Source of the DNA: a virus
IMG/VR virus record: IMGVR_UViG_3300036851_000016
Location: 1 to 62,483 of that record
Length of the DNA stretch: 62,483 nucleotides
Direction: 5' to 3' (one strand)
A program made the translations under genes and the position numbers. A model generated the notes under the pieces. That model saw nothing but the letters and a program-made list of their open reading frames with translations. It ran no database searches and was not told the DNA's origin. Below, one piece after another: positions 1 to 62,483 of the stretch (within the stretch, counting starts at the first letter, position 1; the number at the start of each line of letters is the position of its first letter).

Positions 1-127
1 AAGCTACTACTTATGTAGGTAATGGTGTAAATCCTCGTAATATTCCACTTACACCTACATCTGGTAGGATGCCACTATTTGTATGGGTTCAGCGTAATGG
101 TGGAAATGGTGTATTCCGTGACCCCTC
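1..127. repeat. 127-bp exact repeat at window start (copy 1)
   Basis: Bases 1-127 are identical to 46275-46401; the first mismatch is base 128 (a) against 46402 (c). Identity then falls gradually. It lies inside the tail-fibre gene. A match starting at the first base and ending after exactly 127 bases looks like an assembly-graph k-mer overlap rather than a biological terminal repeat. Confidence 0.95.
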
Positions 128-548
128 ACATGCTGGAGCTAATAGTTCTACTTCATCTAACTTTGGTAATACTGCTACAGGAATTACAGCGGTTGCAGTA
201 GACCAAATTACTGTTAGTTCTGATGTTAACGTAAATGGTCAGACATATACTGTTTGGGCTATTTGTGGTGCTGTTGGTGGAATGCTTAATGGAACATACT
301 TTCCTACATACTGTGTGCCTCCTGGCGGAACCCCTCCAGTTCCACCACAAGGAGATATTATTGTAGTGAGTGAGGGTGGCTTAATCTTTAATGGAACTAC
401 TCCATTATTGATGCTACAGAATATTTCTGGTATTTACACACTTCAACCTGGAAAATTGAATGATACACTATATGACCGTCAAACAGGTCAAACTAGTGTT
501 GAAACTCCAATTCTTCCAGTTGCAAAAACGGGGTATGTAGGTGGCTAG
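3..548 (+). CDS. Tail fibre/adhesin, 5'-truncated C-terminal part (genome A)
   Basis: The frame is open from base 3, so the gene enters from outside the window. The protein matches the last ~180 residues of the 956-residue fibre at 43952-46822, including the glycine/asparagine-rich module that begins TTYVGNG. This is probably the true 3' end of the genome A fibre, because 1-127 equals 46275-46401. It stops at 546-548, overlapping the GTG of the next gene. The role is inferred: a beta-rich surface protein at the virion tail. Confidence 0.8.
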   Translation, partial: ATTYVGNGVNPRNIPLTPTSGRMPLFVWVQRNGGNGVFRDPSHAGANSSTSSNFGNTATGITAVAVDQITVSSDVNVNGQTYTVWAICGAVGGMLNGTYFPTYCVPPGGTPPVPPQGDIIVVSEGGLIFNGTTPLLMLQNISGIYTLQPGKLNDTLYDRQTGQTSVETPILPVAKTGYVGG

Positions 549-849
549 AAAAGGAACAGGAACAGGCGTAGAATACGAACATCATGTTGTTGGCGTCAGA
601 TTGAGAGTAACTGGCGCAGGCAATCTACAATCTAGATTATCTGGACTGAATGACATTGTCCAAGATACACTAGAAGATATTCCCATGCAAGCTACTAATA
701 GACTTGAACCAACTGTATTAGCCAATATTCAGAATCAGAGAATTCGGTATGAATTATTTACTACTGAATTGAATGAAACGTTTGTTATTAAAAGAATCAT
801 TATCTATGCGAAGCCTGTTGCTACTGAATTTCCGGGCGGTGGTATTTAA
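541..849 (+). CDS. Small tail/fibre-associated protein, 102 aa
   Basis: The start is GTG at 541, overlapping the fibre stop; genome B uses the same GTG (46815). The protein is beta-rich with conserved segments HHVVGVRLRVTGAGNLQ and KRIIIYAKPVA shared with the B copy. I do not know a biochemical function. Its place directly after the fibre and before a collagen-like protein suggests a component of the adsorption apparatus. The stop overlaps the next ATG. Confidence 0.75.
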   Translation: MARKGTGTGVEYEHHVVGVRLRVTGAGNLQSRLSGLNDIVQDTLEDIPMQATNRLEPTVLANIQNQRIRYELFTTELNETFVIKRIIIYAKPVATEFPGGGI

Positions 850-1223
850 TGGCTATTATTCCTCAACTAGATAGACTAAAAGCACAACTTCTGACAAGTG
901 GATTAAGTCAGAGAAATAATGCTTTGTTTCAAGTCATTAATCAATTGATTGATGCTTTAAGACAGGGCATTAACGAGTTAGAAGGACAGATTACAATCAT
1001 CAATACACCATCTCCGGGTTCAGGTGGTGGAACTATCGTTACTAGTGCTGCACCGTTAGGTGATATTAATTCTAGTGATGAGAGTAACGATGATTGGAAT
1101 TGGGGTCCACAAGGAAAACAGGGTATTCAGGGTAACATTGGATTACAAGGACCACCGGGAATGGATGGCGAAGATTGTGAATGTGAATCTATGCCATTTG
1201 TAGGAACGAGTTTATATCCATGA
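849..1223 (+). CDS. Collagen-like fibre protein, 124 aa
   Basis: Residues ~1-55 are helical and likely coiled-coil. A Gly/Ser linker follows, then a short collagen-type run of Gly-X-Y triplets (GPQGKQGIQGNIGLQGPPG) and a cysteine-containing end with DCECES. This layout fits a trimeric fibre stalk. The B homologue at 47105 keeps the triplets and the CEC motif with different X/Y residues. The stop overlaps the next start (ATGA). Confidence 0.8.
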   Translation: MAIIPQLDRLKAQLLTSGLSQRNNALFQVINQLIDALRQGINELEGQITIINTPSPGSGGGTIVTSAAPLGDINSSDESNDDWNWGPQGKQGIQGNIGLQGPPGMDGEDCECESMPFVGTSLYP

Positions 1224-1651
1224 GTGGATTTTTTGGTCAATTAACATTTCCACAATTTGGATTATGGACTCCTGTAATAGGTGGTAGCACAGGAACATCT
1301 GGACAAACCTATACTAAACAGTTAGGAATTTGGGTGAAATGGGGCAAGTTAGTTATTGCTCAATTTACCGTAGCATTATCAAATAAAGGAGTAATTACAG
1401 GTTCTGCTCAAATCCAAGGATTACCATTTCCTAATTTAACTCTAGCAAATTGGGATGCTGTGGGTCTTATTGGATATTGGGCAAATTTGAATACCGCGTA
1501 TAATATGATTTCAATCATTTTCGGTAGCGGAACAGGTGCTACATTACTTGGAACTACAGGACCACAAACAACACTACCAGCAGTTCCTGTAGCTGATATA
1601 AGTAACACAACAGAAATGATTGGAATTGTTATTTATACATCAGATAATTAG
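1220..1651 (+). CDS. Putative fibre tip/beta-sandwich protein, 143 aa
   Basis: A Gly/Thr/Ile-rich, probably all-beta protein starting in the ATGA overlap with the collagen-like gene. It holds a YTKQLGIWVKWGKLVIAQF segment also seen as YTVQLGRFIKIGKLVILTG in the B counterpart at 47479, but the rest diverges much more than its neighbours. That pattern suits a receptor-contact domain under diversifying exchange. Function is inferred from position only. Confidence 0.65.
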   Translation: MSGFFGQLTFPQFGLWTPVIGGSTGTSGQTYTKQLGIWVKWGKLVIAQFTVALSNKGVITGSAQIQGLPFPNLTLANWDAVGLIGYWANLNTAYNMISIIFGSGTGATLLGTTGPQTTLPAVPVADISNTTEMIGIVIYTSDN

Positions 1652-1659
1652 AGGATAAC

Positions 1660-1986
1660 ATGGCAAAAGTTCAAGTAAGAATGGCTGGTCCGGCTCTAGT
1701 TTCTAATGCTGCCGCGACTAAGTATACAGTTCCAGCTAATCGTAGGGGAATTGTGAGGCATGTTCATGTCCAGAATCCATCGGGTTCTGCTGTTACTTTT
1801 ACTATGTCTATTGGTGCAGATGCTGCTGGCACAAGGATATTTGATGCTTTTAGCATTGGCGCAGGACAAGTTTTAGACCACTATTGTTATTACATTCTTG
1901 CGGCTGCTGAGATTATCCAAGCATTAGCAGGAACTAATAATATTCTTACTCTCACTATCGATGGTGACGAGGAAGTTCTTGCATAA
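1660..1986 (+). CDS. Conserved small virion protein, 108 aa
   Basis: A clear GAGG ribosome-binding site precedes ATG 1660. The protein is nearly identical to the one at 47923 while neighbours diverge strongly. The sequence reads as a compact beta protein (PANRRGIVRHVHVQNPSG, ending DGDEEVLA). It resembles small trimeric head-fibre or tail-decoration proteins common in phages, but no specific family is claimed. Its 3' end overlaps the endolysin start. Confidence 0.75.
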   Translation: MAKVQVRMAGPALVSNAAATKYTVPANRRGIVRHVHVQNPSGSAVTFTMSIGADAAGTRIFDAFSIGAGQVLDHYCYYILAAAEIIQALAGTNNILTLTIDGDEEVLA

Positions 1987-2461
1987 TTTCGATTTATTCT
2001 TCGACCGGCTTATAGGTCATGAAGGGCAATATAGTAATGACCCTAATGACCCCGGTGGAGAAACTAATTGGGGCATCTCTAAACGAGAATATCCTCACTT
2101 AAATATCAAGAAACTTACTAGAGCTAAGGCCAAAGAAATTTATCATCGAGATTTCTGGCTTAAAATTAAAGCAGATAAGTTACCAGATGGAGTTGCTTGG
2201 CAACTGTTTGACTTCGCGGTTAATTCTGGTATTCAAACTGCAATTCGATACTTGCAGCGAACTGTAAATGTGGCAGATGATGGATTTTGGGGTCCAATAA
2301 GTCAAGCTGCTGCTGATTCAATGAGTGAAACTGACATGATAATGAGATTAAATGCTGAAAGACTGGATTTCATGACTAAATTAAAGAATTGGCCTCATCA
2401 TGGTAAGGGATGGGCTAGAAGAATTGCTAACAACTTGAGATTTGGAGCAATGGACTCATGA
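1961..2461 (+). CDS. Endolysin, GH108-type N-acetylmuramidase
   Basis: The N-terminal signature FDRLIGHEGQYSNDPNDPGG followed by ETNWGISKR is the hallmark of family GH108 muramidases; Glu in GHEG is the expected catalytic acid. The peptidoglycan-binding-like half contains DDGFWGPIS. Length (166 aa) is normal for a single-domain phage lysin. No signal peptide is seen, so it would depend on the holin at 9037. The slot is occupied by an unrelated peptidase in genome B (48249), a clean module swap between flanking genes that match. Confidence 0.9.
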   Translation: MVTRKFLHNFDLFFDRLIGHEGQYSNDPNDPGGETNWGISKREYPHLNIKKLTRAKAKEIYHRDFWLKIKADKLPDGVAWQLFDFAVNSGIQTAIRYLQRTVNVADDGFWGPISQAAADSMSETDMIMRLNAERLDFMTKLKNWPHHGKGWARRIANNLRFGAMDS

Positions 2462-2844
2462 TTAGCAGAGCATTAGTTCTTAAAGACTTAGAGAAAATTA
2501 AGAAACTGCATGAGCAGTATTATTCTGAATTTGATTTTCCTGAATTTTTCAGAATGTTAAACGCCTTTGTTATTGAAGATGATAAAGGTGAAATAATTAT
2601 GGCAGGTGGAGTAGAAGGAGTAGCTGAATCTGTATTAGTGACCGACAAATCTAAGAGTGCAATTACGATAGGTCGAGCACTAATAGAGGCTCAGCTAATT
2701 TCAGTTTGGACGTGTAAGAAATATGGAATTAAAGACCTTTACGCTTTTGTGAATAATGATAGCTACGCAAAGCATCTTATTCAACATGGCTTTTCTCCAC
2801 ATGGTCTTACGGCATTGAGTATGAGGGTGCCTAATAATGGGTAA
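2458..2844 (+). CDS. GNAT-like acetyltransferase-fold protein, 128 aa
   Basis: A small alpha/beta protein that follows the lysin with an ATGA overlap. The pattern of an N-terminal helix (DLEKIKKLHEQYY), a strand with IIMAGGVEG, and a C-terminal YAFVNNDSYAKHLIQHGF resembles the phage GNAT-fold proteins found beside internal virion genes. Catalytic residues cannot be assigned, so it may be structural. It is conserved in genome B at 48596. Confidence 0.6.
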   Translation: MISRALVLKDLEKIKKLHEQYYSEFDFPEFFRMLNAFVIEDDKGEIIMAGGVEGVAESVLVTDKSKSAITIGRALIEAQLISVWTCKKYGIKDLYAFVNNDSYAKHLIQHGFSPHGLTALSMRVPNNG

Positions 2845-4114
2845 AAAGAAAGAAGAACAGAAAAAGGCTCCAGAACAAGTAATGCAGCAGGCTCAGCAGA
2901 GGTATGAAACTACCATGCAGCCTTCTGAAACTGAGAATCAACAATCTGCATTCGCACAGCAGATGCAAGACCAGTATAATCAAGCCAATCAACGACAGAT
3001 GGCTGATTATGGTAATGTAATGGGTGCGTATCAGCAGTTTAGAGAAGGACTTGGCGGTCCCTCTAATTTCTCATTTAAGAGTGTATCTGCTGAACGTCCT
3101 AAAGAATTAGGTAAAGCCTATGGATACCTTGATGAAGCTATGCCAGGGTATCGTGACTTTGCATCTACAGGTGGATACTCACCTACTGATATACAAGAGT
3201 TACGAGCGCGTGGAGTAAGTCCTATTCGTGCTGCTTATGGTAATACTATGATGCAGCTTGATAGGGCACGTTCATTAGGTGGGGGTGGTGGAGCACCTAA
3301 TTATATCGCTGCATTATCACGTGCGCAGAGAGAACTTCCACAGCAATTAGCTGATGCTACAACCAATGTGAACGCTGGTCTAGCAGATTCCATTAGACAA
3401 GGTAAAATGTTTGGTCTACAGGGAATTACTGGAACTGGTTCTCAAATGGGTAGTCTTGCATCATCTGAAGCTGGCAGAATGTTGCAAGCTGCATTAGCTA
3501 ATCAAGGTGCTGATTTACAGCGTCAAGGAATGGCTGAACAGTCCTTGCAAAATCTACGTCAGAATCAATTAGCATCTATGGGGGGTCAAGCTAGTCTGTA
3601 TGGAACTACCCCCGGACAATCTTCGATGTTTGGTAATCAAGCATTGAATGCTATGCAGATGAGACAAGCATCTGAACAAGCACGTAATCAATTTGGTCTA
3701 GGATTACTTGGTGCTCAGTTGCAGGGATATAATACTCAGGAACAGAATAAAGGAACACCTTGGTGGCAAACTGCTGCACAATGGGCAGGAACTGCTGCAC
3801 CATATGTTGCAATGGCTATGTCTGATAGGAATCAGAAAAATAGCATTGTCCCAATGGATGATAACCTTTACGCTGAATCTAGCAGAACTATTAAGAAACA
3901 TATTAAATCTGCTGGTAACAGTAACTTCACTAAGAAATTGAGAGAACTTCAGCTTTATACGTGGAAGTATAAGGATGATGATTCAGAGACTACACATCTT
4001 GGGCCGATGGCACAGGATTTCAAAAAGAAATTCGGCATAGGTGATGGTAAGACACTTCATCTTGCTGACGTTATGGGAGTAGTTCTAGCATCACAAAAAG
4101 AGGCGGTGAAATAA
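2837..4114 (+). CDS. Internal/tail virion protein with C-terminal S74-like chaperone domain
   Basis: 425 residues: a Lys/Gln-rich N-terminus, a long Gln/Ala/Gly-rich helical middle with a Gly5 stretch, then a C-terminal ~110-residue domain with SDRNQKNSI, LYTWKYK, GPMAQDF and LADVMGVVLASQ. This end matches the intramolecular chaperone of endosialidase type (peptidase S74), whose conserved Ser in SDR is the self-cleavage residue. It heads a block of internal virion proteins. The B copy (48970) has an insertion before the domain but keeps it. Confidence 0.75.
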   Translation: MGKKKEEQKKAPEQVMQQAQQRYETTMQPSETENQQSAFAQQMQDQYNQANQRQMADYGNVMGAYQQFREGLGGPSNFSFKSVSAERPKELGKAYGYLDEAMPGYRDFASTGGYSPTDIQELRARGVSPIRAAYGNTMMQLDRARSLGGGGGAPNYIAALSRAQRELPQQLADATTNVNAGLADSIRQGKMFGLQGITGTGSQMGSLASSEAGRMLQAALANQGADLQRQGMAEQSLQNLRQNQLASMGGQASLYGTTPGQSSMFGNQALNAMQMRQASEQARNQFGLGLLGAQLQGYNTQEQNKGTPWWQTAAQWAGTAAPYVAMAMSDRNQKNSIVPMDDNLYAESSRTIKKHIKSAGNSNFTKKLRELQLYTWKYKDDDSETTHLGPMAQDFKKKFGIGDGKTLHLADVMGVVLASQKEAVK

Positions 4115-5421
4115 TGCCTGATTGGATGCAGATGTTAAGACTTAAGAATCTATTTGGTATGCCAGATATTGCTGGTCCTCAACCTTCTATACCCGGTATA
4201 GCTGGTGGGGATTTCAGCGATATGTTTGCACCAAAATCTGACCCTTATGGTAATCTCTCATTTGGTCCACAACAAATAGAGAATCCACAAGCTATGGCTC
4301 AAATGAGTAGTCCACAACAGCCTAGTAATGTAATGGATATTGGCAGTATGATGGGTGAACTCTATAAACCCGAAACTGCTGCAACTGATAGATTTAATGA
4401 AATACTAGGACAATATCCTCAAATGGAAAAACCGGGATGGCTTAAAGTAATTGGAGCCACATTAGCTGATAGAGCTAGACCTGGAACTGGTATGTCAGTA
4501 ATAGAAGGTGATAGAGGTAGAAAACTTGCAGATTGGAAGAACCAAATTGGTCCCGCTCGAGATGCTGCAAGTTTAGAGAGACAGTCTAATGTCAATGAAA
4601 GAACAATGGCATATCAGACTATTTCTCAGCAATTACGTGCTAATGCAGATGAAGCACGCGCAAATAAGGATGAAGCACGGACTAAGATAATGGCAGACCG
4701 TGCTGAAGTTTATAGACTTAAATCTCTACGTGGTAATTTCAGATTCGACTTTAGTGGGCCTGAAGTTCTCATGGCTGACCCCAATACTGGTAAAGTTACC
4801 AGGACTGGTATTTCTACTGGTTCTCTATCTGAAGCTGATAAGATGGCATTACAGCAAGAGGATGCATTAGAACGTATTGGTGAGCAAGGTGCCCAAACTA
4901 GAAAGACAGAAGAATTACGTCAGACTGGTAGAGAAGGATTAGCAGAAACTCGTGGATGGACTGCATTCAATACTGCTGATGGTAAGACTATTCTTGTCAA
5001 TCAAATTACTGGTGAAACTAAACCTCTACAAACTGAACAAGTAGGACCATTAACTAGACCTACTGGTGCTAGAGGAACAGGTGTGGGGCAAACTCCAGCG
5101 GCATTAAAAGTTCAACAGTTTAATGCTGCTCGTGAATTTAAGCAAAGAAATCCTGACCTTGGTAAATACATTAAACTTGGTTCGGATAATAACTTTGATA
5201 TTACCACACCGGGTGGATGGAGCGGACCTACTAAAGAACAGTATGACCAGATTGTGGCTGCTGTTCATGGTGAAAATATTCCTATCAATCAACCTGGTAG
5301 AACAGGTGCAACTACTAAACCACAAGGTATCAGAGTTAGAGACCCTAAAACTGGTAAAACTGGAACATACACTGGAACTGCGGAACAAGCAAAAAAAGCT
5401 GGTCTTACAGTCATAGGATAG
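4114..5421 (+). CDS. Putative internal virion (ejection-type) protein, 435 aa
   Basis: The N-terminal third is Pro/Gly/Met-rich. Residues ~100-140 hold the best conserved part (PGWLKVIGATLAD). Residues ~140-300 are charged helical sequence rich in Ala/Glu/Arg, probably coiled coil. There are no catalytic motifs. It sits between the S74-domain protein and another long helical protein, the position of podovirus ejection proteins. The function is inferred from context. Confidence 0.6.
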   Translation: MPDWMQMLRLKNLFGMPDIAGPQPSIPGIAGGDFSDMFAPKSDPYGNLSFGPQQIENPQAMAQMSSPQQPSNVMDIGSMMGELYKPETAATDRFNEILGQYPQMEKPGWLKVIGATLADRARPGTGMSVIEGDRGRKLADWKNQIGPARDAASLERQSNVNERTMAYQTISQQLRANADEARANKDEARTKIMADRAEVYRLKSLRGNFRFDFSGPEVLMADPNTGKVTRTGISTGSLSEADKMALQQEDALERIGEQGAQTRKTEELRQTGREGLAETRGWTAFNTADGKTILVNQITGETKPLQTEQVGPLTRPTGARGTGVGQTPAALKVQQFNAAREFKQRNPDLGKYIKLGSDNNFDITTPGGWSGPTKEQYDQIVAAVHGENIPINQPGRTGATTKPQGIRVRDPKTGKTGTYTGTAEQAKKAGLTVIG

Positions 5422-5422
5422 T

Positions 5423-7393
5423 ATGCCTGAATTTATTCCAGATGAACCAGATGAACAGCCACAGTTCATACCTGATGATGAACCGGCTTTTCAACCATCT
5501 GTTCAAGCATTACCTACTGCGCCTCCATCATTCTTAGAAAGTGCATATAAGAATGTATTTGAAGCGCCTGAATTTATTACAGGTGCAGCCAGTAGATTTG
5601 CTGAATCTTTGACACCTGGTCCTACACCTACTGGTGGAATTATAGATGCATTCCGTGCAATACCTGATGTTGCGCGAGGAATGATTAATGAACCAGTAGC
5701 CACTATGAAAGGATTTCTAGGTGGTGCTACTGAAGGTGCAGCATCATTAGCTAGTCCTGCTAATATTGCTACGCTTGGACGGGGGAAATTACCACAAATT
5801 GCATCACAAGTATTGGGTGGTGCTCAGGCCATGCATGGTGCTGGTGAATTAATGGAAGGTAATGTTGGTCAAGGATTAGCTGAAATTGGTTTTGGTGGAA
5901 TGGGTATGAAACCCTCTCCTAAACCTATTGCACCTATGGCTCCTAAAGCAGTTGAGCCACCAATTACAGCAGAATCATTTGGACCTGATTTCTTTAAGCC
6001 TCCTGAGGCTACTACTGCTCCACCACAATCAGCATCTCAAAGGATGCTACCATTTAAGCCTATATCTACTCAGGCTGAACCTTTGCTCAGAAAAATAGTA
6101 GATAAAGAACCTGAGAAAGCTGGTCCAATTAGAGAGGCTTGGAACTTATCGCGAGGATTAATGGCAGTAGATTTGCCATTCATTACCTCTGCTGGATTCA
6201 GACAAGCACTACCTTTAATTGGAACTAAGAATTGGGCTAAAGCATGGATTCCATCAGTCCAATCTTATGGTTCTACGAAGGCATTTGAAGCACATCGTGC
6301 GATGCTTAATGCTGACCCATTAGTTCAGCGTAAGATTGTTCCTGTAATGAATCAAGAGGGTAAACAACAGATTCAAGCAGGTAGACCTGTATACAAGGAA
6401 ACTCCCTCAATTACTGAACAAGCAGGACTTAGATTTACTGACTTAAAAAATCTGTCTAGTCGCGAAGAATCTATACGTTCTACACTAGCAGAGAAAATAC
6501 CGGGTTGGGGTAAGGTAGTTAAAGCTTCTAATCGTGCATATACAGCATATCTAAATGACCTTCGTTTGGGTGCATTTAGGAATATGTATGAAGCTATGCC
6601 CGATAAGAATAATATGGTTGCATTGAAGCAATTAGGTGATGCAGTCAATACATTTACTGGTGCTGGTCCACTTAGAACTACGCTTCCCGGTGGTAAAGAA
6701 ATATCTGCTGAACGATATGTATCTGGTTTGAGCGAAGTTTTATTTGCTCCTAGACTTATCGCTTCAAGAATGCAGATGTTGAATCCTGCTAACTATACTA
6801 TGACTCAACCTCAAGTGAGGAAGGAATATCTTAAATCAGCACTAAGAACAGCAGGTGCGTGGACTAGTGTTGCTGGATTAGCATCTATGAGTGGAATGGG
6901 TGAAGTAACTCTTGACCCAAGGTCAGCAGATTTTGGTAAGGTTAGAATTGGTAATACAAGACTAGACCCTGCTGGCGGTTTCCAACAGTTTATGGTTCTT
7001 GCTGCGCGAATGGCATCTAATCAATTCACATCTACTATTGAGCCTCGTGAAACTCAAACGTTAGGTGAGGAATTTGGTGGTAAAACTCGCGGTTCCCTAC
7101 TACAAGATTTCGTGACCAACAAACTACATCCATCAGCTAAATACTTCTACGATTCTGTATTTGCTGATAGATACAAATCTTTTGGAGTGATGGATAGAGC
7201 TATTCAATTAGCCGTTCCCATGCTCAGTAAAGATTTGCTTGAAATCGCTAAAGAATCACCCGAACTATTACCCGGAATTGCAGCATTAACTAGTGCAGGA
7301 ATGGGAACTCAACACTATTCTGGTGTTGGAGAGTTTGATGCTCCACTAGTTCTTCCACGTGAATATGACATAGTATTAGGGGGTAGAGAATGA
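5423..7393 (+). CDS. Putative internal virion protein, 656 aa
   Basis: It starts two bases after the previous stop. The N-terminus is acidic and proline-rich (FIPDEPDEQPQFIPDDEP). It then shows Ala/Gly-rich amphipathic stretches, a conserved ITAESFGPDFF motif, and a well conserved second half containing LSEVLFAPRLIASRM. There are no enzymatic motifs. Length and composition fit a DNA-ejection protein. The B homologue is 713 aa with a different N-terminal half. The stop overlaps the glycoside hydrolase start. Confidence 0.6.
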   Translation: MPEFIPDEPDEQPQFIPDDEPAFQPSVQALPTAPPSFLESAYKNVFEAPEFITGAASRFAESLTPGPTPTGGIIDAFRAIPDVARGMINEPVATMKGFLGGATEGAASLASPANIATLGRGKLPQIASQVLGGAQAMHGAGELMEGNVGQGLAEIGFGGMGMKPSPKPIAPMAPKAVEPPITAESFGPDFFKPPEATTAPPQSASQRMLPFKPISTQAEPLLRKIVDKEPEKAGPIREAWNLSRGLMAVDLPFITSAGFRQALPLIGTKNWAKAWIPSVQSYGSTKAFEAHRAMLNADPLVQRKIVPVMNQEGKQQIQAGRPVYKETPSITEQAGLRFTDLKNLSSREESIRSTLAEKIPGWGKVVKASNRAYTAYLNDLRLGAFRNMYEAMPDKNNMVALKQLGDAVNTFTGAGPLRTTLPGGKEISAERYVSGLSEVLFAPRLIASRMQMLNPANYTMTQPQVRKEYLKSALRTAGAWTSVAGLASMSGMGEVTLDPRSADFGKVRIGNTRLDPAGGFQQFMVLAARMASNQFTSTIEPRETQTLGEEFGGKTRGSLLQDFVTNKLHPSAKYFYDSVFADRYKSFGVMDRAIQLAVPMLSKDLLEIAKESPELLPGIAALTSAGMGTQHYSGVGEFDAPLVLPREYDIVLGGRE

Positions 7394-9024
7394 AGATTGC
7401 ATTGAAGGCATTTAATCAACTATATGTCTCCGCAGAATTAGGTGGGGGTATATATTTTGATAATGGCGAGGCAGTTCATTGTAATAGAGAAGTCCAGAAT
7501 ATATGGGAAGAACTTCAAGAGGTTCTTCTTGCAAATGGAAAGGTAGCTTTCCAAACATATTCTGGTAACTTCCTAACTGCTGAAGATGACAAGATTCATG
7601 TCTCTACTAACAGGGATGCTGTTGGTCCTTGGGAAGAATTTCAATGGATAGGTAAGAAATTAAAGACCCATCATGGAACGTTCCTATCTGCTAGATTAGA
7701 TAAAGAAAATGTTCCACTAGAACAGGTTCCTAATGGAGATATTTGGGAAGATTTCGAGAGAATTCCATTAGAAGTTCCTGTTCCTCCTCCTGGTGATACT
7801 AGAAAAGGATTAGTTCGTGCAGATGGTCGTGCAGTAATTGACGATACAGGTTCATTCCATCCACTTGGACTTACATTCTTCTGGGCACTATTTGGATGGA
7901 AGAATGAGAGAGATAGAATCCATCAACATTTGAGTTGGTTGCGCCAGTTCAAATATGACTATCTTCGTATACTATGTGAAGTCAATTGGGAAGGTCGTAG
8001 TATTGACCCTAATTGGCCTGACTATGAGACTATATTACGTGAGTTCGTAGATACTGCATACGACATTTACGGACTGAGAAGTGAACTAACTCTAGTAGGT
8101 GGCAAATATAAATCTGGCTTAGAACAGAAGGTCAGAAATGCCATGAGTGGAGCAGACCATAAAGTCATTCATTATGAAGTGGCTAATGAGTGGCAGAGAC
8201 TGGATAAAATCACTGAATCAGATATGGTTCGCGTAGGCAAATGGCTGCGCAACAATACTCCTAACTTAGTTGCATTATCTGGAAATGGTGGAATTGGTGC
8301 AATGAAGGATTTAGCTAAACAAGCTGGAACCAACATGCATACATTCCACACGCGCAGGTCATCGCATGATAACTATTGGTCTCATGTCCGACAAGGATAT
8401 GACCTTAAGGAATTTGAAAGTGTAACTTCAAATAATGAACCTCAGGGACCACAATCATCAGTTGCTGAGGATAGTAATCCATTAAGACTATCTATGGCTC
8501 GTGCTACTGGTATAGTCTGTAATGGTGCATTCTACGTTCTGCACGTAGGACAAGGCGTAACTGGTAAAGCTGACCCTAATCATGGTAGACCAGAGAATAT
8601 GTGGGAAGTTCCTAATATTGATTCAATAATGAAAACTGTTAGGGCAATAGATGTTACACTTCCTCCAGGAATTGAGAACTGGCAGGTAGTTAATAACGGT
8701 AGGAGTAATCACCCATTACCATTAGACCCTAGAGTTAATCATCCACAAGGTGGATTCTGGGAAGGTAACGGACCGGGTAGTGTTAATAAGAACTATGCCT
8801 GTATACAAGGCAATAAGTTTGTAATGATTTTGAATGGTGTCAAGAATCCAGTATTTCAAGGAATGACACTATGTGGGACTGCTAGGCAGAATTCTAATAT
8901 CAAGGTGTTTGATATGAGGAATGAAAAAGCGCCTATGCATACTAACGTGAACGCTGGTCAACAATTGTATCTTGAAGGTAGAAACGATACAATGGTGGGC
9001 TACGTTCTACAGGGGAACCTCTAA
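7390..9024 (+). CDS. Fascin-like beta-trefoil plus GH-A clan glycoside hydrolase (depolymerase-like)
   Basis: 544 residues in two parts. Residues ~1-125 contain two trefoil-like units (VAFQTYSGNFLTAE and LKTHHGTFLSARL). After a proline linker (~127-135) comes a TIM-barrel-like glycoside hydrolase: SFHPLGLTFFWALFGW, the acid/base Asn-Glu pair N266-E267 in HYEVANEW, and a candidate nucleophile E350 in SNNEPQG. The C-terminus is a beta domain. It probably cleaves a surface or matrix polysaccharide. Genome B lacks it: there the internal protein is followed directly by the holin gene. Confidence 0.7.
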   Translation: MKIALKAFNQLYVSAELGGGIYFDNGEAVHCNREVQNIWEELQEVLLANGKVAFQTYSGNFLTAEDDKIHVSTNRDAVGPWEEFQWIGKKLKTHHGTFLSARLDKENVPLEQVPNGDIWEDFERIPLEVPVPPPGDTRKGLVRADGRAVIDDTGSFHPLGLTFFWALFGWKNERDRIHQHLSWLRQFKYDYLRILCEVNWEGRSIDPNWPDYETILREFVDTAYDIYGLRSELTLVGGKYKSGLEQKVRNAMSGADHKVIHYEVANEWQRLDKITESDMVRVGKWLRNNTPNLVALSGNGGIGAMKDLAKQAGTNMHTFHTRRSSHDNYWSHVRQGYDLKEFESVTSNNEPQGPQSSVAEDSNPLRLSMARATGIVCNGAFYVLHVGQGVTGKADPNHGRPENMWEVPNIDSIMKTVRAIDVTLPPGIENWQVVNNGRSNHPLPLDPRVNHPQGGFWEGNGPGSVNKNYACIQGNKFVMILNGVKNPVFQGMTLCGTARQNSNIKVFDMRNEKAPMHTNVNAGQQLYLEGRNDTMVGYVLQGNL

Positions 9025-9036
9025 TTGGAGTTAAAA

Positions 9037-9237
9037 ATGCCACAGATTGCATGGAGAATCATTCTCGTCGTAATCGTCGCTGTGTTTCTCACACTACTAG
9101 TTCCACCAGTACTAGGACTATTGGGAATAACTCTAGCGGGTAATGCATATCAAATCATCAAGATTTGTCTTGCATTAATCGCAGTATTCTACATTATTTG
9201 GGGTGGTCCTGTAGCGTTTCCACCTATAAGAAGTTAG
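9037..9237 (+). CDS. Holin-like two-helix membrane protein, 66 aa
   Basis: ATG 9037 was chosen because GGAG lies at 9027-9030 and the B homologue (53790) starts at the same Met; a longer TTG start at 9025 is less likely. Two hydrophobic helices (~residues 6-29 and 41-58) are separated by a short loop (TLAGNAYQ), ending GGPVAFPPIRS. Size and topology fit a class II holin closing the late operon. The DNA is far more conserved with genome B than its neighbours. Confidence 0.7.
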   Translation: MPQIAWRIILVVIVAVFLTLLVPPVLGLLGITLAGNAYQIIKICLALIAVFYIIWGGPVAFPPIRS

Positions 9238-9422
9238 TTCCTTTTTCGCTTTCGTTTGACTGTTAGAGGAGGATTTGCTAAGTCCTTAAATACAATAGCA
9301 AATTCCTCCGCTAACCTTCTCCACTGACGGCACCAGTAAACTGTCTCCTGATAGTTATGGTGCCGTTCACATTTCTGATTAGCTTCCACTTGGTCCAGTA
9401 GTTGTTGTATTGTCCTTACCAT
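9234..9422 (-). CDS. Small basic helical protein, 62 aa
   Basis: Last gene of the leftward operon; its stop overlaps the end of the convergent holin gene by 4 bases. It is helical at the start (TIQQLLDQVEANQ) and has a very basic tail (KRKRKRN). It overlaps the upstream gene by 44 bases. No family was recognised and no B counterpart was seen. Confidence 0.6.
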   Translation of the reverse strand: MVRTIQQLLDQVEANQKCERHHNYQETVYWCRQWRRLAEEFAIVFKDLANPPLTVKRKRKRN

Positions 9423-9921
9423 GTTTAGTCCTTTGCAACTCTGCTAAGAAAGTAATCACAGCTTGTATATCATAAGGATGTAGGTTATTCGCGTGGCGAA
9501 GGAATCTATCTCTCAAGTCACGACTAGTAGTAGAAAATTCCTCTAGTTGAACCTTATTCAAGGCTAAACGACGGTCACGTCTATCAGCCATCCATAGTGC
9601 AGTAATAACAGCTATATCTCTTTCCGTGTCAGCGATGCTTTCATTTGCTGGAGTTTTGTGTGAACGCTCAAGGTTTGCGAGTCTGTATATCTTTTCAGCC
9701 AACCTACCAACGAAACCAGCATCGTCTGGAGAATGAGCAAACAGGCAAGCCAATTGACCTGCAAAGTGATAATTGCCACACGGATTCTCATTGGACGCAT
9801 AATCATGAGACTTCTTATCATGCGTATCAGCCATTTCTTCCAGTAGGGAATAGAAGGTAGGGCTTCCATGTCGTTCATATCCTTTACCATCTGGATACTC
9901 CTTGCTTCTGTAATTGTCCAT
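9379..9921 (-). CDS. Nmad1/DUF1599-like phage protein, 180 aa
   Basis: The conserved part is HGSPTFYSLLEEMADTHDKK, then SHDYAS..NPxGNYHFAG, GFVGRLAEKIYRLANLE and NESIADTERDIAVITALW. The D-Y...G...R..EK..RL......ES..D...D order resembles the nucleotide-modification-associated domain family; this is motif recall, not a search. The B homologue at 53947 keeps the core but lacks the last ~45 residues. Confidence 0.6.
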   Translation of the reverse strand: MDNYRSKEYPDGKGYERHGSPTFYSLLEEMADTHDKKSHDYASNENPCGNYHFAGQLACLFAHSPDDAGFVGRLAEKIYRLANLERSHKTPANESIADTERDIAVITALWMADRRDRRLALNKVQLEEFSTTSRDLRDRFLRHANNLHPYDIQAVITFLAELQRTKHGKDNTTTTGPSGS

Positions 9922-9923
9922 GA

Positions 9924-10091
9924 TTATTTCTCCTTGGTGATGATGATTCTAGACCAGTCATACTTAATGTCACCCATCTGAATTTGAACAATAGTCATGA
10001 CTATATCAGTGTATGATTGAACAATAATCTCGAATGGTGCTTCAAGAGATTGTTCATCAGGTAGGTCTTTGAACAGTTGAATCTTGAACAT
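9924..10091 (-). CDS. Hypothetical protein, 55 aa
   Basis: A short gene found by reading between its neighbours. It starts in a TAATG overlap with the upstream gene and ends just before the next ATG, with an AAGGAG-type site for that gene inside its 3' end. The protein (MFKIQLFKDL...SRIIITKEK) reads as two short beta/alpha units. Function unknown. Confidence 0.6.
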   Translation of the reverse strand: MFKIQLFKDLPDEQSLEAPFEIIVQSYTDIVMTIVQIQMGDIKYDWSRIIITKEK

Positions 10092-10327
10092 TAGCGTTTC
10101 CTTTTCATGAAGAAATCAGGAGTATTCTGATTCTTTGAAATAGAAATTGGACCAAAATAAATTTCGCAATCTACATCATGTAGATGCATATCCATTATTT
10201 CGGCCTTAAACATTTCCGGACTCTCACACTTGATTCTATATACATGACGTGATAGTCCTGCATCACCCTCTACAGCACCTACCATAGAAGTTAGAATCCA
10301 AGCAGTTCCAATGTAGTATTGTTTCAC
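10091..10327 (-). CDS. Conserved hypothetical phage protein, 78 aa
   Basis: It begins MKQYYIGTAWILTSMVGAV, and contains a His/Asp-rich middle (MDMHLHDVDCEIYFG) and a basic tail. It is strongly conserved in genome B (54485-54754), where the start is further upstream. Function unknown. Conservation in otherwise rearranged flanks suggests a core early role. Confidence 0.7.
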   Translation of the reverse strand: MKQYYIGTAWILTSMVGAVEGDAGLSRHVYRIKCESPEMFKAEIMDMHLHDVDCEIYFGPISISKNQNTPDFFMKRKR

Positions 10328-10482
10328 TAGTCATCTCCCTCTTGTGCGAGCATGGGGTCATAGGACCGTTTACAGAGTGGACACTTATCGTCCTTCCAAT
10401 TTTTTGCGGGGGATTCTTCCTCGCAAAATTGACACTTGTATGTCAATACTTCCTTCGGTTTCTTAGTTGACTGCTTACTCAT
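10327..10482 (-). CDS. Small zinc-ribbon protein, 51 aa
   Basis: ATG 10482 was chosen because GGAG lies just upstream and the previous gene ends at 10484. Two Cys pairs (CQFC and CPLC), spaced like a zinc ribbon, sit in a lysine-rich protein with an acidic end. One of many small zinc-binding proteins in this operon; it probably binds nucleic acid or a host protein. Confidence 0.7.
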   Translation of the reverse strand: MSKQSTKKPKEVLTYKCQFCEEESPAKNWKDDKCPLCKRSYDPMLAQEGDD

Positions 10483-10483
10483 A

Positions 10484-10756
10484 TTAGCTCCATACACAAT
10501 CCATGCAGATGAATGTGGCTGCATTACCCACAAATCCAGTAAGTTTATCCTTACCACATTTAGTGCATTTCATTAACTTCTTATTGTCGGGGTCGTATCC
10601 CCTTCTATTTCTAATATCATTCATGAAGGAATCTTTCCTTACATTTTCAGTATTGCCATATCTATCTCTAGGTGGCATATCCCAACTACCTTCATAGAAT
10701 GGCCTTCTATTCTGAGCTTCCTGTTGTCGGCGCTGCCTAAACATTTCTTCAAACAT
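10484..10756 (-). CDS. Zinc-finger protein, C-terminal ORF of a probable frameshifted gene
   Basis: 90 residues from ATG 10756, ending with CTKC...CMDC, a zinc-ribbon end. The same frame stays open upstream to ~10931 with protein-like sequence (PGTWEGFRPTQKQ) but no start codon. One base removed from the T6 run at 10923-10928 (A6 on the coding strand) would fuse it to the 52-residue ORF at 10884-11042, giving a protein of ~186 residues with a Cys pair at each end. Confidence 0.6.
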   Translation of the reverse strand: MFEEMFRQRRQQEAQNRRPFYEGSWDMPPRDRYGNTENVRKDSFMNDIRNRRGYDPDNKKLMKCTKCGKDKLTGFVGNAATFICMDCVWS

Positions 10757-10883
10757 TTCATCAGTAAAGATAGGATTTCCTGCACCCGATGGAGGTTTAG
10801 ACTTAAATTCTGGTTCAGGACTTCTACGAACATCATTCCATGTTCTTGCTTGATTGTGGAAATCCTGTTGTTTCTGAGTAGGT

Positions 10884-11042
10884 CTAAATCCTTCCCATGT
10901 TCCAGGTTGAGAACGGACTAAGTTTTTTATTTCTCAATCCTAAATCATGATGGATGTATCGTTCGCCTGATTCAGTATGTAGCCATAGCTCATACCAACC
11001 ATTACATCTTGAACATTTGTGTTCAGTGATATGGAAACTCAT
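10884..11042 (-). CDS. Zinc-finger N-terminal ORF of a probable frameshifted gene, 52 aa
   Basis: It starts in a TAATG overlap with the MazG-like gene. It carries one Cys pair (HKCSRCNGW) and histidines in YIHHDLGLRNK. After the A6 tract the frame loses its protein-like character and stops at 10884, while the +1 frame continues sensibly into the next ORF. Either an indel in a homopolymer, transcript slippage, or ribosomal frameshifting would join them. Confidence 0.55.
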   Translation of the reverse strand: MSFHITEHKCSRCNGWYELWLHTESGERYIHHDLGLRNKKLSPFSTWNMGRI

Positions 11043-11425
11043 TAGTTACCTTCTAGTATCTTACGTTCATTATCGAGGTTACGATTTAATGCATCATATT
11101 CAGTAAATCTATTAGGAAATCGAGCGCGAAGTTTCTCGATATTCCTATCTTGTGCTTCATCAGCAGTATAGTTACATGCAGTTTCAAGTAGTGAAAGATA
11201 CCATCTAAGGTCGCCATCTTCTTCTATGATGTTAGTGAAATCCAACGGCTTACCATAGATGAGATGCTTCTTCAGTTGGTCCATTAGTTCACCACATTCA
11301 GTAGTAATCCCCATCAATGCATGGAGAATGATTAGTGTCTGTCTATTGTCCAGCCTATTAGAGATTGGAACATAGGTTGGAACGTCAGTAGTCTTACACT
11401 GTTCTCTGTATTCCTCATTTGTCAT
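11042..11425 (-). CDS. MazG-like nucleotide pyrophosphohydrolase, 127 aa
   Basis: Start 11425 lies in the ATGA overlap with the upstream gene. The metal-binding pattern of the all-alpha NTP pyrophosphatases is visible: two Glu in ITTECGELMDQ, then Glu/Asp in EEDGDLRWYLSLL. Such enzymes hydrolyse (d)NTPs and may sanitise the nucleotide pool or lower alarmone signals. Genome B carries a different MazG-like family in the equivalent position (55156). Confidence 0.75.
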   Translation of the reverse strand: MTNEEYREQCKTTDVPTYVPISNRLDNRQTLIILHALMGITTECGELMDQLKKHLIYGKPLDFTNIIEEDGDLRWYLSLLETACNYTADEAQDRNIEKLRARFPNRFTEYDALNRNLDNERKILEGN

Positions 11426-11688
11426 ATTGAATACTCCCAAGGAAATGGTTTCCATTCTGGTGGTCTTGGTGTTTTACAGTAGAAACATTGTTTCACCCTG
11501 CCATGCCACTTTAATCCTTTAGTCCACTTACCATTACAAGTGCATATCCAGGATGGACAGTTATCGAATAGTGCTACTCTACGATGGTCCTCATAAGGAG
11601 TCAGTCCAAAGGGTGGCTTATAGACTAATACCTTCTTTTCCTCTACTATTGGTTCATATTCAATAGTGGGAGGACCAATTAGAGGCAA
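11422..11688 (-). CDS. Small zinc-finger protein, 88 aa
   Basis: The N-terminus is proline/tyrosine-rich. The C-terminal half is aromatic with four Cys in a CPSWICTC ... CFYC arrangement like a RanBP2-type finger, ending PPEWKPFPWEYSI. The genome B protein at 55521 has the same layout with little identity. Partner unknown; zinc binding is inferred from the Cys spacing. Confidence 0.65.
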   Translation of the reverse strand: MPLIGPPTIEYEPIVEEKKVLVYKPPFGLTPYEDHRRVALFDNCPSWICTCNGKWTKGLKWHGRVKQCFYCKTPRPPEWKPFPWEYSI

Positions 11689-11919
11689 CTATTCATTCCT
11701 CGCAATCGCTGCATTAGCCCACATCACACAATCTTCCAACTGTGTGAATGCTACTGACTGTTCACGCGAAGCAGGAGTTTCTTCGTTGATAAGTATTGCT
11801 AATTCCCTAGCCTTATCACGAATACGCTCATATCTTTTCGCTTGGTCATTCTTGGGAGCGTGATATGTGAAATTGTTAGCAATTCGCGCTGCATTCTGTC
11901 CATTCTCATACATTGTCAT
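11689..11919 (-). CDS. Acb2/Tad1-like hairpin-domain protein (anti-CBASS/anti-Thoeris candidate), 76 aa
   Basis: The core NNFTYHAPKNDQ followed by a helical hairpin containing PASREQSVAFTQLEDC and VMWANAAIARN matches the short helical-hairpin family that includes Acb2 and Tad1. Known members bind cyclic (oligo)nucleotides and sponge the signals of CBASS or Thoeris. AGGAGT precedes ATG 11919. The B copy at 56182 keeps the hairpin. Identification is by motif recall; ligand specificity cannot be inferred. Confidence 0.7.
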   Translation of the reverse strand: MTMYENGQNAARIANNFTYHAPKNDQAKRYERIRDKARELAILINEETPASREQSVAFTQLEDCVMWANAAIARNE

Positions 11920-13210
11920 TGTTCCTACTCCTTTGTTTACCAGCCATGAATTGTTTAAGTTCTGCTACGTGTTCATCAGGCATCTCGTAGAGAATCTGAT
12001 TACCTACTGAACTAGTCTTGATTATTCCAGCAGCGTCAAATCCCTGCATTAAGTTATCAAATTCTTCAGGACTTTCATAATGCATCCACATCTTCTTCAT
12101 TAAGATAGGTCTGGATACGCTATGAGGTTCCCTGTTTAATAGTTCTAGGATAATCATGGTCTTAAGCTGAGCAGATTGACTTATACCCTGCTTACCAAGT
12201 GTAGTCTTACGAACATTACCTAATAGTTTCTCACAATCAGTAATCGCACTACGCATTGCATTCTCAGTTATGACTAGTCTAGGATGCTCAGCCAGTGAAA
12301 GTAACATAGCTACCTTTAATACTGAAGCATCGAATCTATTCATAGTTCCAGTATCATCCTTATTATTCACGTCCTTTTTCATTATAGAAAATTCTTCATA
12401 CCAGTCATCGAATATTAGTCCTACTTCATTGAACCAAATCTCTCTATTACCTTTCTTGCCCTTCTTGATTTTCTTCCAACGATAATCATCTGTTTTCTCA
12501 CTAACTGCGAGGGGCTTAAAAGGTCCACTTAACTTGGCTATTTCTTTCAGATAGTCAGCTACTCCCTTGTAATTGATTTCACTTTCAAGTGGATATATGA
12601 GAGAATTAACCTTATCGGATTCCTTCTCATATACAATGAAAGTTCTGGCGAAGTAACCACCCTGAATAGCAGACTTAGTAAAAAAGTCATCTGACATTGC
12701 TTCATTAGTGGCCGTTAACATTGTGATGGTTGGGTCTTTAAGAGTGAATGTTTCTTGCTTCAACAATGAACGCCATTCACCCTCATTGTAAATTCTATCA
12801 TAAAGGTCAGTGAGAATTTTGGTTGCAACTTTATCCTCTACGATAGATGATGACAATTCAGACGAACAGATAAATGCAACCGATTTGGATTGTATCTTTC
12901 CACCCGGTTGTGTAAATGCTGTTCCTAGTTCTTTCAGGATTCCTTGTATGGAACCCCTACCTGTAATTACACGAGTATTGTTCACCAACGTAACGAGTTT
13001 CTTAGCCATGTTAACTGGTGGACCCTTCTTTAATCCAGAGTCCGCGTGAAACATGGTGTAGATGTTAGGATATAGGTTGAATATTTGTTGATTCAACCAA
13101 ACTTGGTCCTTAACAACTGCTGAAATAGTCGTTATCGCCGACCATTTCCAGAAACTCTCAGGTGATTCTAACTCATGATGCAGGTCAACTATTTGTTGGA
13201 CCCAATTCAT
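11906..13210 (-). CDS. DUF3987-type replication (helicase/primase-associated) ATPase-like protein, 434 aa
   Basis: The N-terminal half carries the features of DUF3987 proteins: SPESFWKWSAI, a P-loop-like GLKKGPPVNMAKKLV, RGSIQGILKELG, and a Walker B-like SVAFICSSELSSS. The P-loop lacks the canonical GKT, as is common in the family. The C-terminal part is a winged-helix-like region (RPILMKKMWMHY). Position next to the polymerase points to replication. It is well conserved with 56419-57711. Confidence 0.75.
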   Translation of the reverse strand: MNWVQQIVDLHHELESPESFWKWSAITTISAVVKDQVWLNQQIFNLYPNIYTMFHADSGLKKGPPVNMAKKLVTLVNNTRVITGRGSIQGILKELGTAFTQPGGKIQSKSVAFICSSELSSSIVEDKVATKILTDLYDRIYNEGEWRSLLKQETFTLKDPTITMLTATNEAMSDDFFTKSAIQGGYFARTFIVYEKESDKVNSLIYPLESEINYKGVADYLKEIAKLSGPFKPLAVSEKTDDYRWKKIKKGKKGNREIWFNEVGLIFDDWYEEFSIMKKDVNNKDDTGTMNRFDASVLKVAMLLSLAEHPRLVITENAMRSAITDCEKLLGNVRKTTLGKQGISQSAQLKTMIILELLNREPHSVSRPILMKKMWMHYESPEEFDNLMQGFDAAGIIKTSSVGNQILYEMPDEHVAELKQFMAGKQRSRNNDNV

Positions 13211-13379
13211 CCTTAATCCCGTCCATTACAAAGAATTTACTTACATCAGTAATGAGTGGCTTTCCACAAGCCTTACACTTAGCATCAGACTCATCACTGA
13301 CTACAGTTTTCTTGTAATCATTACACTTCTTCCAGTCACAGAATAGTTCTCTTGGCTTTAGATTAAAATGGGATGTCAT
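13185..13379 (-). CDS. Small zinc-finger protein, 64 aa
   Basis: ATG 13379 lies inside the end of the upstream gene (17-base overlap); genome B uses the equivalent ATG (57871). Four Cys (LFCDWKKC and KCKACGK) form a likely zinc ribbon. It overlaps the DUF3987 gene start by 26 bases. It may be a cofactor of polymerase or helicase, judged only by its place between them. Confidence 0.65.
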   Translation of the reverse strand: MTSHFNLKPRELFCDWKKCNDYKKTVVSDESDAKCKACGKPLITDVSKFFVMDGIKDELGPTNS

Positions 13380-13566
13380 CGTAGTCAATGTGGTCTGTTT
13401 TAACCTCATCTATTAATTTGCGGTGTAAGGATGCGATGACTATGTTGAACTTAGTCAGCAACTCAGTGAGTGATTTAGCTTCTATTACATCATGAGATAT
13501 AACATCCCAATCAGAAGCATCACTCTTGTAGTTAAGTGTTAGGATGAATTGTCTTTCTTTAGTCAT
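13363..13566 (-). CDS. Small protein with SSB-type C-terminal tip (DYDDIPF), 67 aa
   Basis: A small non-OB protein that ends exactly in DYDDIPF. Bacterial SSB ends in a D-D-D-I-P-F tip that docks many repair and replication proteins. The B homologue (57852) diverges in its body but ends in DDDIPF, so the tip is the best conserved feature. The gene sits directly behind the polymerase with an ATGA overlap. Inferred role: an adaptor recruiting host SSB-interacting proteins. Confidence 0.75.
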   Translation of the reverse strand: MTKERQFILTLNYKSDASDWDVISHDVIEAKSLTELLTKFNIVIASLHRKLIDEVKTDHIDYDDIPF

Positions 13567-16232
13567 ACTTCAAAGTCCCTGTAAGTTTTCTTGCGTTCCT
13601 CAGCCTCATATACCATTGAATCGAATTTGGTATCTTGAGGTAATGTATCCGCGAGGAATGCTTCAGTTACATTCTTAGGTGGCATCTTTAGTTCTTGCTT
13701 AGGTGCAGCAATGATTGGTAAGTCCTTGAATTTCTTCAAGTCTTTATAATTCTTACCAGTTTCAATGTCGCATGGTATAGCTAATGGAGAACGTGGTAAT
13801 GAACACTTAGAGAAATCAATTGGACGCTCCATTTCTTCCTTGATAATGGGAGTCCATATCAATAACTTAGATATTGGAATGCTGAACAAGAGTGCGTCAT
13901 GAGATTCCATGACAATCTTAATGGTAGGTATTCGTTCCCTAATCCTCAATGCTGCTGCTTTAGTGTTATCAGATACAGCGCGCTGAGGTAAGTAAGAGAA
14001 TCCTTGCCTAAACAGTTCTTCACCATATCGTTCGTAGAATGTTCTCCTACCCCCACATGGAGCATCGATACCATATGGTAATGGTGCGATTAAAGTCCTA
14101 CTTTTCTTCAAGCATTCAATTACTTCTGCCTGAAAGACTCGTTGTATCTTGGGTTGTTTCGCGTGAAATATCTGTAATGCTCGTTCTGCGATTGCCTCTG
14201 TAATGGCAATTGGAATCTTGTATTTACGTGCTTGGGTATTTAACTCAATACTAGCGCGGCGTTTACCAGCGCCCAAATGACCAGCATGACGTAATGTCTT
14301 ACCGGCAAATCGTATTGGATGCTCATATCCCAACACTTTTTTAGAATAATCACGTTCACTACCACCGAAAAACCAAGAAGCAGTCCATGCATGGTAGTCA
14401 ATTTCATCCACCAATCTTAATGCTTCTTCATCATTAGCTAGTTTCCAAACTACTCTAGCTTCAGCCTGACTACTATCTGCTTGGACGAATACTTCTTCTT
14501 CCATTAGATAGTAGTGTTCGTTATTGATTATCTCAATATGGCAATCATCAGGGATATACATACCACGTATATCAGCACCAATGTCACCATGTTTGGTCAT
14601 GGTTTGGAAAGCAGTTCCTAAAACTTTATCTTTCTTCTTTCCATTCTCATCTACTACTTCGACAGAGGGTCGTATAGGGGGGTCTTGCTGTCCTGTTGAG
14701 GTTCTACCTGTATCCAAACAAGGGAAATAGGTAGTCCGCATACGTCTATCATAGTCTGGGAGAGCCATAAGATAAGTGCTGATACTTTTCCGCACTCTAC
14801 GGTCTTCCAATATAAGCTCACAGATTCTACGGTGGGATTCTGGTCGCTTCGCCCACACAGTAGTCGAGTTAAGCAAAGCAGTAATATCTTCTTCCCCTGT
14901 AGTATCTTTCTTAGGGAACTTAAGGTTCTCCCAAAGGAGAAGGGCAATTTGCTTTGGTGAATTAACATTGATTTCTGTTCCTGTTAGTTGATACAATTCG
15001 TATCTACATTTCTCATCCCATTCAATGTATTTACGAATTAGTTTATCGCGTTCTTCATCATCTACCTTGAAACCTTGACGCTCTATATCCCAATAGAGGT
15101 TAGGTAACTTCATGAGGAAGTTTTCAAAGAATTCTCGTTGACCCAATTCGTCAACGTCAGAATCCATATTCTCATCTACCTCAAATGTTACACAAGCGTC
15201 TCGTCCACATCCGTTGAGTAAATCTTGTATGCTTCCATGATACATACCTTCATCTTTATAGAACGGTTCTTCTGTGAAGATAGATGTATTGAAGCCCAAG
15301 TTTTTAGGAAGCTCCGGATTGATTGCGTGAGCCTTGAGCATAATATCCGAGACGAGCTTACGGATAATAAACCCAAGTCTCTTGAGCTTATCTCTATCGT
15401 AATTAAAATTCTGCCCGATGATGAGCTTTTCATATAGAATCTCCGCGAGGATAATCCAAACTTGAACTAGGTCTGCATCTGGAATTGTAGATATACCGTC
15501 CACATTCCAGAGTGGAACTACCATCGCATGATTTCTACTAAGCGCGAGTCCCACGCACACTGGTATACAAGTTCCATTGGCTTCAATATCGACAGCCATA
15601 CGTAACTTATCTTTATACCTAGCACGGAACTCAGCGAGATGCCATGAACCTTTACAAATTTCAATTGTGCGTTGTGGTAGAAGTAATTCAGGAAAGCGAG
15701 ATTGTATTGCAGCACGCTTGAAATCGAATATCATTACCTGTCGATTCCAATATCCCTTAATCTCTCCACCAGAAGATTGGTGTAACAGGTGAGCAGGATG
15801 GTATGATGGAACAAACTTAGTTCCCATACCATGCATGATGGAACCGCGATATGAGCCTATCTTAGTCTTACCAGATAATGCCCATAACGCCGTGCCACCT
15901 AATGCTAGAATACAATTAGGTTTAATTCCATTTATTTCTTCTTGTAATTCGCGAAGCTGCGCCTCTATATCAATGCCATGATTCTTAGCTCTAACCGCGA
16001 AAGGAATCTTTTTACCTGGTAAATTGGGAGGCACTTCATACTTACAGACGTTAGTTATCCAACAGTTCTGACGCCTAATTTCGGAGTCATATAATAGTCT
16101 ATCTAGTTCTTTCCCAGATGGTCCTACGAACGGCTTACCAGCAGCAGTTTCTTGATATGATGGCGCCTCACCAAGTATCATTAACTTGGCACCCATAGGA
16201 CCATGACCGGGGACGTAAACGTGTTCACTCAT
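13563..16232 (-). CDS. Uracil-DNA glycosylase / 3'-5' exonuclease / family A DNA polymerase fusion, 889 aa
   Basis: Residues ~1-195 are a family 4/5-like uracil-DNA glycosylase with GEAPSYQE (21-28), GKPFVGPSG (32-40) and HPAHLL (145-150). Residues ~205-350 are a DnaQ-like exonuclease with DIE (215-217), NFNYD (275-279) and D345. Residues ~380-870 are a Pol I-type polymerase with motif A DSSQAEAR (D586), motif B R641-K645 and motif C HDA (778-780). All catalytic Asp are present. Motif B has His where F/Y/L is usual. The fusion suggests removal or sensing of uracil coupled to copying. Confidence 0.9.
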   Translation of the reverse strand: MSEHVYVPGHGPMGAKLMILGEAPSYQETAAGKPFVGPSGKELDRLLYDSEIRRQNCWITNVCKYEVPPNLPGKKIPFAVRAKNHGIDIEAQLRELQEEINGIKPNCILALGGTALWALSGKTKIGSYRGSIMHGMGTKFVPSYHPAHLLHQSSGGEIKGYWNRQVMIFDFKRAAIQSRFPELLLPQRTIEICKGSWHLAEFRARYKDKLRMAVDIEANGTCIPVCVGLALSRNHAMVVPLWNVDGISTIPDADLVQVWIILAEILYEKLIIGQNFNYDRDKLKRLGFIIRKLVSDIMLKAHAINPELPKNLGFNTSIFTEEPFYKDEGMYHGSIQDLLNGCGRDACVTFEVDENMDSDVDELGQREFFENFLMKLPNLYWDIERQGFKVDDEERDKLIRKYIEWDEKCRYELYQLTGTEINVNSPKQIALLLWENLKFPKKDTTGEEDITALLNSTTVWAKRPESHRRICELILEDRRVRKSISTYLMALPDYDRRMRTTYFPCLDTGRTSTGQQDPPIRPSVEVVDENGKKKDKVLGTAFQTMTKHGDIGADIRGMYIPDDCHIEIINNEHYYLMEEEVFVQADSSQAEARVVWKLANDEEALRLVDEIDYHAWTASWFFGGSERDYSKKVLGYEHPIRFAGKTLRHAGHLGAGKRRASIELNTQARKYKIPIAITEAIAERALQIFHAKQPKIQRVFQAEVIECLKKSRTLIAPLPYGIDAPCGGRRTFYERYGEELFRQGFSYLPQRAVSDNTKAAALRIRERIPTIKIVMESHDALLFSIPISKLLIWTPIIKEEMERPIDFSKCSLPRSPLAIPCDIETGKNYKDLKKFKDLPIIAAPKQELKMPPKNVTEAFLADTLPQDTKFDSMVYEAEERKKTYRDFEV

Positions 16233-16423
16233 AACTTGTCGTAAATCTTCTCTAGTATTTCACATTGTCTGTCACTCAAATTACCGCGTGACACATATTG
16301 TGATTTGATTGATTCGACAAAGTTATGTTCCCATTCAGTTAGCAAATCTTCCTTTGCATTTTCACATTCATCAATCATTCTTTCAATGATTGGTTTTCTT
16401 AGTGTTGGGTCAGTTGGTATCAT
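16229..16423 (-). CDS. Small helical protein, 64 aa (split-off domain)
   Basis: It begins in an ATGA overlap with the 57-residue zinc protein and ends in an ATGA overlap with the polymerase. The motif WEHNFVESIKSQY...LSDRQCEILEKIYDK matches the C-terminal half of the 150-residue B protein at 60926 (WETKFIEDM...LTETQEKKLESIY). In genome A this domain is a separate gene. Function unknown. Confidence 0.7.
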   Translation of the reverse strand: MIPTDPTLRKPIIERMIDECENAKEDLLTEWEHNFVESIKSQYVSRGNLSDRQCEILEKIYDKL

Positions 16424-16593
16424 TTGCTTTTACACTCTCCACAAACAACAGTTCGATGCAATAATCCGGGTGTAGCTATTGCATCTCGCCATTCTTTACC
16501 ACATTTAGGACAAGTGTGCCAAGTTTCATTCTCAAATCTCAGCACTGTTAATGGAATAGTAACATCATCTTCCTTGGCGAACTTCCTTGCCAT
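16420..16593 (-). CDS. Small zinc-finger protein, 57 aa
   Basis: A short gene read directly from the sequence, starting ATG 16593 after an AAGGAG-like stretch. It has CPKC and CGEC pairs with HRTVV between. The B counterpart at 60742 has CPKC and CEEC around HRTII, confirming that it is coding. The stop overlaps the next ATG. Likely a zinc ribbon acting near the polymerase. Confidence 0.75.
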   Translation of the reverse strand: MARKFAKEDDVTIPLTVLRFENETWHTCPKCGKEWRDAIATPGLLHRTVVCGECKSK

Positions 16594-16696
16594 CCTTAAC
16601 TCTCCTTATCCAATTCCAAATCTGCCAGCATTTCCAGCATTGTGTAGTTGGAGGATGAGTAGCGTCATAGTCAGGATGTGATTTACATTTATTCAT
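16565..16696 (-). CDS. Tiny zinc-finger protein, 43 aa
   Basis: It starts in an ATGA overlap with the HTH gene and overlaps the next gene by 29 bases. It begins MNKCKSHPDYDATHP and carries a CWKCWQIW motif, so Cys/His ligands for one zinc are plausible. There is no B counterpart, because the two flanking domains are fused there. Coding status rests on the overlap and the Cys/His pattern. Confidence 0.55.
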   Translation of the reverse strand: MNKCKSHPDYDATHPPTTQCWKCWQIWNWIRRVKDGKEVRQGR

Positions 16697-16944
16697 TTGT
16701 AACCATTCAGTTTCTTAATAGCGTCCTGTCTGGTTTCACATTCAAGCATCTTAGGATTGATATGTATTGCGAGGGCTAATCGCAAATTTTCAGACACCAA
16801 TCCTATGCTAACACCAAAACTTTCTGCTGTTCTAGTGATAGTCCAGTTCTTAGACCTAGTGGACATGGCAAGGTGATAGATTTCCATAACCATCACCTTA
16901 CCGTGCCATGTAGTCTCAGAGTTATATCGTTCTACGAATGTCAT
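16693..16944 (-). CDS. HTH protein (ParB/KorB-like helix-turn-helix), 83 aa
   Basis: After ERYNSETTWHGKVMV the protein has a clear helix-turn-helix: WTITRTAESFGVSIGLVSEN followed by LRLA. The B protein (60926) has the same HTH and runs on into an extra C-terminal domain. It is a possible regulator or origin-binding protein of the early operon. It starts in a short overlap with the cold-shock gene. Confidence 0.75.
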   Translation of the reverse strand: MTFVERYNSETTWHGKVMVMEIYHLAMSTRSKNWTITRTAESFGVSIGLVSENLRLALAIHINPKMLECETRQDAIKKLNGYK

Positions 16945-17279
16945 CCCGCATTGAACCCATCAGCGGGATTATTCTTAGGGTCAAGAACTCTAATCTTAAT
17001 GGCTCTCCACCCCTTATTCTCAAGTTCAATGGGAGTAAATTCTACTTTCATCCCATTCTTTAACTGTGGGAATCTGAGAGTGTCTTGCCTAAGAGACGAC
17101 CAATGGAAAAAGATACGAGTGAACTTAATATCCTTAGAGGATATAAATCCCCACCCCGCATCAGAAACTTTGATGATTTTGCCTACTACCCTCTTATCCT
17201 CAGGCTTAATAGGCGTAGTGTCTACTTCAGTTGGTGCCGCTTCTTTGTCGAAGAATTTCTCAAATGGATTGTTCATCAT
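16941..17279 (-). CDS. Cold-shock-domain protein, 112 aa
   Basis: ATG 17279 was chosen because GAGG lies 5 bases upstream and it aligns with the B start; a longer TTG frame would run through the leader hairpin. A ~35-residue Pro/Glu-rich arm precedes a cold-shock domain with VVGKIIKV, GWGFISS (RNP1-like) and RIFFHWSSL (RNP2-like). It likely binds single-stranded nucleic acid. The leader holds a conserved hairpin (17315-17350). Confidence 0.8.
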   Translation of the reverse strand: MMNNPFEKFFDKEAAPTEVDTTPIKPEDKRVVGKIIKVSDAGWGFISSKDIKFTRIFFHWSSLRQDTLRFPQLKNGMKVEFTPIELENKGWRAIKIRVLDPKNNPADGFNAG

Positions 17280-17314
17280 TCTGTCCTCTATTGAACGCGA
17301 AGTTAATGTTATTG

Positions 17315-17350
17315 GAGTGTCTGCCAAGCACTCATTTAGTAAATGGGCAG
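17315..17350 (-). ncRNA. Conserved 5' leader hairpin with possible pseudoknot
   Basis: On the minus strand CTGCC (17350-17346) is followed by a hairpin GAGTG-CTTGGCAGA-CACTC, whose loop contains GGCAG, the complement of CTGCC. Genome B (62111-62142) has GAGCAT-ATGGCAG-ATGCTC with the same CTGCC/GGCAG pairing. Two stem pairs change in a compensatory way (T-A to C-G, G-C to A-T). It lies ~35 bases before the cold-shock gene and is probably a cis-regulatory RNA. Confidence 0.6.
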
Positions 17351-17358
17351 TAAATGGC

Positions 17359-17406
17359 GGGGTGGATACAATTGATACGTCACGAAGATACGTCTGTATC
17401 CACCCC
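17359..17406. repeat. 12-bp perfect inverted repeat around a direct repeat
   Basis: Arms GGGGTGGATACA (17359-17370) and its exact complement (17395-17406) flank a 24-base loop that contains GATACGTC twice. No T-tract follows on either strand, so it is not a standard terminator. It lies upstream of the cold-shock leader and could be an operator, an mRNA-stabilising stem or an attenuator. Confidence 0.7.
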
Positions 17407-17443
17407 TATCCATTGATAGCCTTTCACTCCCCGCTGGAGTATC

Positions 17444-17458
17444 TATAGTCATACTATA
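17444..17458. promoter_or_regulatory. Palindrome TATAGT-CAT-ACTATA
   Basis: A perfect 6-bp-arm palindrome in the 180-base gap between the acidic small gene and the cold-shock leader. It may be a repressor site or a -10 element; no matching -35 was found. Its role is uncertain. Confidence 0.35.
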
Positions 17459-17507
17459 CGTGATGAGCATGACTCCTATTCCAGACCATCAATGAATCTA
17501 TTGCTAA

Positions 17508-17675
17508 CTAGATGTCTGCAATTTCTGAGTCAGGTTCCTTATCGGAATCTTCCTCAATCTCAGTGTCCTCACCAATAGTTGAATCAGGCTCTTTCTCTGA
17601 TTCTTCATCAATATGAACGTCCTGAGTCTTTTCCAGTTCGTCCATGTCTACCACTTCATCATTCTGGTCTACCAT
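17508..17675 (-). CDS. Highly acidic small protein, 55 aa
   Basis: A strong AAGGAG precedes ATG 17675. Nearly half of the residues are Asp/Glu, with an internal repeat (ESEKEPDSTI / DSDKEPDSEI). It lies immediately downstream of the SSB-like gene, whose own C-terminus lacks an acidic tail. It could mimic DNA or act as a detached acidic tail; this is inference. No B homologue is visible in the window. Confidence 0.65.
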   Translation of the reverse strand: MVDQNDEVVDMDELEKTQDVHIDEESEKEPDSTIGEDTEIEEDSDKEPDSEIADI

Positions 17676-17716
17676 GATTAGTCTCCTTGTTATTCACCCA
17701 CAATTGGGTGTAATAG

Positions 17717-18133
17717 TTACGCAGCCGCCGTGACTTCAGTTCGTGGAGTGCGATACTTATGGTTCACCCTATTAACTTGGCGACCCTGATAAACATCGTT
17801 CTCCACATACACGTCAATTTCACGACCTTCTGCGCTCTTAAGGTCGAAACGTGTTCCTGCCTTTACTTCTACGCCGAACGCCTGAAGAAATCCAACAGCA
17901 AAACCAATAGCCTTACTGTTGAAATTCCAGTCTACAGGAACACCTGCAAACTGTGTGTCGCCGTTATCACCGTTGAACAGAATAGTAGCTTCAACGGGAT
18001 AGTTTGTGGATGGTCCCTTCTCAGATTGCTTAGCAGGAGCCTCACCCACATTTTCGATTTTGACACGATACCACGCGGGGTCAACAATCTTTCCGCGAAG
18101 CAGGTCACGATTTCCGAAGCTAATTACTGGCAT
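17717..18133 (-). CDS. SSB-like protein (DUF669-type), 138 aa
   Basis: The protein (ISFGNRDLLRGKIVDPAWY, YPVEATILFNGD, GFLQAFGVEV) is beta-rich and resembles phage single-strand-binding-like proteins commonly placed beside Sak4 recombinases. It ends TEVTAAA, with no acidic tip. The next gene upstream is the Sak4-like ATPase. The function is inferred from family resemblance and context. Confidence 0.6.
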   Translation of the reverse strand: MPVISFGNRDLLRGKIVDPAWYRVKIENVGEAPAKQSEKGPSTNYPVEATILFNGDNGDTQFAGVPVDWNFNSKAIGFAVGFLQAFGVEVKAGTRFDLKSAEGREIDVYVENDVYQGRQVNRVNHKYRTPRTEVTAAA

Positions 18134-18143
18134 GTAGTCTCTC

Positions 18144-19031
18144 CTAGGTTGTTGTGAATGGTGTTGTTGTTTTGGATGTTGTTTGTGTTTGTTGTGGTGC
18201 CTCTACGACGGGTGTGTTGTTCGCGATACGTTGCACAGGTTGCTCCTTGTGTAGCTTGATAATAGCAGGAGCAATCCACTTCTCATACAACGGTTCGCTA
18301 TTGAATGTAATCTTCCTCTCTAGTGGTAGAGATGTTCGAGCATAATCATTCCCTAAGTGCTGAGTGAATAGCTCAAATTCTCCATCACCTGAATCAGCGT
18401 CAAAACCAGTTCTGACGTTGAAGTGATAGACTTCCGTCATGTAAGATGCTATCTTACCGGAAATCTTATCGCCACCTGTTATGATGACTCTTGAATGATG
18501 AGTAAGTTTATTCTTATCATCATCTTTGCGCTGGCCTACGACATGGGCAATCAAAACGATATTCACTTTATGATACTTGTGAATATCCTTCAATCTTGCC
18601 ATGAGGTCTTGAAATCCTGATGCTTCTGCGTTGTATTCCTCTAATCCAGGAACATATATCGTTCCTATCTTCTTTCCACCACCTTCTGACTTCTTGTGTT
18701 TAATAGTCTGTCGATTCATGTTATCTCCAATCGAAGTAACAGAATCAACAACTATAGTCTTGTATGGACAGTTAACCTTAAACTGTTCTAACTTTGCGAT
18801 GGGACCATCCCAATCCGAAAAATCATCAAAATCTAAATGAGTTGGATTTTTACCCCATAAACCCCATCGCTTAGCTGGAAGTTCTAATGCTTCCATCTTT
18901 TGGTCGGTAGAAATCCAATACTGTCTACCCGGAAAACTTAACGCGCATGTAGACTTACGTGTTCCGGGTTCACCCTTTAACATTACAAACAAGGGCTTAG
19001 TTGGTGAACCAGTAGATTCAAGTGTTGGCAT
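18144..19031 (-). CDS. Sak4-like RecA-fold ATPase (single-strand annealing recombinase), 295 aa
   Basis: Walker A GEPGTRKST (20-28) and Walker B TIVVDSVTS (~93-101), followed by IVLIAHVVG, give the RecA-like core typical of phage Sak4 proteins. A low-complexity Thr/Gln tail ends the protein. Pairing with an SSB-like protein and a Cas4/RecB-like nuclease suggests a phage recombination and replication-restart module. Confidence 0.8.
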   Translation of the reverse strand: MPTLESTGSPTKPLFVMLKGEPGTRKSTCALSFPGRQYWISTDQKMEALELPAKRWGLWGKNPTHLDFDDFSDWDGPIAKLEQFKVNCPYKTIVVDSVTSIGDNMNRQTIKHKKSEGGGKKIGTIYVPGLEEYNAEASGFQDLMARLKDIHKYHKVNIVLIAHVVGQRKDDDKNKLTHHSRVIITGGDKISGKIASYMTEVYHFNVRTGFDADSGDGEFELFTQHLGNDYARTSLPLERKITFNSEPLYEKWIAPAIIKLHKEQPVQRIANNTPVVEAPQQTQTTSKTTTPFTTT

Positions 19032-19038
19032 ATCTCTC

Positions 19039-19269
19039 CTAAATTCTGCGAGGGTCAGTTAATGATGCTTCGTATTGAACTAAGAGTATTTCATCATCAT
19101 GGCGACGAAGATGATACTCAGGATGAGTGCTATCAAATCTATCCAGCTTAAGTCCTTCCACATCCTTTTCCATACGTCTAATTCTTTGCGCATTGGGAAC
19201 TCTCCTTAGTGTGATTTCTAGTTGTTCGATTAGTTCGTTAACTGTCAGTTCCAGTTCTGCTACCGTCAT
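19039..19269 (-). CDS. Coiled-coil small protein, 76 aa
   Basis: The N-terminal half is a heptad-like helix (VAELELTVNELIEQLEITLRR), followed by an acidic/basic helix. There are no cysteines and no enzymatic motif. It starts within the 3' end of the preceding small frame. Function unknown. Confidence 0.6.
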   Translation of the reverse strand: MTVAELELTVNELIEQLEITLRRVPNAQRIRRMEKDVEGLKLDRFDSTHPEYHLRRHDDEILLVQYEASLTDPRRI

Positions 19270-19366
19270 TTCGATATAACTCCTTTTCCATCCATGTATA
19301 ACTCATAGCCACACCGGGACCACGTTTATGCATGGATTTGAAACGAAACTTTAACTCAGTTATCAC
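19238..19366 (-). CDS. Possible small protein with GTG start, 42 aa
   Basis: A frame from GTG 19366, overlapping the end of the zinc-finger gene by 11 bases and the next gene by 32. The product is basic (ITELKFRFKSMHKRGPG). It fills an otherwise uncoded gap in a densely packed operon, which is the main argument for it; the ribosome-binding site is weak. Confidence 0.4.
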   Translation of the reverse strand: MITELKFRFKSMHKRGPGVAMSYTWMEKELYRNDGSRTGTDS

Positions 19367-19661
19367 GGCCCGATAGGAAATCAGCAATCGCTTGAGTGTC
19401 TGCATCATGCCTCTTTTTAACACAATCACCACAATGTGGCTTAGTCATAGGCTTACCACCAGAATGTCTAAGTATTGCCTTGGTGATAATCATAGGCTCG
19501 CCACACTTATTACATTCGCATAATTTACCTTCTGCGAGGTCCAAGCGAATGTAGTGTGAACATGCTGGCTTCATGCACTTGTATACAAGAAACTCTCCGC
19601 CGCTGCGCGACAGATTGATTTTCTTATAACGGTGCAAATGGTTAGCAGCTTTACTTGCCAT
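19356..19661 (-). CDS. Multi-cysteine zinc-finger protein, 101 aa
   Basis: The start is in a TAATG overlap. Cys pairs are KCMKPAC, CECNKC and CGDC, plus His residues, giving enough ligands for two zinc ions. The N-terminus is basic. It is a probable nucleic-acid or protein-binding zinc protein of the early operon. Family not recognised. Confidence 0.7.
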   Translation of the reverse strand: MASKAANHLHRYKKINLSRSGGEFLVYKCMKPACSHYIRLDLAEGKLCECNKCGEPMIITKAILRHSGGKPMTKPHCGDCVKKRHDADTQAIADFLSGRDN

Positions 19662-19831
19662 TACTTACTCCCGTCAAACACAACGGTTCTAACAGACCTA
19701 ATGATGCGTAGAGGATAGCGCTCTCCACTATTTTCCTTTACATAGTGTAGAGCATCCACATGACGTTTGAATGATGCCTTTAATGTCCACTTACTTCCTA
19801 GCTTAATCTCCACATAGTAATTCTTGCTCAT
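19661..19831 (-). CDS. Hypothetical protein, 56 aa
   Basis: A short gene read directly between its neighbours, with ATGA at its start and TAATG at its end. The product MSKNYYVEIKLGSKWTLKAS...RTVVFDGSK looks like a small beta/alpha fold. Both junctions follow the operon's coupling pattern, which supports coding. Function unknown. Confidence 0.65.
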   Translation of the reverse strand: MSKNYYVEIKLGSKWTLKASFKRHVDALHYVKENSGERYPLRIIRSVRTVVFDGSK

Positions 19832-20034
19832 GGTTTTTCCTTTGGCATTTCATCCTGTATGATTTCCATCATAGCAGTTAATGCCCTTAACAGTTTGATT
19901 GTTAGTTCTGGTGAATAGCCAAGCATCTTAATCATGAATAGCATTTGCATCATGCATGATTCTTCTGCTTCACTAATCCCATACAGTTTCTTCAAGTCCT
20001 TGATTGCTGCGACAATCCTAGCATTCTGTTCCAT
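19828..20034 (-). CDS. Small helical protein, 68 aa
   Basis: A methionine-rich all-helical protein (EESCMMQMLFMIKMLGYS...ALTAMMEIIQDEM). It starts adjacent to the upstream membrane protein stop. No motif recognised. The hydrophobic face suggests oligomerisation. Confidence 0.6.
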   Translation of the reverse strand: MEQNARIVAAIKDLKKLYGISEAEESCMMQMLFMIKMLGYSPELTIKLLRALTAMMEIIQDEMPKEKP

Positions 20035-20225
20035 TAGTCATTCTCCTGTAAGTGATTTATTAGTTCATCTACTGCATTGCCTGAATACTCATCAGGTGGA
20101 CAGACTAATTCTCTTGAATCGTTGAATCCTGCAACAAATTGATGCCACCAAGTTCCTAGTAATATTCCAATGAATAAGAAAGGAATACTACTATACTTAC
20201 AGACAGTCAGAAAGAAATGTAGCAT
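20034..20225 (-). CDS. Small single-pass membrane protein, 63 aa
   Basis: One hydrophobic helix at residues ~4-25 (FFLTVCKYSSIPFLFIGILL), then an acidic soluble tail with NAVDELINHL. It sits at the stop/start junction with the nuclease gene. It could be a membrane anchor or an early host-takeover peptide. Function unknown. Confidence 0.6.
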   Translation of the reverse strand: MLHFFLTVCKYSSIPFLFIGILLGTWWHQFVAGFNDSRELVCPPDEYSGNAVDELINHLQEND

Positions 20226-21211
20226 TATTCGTCTCCATCATTAGTTGGATTCCATTCAGGACCAACCATAAACAGTTTCTTTATTTCTTCCTCTCTCATT
20301 GCAGGGTCATGCTCGCAAACTTTCACGAACGCGCAGTTACCATACTTACCTTCACAGTGCGTATAGTTTGGAGGAAAATGTCCCGACTCAGCATAGGCGA
20401 TAAGCTGATACGCATAGAAAGGTAATGTTTCTGACTGCCATTCCAAAAGTCTAGGTTCTGAGTAACAGATAGGATTACGAGTAAACTTTTCCTCAGGTTT
20501 TAGACTAGTTTGGAATCCTACTTTGTTAATGAATACTTTCTTCGAGTTTGTGACAAGACATTGTCCTGTAAACTGATTGTTCAATGACAATGTATCTCGA
20601 CGTTGTTTCATAGTCTTATGGTCAACTGGATGTATACCCTGATTAGTATCTGTGAGGAGGTCCAGTTTAGCTTTCCACAAGACTCTAATCTCATCATCTT
20701 CGTAGAGAACTTTACCTTTAACATTCTCCACTTCCAATGGAACCCAATGGTCATTACGCCAGAAGGTATTGTACTGGTCGCATGTATCTAATACATACTG
20801 CCAACCAGTCTTATAATCTCCACTATCCTTAGGAGTATTCTTAACACCCGGATAGTCATTAGGCTTATGTCCACATTTGGGTTTAGGTTGTTCTTCTGTA
20901 GGTTGGAAATCAGTGCATTGTGGACAGCCACGAATATACAATTCAGCGGCAGCAATTCCAAATGCGAAGGCTTTCTCTTTATTCAGACCATGAATTATAG
21001 TCTGATAGTAGATTTCGAGGAACTTATGAACTATCGACCCACACTCAAGCGAATTACTTTTACCACTAATCGAGACTAAATTATGGTTAAAGCGAAAATC
21101 CGCGAGGCGAGGACAGGACATAAGGGTAGTAAGTAATGTAGCATCCATGACTACATTCTTCTTACCACCTGTAATCTTTTCTACAACGTTTTCTATTACA
21201 GTATCAGTCAT
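20225..21211 (-). CDS. PD-(D/E)XK nuclease, Cas4/RecB-like with Cys cluster, 328 aa
   Basis: ATG 21211 was chosen over an in-frame TTG at 21226 because of the upstream AGG and the operon overlap. The active site is visible as WKAKLDLL, HPVDHKT and NNQFTGQ. Cys in LMSCPRL and C-terminal Cys in CEGKYGNCAFVKVC fit the Fe-S cluster of Cas4/AddB-type exonucleases. An internal CPQC...C pair may bind an extra zinc. A role in end resection with the Sak4-like protein is likely. Confidence 0.8.
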   Translation of the reverse strand: MTDTVIENVVEKITGGKKNVVMDATLLTTLMSCPRLADFRFNHNLVSISGKSNSLECGSIVHKFLEIYYQTIIHGLNKEKAFAFGIAAAELYIRGCPQCTDFQPTEEQPKPKCGHKPNDYPGVKNTPKDSGDYKTGWQYVLDTCDQYNTFWRNDHWVPLEVENVKGKVLYEDDEIRVLWKAKLDLLTDTNQGIHPVDHKTMKQRRDTLSLNNQFTGQCLVTNSKKVFINKVGFQTSLKPEEKFTRNPICYSEPRLLEWQSETLPFYAYQLIAYAESGHFPPNYTHCEGKYGNCAFVKVCEHDPAMREEEIKKLFMVGPEWNPTNDGDE

Positions 21212-21407
21212 TCCTATACCCTTCAATCAATACCTTGTGAGTTACATTCAGATTCTGGTCAAAGAAATCTCTGACAAAACCTGATGCTAATAGTGAGCTT
21301 TCATCTTTATCCTCAGACTGGAGAACTACTCTTACTTCCACAATAGGAGTAGGTGTATCTTTTGTCATTGGAGTAAAGACAAATTCATGCAAGTAAATGT
21401 TAGTCAT
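21204..21407 (-). CDS. Hypothetical protein, 67 aa
   Basis: A beta-rich small protein (IVEVRVVLQSEDKD, ASGFVRDFFDQN) starting in an ATGA overlap with the tiny zinc gene. It overlaps the nuclease start by 8 bases, suggesting coupled translation. Function unknown. Confidence 0.6.
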   Translation of the reverse strand: MTNIYLHEFVFTPMTKDTPTPIVEVRVVLQSEDKDESSLLASGFVRDFFDQNLNVTHKVLIEGYRND

Positions 21408-21499
21408 TGTTTCACCTTTATGAGCATTGAATTACATCGACTGCATTTTTGTCCTTCTTTACCTTCAGCGTGACACCAAATGCATATCCATTTAATCAT
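21404..21499 (-). CDS. Tiny zinc-finger peptide, 31 aa
   Basis: MIKWICIWCHAEGKEGQKCS followed by RC gives two CxxC pairs in 31 residues. ATGA overlaps occur at both its start and its stop, the exact signature of genes in this operon. Too small for automated calling but convincing. It likely folds around one zinc. Confidence 0.7.
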   Translation of the reverse strand: MIKWICIWCHAEGKEGQKCSRCNSMLIKVKQ

Positions 21500-21726
21500 T
21501 GTATTGTCTCGTTAACTATCACCAATCGTTGTTCTGTAGCCACTAACTGATACCAATCAGGCTGTAACTCACCACCAGAATCAGCTATTAATACTGGTTG
21601 TCCTAGATGATTCTCGTGGAAAATTACGAACGCGAGTCCCACACGTTCAGCGCCTTTATACACGATAAACTGTGTCATGACACCAGTTAGTGATTTTAGT
21701 TTCTTACGGGATGAATTCTTTGCCAA
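21496..21726 (-). CDS. Hypothetical protein, 76 aa
   Basis: Basic N-terminus (KNSSRKKLKS), then a probable small beta-barrel (FIVYKGAERVGLAFVIF, PVLIADSGG). It overlaps its neighbours at both ends. No family recognised. Confidence 0.55.
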   Translation of the reverse strand: MAKNSSRKKLKSLTGVMTQFIVYKGAERVGLAFVIFHENHLGQPVLIADSGGELQPDWYQLVATEQRLVIVNETIQ

Positions 21727-21967
21727 TTCTAGTCCCCTTAGGGAAGTATATGCTATTTAATGCACAGTTTGGCAGTATATAGTTTACTTCTATCAGTTCT
21801 CTATCCACTACCAATCCATCTAGTGCCTCAGTGTAATCTCCACTATTCCACCTGCATGGATTAATTATTCCCATTACACACAAGGATAACTTTGCTGATG
21901 TTATCCCTGGGTAATTGTTTACAGTCGAAAAAATTATTTCGCGATAACTAGTTTTGTCCAGTTCCAT
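21704..21967 (-). CDS. Hypothetical protein (HTH-like), 87 aa
   Basis: ATG 21967 lies within the last 20 bases of the previous gene; an in-frame start at 22045 would overlap that gene much more. Residues ~8-40 (IIFSTVNNYPGITSAKLSLC) look like a winged-helix/HTH start. Possibly a small DNA-binding protein. Confidence 0.5.
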   Translation of the reverse strand: MELDKTSYREIIFSTVNNYPGITSAKLSLCVMGIINPCRWNSGDYTEALDGLVVDRELIEVNYILPNCALNSIYFPKGTRIGKEFIP

Positions 21968-22130
21968 CGTGGTCACACATGCAAAAGATAAAGCGTAGTA
22001 ATCCGGTTTGATTAATCTTGCCACACATACCACACTGCCATTCAAATGTGATAAGTGATACTGCTGTCAGGAATATCAAGCATATTACCTGACCCAGAAT
22101 CAAACCAATACGTGAGAGAAATTCTATCAT
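21948..22130 (-). CDS. Membrane-anchored zinc-finger peptide, 60 aa
   Basis: One N-terminal membrane helix (RIGLILGQVICLIFLTAVSL) is followed by CGMC...CMCDH, a compact zinc-binding end. Its start overlaps, as ATGA, the stop of an apparently start-less basic reading frame (22127-22193), implying that upstream frame is translated. Confidence 0.6.
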   Translation of the reverse strand: MIEFLSRIGLILGQVICLIFLTAVSLITFEWQCGMCGKINQTGLLRFIFCMCDHDGTGQN

Positions 22131-22193
22131 CGATTACGCTTCCTTGCAGCCTTAGCAAGTTTATTGCGTTTACGATTCTTTCTTACACGTTTA
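22127..22193 (-). other. Basic reading frame without a start codon, possible +1 frameshift extension
   Basis: After the UGA that ends the 48-residue gene, the +1 frame continues with DKRVRKNRKRNKLAKAARKR and stops in an ATGA overlap with the membrane zinc peptide. The junction ATT-TGA-T resembles a +1 slip at a UGA stop, as in release-factor 2 genes. It may equally be an indel. Confidence 0.35.
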
Positions 22194-22340
22194 TCAAATA
22201 GGAAATTCCATATTGGGTTGGGATTTCAATCTGACGATGTAAAGATTCTTACTTCTGACTCTACTGATGCAAGAAACATCTGTAGGGTCTACGAAGTGAT
22301 TACCTACTTTAATCAATAATGGCTTCTTTTTCTTAGGCAT
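22194..22340 (-). CDS. Small basic protein, 48 aa
   Basis: Preceded by GGAG. The protein begins MPKKKKPLLIKVGNHFVDPT and reads as a small beta unit. It lies directly downstream of the SprT-SNF2 gene. The +1 frame beyond its UGA stop adds a very basic tail (see 22127-22193). Function unknown. Confidence 0.6.
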   Translation of the reverse strand: MPKKKKPLLIKVGNHFVDPTDVSCISRVRSKNLYIVRLKSQPNMEFPI

Positions 22341-22350
22341 TAGTATCTCC

Positions 22351-24537
22351 TTATAATGTGGCCGCAGCAGTGATGTTAGTCTTAACTTCAGCTTTACCCT
22401 TCTTTACTTTCTTAACCTGATGTTTCTTGACGATTAAAGCAGCTAAAGCTTTCGCGAAGTCTGTCTCATTCCAACGTGGAACTTTACCCTTGTTCATTAC
22501 AATGTGATAACGTCCACGCTTTTCTTCTACTATCTGGTCTAATTGCTGGTCTATTGTTCCATCAGCCTCAGGCAATGTGATGTTAATAGTCTTAGCAACT
22601 TGACCAATACGTCTAAATCTACCGGGTGTAGCTTGGTCCTCATTCTGTGGATTCCACTGTCTCTCATGAAGGATACTATCTGCGCAGGTTTGCAGGTTTA
22701 ATCCTTCACCACAAGCCAGTGTAGATGCAATCATAATGCAGCGTTTAGTTGCATTAAATTGCTCTTGAATGTCATAACCTTCAGGTCTACCAGTGTGTGC
22801 TGATGTATACTGGAATATCCTGATTCCTTGTGCTTTTAATTCCTGTGCTAATTCATACCAATCAGGATTGGATTCCTTATCAGTATTAATCAGTGCATTG
22901 TGCATCAATTGCCCAACGTCTTTATGATGCACGAATACGACTAATTTCTTATCAGTATCTTCAATAAATTCCTCAATGAATCCTAATGTTGCAGGAATCT
23001 TAGCGAGGCCCGTAATATGACGCATACGAGCCATTTTCGCGAGGATTTCTATACCAGATACCTTATCTTCCTCTCCATTGATTACAAACTCATTATACCA
23101 TTTGACGAAATCCGATACTGAATCATCGTATGTATCTTGACTCAGTTCGTCTAACTGAACTGGCATTCTCATACGATTAATATCAGGAAATTCGTCCATT
23201 ACTTCTTCGTATTCTCTACGAATGATAATGTTTGAGGTATACTCCCTGAACTTCTGTGGGTTTCTAATTCCACCCATCTTACGCTTATTACCCTCATAAT
23301 AATATTCCACCCAATTATCAAGATATGCTTGATTGGAATGGAATTTAATGGGGTCAATAAGATTGAGTGCTGGAAAGAATTCTCCGCCTCTATTCTTCCA
23401 AGGTGTTCCTGATAGTTCTAATACCTTACAATCAGTATTAGCTCCAATCAGTTTTCTAACTTCCTGTGTTCTAGTTGAGTCAACATTCTTAATCTGTTGA
23501 ACTTCATCTAGAATTACTAACTTGAATCCAACCTTAATCAATTTCTCGCGTGGGAATCTACGCAACAGGTCATAAGGTATGATGTATACCTTTAGACCGG
23601 GCATAATGTAATCTTTAGAAGTGGAAATGATTTGTCCAATGAAATCTGGTCCAAGCCATCTAACAGCCTGTTGGAACCATTGGAATTTAATAGCAGACTT
23701 GGTTACAATGAGTGTTGGTGTGTATTTCTTATGATGATATTTGAGAATCGCGAGTCCTTGCACTGTTTTGCCAAGACCCATATCATCAAATATACCTACA
23801 CCTTTTTGCATTGCTAGACCAGTCTCAGCGAATCTAGCACCTATTACTTGGAAGTTGTAGAGTTTGAATTCTCCGCACTTATCACACTGATTCTTAGTCC
23901 AAGTGTGCTTACAATTCTTAACTTCTGGTTTCCAATCATTAGACACCATAGATTCAAATGGTGTGCCCTTAGGTATGACCTTCTTAATGATATGGAAACA
24001 TTCAAGAGTAATCAGTTTAATCTGATTACCTTCTTTATCTACAGACTCAATTGCGAATTTTTCGATTGCAGTTTTACCACACTCAGGGCATTTATCCTGT
24101 AATCTAGTTACCTTGTGTGTGACATTACGCACAACCTGTTCAATAACCTTTTCCTCTACCACAACCTCTACTGTATGCCCACTACGAATAGCATCAATAA
24201 CATGGTCAGGGAGTGTAAGGTTAGAACAAGGTGATGCTACATAGCATCCTAATTCCCTAGCTTTAGTAGCCCATACTTCATTATGACCTTGACCCGGACA
24301 TAATGCGTGAGCTACTTCGTGATAAATTGTATTGACAACATCCTTAACCGGATGAATGTCAATGTGATGGGCATTAAGCATTATGCATTTATCCTTATAC
24401 ATGCATAAGCCTAAGAATGGTAGGTTAGGGTCAGATGTTAATCTAACCTTCCATTCATGTAATCCATTATCATTCAGAACCTTGCGCGTTAAATCAGCCG
24501 CGCCTTTACGGTCCATAATGGTTTCACTGTTAGTCAT
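22351..24537 (-). CDS. SprT-like metalloprotease / zinc ribbon / SNF2 helicase fusion, 728 aa
   Basis: Residues ~1-110 form a SprT-type domain with HEVAH (73-77) and a further ligand H85 in GQGHNEVW. Zinc-ribbon Cys follow (CPEC 150-153; C209, C218, C221). The SNF2 helicase begins ~225: motif I DMGLGKT (252-258), motif II DEVQ (344-347), motif V GEGLNLQT (~610) and motif VI RFRRIGQ (641-647). All key residues are present. SprT/Spartan proteases cut DNA-protein crosslinks and SNF2 motors move on dsDNA, so repair or clearing of proteins from phage DNA is inferred. Confidence 0.85.
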   Translation of the reverse strand: MTNSETIMDRKGAADLTRKVLNDNGLHEWKVRLTSDPNLPFLGLCMYKDKCIMLNAHHIDIHPVKDVVNTIYHEVAHALCPGQGHNEVWATKARELGCYVASPCSNLTLPDHVIDAIRSGHTVEVVVEEKVIEQVVRNVTHKVTRLQDKCPECGKTAIEKFAIESVDKEGNQIKLITLECFHIIKKVIPKGTPFESMVSNDWKPEVKNCKHTWTKNQCDKCGEFKLYNFQVIGARFAETGLAMQKGVGIFDDMGLGKTVQGLAILKYHHKKYTPTLIVTKSAIKFQWFQQAVRWLGPDFIGQIISTSKDYIMPGLKVYIIPYDLLRRFPREKLIKVGFKLVILDEVQQIKNVDSTRTQEVRKLIGANTDCKVLELSGTPWKNRGGEFFPALNLIDPIKFHSNQAYLDNWVEYYYEGNKRKMGGIRNPQKFREYTSNIIIRREYEEVMDEFPDINRMRMPVQLDELSQDTYDDSVSDFVKWYNEFVINGEEDKVSGIEILAKMARMRHITGLAKIPATLGFIEEFIEDTDKKLVVFVHHKDVGQLMHNALINTDKESNPDWYELAQELKAQGIRIFQYTSAHTGRPEGYDIQEQFNATKRCIMIASTLACGEGLNLQTCADSILHERQWNPQNEDQATPGRFRRIGQVAKTINITLPEADGTIDQQLDQIVEEKRGRYHIVMNKGKVPRWNETDFAKALAALIVKKHQVKKVKKGKAEVKTNITAAATL

Positions 24538-24769
24538 TCTTTAATCCTTCAATCAGTGAATTTTCAGTTACAGGATTTTTATTTCCTGAATATGAGTCAC
24601 ACTTCTTACAAATCTCGAAACAATCAGATTGTCCTTTATGTGACATAGCGTAATGGTGAGTGTATTCTTTACAGAATGCACAATAGAACCATCCACCACC
24701 TAACCACATATTAGGATTAACTTCTAATCCTACTTGTTCGAGAAATAGTCGAGAATAGATGATTACCAT
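24530..24769 (-). CDS. Zinc-finger protein, 79 aa
   Basis: ATG 24769 follows GAGG and the upstream stop. CAFC with nearby His (THHYAMSH) and CFEICKKC give two likely zinc sites. It overlaps the SprT-SNF2 start by 8 bases, so the two are probably translated together. Confidence 0.65.
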   Translation of the reverse strand: MVIIYSRLFLEQVGLEVNPNMWLGGGWFYCAFCKEYTHHYAMSHKGQSDCFEICKKCDSYSGNKNPVTENSLIEGLKND

Positions 24770-24770
24770 A

Positions 24771-25550
24771 TTAACCCTCAGATTTAGCTGCTGCGATACT
24801 CTTTTTAATAATCTCAGCGGCAGCCTCAACAGTTACGCCTTTAGCTACAACAATCTGTTGTAACATAAATTCGCTTATGCCTAGTTCAGTTGCATACTTC
24901 TTTAATGCAACCTTATCAATCTTCTTACTAGCGGGTTTTGCGATAGGTGCGAGTTTTGGCTTGGAAGGTTTAATTGCTGATGGATTGTAGTTAATATCAG
25001 CAATCTTGAGTTTTTCACGTTCTTCCTTGCGTAATTCATTTGCAAGGTTATTCATGTAGACTTGAATGCTACGAATTCTATTATTCGCGTCTACAATCTT
25101 TTCTTGTGACTGGAAGATAACATCCTTGAAATGTGATAAATCCTTCAGAAGATGTTCTGCGAGTGCGTAGGGTTTATTGGTAATTTCAGGGTTATCATCG
25201 ATTGTTTTCTTAACATCGATAATCGCCATAGTTCCTGCATTGAATACATCAGTGCGAACTTCTATGGCATCGTTTATCTTGCGAGCTTCATCAAGTAATG
25301 CAGCTTGTGCATTAAATGATTTCTCGCGAGTAACCATCTGACCATTACCGTCATTACCTACAGGTTCGATTTTCAGATTAGATTCGCGCGTCCAACATTC
25401 TGCACACATGAGAATATTACCATATCGGATTTCAACAGGACCGATATTAGGGCAAGTCTCACATTGTGCCTGTTCTGTATGTGCTAACATTGGATACTTG
25501 CACTTAGCACACTTATCAGAGCCAATACCAGCAATGAATGGATGATTCAT
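24771..25550 (-). CDS. Zinc-ribbon plus coiled-coil protein, 259 aa
   Basis: The N-terminus holds CAKC, CETC and CAEC pairs in the first ~55 residues. A long helical/coiled-coil region follows (~75-190), then a Lys/Pro linker (PSKPKLAPIAKPASKK) and a C-terminal helical domain. First large gene of the leftward operon. A DNA-binding replication or regulatory role is plausible given the origin-like region just upstream, but this is inferred. Confidence 0.65.
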   Translation of the reverse strand: MNHPFIAGIGSDKCAKCKYPMLAHTEQAQCETCPNIGPVEIRYGNILMCAECWTRESNLKIEPVGNDGNGQMVTREKSFNAQAALLDEARKINDAIEVRTDVFNAGTMAIIDVKKTIDDNPEITNKPYALAEHLLKDLSHFKDVIFQSQEKIVDANNRIRSIQVYMNNLANELRKEEREKLKIADINYNPSAIKPSKPKLAPIAKPASKKIDKVALKKYATELGISEFMLQQIVVAKGVTVEAAAEIIKKSIAAAKSEG

Positions 25551-25708
25551 TATGCCACCATCCTATCATTAGAATGACGGTAGCACAATCCAATACGCTG
25601 TTCTGCGGGAACTTCTTTAACTGGAAGATTGTTAGGTGTGGTCAGTTTGCGAGGATACTTACGCGCACGCTTGATTTTCTTGCATTTCTCACAATAGAAT
25701 CTTTTCAT
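25550..25708 (-). CDS. Small zinc-finger protein, first gene of leftward operon, 52 aa
   Basis: ATG 25708 has AGGA and GGA upstream; it ends in a TAATG overlap with the next gene. It begins MKRFYCEKCKKIKRARKYPR and ends with CYRH, i.e. CxxC plus Cys/His. As the promoter-proximal gene beside the operator palindromes, it could be an early regulator. Confidence 0.7.
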   Translation of the reverse strand: MKRFYCEKCKKIKRARKYPRKLTTPNNLPVKEVPAEQRIGLCYRHSNDRMVA

Positions 25709-25742
25709 TGTATTCCGTCCTTTCGGAACTAGGAATTAATAT

Positions 25743-25829
25743 TATGTCCACTTATTTGGACATACACTTGGCACACTACATACTGCAAGACTCAGACCAA
25801 CTACTAATAGTGTCCACTTTTGAGGACAC
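25743..25829. promoter_or_regulatory. Two related operator-like palindromes
   Basis: TATGTCCA-cttatt-TGGACATA (25743-25764, perfect) and GTGTCC-acttttga-GGACAC (25810-25829, perfect) share TGTCCACTT. Their centres are 66 bp apart, upstream of the first leftward gene. They look like binding sites of a dimeric repressor or activator controlling the operon. Confidence 0.6.
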
Positions 25830-25860
25830 CACAAGCTGTAGTGTATGATTACAGTTTTGT

Positions 25861-25912
25861 TGTGGTATTTTTACCTCATGTGTGGTAATTTTACTACAGC
25901 ATTTTTACCACA
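25861..25912. repeat. Three TGTGGTA iterons
   Basis: TGTGGTATTTTTACC at 25861 and TGTGGTAATTTTACTACA at 25881 are direct repeats 20 bp apart (two helical turns). A third, inverted copy ends at 25912 (TGTGGTAAAAATGC on the minus strand). They are likely protein-binding sites next to the origin-like dyad. Confidence 0.65.
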
Positions 25913-26006
25913 GCGAATGGAAGGCGAAGATAATATTATAGTTTCGCTTTCTCACACTTATAATTCATTACCCTTATCAGAGTTATATTATTTTCACTTC
26001 CGACCT

Positions 26007-26061
26007 GATTCTAAGCAGATTCTAACCACATTCTAAGCGGATTCTAAGCGGTTTCCAACCA
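26007..26061 (+). repeat. Left 11-bp repeat array (five units)
   Basis: Five tandem 11-mers, consensus GATTCTAAGCG, the last one degenerate (GTTTCCAACCA). The period is about one helical turn, so all sites face the same side of the DNA, as expected for cooperative initiator binding. Confidence 0.85.
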
Positions 26062-26351
26062 ACTTTTTCGGCCTAAGTCGCTCTGCCTGAGTCACTTAGC
26101 CTTACCCCTAAGAGAGAGGGGGAGGGTGCCTATAACACTCAGACCGTCCTATGCAGGTGACACTATGTAGGGGTAGGGTTATATTATTATATATTATTAA
26201 AAAAAAAAAAAAAATAAAAAGAGAATACCTAAACCCACCTGAGCGGAAGTGTCCTCAGTCTAGGACGGTCTAACTCCCATAGGCAGGGGGGGACTCTCTG
26301 AGAGGGGTAGAGCTAAGTCTATGTCAGAGAGTCACTTAGGCCGAAATCGTC

Positions 26352-26406
26352 GGATAGAAACAGGTTAGAAACCGTATAGAACACGGATAGAAACTGGATA
26401 GAATCC
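26352..26406 (-). repeat. Right 11-bp repeat array (five units, inverted)
   Basis: Five tandem 11-mers, consensus GGATAGAAACN, which are the reverse complement type of the left array (TTCTA core). Same length (55 bp) and same distance from the dyad axis as the left array. Confidence 0.85.
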
Positions 26407-26433
26407 GGTAATTTGGGGTAATATTATTATATC

Positions 26434-26462
26434 TTGTCAATATTTTTTCGCAGACTTATACT
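26434..26462 (+). promoter_or_regulatory. Sigma70-like promoter candidate, rightward
   Basis: TTGTCA (26434) - 17 bases - TATACT (26457). It lies just outside the right repeat array and would transcribe antisense to the two small leftward genes, or supply an origin transcript. Confidence 0.45.
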
Positions 26463-26560
26463 CTAGCGAAAGTGTTTTGACTAATATTGTTGTTGGATTA
26501 GGGAAAAGAGACTTCGCGCACGCGCGAACGATAACTGTTGGATTAGTGAATAGGGGAAAT

Positions 26561-26581
26561 GAGGGGGATTATCTCCCCCTC
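26561..26581 (-). terminator. Hairpin overlapping the stop of the 57-aa gene
   Basis: GAGGGGGA-ttatc-TCCCCCTC, 8-bp GC-rich stem and 5-base loop; the stop codon lies in the loop. The following minus-strand sequence is only weakly T-rich (ATTTCC), so termination is plausible but not certain. It would insulate the origin region from the leftward unit at 27142. Confidence 0.5.
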
Positions 26582-26742
26582 CGAATCTTGTAGTGTTTCT
26601 TGCAGTATTCAGACCATCCCTTTAATCCATAATTACGGATGGCGTCTAATTCTCCTGATGTAGTGAGAGTCATATCCTGAGACTTTTTCATCGCGAGTAA
26701 TTGCGATAGTCTCAATTCCATTTGCGCCTGAGTTTTATCCAT
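26569..26742 (-). CDS. Small protein, 57 aa
   Basis: AGGAG precedes ATG 26742. The protein is an N-terminal helix (KTQAQMELRLSQLLAMKKSQ) with a Trp/Tyr-rich basic end (GLKGWSEYCKKHYKIRRGR). Second gene of the short leftward unit starting at the TTGACA promoter. Function unknown. Confidence 0.6.
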   Translation of the reverse strand: MDKTQAQMELRLSQLLAMKKSQDMTLTTSGELDAIRNYGLKGWSEYCKKHYKIRRGR

Positions 26743-26797
26743 AGTTTCTCCTGTTAGTTAGTGAGGGGTAAGTTTGCAGTCCTTACCCCTCAGATTG

Positions 26798-27142
26798 TTA
26801 CGCCTGCGACGCTGCGAGCAATGCCTCAACCTGCTTACGTGCAGTTTCCTCTGAGACACCAAGGCGGATATAGTCGCGGACCATACGCTCCTTAATATCT
26901 TCCGGGGAAACTTCCGACGGACGATACGGAAGCAATGCGGCCTGATAGGCATTACTACGCGCGTTAGCCTTCAGGTTATCGTTAACCATATTAACGATAT
27001 TCCACTTTTTCTCAGTAATCACTGAGAGTGCTTCCGCCTCACTTGATACCTGAGGATAATCGAAAGTCTTTTCGATTTTCTCTCCGGCCTGAGGATGACC
27101 GTCCGGGACTGCGAAACTGAATTTTCCTACTAGTGTCTGCAT
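26798..27142 (-). CDS. Early small protein, 114 aa
   Basis: AAAGGAG precedes ATG 27142. It begins MQTLVGKFSFAVPDGHPQAG, followed by helices with charged residues. It lies next to a consensus-like leftward promoter, separate from the main leftward operon, so probably an immediate-early gene. Base composition is more GC-rich than its surroundings. Family not recognised. Confidence 0.7.
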   Translation of the reverse strand: MQTLVGKFSFAVPDGHPQAGEKIEKTFDYPQVSSEAEALSVITEKKWNIVNMVNDNLKANARSNAYQAALLPYRPSEVSPEDIKERMVRDYIRLGVSEETARKQVEALLAASQA

Positions 27143-27182
27143 TGTGTCTCCTTTCGGGGAATGGCTACCCCATCTGAGAAAC

Positions 27183-27211
27183 AGTCTACCACGATACGCC
27201 GAAATTGTCAA
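27183..27211 (-). promoter_or_regulatory. Strong sigma70-like promoter, leftward
   Basis: On the minus strand TTGACA (27211-27206), 17-base spacer, TAGACT (27188-27183). A perfect -35 box and ideal spacing, ~40 bases upstream of the ribosome-binding site of the gene at 27142. It implies that host RNA polymerase transcribes the early genes. Confidence 0.75.
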
Positions 27212-27389
27212 GCTATTTTTTCGGTGTTTTCTCCTTTCCCTTTCCGCCGAGTTTCGCGAGTAGTTCAGCGTATCGCGTGTCTGTCATGACCATACATAAA
27301 GCATAAGCCATACCACTAGCGAACCTATAATATTATAACGCTAAGTCCTTTGTTATCAACAACTTACCTTTATGTAACCATCCTAATTA

Positions 27390-27418
27390 TGACAATGATT
27401 GTCAAGAGTCATGACAAT
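27390..27418. promoter_or_regulatory. ATTGTCA/TGACAAT operator cluster
   Basis: TGACAAT at 27390 and 27412 and ATTGTCA at 27398. The first two form the perfect palindrome GACAATGATTGTC. Probably binding sites of a regulator; the cognate protein is unknown. Confidence 0.5.
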
Positions 27419-27605
27419 AAACGGCAACTTGTTTAGAATCAATAGTTTACAGGTGACATTTATTGTTATGTACCATACCGGTACACCCCTCTGTAGCTGG
27501 TCCCATCTTGGCATGAAAATTGCGGCCCATCACAATCACACATCTTAGGAAATAATTATTAAACCCAAAAATAAAAGGGACTCCTACATGGAACAAGTCC
27601 TGAAG

Positions 27606-27665
27606 TGTATATAGAAATATAATATTATCTGATTGGAATGGTCCCATCTGAGCATTCTATATACA
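27606..27665. repeat. 10-bp perfect inverted repeat
   Basis: TGTATATAGA (27606-27615) and TCTATATACA (27656-27665) flank 40 bases that include a copy of TGGTCCCATCT. Could form a long-loop hairpin or bind a dimer. Function unknown. Confidence 0.5.
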
Positions 27666-27859
27666 GATAGAGGATACCCCGATAATAGCTATTAGGCTGT
27701 CTCTGGTGGACGAACGGAAGCGAGGCAGTATCGGAGGTCGTTTTTTGGTTTGCGTGGCTCAGCGAGGCTCTAATACGGTCCTAGAGGGTATTCTGAAATG
27801 ACGAACGAAAAGCGAAAATACGATTATTAATTTCCTAATATTATATACAAAAAGAAAAC

Positions 27860-27888
27860 TTGACTTTCAGTTCCACATATGGTAGCTT
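27860..27888 (+). promoter_or_regulatory. Weak rightward promoter candidate for the late operon
   Basis: TTGACT (27860) - 17 bases - TAGCTT (27883), ~95 bases before the first rightward gene. The -10 is poor, which would fit activation by a phage factor. A perfect palindrome CTAATATTAG lies downstream. Confidence 0.4.
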
Positions 27889-27980
27889 GTGTCGGTCGGA
27901 CTACTATTAGTGGACTGAAATTCCACCTAATATTAGTCTAGTTATAGTCGAGGAAGCCAGAATCGGAGAAGGAGAACAGT

Positions 27981-28208
27981 ATGCCAGTTAATCTCACAAT
28001 CACTGCTAAGTCTGGTCCAGACAAGCAGAATACTGCTGCCGTATTTACAGGTAAGCCTGGTATTCTGTTTCTTCCAGACAGAAAGATTCTTCAACTGTTT
28101 GATGGTGGAGATACTAATTCTCCTCCTATTAAGGATTTCGATTTGACTGGTGTTACCACTGTTACTTGCACTATCACTGGTAACACTTACGCATTTACTA
28201 TTTCCTAA
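27981..28208 (+). CDS. Small beta-sandwich-like protein, first late gene, 75 aa
   Basis: AAGGAG precedes ATG 27981. Thr/Val-rich strands (TTVTCTITGNTYAFTIS at the end) suggest a small Ig-like or decoration fold. First gene after the control region. No homologue in the B part of the window. Function unknown. Confidence 0.65.
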   Translation: MPVNLTITAKSGPDKQNTAAVFTGKPGILFLPDRKILQLFDGGDTNSPPIKDFDLTGVTTVTCTITGNTYAFTIS

Positions 28209-28246
28209 TTAAGTAGAATTGTAAACCTTAACATAGGAGATGTGAA

Positions 28247-28474
28247 ATGCCAGACCCTGTTCCGCCTGTTTCATCATCTACTCCTGTTACTGCATCTGCT
28301 AGTACAAAGACTACAGTGGATGTAGTAGCTGCGAGGAAGAAAGCTGATGAGAATGTCCAGCATAAACAGGATGCTCTCAAGAAAGCTAATGAAGCTGTTG
28401 CGCGTGCTCATGCAGAATTAATGCAGGCACAAAAAGAAGCAGCAGAATTTCCGGAAATTAAACCAGTAATATGA
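28247..28474 (+). CDS. Ala/Lys-rich coiled-coil protein, 75 aa
   Basis: AGGAG precedes the start. A disordered Pro/Ser/Thr N-terminus is followed by a continuous charged helix (ENVQHKQDALKKANEAVARA). The stop overlaps the next ATG. Possibly a scaffold or virion-internal component; unknown. Confidence 0.6.
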   Translation: MPDPVPPVSSSTPVTASASTKTTVDVVAARKKADENVQHKQDALKKANEAVARAHAELMQAQKEAAEFPEIKPVI

Positions 28475-28593
28475 AATGGATTCAGTGGATAGTAATCGTT
28501 GGTTCAATAGCGTTTATTATCCACTGTCCAATCCTAAAATCTTGGTTTGGCTTTCGTAAACCGCGTGGTCATAATGGAAGGTGGTTTACTTAA
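28471..28593 (+). CDS. Tiny membrane peptide, 40 aa
   Basis: ATGA overlap at its start and TAATG at its end support coding. It begins with a hydrophobic helix (IQWIVIVGSIAFIIHCPIL) followed by a basic tail (FRKPRGHNGRW). Too small for routine calling. May be a membrane-acting peptide of the late operon. Confidence 0.6.
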   Translation: MKWIQWIVIVGSIAFIIHCPILKSWFGFRKPRGHNGRWFT

Positions 28594-28781
28594 TGGCTAA
28601 GAAAAGAAAACCTCAAGATGCTACGATAAGAAATGTTCGTGCATCTAATAGACGAAGTAGTGATTTACTACTTAGACTACATGACCTTTCAACAAAGGTA
28701 AATGATATTCACAAACTAATTCTTGAACTGCAAGCTGATATGCAGAAACTGAAACCTCAAACGGAACGTCGTAAAAGGTAA
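28593..28781 (+). CDS. Basic coiled-coil protein, 62 aa
   Basis: ATG 28593 sits in the TAATG overlap; an upstream GTG start is less likely. The N-terminus is very basic (AKKRKPQDATIRNVRASNRR), then a leucine heptad helix (LLLRLHDLSTKVNDIHKLIL). DNA or RNA binding is possible. Unknown. Confidence 0.6.
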   Translation: MAKKRKPQDATIRNVRASNRRSSDLLLRLHDLSTKVNDIHKLILELQADMQKLKPQTERRKR

Positions 28782-28786
28782 ATACA

Positions 28787-29377
28787 ATGCCAATGGGAAT
28801 AGTTTCGGATAAAGAGTTTGATTCTGAATTGTCCAACGCAACTGGACAGAAGATACGTGAGGAATCAAACTCTACTCCGAAACCTCAACCAGTAACAGGC
28901 GAAGTATTAGACATGCCATCCAAAGGTAGAGGAAATGGTAATGTCGAAGTTCCAAATGGTTTGCGAAGGGTAATAGGTGCAACTGCTATTGAGGAAGGTA
29001 GAGATTCAGCATTAGACCTAGCTAAACAGTTTGGAATCTCCCCCTCATCAGTAGGCGCTTATACTTCTGGTGCCACAAGCACAGCATCTTATGAAGATAA
29101 GCCTAATCAAGATGTAATCAAATCAACTAAAGATAGAATTGGTAAAGTGGCGCGAGGCAAACTCATGAAAGCCTTGCGACATATTACTGATGATAAACTA
29201 CAAGAGGCTAAAGTAGGGGAAATCGCTGCCGTAGCGAAACAAATGTCTGGTGTTATTAAAGACATGGAACCTGAACAGCCTAAAGATAATAGTAATAGTG
29301 GTGGCCCCACCTTCATTTTTTACAGCCCACACTTTAGAAAAGAAGAAAATTTCGAGGTTGTATATGCGAAGGATTAA
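28787..29377 (+). CDS. Putative terminase small subunit, 196 aa
   Basis: AAGG upstream. The middle holds an HTH-like region (SALDLAKQFGISPSSVGAY), then helices with KLMKALRHITDDKLQEAKVG and EIAAVAKQMSGVIKDMEP, the pattern of phage TerS oligomerisation domains. It lies ~900 bases upstream of TerL with only small genes between. It would recognise the packaging site; that site is not identified. Confidence 0.65.
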   Translation: MPMGIVSDKEFDSELSNATGQKIREESNSTPKPQPVTGEVLDMPSKGRGNGNVEVPNGLRRVIGATAIEEGRDSALDLAKQFGISPSSVGAYTSGATSTASYEDKPNQDVIKSTKDRIGKVARGKLMKALRHITDDKLQEAKVGEIAAVAKQMSGVIKDMEPEQPKDNSNSGGPTFIFYSPHFRKEENFEVVYAKD

Positions 29378-29380
29378 CCA

Positions 29381-29632
29381 ATGGGACCATTTTCTTGGGC
29401 TGCTTTAGGAGTATTACTATCTTTCTCCGTTTTTCTATCAACTGTAATTTTTAAGATGGGTCAACTATCTGCTAGAGTTGAAGCATTAGAAAAATGGAGA
29501 TGGACTATGCGTGATGATATGCGTGAAATTTCAGATATTCTTACTAATATGAAATCTGAAATGGAAAGACTCTCCACTCTAATAGAGGAGAGAACAGAAC
29601 GTAGAGATTGGGCGACGAGGAAACAATCATGA
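29381..29632 (+). CDS. Single-pass membrane coiled-coil protein, 83 aa
   Basis: AAGGA precedes the start. An N-terminal membrane helix (WAALGVLLSFSVFLSTVIF) is followed by a charged coiled coil (EISDILTNMKSEMERLSTLI). The topology resembles inner-membrane spanins or tail-anchored virion proteins; neither can be proven. ATGA overlap with the next gene. Confidence 0.6.
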   Translation: MGPFSWAALGVLLSFSVFLSTVIFKMGQLSARVEALEKWRWTMRDDMREISDILTNMKSEMERLSTLIEERTERRDWATRKQS

Positions 29633-29883
29633 CAGTTCCATACAAAACTCTTCTCTCTATTGGTTATGTTCAACCAATGATTCAGAATCAGATATACGCA
29701 TTACCATCTTCACGCTGTCTGTTATTCTGTGATACAGCCGCAGCTACATTCGAGCAATCCACAACCGAAGCATTCACATTAGCAGTAGCATTAACACCAG
29801 ATGCTAATGAACAGATTGAAGTAGGTGGTGGATTCATTCGTTGCACATCAGGTGATGTGAACGTAAAACTCAGTAAACTCTAG
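29629..29883 (+). CDS. Small beta-rich virion protein, 84 aa
   Basis: ATG 29629 (ATGA overlap with the upstream gene) was preferred to the in-frame start at 29608. The protein has strands with Ala/Thr-rich turns (TEAFTLAVALTPDANEQIEV) and ends CTSGDVNVKLSKL, like a small capsid-decoration protein. Function inferred only from location. Confidence 0.6.
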   Translation: MTVPYKTLLSIGYVQPMIQNQIYALPSSRCLLFCDTAAATFEQSTTEAFTLAVALTPDANEQIEVGGGFIRCTSGDVNVKLSKL

Positions 29884-29891
29884 AGGTAATT

Positions 29892-30272
29892 ATGACATTT
29901 CTCAAGAAACTTGGAGAGATAATCGCTCAGGGTTCTAAGATTGCTGGAATGATTCTTCCATTCATTCCGAATGTAAGGAATCTTCCTGTAGAAAGAATCA
30001 CTGATACACTGAATGCGATTATCAATGTAATCGTTCAAGTTGAAGCTATTGGCGCAGTATTCAACAAGAATGGTTCCGAAATGACTGGCGAGGATAAACT
30101 GAAAGCAGCTACTCCATTAGTTGCACAGATTATTCTCCAATCAGATGTAGTGTCTGGTAAGAGGATAGAAAATCAAACTTTATTCATGACTGGAGTTAAG
30201 AAAATCACCAATGGTGTTGTTGATGTTCTTAATTCTCTCAAGGATGAAGTAACTACCGAATCTACTTCATAG
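29892..30272 (+). CDS. Helical hydrophobic protein, 126 aa
   Basis: The N-terminal half is an amphipathic/hydrophobic helix pair (LGEIIAQGSKIAGMILPFIP), then regular helices. It is located just before TerL. It could be a membrane-active or virion protein; no family recognised. Confidence 0.55.
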   Translation: MTFLKKLGEIIAQGSKIAGMILPFIPNVRNLPVERITDTLNAIINVIVQVEAIGAVFNKNGSEMTGEDKLKAATPLVAQIILQSDVVSGKRIENQTLFMTGVKKITNGVVDVLNSLKDEVTTESTS

Positions 30273-30284
30273 TGATGATTGAGA

Positions 30285-32075
30285 ATGGACAGACGAGACT
30301 TCCTGAAAAGATTTGCTGCGGTTCCATTTGCATTAGGAATCGAGCTTCCATCTTTTCCTTTAACGAATGATGAACGGTCGATAGCGACAATGGCATTCGA
30401 TAAAGGATTTTGGAAACCAAATAAAAAGCAGGAACAATTCCTGTCGTTGCCTACCTCTATCTTTGAGGGATTCTATGGTGGTGGTAACGCATCAGGTAAA
30501 TCTGACGTTCTATTAGTTTATGGCTTAATCCATAGATGGCATGAGAATCCCCGATTCAAGCAAGTATTTTTGCGAAGAACCTTTCCTGAACTACGGAATG
30601 AGATAGTTCCTCGTTCACGAGAAATCTATCCTAAGTTTGGAGCTACATTTAATAAAACCGACATGGCTTGGACATTCCCTAGAATGGACCAGTATGGCGG
30701 AACTGGTATGGCTAATGGCGGTGCAATGATATTCCTCGGACATTGCGAGGAAGAAAATGATGTTCATAAATATGACTCAATGGAAATTAACTTATTCACT
30801 CCTGATGAGTTAACTACTTCCACTGAATATATTTATCTTTGGATTGGATTTACTAGAACAAGAACCAGTGACCCAAATCTTCCTGCTATTATTAGGGCAG
30901 CAGGAATGCCTGGTGGTATTGGACATACATGGGTTAAGAAACGTTTCGTATCTCCTTATCCTGAAGGTGGTAAGATTATCATCGGTAAGGGAAATGTTAA
31001 ACGTATCTATATCCATTCAACAGTTGCAGACAATCCTCATGCTGACCCTGCATATGCAGCGCGTCTCGATGGATTGGGTGATGCTGAAAAGAAAGCTCGT
31101 AAGTTTGGTGATTGGGATGCATATCAAGGACAAGTATTTGATGAGTTCCGGGATAAACATTATCCTGATGAACCAGAAAATGCTTTGCATGTAGTCCAGC
31201 CATTTGAAATTCCAGAATGGTGGCCGCGTATGATTATCGGCGATTGGGGTTTCGCCGCTATGAATTACGTAGGTTTCTATGCAATATCACCAACTAAACG
31301 TCTTTATCTTTACAAGGAATTGTATTGGTTAAAGACTAAGATTGAGGATTGGGCACCTGAAGTAAAGGATATTGCCGATAGAGAGAATCCTAAGATTGTT
31401 GCATGGTGTAAGTCTGTGTCTCAAGAGCGAGGCCAAGAACATACTATTCAACAACAGATTGAAAATGCAATTGGTCGTCCTATTGAGTTATCTAATAACT
31501 CTCCTGGGAGTAGAGTTGCTGGTAAGATTCTATTGCATGAATACTTACGTTGGAAAGCTAAGCCAGTAATTCCCCCACAGGATATGCCTACTTATTCTGA
31601 AGAATATGCCATGTGGCTTCTTCGTAATAAGGGCATGATTGATTACAAAGCGTATTTAGCTTTGTTTGACCCTCCAGAAGAAGAAACTAATATTCCTAAG
31701 CTACAGATATTCTGTTGCGAGGAAACTGACCATACTGGACACCCTAATTGCTGCCCTATCATGATAGATGCAATTAAGGCATGTTCTTATGACAAGAAAA
31801 CTAAAGATGGAAAGCCGGCTGAGGACGTGGCTGAATTTGATGGGGATGACCCTTACGATGATATTCGCTATGCTGTGGATAAAGCTGAAAGATATTTCGA
31901 CGAAGCGGGCAGAGAGTTTGCGAAAATACAACGCCAAGAACAACTTACGCAGGCGTTAGCACATTCGCAAGATTTCACAGCATTCTATAGGAACATGAAT
32001 ACTATAGAGGCTAGACCTCAAATGCAGGTCATTAGACCTTTTAATAATCGTTCTCGTAATAGGTGGAGAAGATAA
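30285..32075 (+). CDS. terL: Terminase large subunit
   Basis: ATG 30285 (596 aa) is preferred to a TTG at 30279. The ATPase has Walker A GGGNASGKS and a Walker B-like segment before DEL (NLFTPDELT); the RNase H-like nuclease begins IIGDWGFA. Length is normal for a headful terminase. Unusually, the first residues form a twin-arginine-like motif (MDRRDFLKRF) followed by a hydrophobic run. It drives DNA translocation and cleavage at the portal. Confidence 0.92.
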   Translation: MDRRDFLKRFAAVPFALGIELPSFPLTNDERSIATMAFDKGFWKPNKKQEQFLSLPTSIFEGFYGGGNASGKSDVLLVYGLIHRWHENPRFKQVFLRRTFPELRNEIVPRSREIYPKFGATFNKTDMAWTFPRMDQYGGTGMANGGAMIFLGHCEEENDVHKYDSMEINLFTPDELTTSTEYIYLWIGFTRTRTSDPNLPAIIRAAGMPGGIGHTWVKKRFVSPYPEGGKIIIGKGNVKRIYIHSTVADNPHADPAYAARLDGLGDAEKKARKFGDWDAYQGQVFDEFRDKHYPDEPENALHVVQPFEIPEWWPRMIIGDWGFAAMNYVGFYAISPTKRLYLYKELYWLKTKIEDWAPEVKDIADRENPKIVAWCKSVSQERGQEHTIQQQIENAIGRPIELSNNSPGSRVAGKILLHEYLRWKAKPVIPPQDMPTYSEEYAMWLLRNKGMIDYKAYLALFDPPEEETNIPKLQIFCCEETDHTGHPNCCPIMIDAIKACSYDKKTKDGKPAEDVAEFDGDDPYDDIRYAVDKAERYFDEAGREFAKIQRQEQLTQALAHSQDFTAFYRNMNTIEARPQMQVIRPFNNRSRNRWRR

Positions 32076-32076
32076 T

Positions 32077-32505
32077 ATGTTTGGATGGCTAAGAGAACTA
32101 CTTGAAATTAAATATGAGTTTCGTGAGCGTCGCACTAGATTGACAACAGAAGTCAAGAAGGATGAAGTTATTTGTCAATCTTGTGAGACTCTTAAAACAC
32201 AACTAGAGATTGCTAATTATGAGAAATCTCAATTACTTGGCAAACTATTAAAGGAGCCTGAAAAAGAATCTGAAAGAACAGAAGCTCCACCAATGAATCA
32301 TGTTCCTCGTGTAGTGCCTTGGCAAGTTAGAAGGCAAATGTTAGAACGTGAGGATAGAGAGAAAGCTAAACTATTAAAGAATGCTCCTAAACCTGTAGTT
32401 GCTACAACTAAGGTTGAAACTGAAGAAGATAAGAAAGAAACGGAATTGTTTGAGCAGGAATTAAAGAATGCCGAGCAAGCAAGAGAAAGAACAGCGCAAG
32501 GTTAA
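32077..32505 (+). CDS. Coiled-coil protein with CxxC, 142 aa
   Basis: A short amphipathic N-terminus and a CQSC pair near residue 35 are followed by long charged helices (EDREKAKLLKNAPKP, EEDKKETELFEQEL). It lies between TerL and the metallopeptidase-like gene, overlapping the latter by 38 bases. Possibly assembly-related. Unknown. Confidence 0.6.
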   Translation: MFGWLRELLEIKYEFRERRTRLTTEVKKDEVICQSCETLKTQLEIANYEKSQLLGKLLKEPEKESERTEAPPMNHVPRVVPWQVRRQMLEREDREKAKLLKNAPKPVVATTKVETEEDKKETELFEQELKNAEQARERTAQG

Positions 32506-33055
32506 TACCCAACCTTCTCCAGGTTTATTGCAGAGGATATTTGGTTCCTCTGAATTTACACCTGAGATTGAAGAAGGTATTAATATCGCTAGGAAGGAAC
32601 ATCCCAATCTTGCGCCTGTTAAACCTTATGGTCCTCTTTCTCGAATGCTTATGTCACAAGCGCAGGGATTTACATCCCCTGCTAGGAATATTTATTTGAA
32701 CCCTACTCAGTTACAGGGTTCATCTCCACAGGATGTTGCAGATACATTAATCCATGAACAGACTCATGTTAATCAAATGGGTCCAAGTGCATTGATTAAT
32801 TTCTTGAAGACTTTTCAAGGTAGTGACCCCTATCATCGTAGACCTGATGAAATGGAAGCGTTCACTGCTGAGATAAATCGTCGTAATAGAATGGGGCGCT
32901 CACAAACAGCAGCACCTTCTTTTACGACTGGAGAATATTATGTCCCGAAAGGTGACATACATCTTCCTCCTGAAAAGGGTATTAAGGTTGGACCTACTTC
33001 TACTGCATTAAAGAAACAGGTCGGAAAGAAACAGGGAGTAAATAATGCCAATTAA
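32468..33055 (+). CDS. HExxH metallopeptidase-like protein, 195 aa
   Basis: HEQTH at residues 96-100 in DTLIHEQTHVNQMG, followed by RRPDEMEAF (third-ligand candidate E128 or E130), gives a gluzincin-type zinc site. There is no signal peptide. Its position between TerL and portal suggests a head-maturation protease or a virion enzyme rather than a lysin; this is inference. It ends 11 bases inside the next gene. Confidence 0.65.
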   Translation: MPSKQEKEQRKVNTQPSPGLLQRIFGSSEFTPEIEEGINIARKEHPNLAPVKPYGPLSRMLMSQAQGFTSPARNIYLNPTQLQGSSPQDVADTLIHEQTHVNQMGPSALINFLKTFQGSDPYHRRPDEMEAFTAEINRRNRMGRSQTAAPSFTTGEYYVPKGDIHLPPEKGIKVGPTSTALKKQVGKKQGVNNAN

Positions 33056-33800
33056 TACTGGTCCATCTTTCAATAGAATGCCTCAAATGCTACCGCCTGG
33101 TAATAGACAACCCGGTGGTATGGTTACTAGTCATGGATTTGACCCTAGTGTTTATAGGAGTGGTCTATCAGGCCAGAATAGACGAGATTTCGATGCATTA
33201 GGTCGAAATACTGGTGGTGATTATTCTGGCTGGGCTAAAAATGCAGGGTTTGGTAATGACCCCGCTAATGCATTTAATAGGCGATATGGAATGCCACAGA
33301 CTAATATGCCTGGAGTTAATTTTCAGGATTCCGGACATGGTAATGATAGATTGCCACATCAAATGGGAAGACAGCCACGTAGAACAGGTGGCGCTGGTGG
33401 TATGGTTGACCCATCATTTCGTAGTATGATGGCTATGAAAGCTGGACAACCTACTGCGGATAGACTTGCATCACAAGGTTTCAAAGTTCAAACTCCTAGT
33501 CCGGGAATGTTTCCGGGATTAGACCCATCTATCTTTTATCAGCACTTCGACCCATCAGGTAGGGTTAGACAACCACAACAGCAAATGGACCCTATGATGG
33601 GTGGAATAGGAATGATTAATACTGGTCCTAGTGACCAAATGATGCGTCAATTTAATCCCGGAATGATGGGTGGATTTGGCGGTGGTGGTGGTGGTATTTG
33701 GAATCCTGTTTATGACGGTGGTCCAGATACTAGTGGAATGATGGGACAAATGAGAAACCGCGGAATGGGCGGTGGAATGTTCGGTAGAATGGGTTACTAA
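33045..33800 (+). CDS. Gly/Met/Asn-rich protein, 251 aa
   Basis: A low-complexity protein rich in Gly, Met, Asn and Pro with repeated FGGGGGGIW- and GMMG-like runs; little regular structure is expected. It overlaps the portal start by one base. Possibly a head or connector accessory protein. Confidence 0.6.
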   Translation: MPINTGPSFNRMPQMLPPGNRQPGGMVTSHGFDPSVYRSGLSGQNRRDFDALGRNTGGDYSGWAKNAGFGNDPANAFNRRYGMPQTNMPGVNFQDSGHGNDRLPHQMGRQPRRTGGAGGMVDPSFRSMMAMKAGQPTADRLASQGFKVQTPSPGMFPGLDPSIFYQHFDPSGRVRQPQQQMDPMMGGIGMINTGPSDQMMRQFNPGMMGGFGGGGGGIWNPVYDGGPDTSGMMGQMRNRGMGGGMFGRMGY

Positions 33801-36178
33801 TGGCTTATTCTTCGACTAAAGAAGTTCCGGAAGATTTACAGAAACTTCTTAAAGAAGTGGTAGACCACTTTGATAAGGAAGATGTAGCTATCCGTGAACG
33901 TCAAATAAGAACTTGTCGTCGATTAAAGTTGCTATGGGAAGGATTCCAGAAAGCATGGTATTCTGAAGTAGCACATGATTGGCGTATATGGGATGATGTC
34001 GATGAAGGTGGAGATACCGACCAAGCTTACTATGATAAGCCTGTTAACGTATTTAGGGCTTATCTTGAGTCTATTATTGCAGCATTATCTGTTACTGTTC
34101 CACCCGTCAAATGTTTTCCAGACGATGCTGACTCTACTCTTGATTTGGCTACTGCTCGTGCTGGGGATAAAATTGCATCTCTAGTCTATCGTCATAATGA
34201 TGTTCCTCTCTTGTGGCTCCATGCACTATTCATCTACATGACAGAGGGTATGACAGCTTGTTATTCATATCCTAAAGCAGATGAGAGTTATGGAACATAT
34301 GAGAAGAAAGAAACTACAGATGACTATGAAGAACATCAATATACCACATGCCCGAACTGTGGTTATCAAATGGATGATGAACTGGTCACTCCGGAAATGC
34401 AAGCGCAACAAGATGCAGTCCGGACACAACTAGGATTGAATGAAGATAAATATCAACCTGATGATTCTGATGTTCCTATTCAGGATTATATCAGTGAATA
34501 TGGGACTGAAGAAATCTGTCCTGCATGTGCGCAGACAATTATTCCCCAACTACAGAAAGAAACTCTTGTTGTTACACGTATAACTGGTATCACAAATGAA
34601 CCCAAGACTCGTATATGCCTAGAAGCGTATGGTCTGTTATATGTTAAAGTCGCGAATTACGCGAGGAAACAAGCAGACACCCCATACTTAATTTATGCAT
34701 ATGAAACACACTATGCAAATGCAATCGAACAATATGCACATTTGCATGGCGAAAAAGGCTTAACAGCCAACAAGATTAGAAGTTCAACAGGACCACGCGA
34801 CCCTTACGAGGAATGGGGAAGATTATCACCACAGTATCAAGGAGAATATCCTACTAATGTGGTGACAATTCGTAATTGCTGGTTGCGTCCTGCTGCATTC
34901 AACGTTCTCACTAATAAGGATGACGTTGATAAGTTAAAGAAGAAGTATCCCAACGGTGCTAAAGTTGTTTTGGTTAACGATTGCTTTGGAGAGGCATGTA
35001 ATGAATCCTTGGACGACTGCTGGACTCTTACTTATAATCCTCTCAGCGATTATATCCATCACGACCCCCTGGGACTTCTACTTGTTTCTATCCAAGAAAT
35101 CACTAATGACCTCATTAGTCTCACACTTCAAACTATTGAGCATGGAATCGGACAAACATTTGCCGACCCTGCTGTTCTTAATTTCAATGGCTACCGTCAA
35201 ATGGAATCGGTTCCCGGCGGTATATATGAAGCTACGCCGAAAAGTGGCAAATCTATTGGGGACGCATTCCATGAAGTAAAGACGGCTACACTTTCTCCGG
35301 AAGTTATGCCGTTTGCTACTAATATTCAATCACTAGGACAATTAGTATCTGGTGCATTACCTTCATTGTTTGGTGGACAGATTGAAGGTTCAGAAACAGC
35401 ATCAGAATATTCAATGTCTCGCGCGCAGGCATTACAGAGACAGCAGAATACATGGAAAATCTTTACCGTATGGTGGAAGCAAATCTTCGGTAAAGTTATT
35501 CCCATGTTCATCCAAGAAACTAAGGATGATGAACGTGAAGTTCAATATGATAGAGACAAGGGTTTCTTCAATGTCTTTATTCGTAAGGCTGAACTAGAAG
35601 GTAAGATTGGCCGTGTTGAATTGGAAGCTAATGAAAATCTTCCATTAACATGGAGCCAACAGAAAGATATAGTGATGCAATTACTTCAGGCAGCTAATCC
35701 TGAAATTCTTGCAATCATTGGTGCTCCTGAGAATCTACCCAGAATTAGAGAAGCAATCGGATTAACTGACTTCTATGTTCCGGGTGAAGATGATAGAGAG
35801 AAACAGCTAGACGAAATTAAACTATTACTGAATAGTGAACCAATGCCTAATCCGATGTTTAATCCTATGGACCCAATGTCAGGTCCACCAGAATTACCAT
35901 CGGTAGAAGTTGACCCAGATTACGATAATCACGATATAGAATTTCAAACAGTTCGTAAATGGGTAATTAGTGAAGCTGGTAGACAAGCTAAGACAGATAA
36001 TGAGCCTGGCTACCGTAATGTATTGTTGCATGGAAAAATGCATCAAATGATTGGTCAACAAATGATGATGCAACAGGCTATGGCTGGACAAGGTGCTAAT
36101 CCAGAACAGCCCACAGAACCAGAATTAAACCCAGAAGCACCCATAACTGGAGAAGAAAATGTTGGAACTATTCAGTAA
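33800..36178 (+). CDS. Portal protein with zinc-ribbon insertion, 792 aa
   Basis: Size and order (after TerL, before scaffold and capsid) fit a P22-sized portal. N-terminal helices contain KLLWEGFQKAWYSEVAHDWR and YYDKPVNVFRAYLESIIAAL. Residues ~180-245 carry CPNC (184, 187) and CPAC (240, 243), a four-Cys zinc ribbon inserted in the wing region. The C-terminus has Gln/Met-rich low-complexity sequence, possibly the barrel or a disordered tail. It forms the dodecameric DNA channel. Confidence 0.85.
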   Translation: MAYSSTKEVPEDLQKLLKEVVDHFDKEDVAIRERQIRTCRRLKLLWEGFQKAWYSEVAHDWRIWDDVDEGGDTDQAYYDKPVNVFRAYLESIIAALSVTVPPVKCFPDDADSTLDLATARAGDKIASLVYRHNDVPLLWLHALFIYMTEGMTACYSYPKADESYGTYEKKETTDDYEEHQYTTCPNCGYQMDDELVTPEMQAQQDAVRTQLGLNEDKYQPDDSDVPIQDYISEYGTEEICPACAQTIIPQLQKETLVVTRITGITNEPKTRICLEAYGLLYVKVANYARKQADTPYLIYAYETHYANAIEQYAHLHGEKGLTANKIRSSTGPRDPYEEWGRLSPQYQGEYPTNVVTIRNCWLRPAAFNVLTNKDDVDKLKKKYPNGAKVVLVNDCFGEACNESLDDCWTLTYNPLSDYIHHDPLGLLLVSIQEITNDLISLTLQTIEHGIGQTFADPAVLNFNGYRQMESVPGGIYEATPKSGKSIGDAFHEVKTATLSPEVMPFATNIQSLGQLVSGALPSLFGGQIEGSETASEYSMSRAQALQRQQNTWKIFTVWWKQIFGKVIPMFIQETKDDEREVQYDRDKGFFNVFIRKAELEGKIGRVELEANENLPLTWSQQKDIVMQLLQAANPEILAIIGAPENLPRIREAIGLTDFYVPGEDDREKQLDEIKLLLNSEPMPNPMFNPMDPMSGPPELPSVEVDPDYDNHDIEFQTVRKWVISEAGRQAKTDNEPGYRNVLLHGKMHQMIGQQMMMQQAMAGQGANPEQPTEPELNPEAPITGEENVGTIQ

Positions 36179-37550
36179 TCGACACAAGCTATTCTTTAGT
36201 CCTGACGCTCCTACTGGTGGCGGTGCTGCTAGTGGAACTGTTACACTTCCTGAAGGTAGTAGTAAGGAAGATTTGGCAGACTTTCTTCTTAAAGATGACG
36301 ATGAACCAGAAGTCATTGATTTGGAAGAAGGAAAAGGTAAGACTAAAGAGAAAGATAAGGAGAAGGATAAGACTCCTCCTAAGGATAAAGATAAAGACAC
36401 TGACGAAGAAGTAGATGAGGAAGAAACTGAGGAAGAAGAAACTGACGAACTAGATGAATTAGAAGAAGAATTACAGGGTCCAACAGAAGAACAATTGGAA
36501 CTTGTAACTCCAGTTCGTCGTAAAGAAATCCTTAAAAAGTATCCAAATCTTTTCAAGGATTTTCCATATCTTGAAAAGGCATACTTCCGTGAACAGCAAT
36601 TCACAGAACTATTGCCTACTATCGAAGATGCTAGAATGGCTGTAGAAGCTAAGGAAACTCTTGAGAGATTTGAAAGTGATATTCTCAGGGGTAATACTGA
36701 ACTTCTACTCAAGGCCGTTAAAGAAGAAAATCCACAAGGCTTCTATAAGATTGTGGATAATTATCTTGCTACGTTACAGAAGGTTGACGACAAGGCATTT
36801 TATCATGTCATGTCGAATGTAACTAAGCATACTATTATGAATATGGTGCAGGAAGCTAGAAGGTTGGGACTTGGAACTGCTGAAACACCAGGTCCGGGTG
36901 CTATCCTTCAAAATGCTGCACATATTCTGAATCAGTATATCTTTGGTTCTTCAGAATTTCAGCCTCCACAAAGGTTGTCTACTGAAGAAAAACCAGAAGA
37001 TAAAAGGAAAGATAATGAACTGGCGAGGCGTGAACAAGAATTTACGCAGCGACAGTTTGAAACTACTCGTAACGATTTGAATACTCGCGTCAATAATGCA
37101 ATCAAGAATACTATTGATGCGAATATCGACCCTAATAAAACTATGTCAGACTATGTTCGTAGAACTGCAACGCGAGACGCGCTAGAAAAACTCGAAAGTT
37201 TAATGTCTCGTGATGCTAGGTTCCGAGCATTGAATGACAAGTTATGGGAAAAAGCATTCCAAGATGGATTCACTCGTGAATCTGTCGATAGAATACGCTC
37301 TGCTAACCTCTCTAAAGCAAAAACACTGTTGCCGTCAGTCATTAAAACGGCCCGTAATGAAGCGTTGAGAGGTATGGGTAGAAGGGTCAGGGAAGATGAA
37401 GAAACGGCCGATAATAAAGGCCCAATTAAAGGTGGAAGGCCACGTTCCCAGGAATCTCAAAGTGAGAGACCACGTAGTAGTGGCAAGATTAAGGAAGCCA
37501 AGGATATACCACAAGGAATGACCACACTAGAATTTCTAAACTCGGATTAG
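36159..37550 (+). CDS. Scaffold-like protein, 463 aa
   Basis: Residues ~30-115 are extremely acidic with Lys/Asp repeats and long Glu/Asp/Thr runs. Residues ~115-400 are helical, with basic residues increasing toward the end (LPSVIKTARNEALRGMGRR). Position just before the capsid gene and the all-helical charged design fit a scaffolding protein. It overlaps the portal end by 20 bases. Confidence 0.7.
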   Translation: MLELFSNRHKLFFSPDAPTGGGAASGTVTLPEGSSKEDLADFLLKDDDEPEVIDLEEGKGKTKEKDKEKDKTPPKDKDKDTDEEVDEEETEEEETDELDELEEELQGPTEEQLELVTPVRRKEILKKYPNLFKDFPYLEKAYFREQQFTELLPTIEDARMAVEAKETLERFESDILRGNTELLLKAVKEENPQGFYKIVDNYLATLQKVDDKAFYHVMSNVTKHTIMNMVQEARRLGLGTAETPGPGAILQNAAHILNQYIFGSSEFQPPQRLSTEEKPEDKRKDNELARREQEFTQRQFETTRNDLNTRVNNAIKNTIDANIDPNKTMSDYVRRTATRDALEKLESLMSRDARFRALNDKLWEKAFQDGFTRESVDRIRSANLSKAKTLLPSVIKTARNEALRGMGRRVREDEETADNKGPIKGGRPRSQESQSERPRSSGKIKEAKDIPQGMTTLEFLNSD

Positions 37551-37569
37551 CCGAGAAGTAGGAGAAAAC

Positions 37570-38832
37570 ATGGCTGTAGTTGAAGCTCAAGTAGCGGCTT
37601 TGGAACTGGAGAAAGTCCTTCCAAAGATTCGCGTCGCTTTTGAGCGAGACGATAAATTCTTCGCCAACATTAAGAAACGTGATGTTGAGAAGATTTCTAA
37701 TCGTCAAATGCGAATTCCGCTTGAACTTCGACCGGGTGGAAGCTTTCAGTATTTTAATCCTGATGGCGGAGACTTGGGACGAGGTGGTGGACCTACATTC
37801 GACAAGGCAGTAGTTACTGCTGTCTTCATGTCAGAGAACATTGAGTATACAAAGCTTACTCAGTGGTCAACTGATGATGAGCGCAAGGCTATTACTAATG
37901 GTGTTCGCAGACTTACTGCGTCAGCATTAGATGAAATGCGCCGTCAACTTGATGCCCAGATGATGCAGGATGGAACTGGTGTCGTAGGCACCATTTCTGC
38001 TGTATCATCTGCTGGCGGTGTTGATACTTATACACTTGGTTCAGATGGTTTTGGTGCGAAACTTGTTCGTTTCGGCCAGACTATCCAAGTATTCGATACT
38101 ACTCTTGCTACCCTTCGTGGTAGCGGAGTTATCACTAAGTGGGACGTAGCAAACAAGGTTATCGATGTAACTCCTGCAATCGCGGGTGCTGTTGCAACAG
38201 ATAAACTTGTTGTTAACGGTATTTCCAATCCTGCTTCCTTGCCTGCATTGTTTGGTGTGCCATATCATCACTCTAATGCTTCAGCAGGAACATGGCTTGG
38301 ATTTAGCCGTAGCACTACTCCTGAAATTCGTTCAAACAGGGTCAATGGTGGTGGTGGTGCATTAGCACTTCCATTGCCACGACTTGCTGTTAATAGAATC
38401 GGTGACAGGATTGGGATTGATAATGATTTCAATCCTCGCGCGTGGATGCATCCTGCACAGGTTCAGGCTTATGAGGAAATCGGCCAGCTTGTTATCATGA
38501 TTCAGAAACAAGCTAAGGACGAATCCTTGAATATGTATTTTGGTAATGGTAAGGGTAATGGCATGTCGATGGCTGGCATGAACGTTACTGCTTCCTTTAA
38601 CTGGGATAGAACTAGAATTGACTTGGTCGTTGACCAATTGTGGGGTCGCGGTGAAATTCTTCCCATTGGTTTCTATACAACTGATGGTCGTAGAATTTTT
38701 GAAATCCGTGGTCCTTCGGGTGGTGTTGTTACTGCTGACATCTTTTATATGGTGTGTGGTATGCAGACGTTCGTCTCGAACCCTGCTGGCACAGCATATA
38801 TTGATAACTTGGCAGTTCCAACTGGATATTAG
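37570..38832 (+). CDS. Major capsid protein, 420 aa
   Basis: GTAGGAG precedes ATG 37570. The order portal-scaffold-capsid and the sequence (RIPLELRPGGSFQYF, TKLTQWSTDDERKAI, DNDFNPRAWMHPAQVQAY) fit the phage coat family with the HK97 fold. The N-arm LELEKVLPKIRVAFERDD (11-28) is echoed by a separate small gene in genome B (61524). Expected to be the most abundant virion protein. Confidence 0.88.
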   Translation: MAVVEAQVAALELEKVLPKIRVAFERDDKFFANIKKRDVEKISNRQMRIPLELRPGGSFQYFNPDGGDLGRGGGPTFDKAVVTAVFMSENIEYTKLTQWSTDDERKAITNGVRRLTASALDEMRRQLDAQMMQDGTGVVGTISAVSSAGGVDTYTLGSDGFGAKLVRFGQTIQVFDTTLATLRGSGVITKWDVANKVIDVTPAIAGAVATDKLVVNGISNPASLPALFGVPYHHSNASAGTWLGFSRSTTPEIRSNRVNGGGGALALPLPRLAVNRIGDRIGIDNDFNPRAWMHPAQVQAYEEIGQLVIMIQKQAKDESLNMYFGNGKGNGMSMAGMNVTASFNWDRTRIDLVVDQLWGRGEILPIGFYTTDGRRIFEIRGPSGGVVTADIFYMVCGMQTFVSNPAGTAYIDNLAVPTGY

Positions 38833-38843
38833 GGGGAAAAATC

Positions 38844-39164
38844 ATGCCATCAAAAGACCTTTTGGCACAAGATTTTTGCACCTTCCAGGTTGAAAATCAG
38901 CCAAAACCACCTACTATTGCATCAGCAGCAACTATTGTTCCTGTGCATGGTCTAACCGTTGTATCAGGAGTTGTTGCTATTGCTAATATCACTCCACCTC
39001 TGGATGGTTTCCATGTGTTGTGGTTTATTCCAACTGGTGCGCTTCCTGCATTTCTTTTGACAGGAAACGTCGTCAATGCTGGAGCAGTATCTACTGCGAA
39101 CGTTCCATTTGCAGCAGTATACAATCCAGTAACTAAGAAGTATCACATTATGGCGAAAGCCTAG
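38844..39164 (+). CDS. Capsid decoration-like protein, 106 aa
   Basis: A GGGGG site lies 7 bases before the ATG. The protein is small and beta-rich with Val/Ala/Thr stretches (TIASAATIVPVHGLTVVSG). Immediately behind the capsid gene, the usual site of head-decoration proteins. A hairpin follows at 39185. Confidence 0.65.
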   Translation: MPSKDLLAQDFCTFQVENQPKPPTIASAATIVPVHGLTVVSGVVAIANITPPLDGFHVLWFIPTGALPAFLLTGNVVNAGAVSTANVPFAAVYNPVTKKYHIMAKA

Positions 39165-39184
39165 CAGTGTCTGCGCCTACTGTT

Positions 39185-39225
39185 GCGAGCCAGGTTATAT
39201 TTATGGGGGAATTAACTTGGCTCGC
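39185..39225 (+). terminator. Intergenic hairpin after capsid/decoration genes
   Basis: GCGAGCCAGGTTA pairs with TAACTTGGCTCGC (one G-T pair) across a 15-base loop; a T5 run follows 8 bases later. A partial terminator or mRNA-processing site would raise capsid transcript levels relative to the genes downstream. Confidence 0.55.
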
Positions 39226-39249
39226 TTCAGAGGTTTTTAAGGAGTAATC

Positions 39250-39438
39250 ATGGAAACTCAAGTTCGTGCAGAATTAGCAGCATTAAAAGGTGACAAAGCT
39301 AAATTGTCACAGCAATATTCCAATAGAATGGCTGAAGTTTTGAAGTCATATGGTGGTAACATTAGTGACCTACCAATTGACCCTTCAAATGAATACTATC
39401 AGATTCAGTCAAAGTTAAACATTCTGAGCAAAATCTAA
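39250..39438 (+). CDS. Small helical protein, 62 aa
   Basis: AAGGAG precedes the start. A helix (QVRAELAALKGDKAKLSQQY) is followed by NISDLPIDPSNEYYQIQSKL. It ends at the start of the next gene. Unknown head-tail region protein. Confidence 0.65.
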   Translation: METQVRAELAALKGDKAKLSQQYSNRMAEVLKSYGGNISDLPIDPSNEYYQIQSKLNILSKI

Positions 39439-40022
39439 TGGAATATCCGACTTTACCTCAAGATATACAAACGATTAACCAGCAATTGATAGACCACTTT
39501 GGTGTGGATACAATTACTGGTAAAGCTATGTGGCGTGTATCTTGGGCTGGCGACCAAACTGAGAAAAGACTAACCAAATATACTGACCAAGGTGTAGAGT
39601 TACTTTTTCCTGAAGTATTGGAGAAAGTAAAATATCCTTGGATTAAGGGTCGATGGATTCTCGAAAGGCTAGTATTGGTTCCGATTATCAATCAGGATGA
39701 AATTCCTGCGGACCCACAATCATACGAGTGTATGTGGATTTTCGAGAGTCCAATCACCAACGAAGCAATTCCTCCTATATTCACAGCATGTAAGTTTGTT
39801 GTGGATACTGTTTACGCTGCAATAGGTAAGTCGAGTATGGCGAAATACGTCGATGAAGAAGCTGCTAATCCTATCGAGGCAAAAGAGAAAAGGATTAATC
39901 AGCTAGTAGATGAACTATATGGGGAAGAATCTTCACTTCTGTTACGGACCAAGACAGGTGAAGCAGTAGCTTATACTGGCCCCACACCATTTGGTCCCAA
40001 TGAATCAAAGGAGCCTAATTAA
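39438..40022 (+). CDS. Hypothetical structural-region protein, 194 aa
   Basis: An alpha/beta protein with MWRVSWAGDQTEKRLTKYTD and KYPWIKGRWILERLVLVP, and an acidic C-terminus. Its position between capsid and adaptor-like genes suggests a connector component or accessory factor. No family recognised. Confidence 0.6.
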   Translation: MEYPTLPQDIQTINQQLIDHFGVDTITGKAMWRVSWAGDQTEKRLTKYTDQGVELLFPEVLEKVKYPWIKGRWILERLVLVPIINQDEIPADPQSYECMWIFESPITNEAIPPIFTACKFVVDTVYAAIGKSSMAKYVDEEAANPIEAKEKRINQLVDELYGEESSLLLRTKTGEAVAYTGPTPFGPNESKEPN

Positions 40023-40765
40023 TGCCGCAAGCTACAGTCGTAGGACAATTCCCAACACATCGTAGGACTATTCGTGGACCTGTCAATCCATTGGATAAGT
40101 CAACTATTGTTTCAATCTTTCCAAAGGAAATTGAAGAAAGAAAACCGACCATTCAACCAGGAGTCTTTAAGATTCCTGCGGGTTCATACGAGAATCCTGC
40201 TATTCTTGTAGTGGGTCCGTCGTCATGGTGGAGAGATATTGACGAGGAACAACCGCTACTTGAAATTCCAGTTTCGAGTATTCAGATTGCAGATTCTGTT
40301 GTGAAGGATTATTGCAACGGAATTCTTGCATGTAATATGGATACTCACATGCCCGGTATGTTTTATGTTCCAGGTTCTCAGCAGGATTCTAAAGGTGTAG
40401 TTGACCATAAAGCTACACTGGAATGGATTAAGAAAAACTTTAAGGCTGAACTTGATGCCGCTAAAGTTAGACAGAATAATTGGTATTCACTATTGCTTAG
40501 ACTTGCTGATTCACTGTGGGCACGTTCTAATGGCAATCCTCTCGCTATCGCTGATGATATGCGATTGGCTGCTAAAGAACTGCAACAGGAAGGTAAGAAA
40601 GACTGGATGAAAGATTTCCAGATGGTTGATATGGTGCGTTGCAAGGCTTGTGGAAGTCTCAAGAATCCACAATTCCCTGTTTGTGCATCATGTCATTTCC
40701 CTGACCCTGAGCATCCATTGACAAAAGAAATTATGGCTGCTCGTAATAACATGCCAAAGGCGTAA
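40022..40765 (+). CDS. Protein with C-terminal zinc ribbon, 247 aa
   Basis: The N-terminal two-thirds are beta/alpha (PAGSYENPAILVVGPSSWW). The end has a four-Cys ribbon: CKAC (RCKACGSLKNP) and CASC. It lies in the head-tail gene block. Zinc ribbons are unusual among late genes and recur in this phage (see the portal). Confidence 0.6.
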   Translation: MPQATVVGQFPTHRRTIRGPVNPLDKSTIVSIFPKEIEERKPTIQPGVFKIPAGSYENPAILVVGPSSWWRDIDEEQPLLEIPVSSIQIADSVVKDYCNGILACNMDTHMPGMFYVPGSQQDSKGVVDHKATLEWIKKNFKAELDAAKVRQNNWYSLLLRLADSLWARSNGNPLAIADDMRLAAKELQQEGKKDWMKDFQMVDMVRCKACGSLKNPQFPVCASCHFPDPEHPLTKEIMAARNNMPKA

Positions 40766-40767
40766 CA

Positions 40768-41484
40768 ATGTCAGCACCTGATTTAACAGCGGCGCAAGTA
40801 ATGAATCTTTCAGCAGCATTGCTGAATGACCCTAATAGGACTAAGTATACCTATACGGTTCAAATTCCTTACTTGCGTATGGCTATGCAAGAGTTGCAGG
40901 AACATTTTGAACAGAATGGTATACCTTCAACTAAGAAAGTCTCCGCTGTTATTCAGGTGAATGCCAACGTTACTGCTATAACCTACAATGCAGCAGGAAC
41001 CCCCACTAATCCTAGATTACCGGATGATATGGTGGAACCTGCTCAATTGTGGGAGCGTGCGCGAGGAATTGACCCATACGTTCCAATGACTAAAAGAGAT
41101 TATCTTCCACACGATTTGGAAGGTGTTCAAATCTCACAATTTCTATACTATACATGGAATGACCAGAAGATTGAGTTTCTTCCGGCCAATGCCAATAATG
41201 ACATCAAAATTGATTACATCAAGGAATTGTTTTCAAACATCAATTCGATTGATGAGAATACACAAATCAACATCATTAATGCAGCAACTTTCTTGGAATA
41301 CAGAACTGCTGCATTAGTTGCTGAGTTTATAGAAAGGAATAAAACAGCTTCTGATGGATTGAATGTATACGCCGTATTTGGTTCTGACAGAGTTACCAGT
41401 ATCGGCGTAAAGGGTAAACAGAATATCTTCACAAGGAGAAAACCATTTCGTTCTAGCTACAAACGTCGTGGTTGGGTAACTTAG
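40768..41484 (+). CDS. Adaptor-like head-tail connector protein, 238 aa
   Basis: The helical N-terminus (MNLSAALLNDPNRTKYTYTV, YLRMAMQELQEHFEQNG), the central beta part with RLPDDMVEPAQLWERA, and a basic C-terminus (RKPFRSSYKRRG) resemble podovirus adaptor (tail accessory) proteins that dock under the portal. Assignment is by pattern and position. Confidence 0.6.
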   Translation: MSAPDLTAAQVMNLSAALLNDPNRTKYTYTVQIPYLRMAMQELQEHFEQNGIPSTKKVSAVIQVNANVTAITYNAAGTPTNPRLPDDMVEPAQLWERARGIDPYVPMTKRDYLPHDLEGVQISQFLYYTWNDQKIEFLPANANNDIKIDYIKELFSNINSIDENTQINIINAATFLEYRTAALVAEFIERNKTASDGLNVYAVFGSDRVTSIGVKGKQNIFTRRKPFRSSYKRRGWVT

Positions 41485-41490
41485 TTTCTG

Positions 41491-41511
41491 TTCCTATCAT
41501 AAAGATAGGAA
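41491..41511 (+). terminator. Short intergenic hairpin
   Basis: TTCCTATC-ataaa-GATAGGAA, perfect 8-bp stem, in the gap after the adaptor gene. No T-tract follows, so an mRNA-stability or processing element is as likely as a terminator. Confidence 0.45.
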
Positions 41512-41530
41512 TGTCCAAAAGGATGGAAAC

Positions 41531-42028
41531 ATGAGCTACAACAGAGGACAGGGACAGTTCGGGCGTGGTAATATTTGGACTATGATTCGTCAGTTAACTG
41601 ATGCACAGGGTTCTATTAACCCTTCAATGCAATCAGGTGCTGGCGGATTACAAACTGCAAAAGCTACCTATGATTTCGCAGTTGATGGTGGTGCAGTTGG
41701 CACCATTACACTGAAAAATTCTCCAGTAATTCCTGCCGGTGCTATCATTTTAGGTGGCATCGAACATGGTATTACACTTCCCACTTCAGGTGGTGCTGCT
41801 ACTATTGCCATTGGATTTGGTTCTGGTGCTCAGTCTGCACTATTGAAAGCTGCTACTGCAATCGCATCGTATGTAGCAGGAGTGCCCAGAGAATTAATTC
41901 CAAAGTGGACTTCGGCTACCATCTTCAAAGTCACTACTGAAGGTAAAATAACTATTACTGTTGCTACTGCTGCCTTAACCGCAGGCAAATTTGATATTCA
42001 CATTGTTTATGTGATGGGCGGTGAATAG
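41531..42028 (+). CDS. Beta-rich tail protein, 165 aa
   Basis: A Gly/Ala/Thr-rich protein (DFAVDGGAVGTITLKNSPVI, AATIAIGFGSGAQSALLKAA) with expected beta-sandwich fold. Located between adaptor and nozzle-like genes. Probably a tail component; family not identified. Confidence 0.6.
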   Translation: MSYNRGQGQFGRGNIWTMIRQLTDAQGSINPSMQSGAGGLQTAKATYDFAVDGGAVGTITLKNSPVIPAGAIILGGIEHGITLPTSGGAATIAIGFGSGAQSALLKAATAIASYVAGVPRELIPKWTSATIFKVTTEGKITITVATAALTAGKFDIHIVYVMGGE

Positions 42029-42030
42029 TA

Positions 42031-43545
42031 ATGTCGTTCAGGGACCATAATCCTATTGCTCTGGAAGAATTTAATGGTCTGTGGGACCAAAATGACATAG
42101 AGTCTACCCCACTAGACCATTTTTCTGAATGCCAGAACATTAAGTATATTGGTCCTCGCGCATTTGGGACAAGGGATGGAATCGCTAGACATCAGAATAT
42201 CGGTTCCCCCTTGTCCAACATACTACGAATGTATAACTATCCGACAACGGATAAAAATACATTACTCGTTCTAGTAGCTAATGGTGCTAATGGTGAGATA
42301 TATCATGTTGTGGATGAAACCACAATGTTTGGTCCTATTCTCACTATTGCAGGAATGACCGATTTTGGATTTGCTCCATATAACGGTCGTGCATACATTA
42401 CCCCTTTCTTCACGGAATTAATTGGGGGACTAAATCGTGAAAGAGGACTTCAGAATGAATTCCTCTATGTTTACAAAGGTGACGGAACTGCTGCTAGGAA
42501 AGCAGGGGGAAATCCACCCTCTTCAAATATTACTGTTACTAATGGTGCTGCTGGTCATACTGATGCTGGCGTGCATATATTTGGTTATGTATATGAAACT
42601 GATACCGGCTACCTTACTGCGCCCGGTGGTTTGGTAGCACATACTACTGCTGCATTACAAGAAGTAGATTTTACTAACGTAGCTAATAGCGCACAAGCAT
42701 TCGTAGTTAAGAAGCATATTGTTGCTTCTAAAGTAATCCAGAACTATAATGGAGACGTGAATGGATATACTCTCTATTTCATTCCCGGTGCAACTATACC
42801 TAATAACGTTACTACTAATCTTGACAATATCAGCTTTTTTGATGCTGATTTACTTTTGGACGCGAGTCATCTTGCTGATAATTTTGCAGAAATCAAAGCA
42901 GGAGTAGGACTCTGTATTTACCACAATCGTATGTGTTTGTGGACTGAGTATGACAATATCTCATTGATTCGCGTATCTGCTGTAGGTGAACCAGAAGCTT
43001 TTAATCAAATTGATGGCTTCTGTTTGTTCCCACCAGATGGTAATCCTATTACTAATTGCGCTGAGTTGAGAGATGTTCTCTACTCAATGAAACGAGCCAA
43101 AACCGTAGCATTTACAGATAATGGTGGTGCTCCTTCATCATGGCCTCTTACAGCAGTTGATAACGCTATGGGCTGTGGTGTTCATGGAATTGCATCCGTT
43201 ATCGATTCAGGTTCATCTAACGTAGATTTCCTGATGGTTTGCACATATACAGGTATTACACTATTTAATGGTAGATATATTCTACCAGAACTAAGTTGGA
43301 AAATTTGGAATCTTTGGCAGAATCAAACCTTCAAAACAGATAACAGAAGGATTCAAATTGTCAACGATTCTACTCAACAATTGATTTACTGTGTAATGAC
43401 TGATAGACAACTATTGTATGCTGACTATGCAAATGGATTAGACCCTAAGAAAATTCGTTGGTCGCCTTATACATTTGATGCATTTGTAAACACAATTGCA
43501 TTGTGGAAGATTAACGAGCTTTTAATTGGTGCGGACCAGACATGA
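42031..43545 (+). CDS. Nozzle-like tail protein, 504 aa
   Basis: Repeated beta-blade-like segments, e.g. IKYIGPRAFGTRDGIARHQN and LLVLVANGANGEIYHVVDE, suggest a propeller fold as in podovirus tail nozzles (P22 gp10-type, T7 gp12-type). The start closely follows the previous stop. The assignment rests on size, position after the adaptor, and beta pattern. Confidence 0.6.
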   Translation: MSFRDHNPIALEEFNGLWDQNDIESTPLDHFSECQNIKYIGPRAFGTRDGIARHQNIGSPLSNILRMYNYPTTDKNTLLVLVANGANGEIYHVVDETTMFGPILTIAGMTDFGFAPYNGRAYITPFFTELIGGLNRERGLQNEFLYVYKGDGTAARKAGGNPPSSNITVTNGAAGHTDAGVHIFGYVYETDTGYLTAPGGLVAHTTAALQEVDFTNVANSAQAFVVKKHIVASKVIQNYNGDVNGYTLYFIPGATIPNNVTTNLDNISFFDADLLLDASHLADNFAEIKAGVGLCIYHNRMCLWTEYDNISLIRVSAVGEPEAFNQIDGFCLFPPDGNPITNCAELRDVLYSMKRAKTVAFTDNGGAPSSWPLTAVDNAMGCGVHGIASVIDSGSSNVDFLMVCTYTGITLFNGRYILPELSWKIWNLWQNQTFKTDNRRIQIVNDSTQQLIYCVMTDRQLLYADYANGLDPKKIRWSPYTFDAFVNTIALWKINELLIGADQT

Positions 43546-43952
43546 GCCTAATAGTTCCAAATGCGTTGGAAGTTGAGATTCTCACTGAGAAACTCACTCC
43601 AGCGTTAACCTTAAAGCTATATGGAAATAATGTCACTCCTACTGGTGCCAGCACCGCTGCATCTTTTACTGAAATAGCAGGTGGTGGATACGCAAGTAAA
43701 CCACTCACATTTGCTAATTGGGGTATTGTAGCTGGTGACCCTTCAATAGCAACTTACAATGCCATGCAAGAATGGACTTTTACTGGTGTCATTAATGCTC
43801 CAGGAACTATCTATGGCTATTTTGTAACTAGAAATAGTGATGGAAAGTTAATGTGGGCTGAGCGTTTTCCAGCAGCTAATGTTCCATTTGCACCAATTGC
43901 AGGAAGTTTAATTAGAGTGCTTCCGAAATTCACAGCGCAGAGTCAATTCTAA
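43542..43952 (+). CDS. Tail accessory protein, 136 aa
   Basis: An ATGA overlap at the start and abutting the fibre gene. A beta-sandwich-like sequence (LTLKLYGNNVTPTGASTAAS, TFTGVINAPGTIYGYFVTR). Common in metagenomic phages next to fibres; probably an attachment protein. Confidence 0.65.
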   Translation: MSLIVPNALEVEILTEKLTPALTLKLYGNNVTPTGASTAASFTEIAGGGYASKPLTFANWGIVAGDPSIATYNAMQEWTFTGVINAPGTIYGYFVTRNSDGKLMWAERFPAANVPFAPIAGSLIRVLPKFTAQSQF

Positions 43953-46822
43953 TGGCCCAAATTACTGTCTACATGAACTACACGATATTTTTTCAGAGTG
44001 AATCTGATTATAATAGTGCTGTAGCTATTGCTGGCAGTCCCATTCTAGAAATGTGTCCTGCTGACGCAGCGGCACTTTTTGGAATACCTTACGGTCCACT
44101 TCCTTCTGGTGATTTAGATGCAATTCCAAAAGGAATGTATCAAGGTGGATGGAATCTTGAAGCTCCATTCACTGAGATAAAGTTTCCTAATCCTTCTGGA
44201 ATATTTGCTGATGCTTCGGTTAATTCTGTATTAGTTCCGGGTCAAGCAGGTAGTCCTGCATCTATATTTCCTGCCGGACCTGATGGATTACACGTATGGT
44301 CAGCAACCATTATTAGAACTAGGGCTGCTGGTGCAGGTATAAGTCCACCTGTTAACGCTATTTCACAACGGCGTTGGGTATGCGGATTTGAACATGCATC
44401 AGACTTAGATGGTTCGTCGAGTAATGCTGTTGGTGACTTTAGTAGAGATGCATCGCGCACATTAGAAGGATGTGGTTTGCGCGCGGGTGGTCCCAATAAT
44501 AGATTTCTAACTAATACGATGATTATGTTGAGGGGTGGAGCTAACCCCAAAACACATTGGGATAGATTTTACTTTAGAGCAAGATTTACTCCCCCTGCTG
44601 CATCTAGTAATATTGGAATGTGGCGTGCTACCTGTAGCCTTGGTTCTACTATGGGAGCACAATTAAATTATGAATCTTCTGGTAATATTGTTTTATATAA
44701 CATCAATAATGGTGGAGCTTTTTTCAATAAAGGAACTGTTTTTACTCCTGTTGTAAATCAATGGTATAGATTTGACGTTCTTACTCGGTCAGGTAATCCG
44801 GGTAATGGTGTAGTTCAAGTTTATATTAATGGAGTATTTGCACTAGGATTTACTGATAGCACAAATGAAGGTATAGGAACTGGTGGAGATTTAGTTTCAA
44901 TAATACTTGGTCAAAATGCTACCAATACAAATCTTGGTGAAATTGACCTTGATGATTGGATTGGTGCTGATTTACCAACTAATGTTGACGCTAATACATT
45001 AAATTTTGTTGACTCTAACTTTCCAATTGATTGGTTACTTGGTTCTCATGTTCGTAGACTTACTTCTGAATCTGCTTCATTAGTAAATTGGACACCTAAT
45101 TCATTTGGGTCGCTGAATGGAGATATTAATCCTACACGTTTTGATGCCTTAGGAATTCCTGTAGGATTAGCTAGTTCTACATCTGGTGCACAAATACAGG
45201 GTTTGACTGATGCTCCATTACAGAGTGTTCAAGATAGAATTGGACTCTGTTTAGGTGTTGCTTCAGGTGTTCTAACCATATATAGTAGAAATTCTGGTGG
45301 CAGTGATGGTCAACTTGGTTATAGATTAGCTGGTGGTGCAGTTGTTCAATCTGTAATCAATCAATTTCCGTCTAATAATGGAAATTTTGTTGGTTATCTT
45401 CCATCAGGTATGATTTTACCTGCTGAGGCATCTCCATTTTCAGTAGTTCATACTAAATCTGCTGATGCAAATACTGATACTACTTTTTGTTTAGCAGCTT
45501 GTGTTGAATATTTAGGAGTGTTTGGGCTAGAAGATGACCCTGTTATAACACTTCCAATGAATAGAAATCTTTTACATAATTGTAATTATCCAAATAGTGA
45601 ATTTGGATTTAGAGCATCACTTCCGGCTGAACCTGTATTTGCAGCAGGTGGAACTTATGTAGGAAATGGCACTACACAAAACATAATTACACCTGGTCCG
45701 GCTCATTTCATTTATATTCGTAGAACTAATAGCTCAAATGGTTGCATCTGGTTTGGAACCAGTTTAGGAGCTTCATTTATTGGTAGTAATGATGTGCTTT
45801 CATTCCTACGAGCAGGTTTTGATGCTGCTACTGGACAATATTTCTTTCAAGTAAACAGTAACAGTGCCGATATAAATCTAAATGCGGTTACTTACCAATA
45901 TATTGTATTTTGTGACCCCGGTGCGCGTTTCAACATTTGTGGTGTATACGCACACGCAAATGGTTCAGTAACGCCAAAAGCCAATGTTATACCACAAACC
46001 GGATTCCTACCTGATTTTGGATTTATTCAGGATAATTTAATCCAATCAGGTGGTGGAACTGGTAATGGTATTTGGTTTAAGGGACCGGGTATTACTGCTA
46101 ATGCTGCCATCAGACTTGCCGCTGATGGAAATAATAACAACGTAATGAATTTTGCATCAGGAATACTGAATACATTTTCTGATGTTCATAATATGGGCAA
46201 TCGAAATAATTGGGTATATTCACTTTGGAGAACTGCTGATAGTGGTTCTGGTGGATGTGCTAATGTAATGATTCAAGCTACTACTTATGTAGGTAATGGT
46301 GTAAATCCTCGTAATATTCCACTTACACCTACATCTGGTAGGATGCCACTATTTGTATGGGTTCAGCGTAATGGTGGAAATGGTGTATTCCGTGACCCCT
46401 CCCATGCTGGAGCTAATAGTTCTACTTCATCTAATTTTGGTAATACTGCTACAGGAATTACAGCGGTTGCAGTAGACCAAATTACTGTTAGTTCTGATGT
46501 TAATGTAAATGGTCAAACATATACTGTTTGGGCTATTTGCGGTGCTGTTGGTGGAATGACTAATGGCACATATTTTCCAACATACTGCGTTCCTCCGGGT
46601 GGAACTCCACCAAGTCCACCAGAGGGTGATATTATTCTTGTAACTGAGGGTGGATTAATCTTTAATGGAACTACTCCATTATTGATGTTACAAGATGTAG
46701 GGGGTATCTACACATTAGTTCCTGGCAAGCTGAATGATACGCTACAGGATACTCAAACAGGGCAACCTAGTGTAGATGTGCCTATTTTACCTATAGCGAA
46801 AACGGGGTATATAGGTGGCTAA
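43952..46822 (+). CDS. Large tail fibre/adhesin with LamG-like domain, 956 aa
   Basis: An N-terminal tail-binding part is followed by a LamG/concanavalin-like jelly roll (~200-350: WDRFYFRARFTPP, VNQWYRFDVL, GVVQVYINGVFALGF). Repeated modules start TYVGNGT (~565) and TYVGNGV (~780). It is probably the receptor-binding fibre. Bases 46275-46401 equal 1-127, so the part after 46401 may belong to genome B; genome A's own end is then 128-548. Confidence 0.8.
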   Translation: MAQITVYMNYTIFFQSESDYNSAVAIAGSPILEMCPADAAALFGIPYGPLPSGDLDAIPKGMYQGGWNLEAPFTEIKFPNPSGIFADASVNSVLVPGQAGSPASIFPAGPDGLHVWSATIIRTRAAGAGISPPVNAISQRRWVCGFEHASDLDGSSSNAVGDFSRDASRTLEGCGLRAGGPNNRFLTNTMIMLRGGANPKTHWDRFYFRARFTPPAASSNIGMWRATCSLGSTMGAQLNYESSGNIVLYNINNGGAFFNKGTVFTPVVNQWYRFDVLTRSGNPGNGVVQVYINGVFALGFTDSTNEGIGTGGDLVSIILGQNATNTNLGEIDLDDWIGADLPTNVDANTLNFVDSNFPIDWLLGSHVRRLTSESASLVNWTPNSFGSLNGDINPTRFDALGIPVGLASSTSGAQIQGLTDAPLQSVQDRIGLCLGVASGVLTIYSRNSGGSDGQLGYRLAGGAVVQSVINQFPSNNGNFVGYLPSGMILPAEASPFSVVHTKSADANTDTTFCLAACVEYLGVFGLEDDPVITLPMNRNLLHNCNYPNSEFGFRASLPAEPVFAAGGTYVGNGTTQNIITPGPAHFIYIRRTNSSNGCIWFGTSLGASFIGSNDVLSFLRAGFDAATGQYFFQVNSNSADINLNAVTYQYIVFCDPGARFNICGVYAHANGSVTPKANVIPQTGFLPDFGFIQDNLIQSGGGTGNGIWFKGPGITANAAIRLAADGNNNNVMNFASGILNTFSDVHNMGNRNNWVYSLWRTADSGSGGCANVMIQATTYVGNGVNPRNIPLTPTSGRMPLFVWVQRNGGNGVFRDPSHAGANSSTSSNFGNTATGITAVAVDQITVSSDVNVNGQTYTVWAICGAVGGMTNGTYFPTYCVPPGGTPPSPPEGDIILVTEGGLIFNGTTPLLMLQDVGGIYTLVPGKLNDTLQDTQTGQPSVDVPILPIAKTGYIGG
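46275..46401. repeat. 127-bp exact repeat (copy 2), A/B junction
   Basis: Identical to 1-127 and diverging at 46402. Upstream sequence belongs to genome A; downstream sequence repeats the gene order of 128 onward with many differences. This is the point where the window passes from one genome to the other. Confidence 0.9.
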
Positions 46823-47105
46823 ATCAGGTGGAGTTGAATCAGAACATCATGTTGTAGGTGTCAGATTGAGAGTAACTGGTGCTGGAAATTTACAGCATAG
46901 GTTATCTGGACTTGATGACATTATACAGCAAGATTTGGTTCCTATGCCTATGACAGCTACTGCTCGTATTGAACCTATGCGTCTGTCTAATATACAGGGA
47001 CAGAGAATTCGATACGAATTGTATACGACTGAATTAGATGAAACATTCCTGATTCGTCGTATCATCGTTTACGCGAAGGCTGTGGCTGTTGAATATCCAA
47101 CATAA
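46815..47105 (+). CDS. Small tail/fibre-associated protein, 96 aa (genome B)
   Basis: Homologue of 541-849, with the same GTG start overlapping the fibre stop and the same HHVVGVRLRVTGAGNLQ segment; it ends without the Gly tail of the A protein. Presumed component of the adsorption apparatus. Confidence 0.75.
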   Translation: MAKSGGVESEHHVVGVRLRVTGAGNLQHRLSGLDDIIQQDLVPMPMTATARIEPMRLSNIQGQRIRYELYTTELDETFLIRRIIVYAKAVAVEYPT

Positions 47106-47479
47106 TGGCTATTATTCCACAGTTAGACCGTCTACAGGCTCAGCTACTTACATCTGGTTTAAGCCAGAAAAATAGTGCTTTATATCAGGTCATTGACCAA
47201 TTAATCAAAGCATTAAGACAGGGAATAAATGAAGTAGAAGCTCAAGTAATTGCTATTACTCCTGCGCCTAGTGGTGGTGGGGGTGGTGGAACTATTATCA
47301 CTAGTTCAATGCCTATGGGTGATATTAGTGATGGAAATGAGGATAGTGACTGGAATTGGGGTCCACCTGGATTAAAAGGTGATACAGGCGCGCAAGGATT
47401 ACAAGGACCACCGGGAATGGATGGCGAAGATTGTGAATGTGAGTCTATGCCATTCGTAGGAACAGTGTTGTATCCATAA
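47105..47479 (+). CDS. Collagen-like fibre protein, 124 aa (genome B)
   Basis: Homologue of 849-1223. A helical start, a Gly-rich linker, then Gly-X-Y triplets (GPPGLKGDTGAQGLQGPPG) and DCECES. The triplet count is kept although X/Y residues differ, consistent with a trimeric stalk. Confidence 0.8.
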   Translation: MAIIPQLDRLQAQLLTSGLSQKNSALYQVIDQLIKALRQGINEVEAQVIAITPAPSGGGGGGTIITSSMPMGDISDGNEDSDWNWGPPGLKGDTGAQGLQGPPGMDGEDCECESMPFVGTVLYP

Positions 47480-47913
47480 TGGGACCATTAATTACTCCCT
47501 TATATGGTAACTGGACACCCGTTCTAACATTTGAGACTCCGGGTGATTTAAGTGTAACTTACACTGTTCAATTAGGTAGGTTCATAAAAATAGGAAAGTT
47601 AGTAATTCTAACTGGACAAATTTCAACTTCTGCATTTACTCATACTACTGCAAGTGGTGATGCACGTATCACTGGATTACCATTTACTTCAGCTAACGTA
47701 GCAAATCTTGTTCATACTGGAACATTTCTTTATGAAGGAATTACTAAAGCCGGTTTTATGGCATTTTATCCCGAAATTACGTCGAATGTGGCATATATAG
47801 AATTTCGAGCTGTAGGAACTGGAGTTTCACTCGGTGCTATTCAAGCAGGAGATTTACCATCGGGTGGTTCTGTAACCTTTAGATTCGAAATTGTATATAT
47901 GGCAGCATCTTAA
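47479..47913 (+). CDS. Fibre tip/beta-sandwich protein, 144 aa (genome B)
   Basis: It occupies the place of 1220-1651 but is much more diverged; the shared part is YTVQLGRFIKIGKLVILTG. The last residues (VTFRFEIVYMAAS) form a terminal strand. It is a likely variable receptor-contact domain. Confidence 0.65.
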   Translation: MGPLITPLYGNWTPVLTFETPGDLSVTYTVQLGRFIKIGKLVILTGQISTSAFTHTTASGDARITGLPFTSANVANLVHTGTFLYEGITKAGFMAFYPEITSNVAYIEFRAVGTGVSLGAIQAGDLPSGGSVTFRFEIVYMAAS

Positions 47914-47922
47914 GAGGATAAC

Positions 47923-48249
47923 ATGGCAAAAGTTCAAGTTAGAATGGCTGGTCCCGCACAAGTTTCTAACGCTGCTGCGACCAAATATACAGTTCCTGCT
48001 AATAGGAGAGGAATTGTAAGACATGTGCATGTGCAGAATCCCTCTGGTGCTGCTGTAACATTCACTATGTCTATTGGTGCTGATGCTGCTGGCACTCGTA
48101 TATTCGATGCCTTTAGCATTGGTGCAGGACAAGTTCTAGACCACTATTGTTATTATATTCTTGCTGCTGCTGAAATCATCCAAGCATTAGCAGGAACTAA
48201 TAACATTCTTACCCTCACTATCGATGGTGATGAGGAAGTGCTTGCGTAA
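47923..48249 (+). CDS. Conserved small virion protein, 108 aa (genome B)
   Basis: Same GAGG site and nearly the same 108-residue protein as 1660-1986, by far the best conserved pair of the two genomes in this area. Strong constraint suggests a structural contact that cannot vary. Function unknown. Confidence 0.75.
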   Translation: MAKVQVRMAGPAQVSNAAATKYTVPANRRGIVRHVHVQNPSGAAVTFTMSIGADAAGTRIFDAFSIGAGQVLDHYCYYILAAAEIIQALAGTNNILTLTIDGDEEVLA

Positions 48250-48599
48250 TGAAACTACTTCAAAAGCAGTTTGAATTTGGTTTATTGTTACCTCTACTCT
48301 TGGCGAAAGCAACAGAGTTGGGGTATCAATATACTATGGGTGAAATTTTACGCTCACAAGAAGAAGCTAATAGATTAGCTAAACTTGGTGTAGGGAGTAA
48401 AAATTCTGTCCATAGGCTCAAACTTGCTGTAGACCTAAATCTTTTTAGAGATGGTGTCTACCAAACTAGTTCCGAGGCTCATAGAGCATTAGGAACTTAT
48501 TGGGAAAGTTTGAGTGCAGGTAAAGATTTTACTACTCATTGGGGTGGACATTGGGGAGATGGTAATCATTATTCCATAGGTCATGGTGGAGTAAAATGA
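48249..48599 (+). CDS. Endolysin, M15-type peptidase, 116 aa (genome B)
   Basis: A zinc DD-/LD-peptidase of the M15 family: HRLKLAVDLNLF gives the H...D ligands and GNHYS the third His, with THWGG between. It cleaves peptidoglycan peptides. It replaces the GH108 muramidase of genome A between the same two flanking genes, so lysis chemistry has been swapped. Confidence 0.85.
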   Translation: MKLLQKQFEFGLLLPLLLAKATELGYQYTMGEILRSQEEANRLAKLGVGSKNSVHRLKLAVDLNLFRDGVYQTSSEAHRALGTYWESLSAGKDFTTHWGGHWGDGNHYSIGHGGVK

Positions 48600-48970
48600 A
48601 GTCTCGTCCCTTTACTACTCTTGATTATTGGAAAGTAAAAGAACTACATAATAAGCATTATCCCGAATTTGAGTTTCCTCGATTCGATGAAATGCTTAAT
48701 GCCTATGTTATTGAAGATGAAGAAGGCATTATAATGGCAGGTGCAATAGAAAATGTGGCTGAGGCTGTATTAGTCACAAATAAGGACCGCAGTAGGGTTA
48801 CTATTGGCCGCGCACTTGTAGAGGCCCAGTCAATCTCGTTGTTCACTTGTAAGTCGTTTCGCATACATGACCTTTATGCATTCGTCAATAATGATGAATA
48901 TGCGAAACATCTTATAAAACATGGGTTCCGAGAGCATGGCTTAACTACATTAAGCATGAAGGTGCCATAA
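48596..48970 (+). CDS. GNAT-like protein, 124 aa (genome B)
   Basis: Homologue of 2458-2844, with FDEMLNAYVIEDEEG, IIMAGAIENVAEAVLVT and YAFVNNDEYAKHLIKHGF. ATGA overlap with the peptidase gene. Enzymatic activity is not proven by any visible motif. Confidence 0.6.
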   Translation: MKSRPFTTLDYWKVKELHNKHYPEFEFPRFDEMLNAYVIEDEEGIIMAGAIENVAEAVLVTNKDRSRVTIGRALVEAQSISLFTCKSFRIHDLYAFVNNDEYAKHLIKHGFREHGLTTLSMKVP

Positions 48971-50307
48971 TGGGAAAGAAAAAGCAAGAAGAAAATCCTG
49001 CATCACAGGTAATACAACAGGCTCAAACTGCGTATCAGAATACGCAACAGCCTACCGCTAATGAGGCTGCATTTGGGCCTATTAGTGACCAGTTCATGAA
49101 TAACTATAATACTGCTGTAGGTCAGAATACAGCAGATTATGGTAATATCATGGGCGCTTACCAACAGTTCCGCGAGGGACTTGGTGGACCTTCTAAATTT
49201 TCATACAATAAGGTTTCCGCTGAACGTCCCAAGGAATTAGGCAAAGCATATGGATATCTCGATGAAGCAATGCCGGGATATCGTGATTTTGCTGCTACAG
49301 GTGGATATTCTCCCACAGATATTCAAGAACTACGTGCGCGTGGTGTAGCTCCAATACGTGCTGCGTATGGAAACACCATGATGGAACTTGACAGAGCAAG
49401 GTCATTAGGTGGTGGGGGTGGCGCACCTAATTATATTGCTGCTGCAAGTCGCGCACAGAGAGATTTACCCGGTCAAATGGCTGATGCTATGACTACGGTT
49501 AACGCCGGTCTAGCAGATTCTATTCGACAGGGTAAACAATTTGGCCTATCAGGAATCAGTAATACTGGTTCTACAATGGGTGGACTTGCGAGTAACGAAG
49601 CAGGTCGTATGTTACAAGCTGCACTAGCTAATCAGGGTGCAGATTTGCAAACTCAACAAATGGGAGAACAATCCCTACAGAATCTCAGACAGATGCAATT
49701 AGCTGGTCTGGGTGGACAAGCATCACTGTATGGGACTACTCCTGGAATGTCTTCAATGTTTGGTAATCAAGCATTAAATGCGTGGCAACAGCGCGCAGGA
49801 ATGGAACAAGCAAGAAATCAATTTGGTATGGGATTACTTGACGCACAACTTCGCGGTTATGGTAGCCAAGAACAGAATAAGGGCACACCGTGGTGGCAGA
49901 CTGCATTAAGTGTTGCAGGAACAGCAGCCCCATATGTTGCTATGGCTATGTCTGATAGAAATATGAAACAGAATATTGAACCTGTAAATCCAAACTATCA
50001 GTTTGGTCAGGTTAACTTAAATCAACCTAGCACGGATAATCTTTTCACTTATTCCAGCAGGTTGATGAAAGATAACATCAAACCAGTTGGTAGAGGTTCT
50101 ACTATTAAAGGTAGCCCCTTCACTAAGAAACTGAATGAACTTCAGTTATATACTTGGAAATATAAGGGTGACGATACCAAGCATTTCGGACCAATGGCGC
50201 AGGATTTCAAAAAGAAGTTTGGCATAGGTGATGGTAAGACTTTACACCTTGCCGACGTTATGGGAGTGGTTCTTGCGTCTCAGAAAGAACAGGTGAAGAA
50301 TGCCTGA
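48970..50307 (+). CDS. Virion protein with C-terminal S74-like chaperone domain, 445 aa (genome B)
   Basis: Homologue of 2837-4114 with the same Gln/Ala/Gly-rich body. Before the chaperone domain it has ~25 extra residues (PNYQFGQVNLNQPSTDN). The end keeps SDRNMKQNI, LYTWKYKGDD, GPMAQDF and LADVMGVVLASQ. Confidence 0.75.
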   Translation: MGKKKQEENPASQVIQQAQTAYQNTQQPTANEAAFGPISDQFMNNYNTAVGQNTADYGNIMGAYQQFREGLGGPSKFSYNKVSAERPKELGKAYGYLDEAMPGYRDFAATGGYSPTDIQELRARGVAPIRAAYGNTMMELDRARSLGGGGGAPNYIAAASRAQRDLPGQMADAMTTVNAGLADSIRQGKQFGLSGISNTGSTMGGLASNEAGRMLQAALANQGADLQTQQMGEQSLQNLRQMQLAGLGGQASLYGTTPGMSSMFGNQALNAWQQRAGMEQARNQFGMGLLDAQLRGYGSQEQNKGTPWWQTALSVAGTAAPYVAMAMSDRNMKQNIEPVNPNYQFGQVNLNQPSTDNLFTYSSRLMKDNIKPVGRGSTIKGSPFTKKLNELQLYTWKYKGDDTKHFGPMAQDFKKKFGIGDGKTLHLADVMGVVLASQKEQVKNA

Positions 50308-51667
50308 TTTAATGCAGTTTCTGAGATTGCAGAATTTATTCGGTGCTCCGCAAATTACAGCACCGGGTATAGCTGGTGGTGATTTTATGCCACCACAAGA
50401 CTTTTCGCAGGCATTTTCACCACAGCCTGACCCATATGGAAATATATCATTTGGGCCAGCTACACAACAGGCTATGCCCGCGCAAACTCCTATGTTACCT
50501 ACACAAGCTCAGCCTACAGGTGGGTTTGATGTAGGTGCCAGAATGCGAGAACTCTATCAGCCAGAAACTATGGCTCAAGATAGATTTAATACTATGCTCG
50601 GTGAATATCCCGAAGCTACTAAACCCGGATGGCTTAAAGTAATTGGAGCCACACTTGCTGATTTAGCAAGACCCGGAACTGGTATGCAAGTTGTCGAAGG
50701 TGGTAGAACAAGGAAAGTTGCAGATTGGAAGAATAAGATTGGTGCTGCTCAGGATGCGGCAAGTTTAGAGCGACAGACTAATGTTAATGAACGTCAACTA
50801 GCAGGAACTATTGCAACACAAGAAAGACTATCAGCAGCAGACCAAGCGCGTGCAGAAAAGGATGCTGCTAGAACTAAGATAATGCAGGACCGTGCTGAGG
50901 TATATAGACTCAAGTCTCTGAGAGGAAACTTTAAGTTTAATTTCAGCGGTCCTAAAGTTATCATTACGGACCCTGCTACTGGTAAAGTTGAACAGACAGA
51001 CATTGATACAGGTTCATTGTCTGATGCTGATAAGATGGCACTATCTCAGGATAATGCTCTTGAATTAGAGGGCGTTAGACAAGAAGGTCGTGAAAGTCTC
51101 GAAGGTATTAGACAGGGTGGTAGGGAATCCTTAGCTGAAACTAGGGGTTGGAAAGAAGCAATAGTTCCTGACCCTGATAATCCCGGTAGACAGATAGCTA
51201 TTCTGTATAATCAAATAACAGGCGAATCCAAACCGCTTCAATTTGGTGGTAAGTCTGTTACTGGTATGAATAAGCCCGGCACACAAACTGGTGGAAGGTC
51301 GGGTGAATTACCCACACAGACTAAAGTTAGACAGGCTACGGCTGCGAGGGAATTTGTAGCCAAAAATCCTGCTCTTTCTAAATATGTTCAATTTACCCCT
51401 GGTAATGAATTCTCAATTACGCCTCCTGCTACTGGTAGATTTTCTACTGGGCCAAGTCAGGATGATTATAACAAAATAGTGAAAGCAATATATGGAGATG
51501 ACCTTCCTATCTCAGCTACTAGGACTGGTGATACAGGAACTGGGACACCAACACTTACCACTAAATTTAATCCTAATAATCCTAACCACAAGCGTCAGAG
51601 AAGTCCTAGCACTGGTAAGATTCGTGAGTCTTACGATGGTGGTAAAACATGGCAAATCGTCAACTAA
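50300..51667 (+). CDS. Putative internal virion protein, 455 aa (genome B)
   Basis: Homologue of 4114-5421; it shares PGWLKVIGATLAD and the charged helical middle, and differs at the C-terminus (an asparagine/lysine-rich end instead of the A tail). It overlaps the next gene by 19 bases. Confidence 0.6.
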   Translation: MPDLMQFLRLQNLFGAPQITAPGIAGGDFMPPQDFSQAFSPQPDPYGNISFGPATQQAMPAQTPMLPTQAQPTGGFDVGARMRELYQPETMAQDRFNTMLGEYPEATKPGWLKVIGATLADLARPGTGMQVVEGGRTRKVADWKNKIGAAQDAASLERQTNVNERQLAGTIATQERLSAADQARAEKDAARTKIMQDRAEVYRLKSLRGNFKFNFSGPKVIITDPATGKVEQTDIDTGSLSDADKMALSQDNALELEGVRQEGRESLEGIRQGGRESLAETRGWKEAIVPDPDNPGRQIAILYNQITGESKPLQFGGKSVTGMNKPGTQTGGRSGELPTQTKVRQATAAREFVAKNPALSKYVQFTPGNEFSITPPATGRFSTGPSQDDYNKIVKAIYGDDLPISATRTGDTGTGTPTLTTKFNPNNPNHKRQRSPSTGKIRESYDGGKTWQIVN

Positions 51668-53790
51668 CCGAACCTGACGATTGGGAAGATGTTAGTGATT
51701 GGGAAGACGATACACGTCCTACACTAACTGTTCCTTCTCAGACACCTGCACCTACACAACAGCCTTCTATGTTAGGGGGAATATGGGATGCTATATCTCA
51801 ACCCCTAACTACGTTGCCATCTGAATTCGCTGATACCATTGCGAATTACATCGATAGACCTTCATTAGAACGTAGTCCGCTACGTGCTCAAATTGAAGGT
51901 TTTGGCGCTGGTGCTGTTGAAGGATTAGGGGATGTAATTTCAGGATTAACATCTCCTATAGACCTAGCTATTACTGCTTTAACAGGTGGAAGTAGTATGG
52001 CTATGAAAGCTGGTCTACCAGCTATAGCTAAAGGTCTATCTATAGCTGGTAAAGGTGCTGGTGGATTAGTTGCTGCGCATGGTGCGGGTAATGTATTCTC
52101 TCCAGAATCTACACTTGCAGAAAGAGGATTTGGATTAGCAGAAATGGCGGGTGGTGTAGGGGGTATGACTCATACTCCAAAAATATCAGCCATTGGTGAT
52201 TCTGTTAAAACTGGTAAGACTCCGCCTATTACTGCTGAATCATTTGGACCGGGATTCTTCAAAGGTGGTGGTCCTGAGAAAGCAGCCGAAATAGCTAAGG
52301 GTGTAACTAAAAAGGTTGAAACTCCTGCACCTAAAGTAGAAGGTGATATTATCGATAAATATGCCAAATTGAGAGCAGTTCCAGTAGGAACTAACTATAC
52401 AGTCAGTGCCTCAAGTATGACGCGTAGGCAGTTGACTGATGCTATTAAACTAGGATTTGATTATCAAGAACTGGCAGGTGATGGAAGCAAGATAATAATG
52501 AAAAAGGTTAGGGAATCACCCCAACCTAAAATGCCAGAACCACCGGAAGTGGAAACTAACGCACTATTGGATGCTGCTAATATACCACGCACCATTATGG
52601 CGTCAATGGATATGTCCGCTCCACTTAGACAGGGGATTGGACTTGTCCATCGTAAAGAATTCTGGAATGCCCTCCCTGATATGTTTAGAGCATGGGGTTC
52701 TGAGGATGCTTATAAATCTATTCAGAAGGGTATTACCGATGACCCAATTTTCAAGAAAAGGGTAACTGCTGATGGTCAGGTAAAACCATCATTTGCAGAG
52801 GATGTGGGTCTAAAACTTACTGACCTTAATAATTTTACTAACAGGGAAGAAACTATGCTATCAACTATAGCGGAGAAGATTCCTGGTGTGCGTAGGTCTA
52901 ATAGAGCGTATACAGCTTTCCTGAATAAGTTGAGAGCAGATACGTTCCGACAGATGACGCAGGACTATGGTGTCGTATCTGGCACCAATATGCGTAATAA
53001 TGTCAAGCTTGGTAAAGAGATTGCTGAGTTTGTAAATAACGCTACAGGTCGGGGTGATTTAGGTAAGTTAGAACCATCTGCTAAGGCTCTATCTACTGTA
53101 TTGTTTTCACCCAGACTTATAGCTTCGCGCTTAGGTATGATGGCTAAGGGAACACAAGCACTATTTAGTCCCGAAGTCTACACAATATCCCAACCATCAG
53201 TGCGTAGAGAATATCTGAAATCTCTAGCTGCTATTGCTGGCACAGCAGGAACCTTTACACAGTTAATGAGACTGGGTGGAGCTACTGTAGAAACAGACCT
53301 AGCATCTAGCGACTTTGGTAAACCTAAGATTGGGAACACCAGAATTGACCCCTATGGTGGTTTCCAACAATATGTTGTATTAATGCAGAGGCTGATGCCT
53401 CAATTAGATTTAAGTTCTATGGGATTAGGTGAGATTGGTGGGAAGATGAAATCTACCACTACAGGTCGTGAATATGACCTTGCTAATCCTCAATTTGGAC
53501 AATCGGATAAAGCTGATGTTTTGAACAGATTTATCCGTTCCAAGACTAATCCCATAATCAATTTCGCGTGGGGAATGATGTCTGCTCAGAAGGAAATATC
53601 AGGGCAGAAAATGGATGTAACAAATCCAAATCCAATGGAGAATGCTATTGCTCAGAGATTCATACCCATGCTAATTCAAGATGTGTATGAACTTGTGAAT
53701 GATGAAGTTACACCACCACAAGCAAAAGCTCTAGCTACGTTCCTCTCCACCTTTGGTATGGGTTCACAAACTTATGGGGGTAGACAATAA
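51649..53790 (+). CDS. Putative internal virion protein, 713 aa (genome B)
   Basis: Counterpart of 5423-7393 with an extended, different N-terminal half; shared parts include ITAESFGPGFF, LSTVLFSPRLIASRL and PQAKALATFLSTFGMGSQTY near the end. The stop abuts the holin gene: no hydrolase gene lies between, unlike genome A. Confidence 0.6.
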   Translation: MANRQLTEPDDWEDVSDWEDDTRPTLTVPSQTPAPTQQPSMLGGIWDAISQPLTTLPSEFADTIANYIDRPSLERSPLRAQIEGFGAGAVEGLGDVISGLTSPIDLAITALTGGSSMAMKAGLPAIAKGLSIAGKGAGGLVAAHGAGNVFSPESTLAERGFGLAEMAGGVGGMTHTPKISAIGDSVKTGKTPPITAESFGPGFFKGGGPEKAAEIAKGVTKKVETPAPKVEGDIIDKYAKLRAVPVGTNYTVSASSMTRRQLTDAIKLGFDYQELAGDGSKIIMKKVRESPQPKMPEPPEVETNALLDAANIPRTIMASMDMSAPLRQGIGLVHRKEFWNALPDMFRAWGSEDAYKSIQKGITDDPIFKKRVTADGQVKPSFAEDVGLKLTDLNNFTNREETMLSTIAEKIPGVRRSNRAYTAFLNKLRADTFRQMTQDYGVVSGTNMRNNVKLGKEIAEFVNNATGRGDLGKLEPSAKALSTVLFSPRLIASRLGMMAKGTQALFSPEVYTISQPSVRREYLKSLAAIAGTAGTFTQLMRLGGATVETDLASSDFGKPKIGNTRIDPYGGFQQYVVLMQRLMPQLDLSSMGLGEIGGKMKSTTTGREYDLANPQFGQSDKADVLNRFIRSKTNPIINFAWGMMSAQKEISGQKMDVTNPNPMENAIAQRFIPMLIQDVYELVNDEVTPPQAKALATFLSTFGMGSQTYGGRQ

Positions 53791-53990
53791 TGCCGCAAAT
53801 TGCTTGGAGAATCATCATCGTCGTAATCGTCGCTGTGTTTCTCACCCTACTAGTTCCACCAATATTGGGACTATTGGGAATTACTCTTGCGGGTAATGCA
53901 TATCAAATCATCAAGATTTGTCTTGCATTAATCGCAGTATTTTACATTATTTGGGGTGGTCCTGTGGCATTCCCCCCACTTCGTAGTTAG
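53790..53990 (+). CDS. Holin-like two-helix membrane protein, 66 aa (genome B)
   Basis: Almost identical to 9037-9237, at DNA level too, including synonymous positions. Two membrane helices and a GGPVAFPPLRS end. Last rightward gene before the convergent junction. Confidence 0.7.
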   Translation: MPQIAWRIIIVVIVAVFLTLLVPPILGLLGITLAGNAYQIIKICLALIAVFYIIWGGPVAFPPLRS

Positions 53991-54387
53991 GGAAACCTTC
54001 CCAAGTTCCCTCTCTCATCTGACGCTGTAATTTTTCTTTTATGGCGTCAGATTTACTCCTTCTATCCCGCCTATCTGCCATCCACAAAGCTGTTATTACA
54101 GCAATGTCTTTTTCTGTATCAGCAATTGATTCATTTCTCGGAGTCTTTTGTCCACTTTCCAGATTCGCGAGTCTGTATATTTTCTCAGCGAGTCTGCCCA
54201 CGAAACCAGCATCTTCTGGAGAGTGACTAAACATTGTAGCCATCTGACCTGCAAAGTGATAATTACCACTCGGATTCTTATCGGACGCATAATCGTGAGA
54301 CTTAGCATCATGCGTGTCAGCCATTTCTTCCAGTAAGGAATAGAAGGTGGGGGAACCGTGGCGAGATTTTCGTTCAGGAATATCCAT
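53947..54387 (-). CDS. Nmad1/DUF1599-like phage protein, 146 aa (genome B)
   Basis: Homologue of 9379-9921, starting ATG 54387 after GAGGG. It keeps HGSPTFYSLLEEMADTHDAK, GFVGRLAEKIYRLANLE and NESIADTEKDIAVITALW. The C-terminus is different and shorter. It overlaps the end of the convergent holin gene. Confidence 0.6.
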   Translation of the reverse strand: MDIPERKSRHGSPTFYSLLEEMADTHDAKSHDYASDKNPSGNYHFAGQMATMFSHSPEDAGFVGRLAEKIYRLANLESGQKTPRNESIADTEKDIAVITALWMADRRDRRSKSDAIKEKLQRQMREGTWEGFPNYEVGGMPQDHPK

Positions 54388-54488
54388 CCTATACCCTCGC
54401 ATCTATCGCAGGTTATTTTTGGATGAAAGACGGATAACTGCTTATATCCGTCTCCACCACACTTGATACACTTGTAAGAGTGTGTCAT
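54096..54488 (-). CDS. DnaJ-type zinc-finger reading frame, 130 aa, out-of-frame overlap
   Basis: It starts in an ATGA overlap. The first ~45 residues have CIKCGGDGY and CDRCEGIGW, a DnaJ-like zinc centre. The rest runs ~290 bases in another frame across the Nmad1-like gene and has shadow-like composition. The zinc finger is convincing; the C-terminal extension may be incidental. Confidence 0.5.
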   Translation of the reverse strand: MTHSYKCIKCGGDGYKQLSVFHPKITCDRCEGIGWIFLNENLATVPPPSIPYWKKWLTRMMLSLTIMRPIRIRVVIITLQVRWLQCLVTLQKMLVSWADSLRKYTDSRIWKVDKRLREMNQLLIQKKTLL

Positions 54489-54754
54489 CTTCTTTTCCTA
54501 AAGAAATCAGGAGTTCTCTGATTCTTTGAGATTCCAATCGGACCAAAGTAAATTTCGCAATCTACATCATGTAGATGCATATCTCTTACTTCAGCCTTGA
54601 ACATTTCAGGGCTAGTAGTTTTGATTCTAAATACGTGACGCGATAATCCAGCGTCACCTTCTACAGCACCTACCATAGAAGTTAGAATCCATGCAGTCCC
54701 GATGTAGTATCTCTCTACATCGTCAGAGTCTAAGTAATCTTTCGAGAACATCAT
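54485..54754 (-). CDS. Conserved hypothetical protein, 89 aa (genome B)
   Basis: Homologue of 10091-10327 (YYIGTAWILTSMVGAVEGDA, MHLHDVDCEIYFGP) with ~12 extra residues at the start. ATG 54754 was chosen, since no start codon exists at the position used in genome A; it overlaps the upstream gene by 32 bases. Confidence 0.65.
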   Translation of the reverse strand: MMFSKDYLDSDDVERYYIGTAWILTSMVGAVEGDAGLSRHVFRIKTTSPEMFKAEVRDMHLHDVDCEIYFGPIGISKNQRTPDFFRKRR

Positions 54755-55163
54755 TGGGTGTATACCCCGTATATTTAGGTGCCTTAGGTAAGGCGATGAC
54801 ATTGGCAAGTTGCCAGTATTTGTTAGGAATATGGTAACTAATATCCCATCTTTCAGGTGGCTCACCTTCCACGAAAGAGGGTTTAGTATAGGTCATTCCC
54901 AGTAAAAACCAACCAGGATAATCTGACCCATCATCATGTAATCTTGATTTCCAACACACTACCTGACACCGCATGGGTGTTATGTAGTTATCGTAAATCT
55001 TAACGAGTGCGAGGTAGAGTCTGATGCGATGTTCATACAGTTCATCCATTGTGTGATGACCGTCTGATACAGAATCAGCTTCTACCTCTAATACTTCTGG
55101 TGTTTCGTTTTCTATTTCATTCGCTTGTAATAGCCGAGCATTCTTGAGTAAGTATCTACTCAT
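54723..55163 (-). CDS. Conserved phage protein of unknown function, 146 aa (genome B only)
   Basis: ATG 55163 overlaps the MazG-like stop. The segments DGHHTMDELYEHRIRLYLAL, WKSRLHDDGS and WDISYHIPNKYW recall a widespread phage family of unknown role. Genome A has no homologue here, but zinc-finger genes instead. Confidence 0.65.
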   Translation of the reverse strand: MSRYLLKNARLLQANEIENETPEVLEVEADSVSDGHHTMDELYEHRIRLYLALVKIYDNYITPMRCQVVCWKSRLHDDGSDYPGWFLLGMTYTKPSFVEGEPPERWDISYHIPNKYWQLANVIALPKAPKYTGYTPNDVLERLLRL

Positions 55164-55521
55164 TGAATGGCGCTCTTTCAGGAAATCCATATTCAATAGA
55201 TTTTTGGTCAAATACCTCAGCGAGTATTCGCGAGGCATCAACATCTATTTCAGCTAGTATGATTAGTCCATAGATAATAGAATCAGCTATCTCTATAGCT
55301 AACTTCTGTTTCAATTCAGAAAGATTGTTCTTAGATAATCCGGCTTCTTTATTAGGTAAGCCTTGATTAAGTCTGCGAATCTTTTTAGCTACATTAGCAG
55401 CTTCGCCAGATTCACCACACATTGCACCCGCCCATTCAAGTAGTGTCCAATTAGTTTGACCATTATTGTGCCAACGAATAGCACGTATAGCGTTAATCTC
55501 CTGAAATTTGCTAATGTCCAT
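55156..55521 (-). CDS. MazG-like pyrophosphohydrolase, second family, 121 aa (genome B)
   Basis: Start 55521 in a TAATG overlap. GAMCGESGEAANVAKKIRR and later EIADSIIYGLIILAEIDVD give the E..E/E..D metal motif of MazG-like enzymes. It is in the same place as the MazG-like gene of genome A (11042) but not similar beyond the motif: a non-orthologous replacement with the same predicted chemistry. Confidence 0.75.
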   Translation of the reverse strand: MDISKFQEINAIRAIRWHNNGQTNWTLLEWAGAMCGESGEAANVAKKIRRLNQGLPNKEAGLSKNNLSELKQKLAIEIADSIIYGLIILAEIDVDASRILAEVFDQKSIEYGFPERAPFNE

Positions 55522-55802
55522 TAGTCTACCTTCCAAGGATTGAAATCATTACCCGGTTTTGTGGGGTCGCCCATCTTATAGTCAGCAGGTCGTATACCAT
55601 CACAGGGAGGACTTTTGCATATCCTTCCTACACATAACTTCTGACGACCAAAATTGACTATCCCACATTTACATTTCCACGGAGGAACATTACCATATAT
55701 TTGACTTCGACGATATTCTTCCCAAGTGTGAATTTTTTCAGGATTCTTCGATTCCTCTTGGGGGTCTATAGTCATGTCGTCCGGTGGTAAGATAATTGGC
55801 AT
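55521..55802 (-). CDS. Zinc-finger protein, 93 aa (genome B)
   Basis: GGAG precedes ATG 55802. The N-terminus is acidic; CKCG, a central Cys and CKSPPC give a probable zinc knot, with a Trp/Pro-rich end. Positional equivalent of 11422-11688. Confidence 0.6.
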   Translation of the reverse strand: MPIILPPDDMTIDPQEESKNPEKIHTWEEYRRSQIYGNVPPWKCKCGIVNFGRQKLCVGRICKSPPCDGIRPADYKMGDPTKPGNDFNPWKVD

Positions 55803-55974
55803 AACGCTCCAATGCGATTAGCATCATCCTCTGTTTATCTTGTTTGTTCCACTCCACCCAACGGTCTTTATATTCAGCATTCCACATTGGATAGGGGCAA
55901 TGTTCTATATCCCCTATTGTCCAATAGTCATAAGGGTCAAACGGCTTGATTCGGGAAATCCGTTCTTTTGACAT
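55738..55974 (-). CDS. Hypothetical protein, 78 aa (genome B only)
   Basis: ATG 55974 lies inside the end of the cold-shock gene; the in-frame start at 56124 would overlap that gene almost fully. Aromatic and charged (PFDPYDYWTIGDIEHCPYPM, WVEWNKQDKQRMMLIALERY). Function unknown. Confidence 0.5.
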   Translation of the reverse strand: MSKERISRIKPFDPYDYWTIGDIEHCPYPMWNAEYKDRWVEWNKQDKQRMMLIALERYANYLTTGRHDYRPPRGIEES

Positions 55975-56182
55975 TGGCAGCGCGTGGACCCTTAGGAGAC
56001 TTAACAATGTCGAATTCAAGTTCGATGAATTCTCCCTTCTTTCCACGCACTTTCTCGAAATCGGATTCCAAGTCTTCCCAATGCCCATTGAAATCTGAGC
56101 GATGGAAGAATATTTCAGAACCATCGGCTTTAATAAAACCGAAGTTCTTCTGTGGAATTATGTTCTTGAGTTGTCCCTTCAT
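55937..56182 (-). CDS. CspA-type cold-shock protein, 81 aa (genome B only)
   Basis: A single cold-shock domain: KGQLKNIIPQKNFGFIKADG (RNP1-like NFGFI) and EIFFHRSDF (RNP2-like FFH). It is distinct from the longer cold-shock protein at 61765, so genome B encodes two. It directly follows the Acb2/Tad1-like gene. Likely an RNA/ssDNA chaperone. Confidence 0.8.
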   Translation of the reverse strand: MKGQLKNIIPQKNFGFIKADGSEIFFHRSDFNGHWEDLESDFEKVRGKKGEFIELEFDIVKSPKGPRAANVKRTDFPNQAV

Positions 56183-56415
56183 TATTCGTTCCTCGCAATC
56201 GCTGCATTTGCCCAGAAGATAGCTTCTTCCAGTTTGGTAATAGCAAGAGATTGCTCTCTTGAAGGTGGGGTATTCTTCACGATGTTGTAGGCTAATACCC
56301 TAGCCTCATCGCGCAGGAAAACATATCTTTCCTGTTGGTCATTCTTGGGAGCGTGATATTGAAAGTTGTTTTCAATCTGTCTTCCCATCTTGGTTTCGAT
56401 TTCGTAATTGTGCAT
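56182..56415 (-). CDS. Acb2/Tad1-like hairpin-domain protein, 77 aa (genome B)
   Basis: Homologue of 11689-11919 with NNFQYHAPKNDQ, PPSREQSLAITKLEEAIFWA and NAAIARN. AAAGGAG precedes the start. The hairpin part is the better conserved half, as expected for a nucleotide-binding oligomer. Confidence 0.7.
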   Translation of the reverse strand: MHNYEIETKMGRQIENNFQYHAPKNDQQERYVFLRDEARVLAYNIVKNTPPSREQSLAITKLEEAIFWANAAIARNE

Positions 56416-56418
56416 CTC

Positions 56419-57711
56419 TCACTCCTTTACAATTTTCCCCATTTTACCTGTCATGAATATCTTCATTTCGTTGGCTTGTTGTTCCGGCATTGTGTAGAGA
56501 ATCTGATTCCCTACGCTATTAGTTTTAATCATTCCTGATGCATCAAAACCTGCCATCATATCATCGAATTCCGTAGCATTTTCATAATGCTGCCACATCT
56601 TCTTCATCAACACTGTTCGTGTCACTGAATGTGTGTCTCTATTAAGGAGTTCCATGATAATCAAAGTCTTAAGCATTGCAGATTGACTAATACCCTGCTT
56701 GCCAAGGGTAGTCTTACGGACGTTTCCTAGTAGTTTCTCTGATTGAACTATGGCTTCATGCATAGCCTCAGGACTTATCACTAGTTTTGGATTACGTGCG
56801 AGGGATAGCAGCATTGCTACCTTTAACACACTATCACCAAATCTATTCAGTGTGCCAGTCTCATCCTTCTCAGATGTTTTGATTAATTCTTTGAAGTTGT
56901 CATACCAGTCATCGTATATGATTCCAACTTCATTGAAATATAGTTCGCGTGAACCACGCTTTGATTTCTTAATCTTACGATACTTAAACTCATCGGACTT
57001 ATCACCTTCCATCGGTGCGAATGGTCCGGAGAGTTTAGCTATTTCTCTTAAGTAGTTTGCCGAATTAGCGTAATTGGGAGGATTCTCCAATCTATATATG
57101 AGAGAATTTGAATTCTGTCCCTCTTTCTCATATATGATAAAAGTGCGCGCGAAGTATCCACCCTGAATTGCGCTTCGGGTAAAGAAATCCTCACTCATAG
57201 CTTCATTCGTCGCTGTGAGCATGGTTATCGTAGGATTCTTAAGTTCAAAAGTCTCCATCTTTAATAGAGACTTCCACTCTCCTACGTTATATTGTCTATC
57301 ATACAAGTCAGTGAGGATTTTGGTAGCGACCTTATCCTCGACAATTGACGATGATAGTTCTGAGCTACAAATGAACGCTACAGATTTAGTCTGAACCTTT
57401 CCGCCTGGAACTGTATATGCTGTGCCTAAATCTTTCAATATACCCTGAATTGATGACCTACCGTCAATGATACGTGTGTTATTGACAGGTCTAACCAATT
57501 GCTTTGCCATACTGATAGGTGGACCTTTCTTTAGTCCAGACTCAGCATGTAACATCACATAGATGTTAGGGTATAAATTGTAGATTTGTCTATTCAGCCA
57601 TACTTGGTCTTTGATAACTGCCGACATTGCAGCTATCGCGCTCCAATACCAGAATGATTCAGGACTCTCTAGTTCATTGTGTTGCTCAACTATTTCCTGA
57701 AGCCAATTCAT
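56419..57711 (-). CDS. DUF3987-type replication protein, 430 aa (genome B)
   Basis: Close homologue of 11906-13210: GLKKGPPISMAKQLV, RSSIQGILKDLG, FICSSELSSSIVEDKVATK and TTLGKQGISQSA. The non-canonical P-loop is kept in both, so it is not an error. Linked to the polymerase and zinc genes as in genome A. Confidence 0.75.
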   Translation of the reverse strand: MNWLQEIVEQHNELESPESFWYWSAIAAMSAVIKDQVWLNRQIYNLYPNIYVMLHAESGLKKGPPISMAKQLVRPVNNTRIIDGRSSIQGILKDLGTAYTVPGGKVQTKSVAFICSSELSSSIVEDKVATKILTDLYDRQYNVGEWKSLLKMETFELKNPTITMLTATNEAMSEDFFTRSAIQGGYFARTFIIYEKEGQNSNSLIYRLENPPNYANSANYLREIAKLSGPFAPMEGDKSDEFKYRKIKKSKRGSRELYFNEVGIIYDDWYDNFKELIKTSEKDETGTLNRFGDSVLKVAMLLSLARNPKLVISPEAMHEAIVQSEKLLGNVRKTTLGKQGISQSAMLKTLIIMELLNRDTHSVTRTVLMKKMWQHYENATEFDDMMAGFDASGMIKTNSVGNQILYTMPEQQANEMKIFMTGKMGKIVKE

Positions 57712-57871
57712 CTGGCATCACACTGTTAACGACCGTTATGGCCGGAATTAGACAATCGGGACACTCTGGTCTCATATCGTCTGTGACCCAATGTTGTTTA
57801 CAACGTAGACACTTTACTTCACGAGATTTCATGTTGTGGTCTTTTTCCTTGCTAGAAGGGGATATCGTCAT
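57686..57871 (-). CDS. Small zinc-finger protein, 61 aa (genome B)
   Basis: ATG 57871 overlaps the previous gene by 20 bases. CLRC and CPDC form the ribbon. Counterpart of 13185-13379. Confidence 0.65.
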   Translation of the reverse strand: MTISPSSKEKDHNMKSREVKCLRCKQHWVTDDMRPECPDCLIPAITVVNSVMPDELASGNS

Positions 57872-58076
57872 CAATCACCTGCAATTCTGTCTTAATGTCA
57901 TTCACAATACGCTTGTGAACTCCAGCTAAGACGATTAAAAATTGACCCAATAACCCGGTTAGGTTACTGTCCATTACAGTATCAATAGATTTGCAGTCCC
58001 ACATAGTTTCACCTTTAGAGTTTACTACTTTGGACTCAGTTCTGCAAACTAGTGTAAGCTCGAATTGTGCCTTCAT
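57852..58076 (-). CDS. Small protein with SSB-type C-terminal tip (DDDIPF), 74 aa (genome B)
   Basis: Counterpart of 13363-13566. The body diverges (e.g. MKAQFELTLVCRTESKVVNS), yet the protein ends exactly in DDDIPF, identical to the tip of bacterial SSB. Overlap with the polymerase stop is ATGA. The shared tip is strong evidence of function. Confidence 0.75.
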   Translation of the reverse strand: MKAQFELTLVCRTESKVVNSKGETMWDCKSIDTVMDSNLTGLLGQFLIVLAGVHKRIVNDIKTELQVIDDDIPF

Positions 58077-60742
58077 TCGACCTCGAATCTTTTGAGAGTC
58101 TTGTCATGATTGTAAATGATATCAGTCAGTTTCGTGTCAGGTGGTATGACTGACGCGAGGAATGATTCAGTTACAGTCTTAGGTGGCATGTCTAGTAATT
58201 CCACAGGTTCACCGATAATCGGTATATCCTTAAACTTCTTGAAATCCCTATAGTTCTTACCGACTTCGACTTCACATGGAATCTTTAGTTTGTGTCTACG
58301 TAGTGAACATTGACTGAAATCAATTGGTCGTTCCATCTCCTTTTTAATAATGGGAATCCATTCCGCTTTCTTACTCACCGGAATTGAGAATAAGAGAGCG
58401 TCATGTGATTCCATAACAATCTTGATGTGTGGTATCCTTTCGCGTATACGTATAGCAGCAGCCTTAGTGTTATCAGACACAGTTCTCTGAGGTATATAGG
58501 AGAATGCTTGTCTGTTAAGTTCTTCTCCCCAACGCTCAAAGAATGTTCTCTTACCACCAGCAGGTGCATCTACTCCATATGGCAATCCTGCAACTAGCTG
58601 TCTATTCTTACGTAGGCATTCGACAATACCAGCTTGGAACACTTGCTGTATTCTAGGCTGCTTACTGTGGAATATCTGTAAAGCTCGTTCTGCAATTTGT
58701 TCGTCAATTGCGATGGGAATCTTATATTTACGCGCTTGGGTATTGACTTCGATAGCAGCACGTCGTTTACCAGCGCCAAGATGCCCCGCGTGCCTGAGAG
58801 TTTTACCGCAGAATCTAATAGGATGCTCGTATCCAAGTTTCTTTTTGTCATAGTCAAATAGTTCTGCATTCTTACCGAAGAACCATGTTGCTGTGAATGC
58901 GTGGTAATCAATTTCATCGACTAGTCTTAATGCTTCATCGTCATCAGCTAATAGCCACACAACTCTAGCTTCTGCCTGTGAACTATCAGCCTGAACGAAT
59001 TCTTCTTCCTCATCAATCCGTTGTATTATTTCATCAATAGTCTCGAAATGGAAAGTATCTGGCACATACATACCACGTATGTCTGCACCGATATCTCCAT
59101 GTTTCGTCATTGTCTGAAATGCCGTCCCAAGAACCTTGTCTTTTTTCTTACCGTTTTCGTCAATAACTTCGACAATTGGTCTAATGGGTGGGTCTTGTTG
59201 TCCTGTGGAGCTTCTACCTGTATCCAAACAAGGGAAATAGGTAGTCCGCATACGTCCGTCATAATCTGGGAGAGCCATAAGATAAGTCGAGATAGACTTC
59301 CTAACTCGACGGTCTTCCAGTATAAGCTCACATATTCTTCTGTGGGACTCAGGACGTTTCTTCCATACGGTAGCCGAGTTAAGCAAAGCAGTGATATCTT
59401 CCTCTCCCGTAGAATCTTTACGAGGGAATTGAAGGTTTTCCCAGAGAAGAAGTTGAATTTGCTTTGGTGAATTAACATTAATCTCTGCTCCTGTTAGTTT
59501 GAATAGTTCATACCTACACTTTTCATCCCATTCAATGTATTTCTTTAATAGTCTATCCCTTTCCTCATGGTCTACTCTAAAGCCCTGTTGTTCAATAGAC
59601 CAATACAAGTCAGGGAACTTCATTAGGAAATTCTCAAAGAATTGACGCTGACCTAACTCATCCAGGTCTGCATTCATATTCTCATCTACTTCAAATGTTA
59701 CGCAAGCATCTCGCGCACATCCCAGTAGAAGGTCTTCGATTTTTCCTTTATACATGCCCTCATCTTTATAGAATGGTTCTTCTGTAAAGAGTGAGGTATT
59801 GAACGCGAGTCCCTTAGGTAACTCAGGATTAATCGCGTGAGCCTTGAGCATTACATCCGATACAAGCTTTCGGATAACAAACCCAAGTCTCTTAATCTTG
59901 TCTCTATCGTAGTTGAAGTTCTGTCCTACGATTTCATTTTCCCATAGCATTTCTGCTAGGATTAACCACATTTGAACTAAGTCACTAGATGGTATGTTAC
60001 AGATACCATCAGTATTCCATAGTGGCACACACATTCCGTGGTGCTTATTAAAAGCCAGCCCAATACAAACAGGGATACAGGTTCCATTAGCTTCAATGTC
60101 CACAGACATTCTAAGCTTACCTTTGTATCGCTGTCTGAATTCGGCTAACTGATGGGAATTTCTAGCAACTTCGAGGCTACGTGATGGGAGAATTAATTCT
60201 GGAAATCGACTTTGCGCGAGGGCACGCTTAAAGTCGAATGCCATTATTTGTCTGTTCCAGTATCCTTTGAATTCAACGTCTGTCGCGTGCCATGACAAGT
60301 GAGCTGGATTATAACTTGGGACGAATTTAACTCCCATGCCATGCATGATACTTCCACGGTAGTTGCCAATTTTAGTTTTTCCAGAGAGTGCCCATAAAGG
60401 GGTTCCGCCAACAGCCAAAATACAGTTGGGTTTGATTGCATTAATTTCTTCCTGTAGTTCTGCTAACTGTTGTTCTATATCAATGCCAGCATTCTTGGCA
60501 CGGACGGCGAATGGTATTCTTTTCTTTCCAGTATTGGGTGGAACCTCATATTTAGAAACAGTAGTAAGCCAGCAATTCTCTTTACGAATGCCAGCATCCA
60601 TTAGCAATTGGTTTAATTCCTTACTGTCTGTGAATGCTTTACCAGTAGAGGAATCTTTATAGGTAGGGCAGTCCCCTAGAACCATTAACTTAGCTCCTAG
60701 GGGACCGTGACCTGCTACGTATTTCTTTTCAATTTCACTCAT
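58073..60742 (-). CDS. UDG-like / exonuclease / family A DNA polymerase fusion, 889 aa (genome B)
   Basis: Same length and domains as 13563-16232 (DIEANG exonuclease; motif A DSSQAEAR; motif B RFCGKTLRHAGHLG; motif C SHDALLFS). The glycosylase domain differs at its signature residues: GDCPTYKD for GEAPSYQE, KAFTDSK for KPFVGPSG, and NPAHLS for HPAHLL. Catalysis of uracil removal is therefore doubtful here, while the fold (GGTPLWALSGKTKIGNYRG) persists. Confidence 0.9.
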   Translation of the reverse strand: MSEIEKKYVAGHGPLGAKLMVLGDCPTYKDSSTGKAFTDSKELNQLLMDAGIRKENCWLTTVSKYEVPPNTGKKRIPFAVRAKNAGIDIEQQLAELQEEINAIKPNCILAVGGTPLWALSGKTKIGNYRGSIMHGMGVKFVPSYNPAHLSWHATDVEFKGYWNRQIMAFDFKRALAQSRFPELILPSRSLEVARNSHQLAEFRQRYKGKLRMSVDIEANGTCIPVCIGLAFNKHHGMCVPLWNTDGICNIPSSDLVQMWLILAEMLWENEIVGQNFNYDRDKIKRLGFVIRKLVSDVMLKAHAINPELPKGLAFNTSLFTEEPFYKDEGMYKGKIEDLLLGCARDACVTFEVDENMNADLDELGQRQFFENFLMKFPDLYWSIEQQGFRVDHEERDRLLKKYIEWDEKCRYELFKLTGAEINVNSPKQIQLLLWENLQFPRKDSTGEEDITALLNSATVWKKRPESHRRICELILEDRRVRKSISTYLMALPDYDGRMRTTYFPCLDTGRSSTGQQDPPIRPIVEVIDENGKKKDKVLGTAFQTMTKHGDIGADIRGMYVPDTFHFETIDEIIQRIDEEEEFVQADSSQAEARVVWLLADDDEALRLVDEIDYHAFTATWFFGKNAELFDYDKKKLGYEHPIRFCGKTLRHAGHLGAGKRRAAIEVNTQARKYKIPIAIDEQIAERALQIFHSKQPRIQQVFQAGIVECLRKNRQLVAGLPYGVDAPAGGKRTFFERWGEELNRQAFSYIPQRTVSDNTKAAAIRIRERIPHIKIVMESHDALLFSIPVSKKAEWIPIIKKEMERPIDFSQCSLRRHKLKIPCEVEVGKNYRDFKKFKDIPIIGEPVELLDMPPKTVTESFLASVIPPDTKLTDIIYNHDKTLKRFEVE

Positions 60743-60945
60743 TATTGACCCGGATACCTTGTTCCTGTTCTGAAATATCTATCATCTGCTTTACATTCTT
60801 CACAGATAATAGTCCTGTGTATTACTCCCTTTATAGGAGGAATAGTTTCCCAGCTTCTATGACACTTAGGACAGGAATTGAATGTTTGTCCTTCGTGAAG
60901 TGGGCTAGTAATATCATCAGGTTTATTAGGAGGTTTTGTCCGCAT
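60742..60945 (-). CDS. Small zinc-finger protein, 67 aa (genome B)
   Basis: ATG 60945, overlapping the HTH gene by 20 bases. CPKC and CEEC around HRTII match the 57-residue protein of genome A (16420). It ends RTGTRYPGQ and abuts the polymerase start. Confidence 0.7.
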   Translation of the reverse strand: MRTKPPNKPDDITSPLHEGQTFNSCPKCHRSWETIPPIKGVIHRTIICEECKADDRYFRTGTRYPGQ

Positions 60946-61378
60946 ATATAGATTCAAGTTTCTTTTCTTGAGTCTCTGTTAGCGGCCACTTATTGTTGAC
61001 ACGAACATTCATGTCTTCAATAAACTTAGTCTCCCAATCATTTAAGTCATCTGAAGCTTCTTCGAGAATGGCATCAATCCATCCTCTTAAAACTTCATAG
61101 GGTTGAGGTTGCCACATTTTCGCCATTTTACCGTTCAACCTTTTCAATGCATCCTGTCTAGTCGGAAGGGTGGAGAGAGTAGGGTCAGTGTGTAATAGTT
61201 CGGCTAGTCTGAGGTTTTCAGAAACTAGACCTATACTGCATTGAAAGTATTCGGCAGTTTTGGTTATGGTCCAATTCTTAGACCGCGTAGTCATAGCAAG
61301 GTGATATATCTCTATTACTATCACCTTACCAAACCACGTCGTCTCAGAATTATATCTGTCTAGGAACGATACGCCCAT
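60926..61378 (-). CDS. HTH protein with fused C-terminal helical domain, 150 aa (genome B)
   Basis: The N-terminal half matches 16693-16944 with WTITKTAEYFQCSIGLVSEN (HTH). The C-terminal half (WETKFIEDM...LTETQEKKLESIY) matches the separate 64-residue gene at 16229. Genome A therefore carries the two domains as two genes with two zinc genes between them. Confidence 0.75.
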   Translation of the reverse strand: MGVSFLDRYNSETTWFGKVIVIEIYHLAMTTRSKNWTITKTAEYFQCSIGLVSENLRLAELLHTDPTLSTLPTRQDALKRLNGKMAKMWQPQPYEVLRGWIDAILEEASDDLNDWETKFIEDMNVRVNNKWPLTETQEKKLESIYADKTS

Positions 61379-61537
61379 TTATTCCATCTGCCCCACTACT
61401 GATTGGATTTGGTCTTTGATGTATTTCACTTGAGTAAGTATAAGTGTTTTACCTATACCTCTCAGTTGTTTGGCTTCGTATTCTATCTTCTTGATAGAAT
61501 CCCACATCTTGCACCATTCATCTCTAGTTAGAGACAT
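61379..61537 (-). CDS. Small helical protein, 52 aa (genome B only)
   Basis: MSLTRDEWCKMWDSIKKIEY and an LTQVKYIKDQIQS helix. Its start overlaps the capsid-arm-like gene by 14 bases and its stop abuts the HTH start. Function unknown; linked to the gene before it. Confidence 0.6.
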   Translation of the reverse strand: MSLTRDEWCKMWDSIKKIEYEAKQLRGIGKTLILTQVKYIKDQIQSVVGQME

Positions 61538-61778
61538 CTATTTTCTCCTTACTCAATATGCGATAGAAGGTATCATCACGCTCAAATAGACTTGCTATTT
61601 TGGGCGCAATTCTAGCCATTTCTAGCGCAATGATTTGTGATTCAGTTAGTCCACGATGGACTTTAGTTGGAAGGAATATAGTCTTAGAACCCGGCACCCA
61701 GAGTAATCGGTCAATATCTAACTCATGACCGACTACCCCAAGTGCGAGGATTCGTAGAAAAGCTCTACGATTCACCAT
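61524..61778 (-). CDS. RRxFL-leader protein with capsid N-arm-like segment, 84 aa (genome B only)
   Basis: Residues 1-37 hold MVNRRAFLRILALG and LLWVPGSKTIFLP, a leader seen in many phage virion proteins. Residues 51-84 (ALEMARIAPKIASLFERDD...) align with residues 10-44 of the major capsid protein of genome A (ALELEKVLPKIRVAFERDD...), ~15 identities in 35. It is an early-operon gene that copies a capsid arm. Role unknown: assembly factor, decoy or precursor domain. Confidence 0.65.
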   Translation of the reverse strand: MVNRRAFLRILALGVVGHELDIDRLLWVPGSKTIFLPTKVHRGLTESQIIALEMARIAPKIASLFERDDTFYRILSKEKIDVSN

Positions 61779-62073
61779 CTTTCAGCACCCGAATCTTGAT
61801 TGCACGCCAGCCTTTGTCTGCAACTTCAACTGGTGTGAATTCCACCTTCATTCCGTTTTTTAGTTCCTGAAACTTGAGAGTATCTTGTTTCAGTGAAGTC
61901 CAGTGGAAAAAGATTCGAGTGAATTTGATATCCTTGGAACTAATAAAGCCCCATCCATCCTCGGATACCTTAATAATCTTACCTTTCACCCGTTTTTCGT
62001 CAGGCTTAACAGGTGTAGTGTCAGGTTCAGTGGGAGCGTCCCCCTGAAAAAACTTCTGAAACGCATTTGCCAT
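61765..62073 (-). CDS. Cold-shock-domain protein, 102 aa (genome B)
   Basis: Homologue of 16941-17279, with AGGAG before ATG 62073. The arm is shorter (GDAPTEPDTTPVKPDEK); the domain has GWGFISS and RIFFHWTSL. Its leader carries the covarying hairpin at 62111-62142. Confidence 0.8.
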   Translation of the reverse strand: MANAFQKFFQGDAPTEPDTTPVKPDEKRVKGKIIKVSEDGWGFISSKDIKFTRIFFHWTSLKQDTLKFQELKNGMKVEFTPVEVADKGWRAIKIRVLKDGES

Positions 62074-62110
62074 TACTTCACTCCTGTTTAGAAAGTAGTT
62101 GATGTTATTG

Positions 62111-62142
62111 GAGCATCTGCCATATGCTCTTTTAATGGGCAG
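62111..62142 (-). ncRNA. Conserved 5' leader hairpin with possible pseudoknot (genome B)
   Basis: On the minus strand CTGCC (62142-62138), 8 bases, then GAGCAT-ATGGCAG-ATGCTC; loop GGCAG is complementary to CTGCC. Same position before the cold-shock gene as 17315-17350, with compensatory stem changes. Confidence 0.6.
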
Positions 62143-62163
62143 TCATTTCAAAGTAGCATCCCA

Positions 62164-62358
62164 TTACTGGGACTGTTTCTTACCCCACTTCTTCGCCATA
62201 GTCTCAGCGTATTTCTTGTGCTGAGCCTTTGTCCATTTCGCCTTCCGGAATTTCTTCTTCGGCTTTACTTGTACCTTCGGTTTAACCTTGGTGGACATAC
62301 GCTCCAACAAAGTTTCCAGTCCAAGATTAATCAGAAACAACTCGTGTTTACGATTCAT
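62164..62358 (-). CDS. Basic small protein, 64 aa (genome B only)
   Basis: AAAGGA precedes ATG 62358. A leucine-rich N-terminus is followed by a strongly basic part (KVKPKVQVKPKKKFRKAKW). It overlaps the end of the upstream RHH frame. Probably nucleic-acid binding; unknown. Confidence 0.65.
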   Translation of the reverse strand: MNRKHELFLINLGLETLLERMSTKVKPKVQVKPKKKFRKAKWTKAQHKKYAETMAKKWGKKQSQ

Positions 62359-62483
62359 TTTTTTTCCTTTCGATGTATTTGGGACGCCTCATCCCAAAGT
62401 AGTCAATAATAACTTTCTCTAACACCCACGAAAGAGACTTGTTCTCAGAAGCTGCAATCTTACGCAGCCCTGCTTTTATTTCT
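62348..62483 (-). CDS. Ribbon-helix-helix (Arc/CopG-like) regulator, truncated by window end
   Basis: Only the C-terminal 44 residues are in the window (frame from 62482). LRKIAASENKSLSWVLEKVI and DYFGMRRPKYI fit the helix-turn-helix end of an RHH dimer. A likely transcriptional regulator; the N-terminal strand is missing. Confidence 0.65.
   Translation of the reverse strand, partial: EIKAGLRKIAASENKSLSWVLEKVIIDYFGMRRPKYIERKKNES

Follow-up and report, generated by a model that had tools for sequence, protein, structure and literature searches.

Iteron origins typically contain phased iterons and an AT-rich opening region (PMC5043065). In the phage lambda ori and in iteron plasmids, repeated initiator sites, which are helix-phased in the plasmids, stand beside an A+T-rich opening region; there is one array, on one side of that region, and the repeats measure about 19-22 bp (PMC5043065). 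A mirror-symmetric plan is seen in HSV oriS, where inversely oriented initiator boxes surround an AT-rich spacer within a palindrome; the boxes are single, and the initiator UL9/OBP is an SF2 helicase (PMC12543377). In Sulfolobus oriC1, a cellular chromosomal origin, the inverted initiator sites ORB2 and ORB3, one per side and bound by Orc1-1, flank a highly AT-rich potential unwinding element (PMC12141716). The RepA_N-type origins of the PLE satellite and pSK41 are iteron origins with a poly-A feature, which lies inside each semi-palindromic iteron (PMC7145576).

The window analyzed here is the whole of the IMG/VR virus record IMGVR_UViG_3300036851_000016 (62,483 nucleotides), which holds a podovirus-like phage of ~46.3 kb and 16 kb of a second, related phage. 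Positions 1-17351 and 46275-62143 are homologous at ~70-90% DNA identity; their opening 250 bp are ~98-99% identical, and identity then drops to ~78%. Because of the near-identical starts and this drop, the contig appears to close one 46.3-kb genome and to run on into a relative, and its sequence indicates that the window (1-62483) is probably an assembly chimera of two related phages. The phage belongs to a clade of ~46-kb, circularly assembling, podovirus-like bacterial viruses, which were found in metagenomes only, mostly from soil. One scan of GTDB genomes returned no relative of the window phage, and a phage collection contained no close cultured relative, cultured phages having distant homologues only (terminase <35% identity). 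No Rfam family and no tRNA were found in the window.

Early genes fill the interval from ~27.1 kb down to 9.4 kb and are oriented leftward; late genes point rightward from ~28 kb on, with the terminase at 30279. The leftward block encodes the replication genes of the phage: a DUF3987 protein (PHROG DNA primase), UDG-PolA, a Sak4-like protein, a PD-(D/E)XK nuclease and a SprT-SNF2 helicase. In UDG-PolA (13563-16232), Pfam hits show a uracil-DNA glycosylase domain as an N-terminal fusion to a family A DNA polymerase, and a second copy at 58073-60742 was recognized by its sequence likeness to the first. The SNF2-type helicase (22351-24537) carries the SprT-like domain as a fusion.

No gene of convincing size lies between 25732 and 26569, and this gap contains a symmetric dyad. 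The sequence-only reading had called the dyad origin-like. Its anatomy, its conservation, the covariation of its arms within a genome and its least stable core support that likeness; that the dyad is in fact the bidirectional, iteron-type replication origin of the clade is our preferred reading of these sequences, with a probability of about 0.6. An iteron-type origin fits because the phage has replication genes of its own and, in a noncoding gap, phased arrays that face a readily melting core. The location between divergent early and late arms, which had also been claimed, is not exact: the dyad has leftward ORFs on its right, at 26569-26742 and 26798-27139, and is inside the leftward block ~1 kb left of the switch, and the true divergence is at ~27.2-27.98 kb. 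The features of the locus and the candidate proteins are as follows.

16693-16944, minus strand: small HTH protein, 83 aa, predicted to fold like ParB/KorB; may bind the 25-bp box.
24771-25550, minus strand: zinc-ribbon protein, 259 aa, fast-evolving; first large gene left of the dyad.
26007-26061, plus strand: left array, five 11-bp direct repeats with the core TTC-Y (GATTCTAAGCN type); best 11-bp-periodic segment genome-wide.
26074-26098, unstranded: left palindromic box, 25 bp, TAAGTC-N13-SACTTA.
26146-26163, unstranded: left GTCC...GGTGACAC element, a degenerate palindrome in the box-core interval.
26178-26221, plus strand: AT-rich core, TATATTATTATATATTATTA-A16-TAAAAAG; lowest duplex stability of any 50-bp window genome-wide, with the A run on the late-coding strand.
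26250-26266, unstranded: right TGTCC...GGAC element in the core-box interval.
26314-26338, unstranded: right palindromic box, 25 bp, TAAGTC-N13-SACTTA.
26351-26405, minus strand: right array, five 11-bp repeats with the left-array motif reverse-complemented; second-best 11-bp-periodic segment genome-wide.
26513-26528, minus strand: hairpin resembling a terminator of leftward transcription, located between the dyad and the genes to its right.
26798-27139, minus strand: conserved 113-aa protein, right of the dyad.
27342-27366, unstranded: third 25-bp box, overlapping the -35 of the region's best leftward promoter-like site (27359-27332).

The units of the left array are GATTCTAAGCA, GATTCTAACCA, CATTCTAAGCG, GATTCTAAGCG and GTTTCCAACCA, and those of the right array, reverse-complemented, are GATTCTATCCA, GTTTCTATCCG, TGTTCTATACG, GTTTCTAACCT and again GTTTCTATCCG. 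The two inverted arrays of five repeats, as first read from the sequence, were also reported by an independent repeat finder and by TRF, both of which detected the long inverted repeat of the dyad as well. The arms 26007-26151 and 26261-26405 are complementary without gaps at 100 of 145 positions, exactly the number counted earlier by hand. The axis, claimed at 26206, was computed at 26206.0, close to the midpoint (26206.5) of the A16 run at 26199-26214, and the core, described as AT-rich, contained 91% A+T over 26176-26221. The gapless dyad score at this axis was 60, compared with 17 for the highest-scoring unrelated axis elsewhere in the 62 kb and with maxima of 13-17 in shuffled windows (n = 20), which places the dyad far beyond chance.

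Several smaller elements lie nearby. Terminator-like hairpins are a weak signal, since two were found in the region against 1.9 expected by chance. To the left of the dyad, a hairpin-like sequence, GGCGAAGATAATATTATAGTTTCGC, occupies 25918-25950, and L015, L111 and L114 have similar sequences on the same side of their dyads. Between the dyad and the early genes, three near-copies (TGTGGTATTTTTAC, TGTGGTAATTTTAC and ATTTTTACCACA) at 25856-25917 are possibly operators. Perfect TGTCC-N8-GGACA palindromes occur at 25745-25762 and 25811-25828, upstream of the left early genes; the pattern TGTCC-N6-12-GGACA has three matches in the window against 0.33 expected. TGTCC/GGACA-like elements stand beside the core in many relatives, array-less ones included, and the GTCC...GGTGACAC element recurs in many relatives by visual impression.

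When the window dyad is folded as a single DNA strand, pairing extends over almost its whole length (z = -9.35), and most relatives give z between -3 and -9.5. Such values would be expected if the dyad acted as a folded single strand, a long hairpin or cruciform, with the complementarity of its arms under selection. We consider this very unlikely: several relatives pair in the arrays only and leave 250-350 bp unpaired between them, the fold of L164 has no arm-to-arm pairs, and what is conserved is directional repeats and boxes at fixed spacing, whose inverted order alone yields hairpin potential.

Relatives were collected by a terminase search of viral contigs, of which 80 were kept, and by further searches with the 113-aa neighbor, the helicase and the HTH protein, which gave 54, 66 and 61 loci, respectively, on partly overlapping contigs. 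In many relatives, a dyad scan detected an element of this kind, placed 3-5 kb upstream of the terminase, and 21 full dyads were aligned on the A tract and analyzed. From the outside inward, they consist of five 11-bp repeats, the 25-bp box, often a block that is C-rich on the left and G-rich on the right, a TGTCC...GGACA-type element and then the AT-rich core, typically TATAATATTAT-A15-25-TAAA. The inner edges of the arrays lie at -150 (sd 19) bp on the left and +139 (sd 12) bp on the right of the A-tract midpoint. Sites in opposite orientation around an AT-rich center, the plan of the HSV and archaeal origins, were found in 21/21 dyads, and an initiator would presumably bind them. Period 11 was the best in 22/22 loci, with a mean unit identity of 0.73 compared with 0.37-0.45 at other periods.

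We also scanned whole genomes for any 11-bp-periodic segment, unsupervised and blind to the position of the dyad. Of 17 near-complete genomes, 12 had the facing arrays as their top two segments, 296-428 bp apart around the AT-rich core where both lay on one side of the contig end. With this genome-wide detection at period 11, the arrays are tandem direct repeats spaced by about one helical turn, as in iteron origins. The scan also caught the arrays of G001, G017 and G025, which the A-tract search had missed because their core run is shorter or absent; in G017 and G025 the arrays are present and the A run is short or lacking. The periodicity scan found no 11-bp arrays in G013, G018, G019, G020 and G024 (5/17), which retain the A-tract core. 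The missing arrays of these five genomes count against the origin reading, as does the fact that no known initiator gene was recognized. Two more distant relatives, at L070:4370-4905 and near position 162 of G020, have ACATGTAA-like motifs around an A tract and no 11-bp arrays.

Among 261 loci (3.3 Mb), there were 29 period-11 pairs on 22 distinct contigs, and 28 of the 29 were inverted-similar. No pairs were obtained at periods 10, 12, 13 and 14, while period 8 gave 3 pairs and period 9 gave 14, two of them inverted-similar. The sequence-only reading had proposed to search related genomes for the dyad and had named a lack of conserved repeats as part of its refutation; paired inverted 11-bp arrays are present in 22 other related contigs (21 inverted-similar at the cut-off used), and the repeats are conserved in relatives. 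Such strong conservation indicates that the dyad is under selection.

The 11-mer itself varies among the phages, as TTCTAAGC, TTTCCTGT, TTTCTTGGC, TTCTGTGA, ATCCCAAGT and others. In the pooled profile, the sole constant letter is the C of TTC, which is partly built in, as the profiles were aligned on TTTC. The left array resembled the right array of its own genome with a similarity of 0.65, compared with 0.51 for the right arrays of other genomes, and none of 20,000 permutations was as high. The right arm was closer to the left as its reverse complement in 21/21 dyads. Since the arms covary within a genome, they would share a putative binding protein that changes its specificity, and the sequences point to one protein that reads both arms while its specificity drifts. 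Gene conversion between the arms could add to their likeness.

The 25-bp box, TAAGTC-N13-GACTTA, is held at fixed spacing, with exactly 13 bp between the half-sites in 19/21 left and 20/21 right arms. The small HTH protein is present in 11/11 genomes with a box near the core, and also in G017; it is absent from G018, G019, G020, G024 and G025, and these five have no box. This co-occurrence owes part to shared ancestry, and the protein is a candidate binder of the box. Its AlphaFold model is all-helical (mean pLDDT 91), and the nearest solved folds are ParB, Spo0J, KorB and Noc; the best Z scores were 7.6 to Spo0J (rmsd 3.0, 79 residues) and 7.0 to KorB, values that a shared arrangement may be enough to produce and that do not by themselves prove kinship. 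Sequence searches with the HTH protein gave no matches to known families. The window has a second copy at 60926-61378 (150 aa) with a fused C-terminal part. The HTH and C-terminal parts are separate genes in some phages (16693-16944 and 16229-16423) and one fused gene in others, such as G004, L096:7018-7464 and the second window copy.

No gene was strictly array-specific by co-occurrence, and the HTH gene correlates more closely with the 25-bp box than with the arrays. The zinc-ribbon protein (24771-25550), which was present in 17/17 genomes compared, is an alternative candidate for the site-binding protein. The 113-aa neighbor was considered as a known DNA-binding fold and rejected, as its model, of moderate confidence (pLDDT 75, pTM 0.33), had no significant PDB match. 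Pfam and PHROGs revealed no known initiator family among the main early genes, and nothing resembling a lambda O or Rep initiator gene was recognized.

The third box at 27342 overlaps the -35 of a leftward promoter match of 11/12, and G004, G013 and G023 likewise have box-like sequences ~1 kb rightward of the core. Judged from these sites, one regulator touching both the early promoter and the dyad is the simplest reading, and given the overlap of the third box with an early promoter-like site, at least one component of the dyad may also be regulatory. The whole locus could be a transcriptional control region rather than an origin, with the arrays and boxes as operators for early and late timing and the AT-rich core as a promoter, which would accord with the ParB/KorB-like HTH of the candidate protein, KorB being a transcriptional repressor, and with a TATAAT-like sequence that adjoins the A tract in many relatives. 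We regard this explanation as rather unlikely, since mirrored five-fold phased arrays around the least stable DNA exceed the usual needs of an operator, the promoter-like match in the window core is only 10/12 (26157-26185), and the arrays occur at the dyad only and are absent from other transcription start regions.

The AT-rich core matches the easily melted neighbor of iterons. In a nearest-neighbor stacking calculation for 16 genomes, no 50-bp window was less stable than the core in 11 of them, and in three more the core ranked among the lowest three. In every terminase-oriented locus, the A run belongs to the late-coding strand, so the mirror symmetry is broken at the center in a constant direction. 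The lowest duplex stability is thus established for the dyad, together with its anatomy, its conservation and the intragenomic covariation of its arms.

Many contigs terminate at or close to the A tract: contig ends lie inside or near it in L012, L049, L073, L074, L119, L128 and L156 and at ends of G013, G014, G015 and G021. In G014 and G021 the A tract is repeated at both contig ends, and the two runs of G021 differ in length. Physical genome ends at the A tract were ruled out by the overlapping ends and the differences in A-run length, and it seems that slippage or length polymorphism of the A run breaks the assemblies. With assemblies apparently breaking in the A run, several records represent complete genomes opened at the putative origin. 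G016, G017 and G020 circularize elsewhere through 127-bp overlaps, which is probably the k-mer size.

These contig ends, and the position of the dyad in a noncoding gap ~4 kb upstream of the terminase, might suggest a packaging site (pac/cos-like) or a segregation site (parS-like), that is, a nucleoprotein handle near the terminase genes; the ParB-like fold predicted for the candidate HTH protein (best Z 7.6, to Spo0J) would suit the latter. We hold this to be improbable, because assembly accounts for the contig ends (G014, G021, G016, G017 and G020) and the ParA ATPase (PF13614) of a ParABS partition system was found in 0/9 genomes, while 14/14 controls were positive. A recombination site was weighed in the same genomes. 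A lambda-type attP has arm-type direct repeats around a core, and the outline of the dyad resembles this arrangement by analogy. The integrase search covered the tyrosine family (PF00589), which was found in 0/9 genomes with 14/14 positive controls. A resolvable telomere requires a self-complementary center, and the center of the dyad, A16, is not self-complementary, which argues against a protelomerase site. We give either form, an attP or a telomere-resolution site, almost no credence.

A change of GC skew at 26.2 kb had been suggested as a check of the origin reading. The skew does change near the dyad, and the cumulative minimum lies 54 bp from it in G003, 81 bp in G008 and ~1.4 kb in the window; the change, however, follows gene orientation. 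At four-fold sites, the skew did not separate the genes on the two sides of the dyad and gave no replication signal beyond gene direction. GC skew was therefore discarded as evidence for an origin.

Returning to the dyad as an iteron-type origin, we infer protein binding, melting, origin activity and bidirectionality, and the following mechanism is proposed. A sequence-specific protein, perhaps the phage initiator, would occupy a row of five 11-bp sites on either side; with a spacing of about one helical turn, all sites of an array would be on nearly one face of the DNA, and the two arrays would face each other across the core. The 25-bp boxes between array and core, bound perhaps by the ParB/KorB-like HTH protein, may contribute to the architecture of the complex or couple it to early transcription. 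The strain from bending and binding would then melt the AT-rich core with its A tract, and owing to the two-fold symmetry a pair of replication complexes could be loaded in outward-facing orientation, so that replication would proceed in both directions. The phage-encoded DUF3987 primase/helicase-like protein, the UDG-PolA polymerase and the SNF2-type helicase would be the available machinery.

If the origin reading is true, an uncultured phage clade gains a defined start point of DNA replication, with a simple marker, namely two facing 11-bp arrays around the lowest-stability window. The symmetric loading of two forks would also become testable in a small replicon. With arms that change together in each genome and differ among relatives, the clade offers a natural experiment on how a putative DNA-binding protein co-evolves with ten copies of its site. 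The dyad may further represent a new class of phage origin in a metagenome-only clade, two-fold symmetric and bidirectional, with facing five-fold 11-bp arrays that change in step and an initiator of an unrecognized family; we advance this tentatively, as a proposition with somewhat less than even odds.

The sequence-only reading knew of no described origin with this exact plan. That statement holds for the exact plan: no paper on the clade or on the array-plus-inverted plan was found in the open literature, most subscription papers being outside the search. It does not extend to the general layout, as inverted sites around an AT-rich center are known (PMC12543377; PMC12141716). With the lambda ori and the iteron plasmids the dyad shares repeated sites beside an easily opened region, and it departs from them in having two mirror-image 11-bp arrays, the AT-rich core between the arrays, and palindromic boxes. 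With HSV oriS it shares the inverse orientation of sites around an AT-rich spacer, although oriS has no five-fold arrays and belongs to an unrelated virus. Inverted sites around a potential unwinding element also link it to Sulfolobus oriC1, whereas the dyad has five repeats per side in place of one ORB. In contrast to the RepA_N-type origins, it has one central A tract between the arrays. If the origin reading is true, the dyad would be a phage example of the herpesvirus and archaeal mirror-symmetric plan; by analogy, it combines the iteron building block of lambda and the plasmids with the inverted-site plan of HSV and Sulfolobus.
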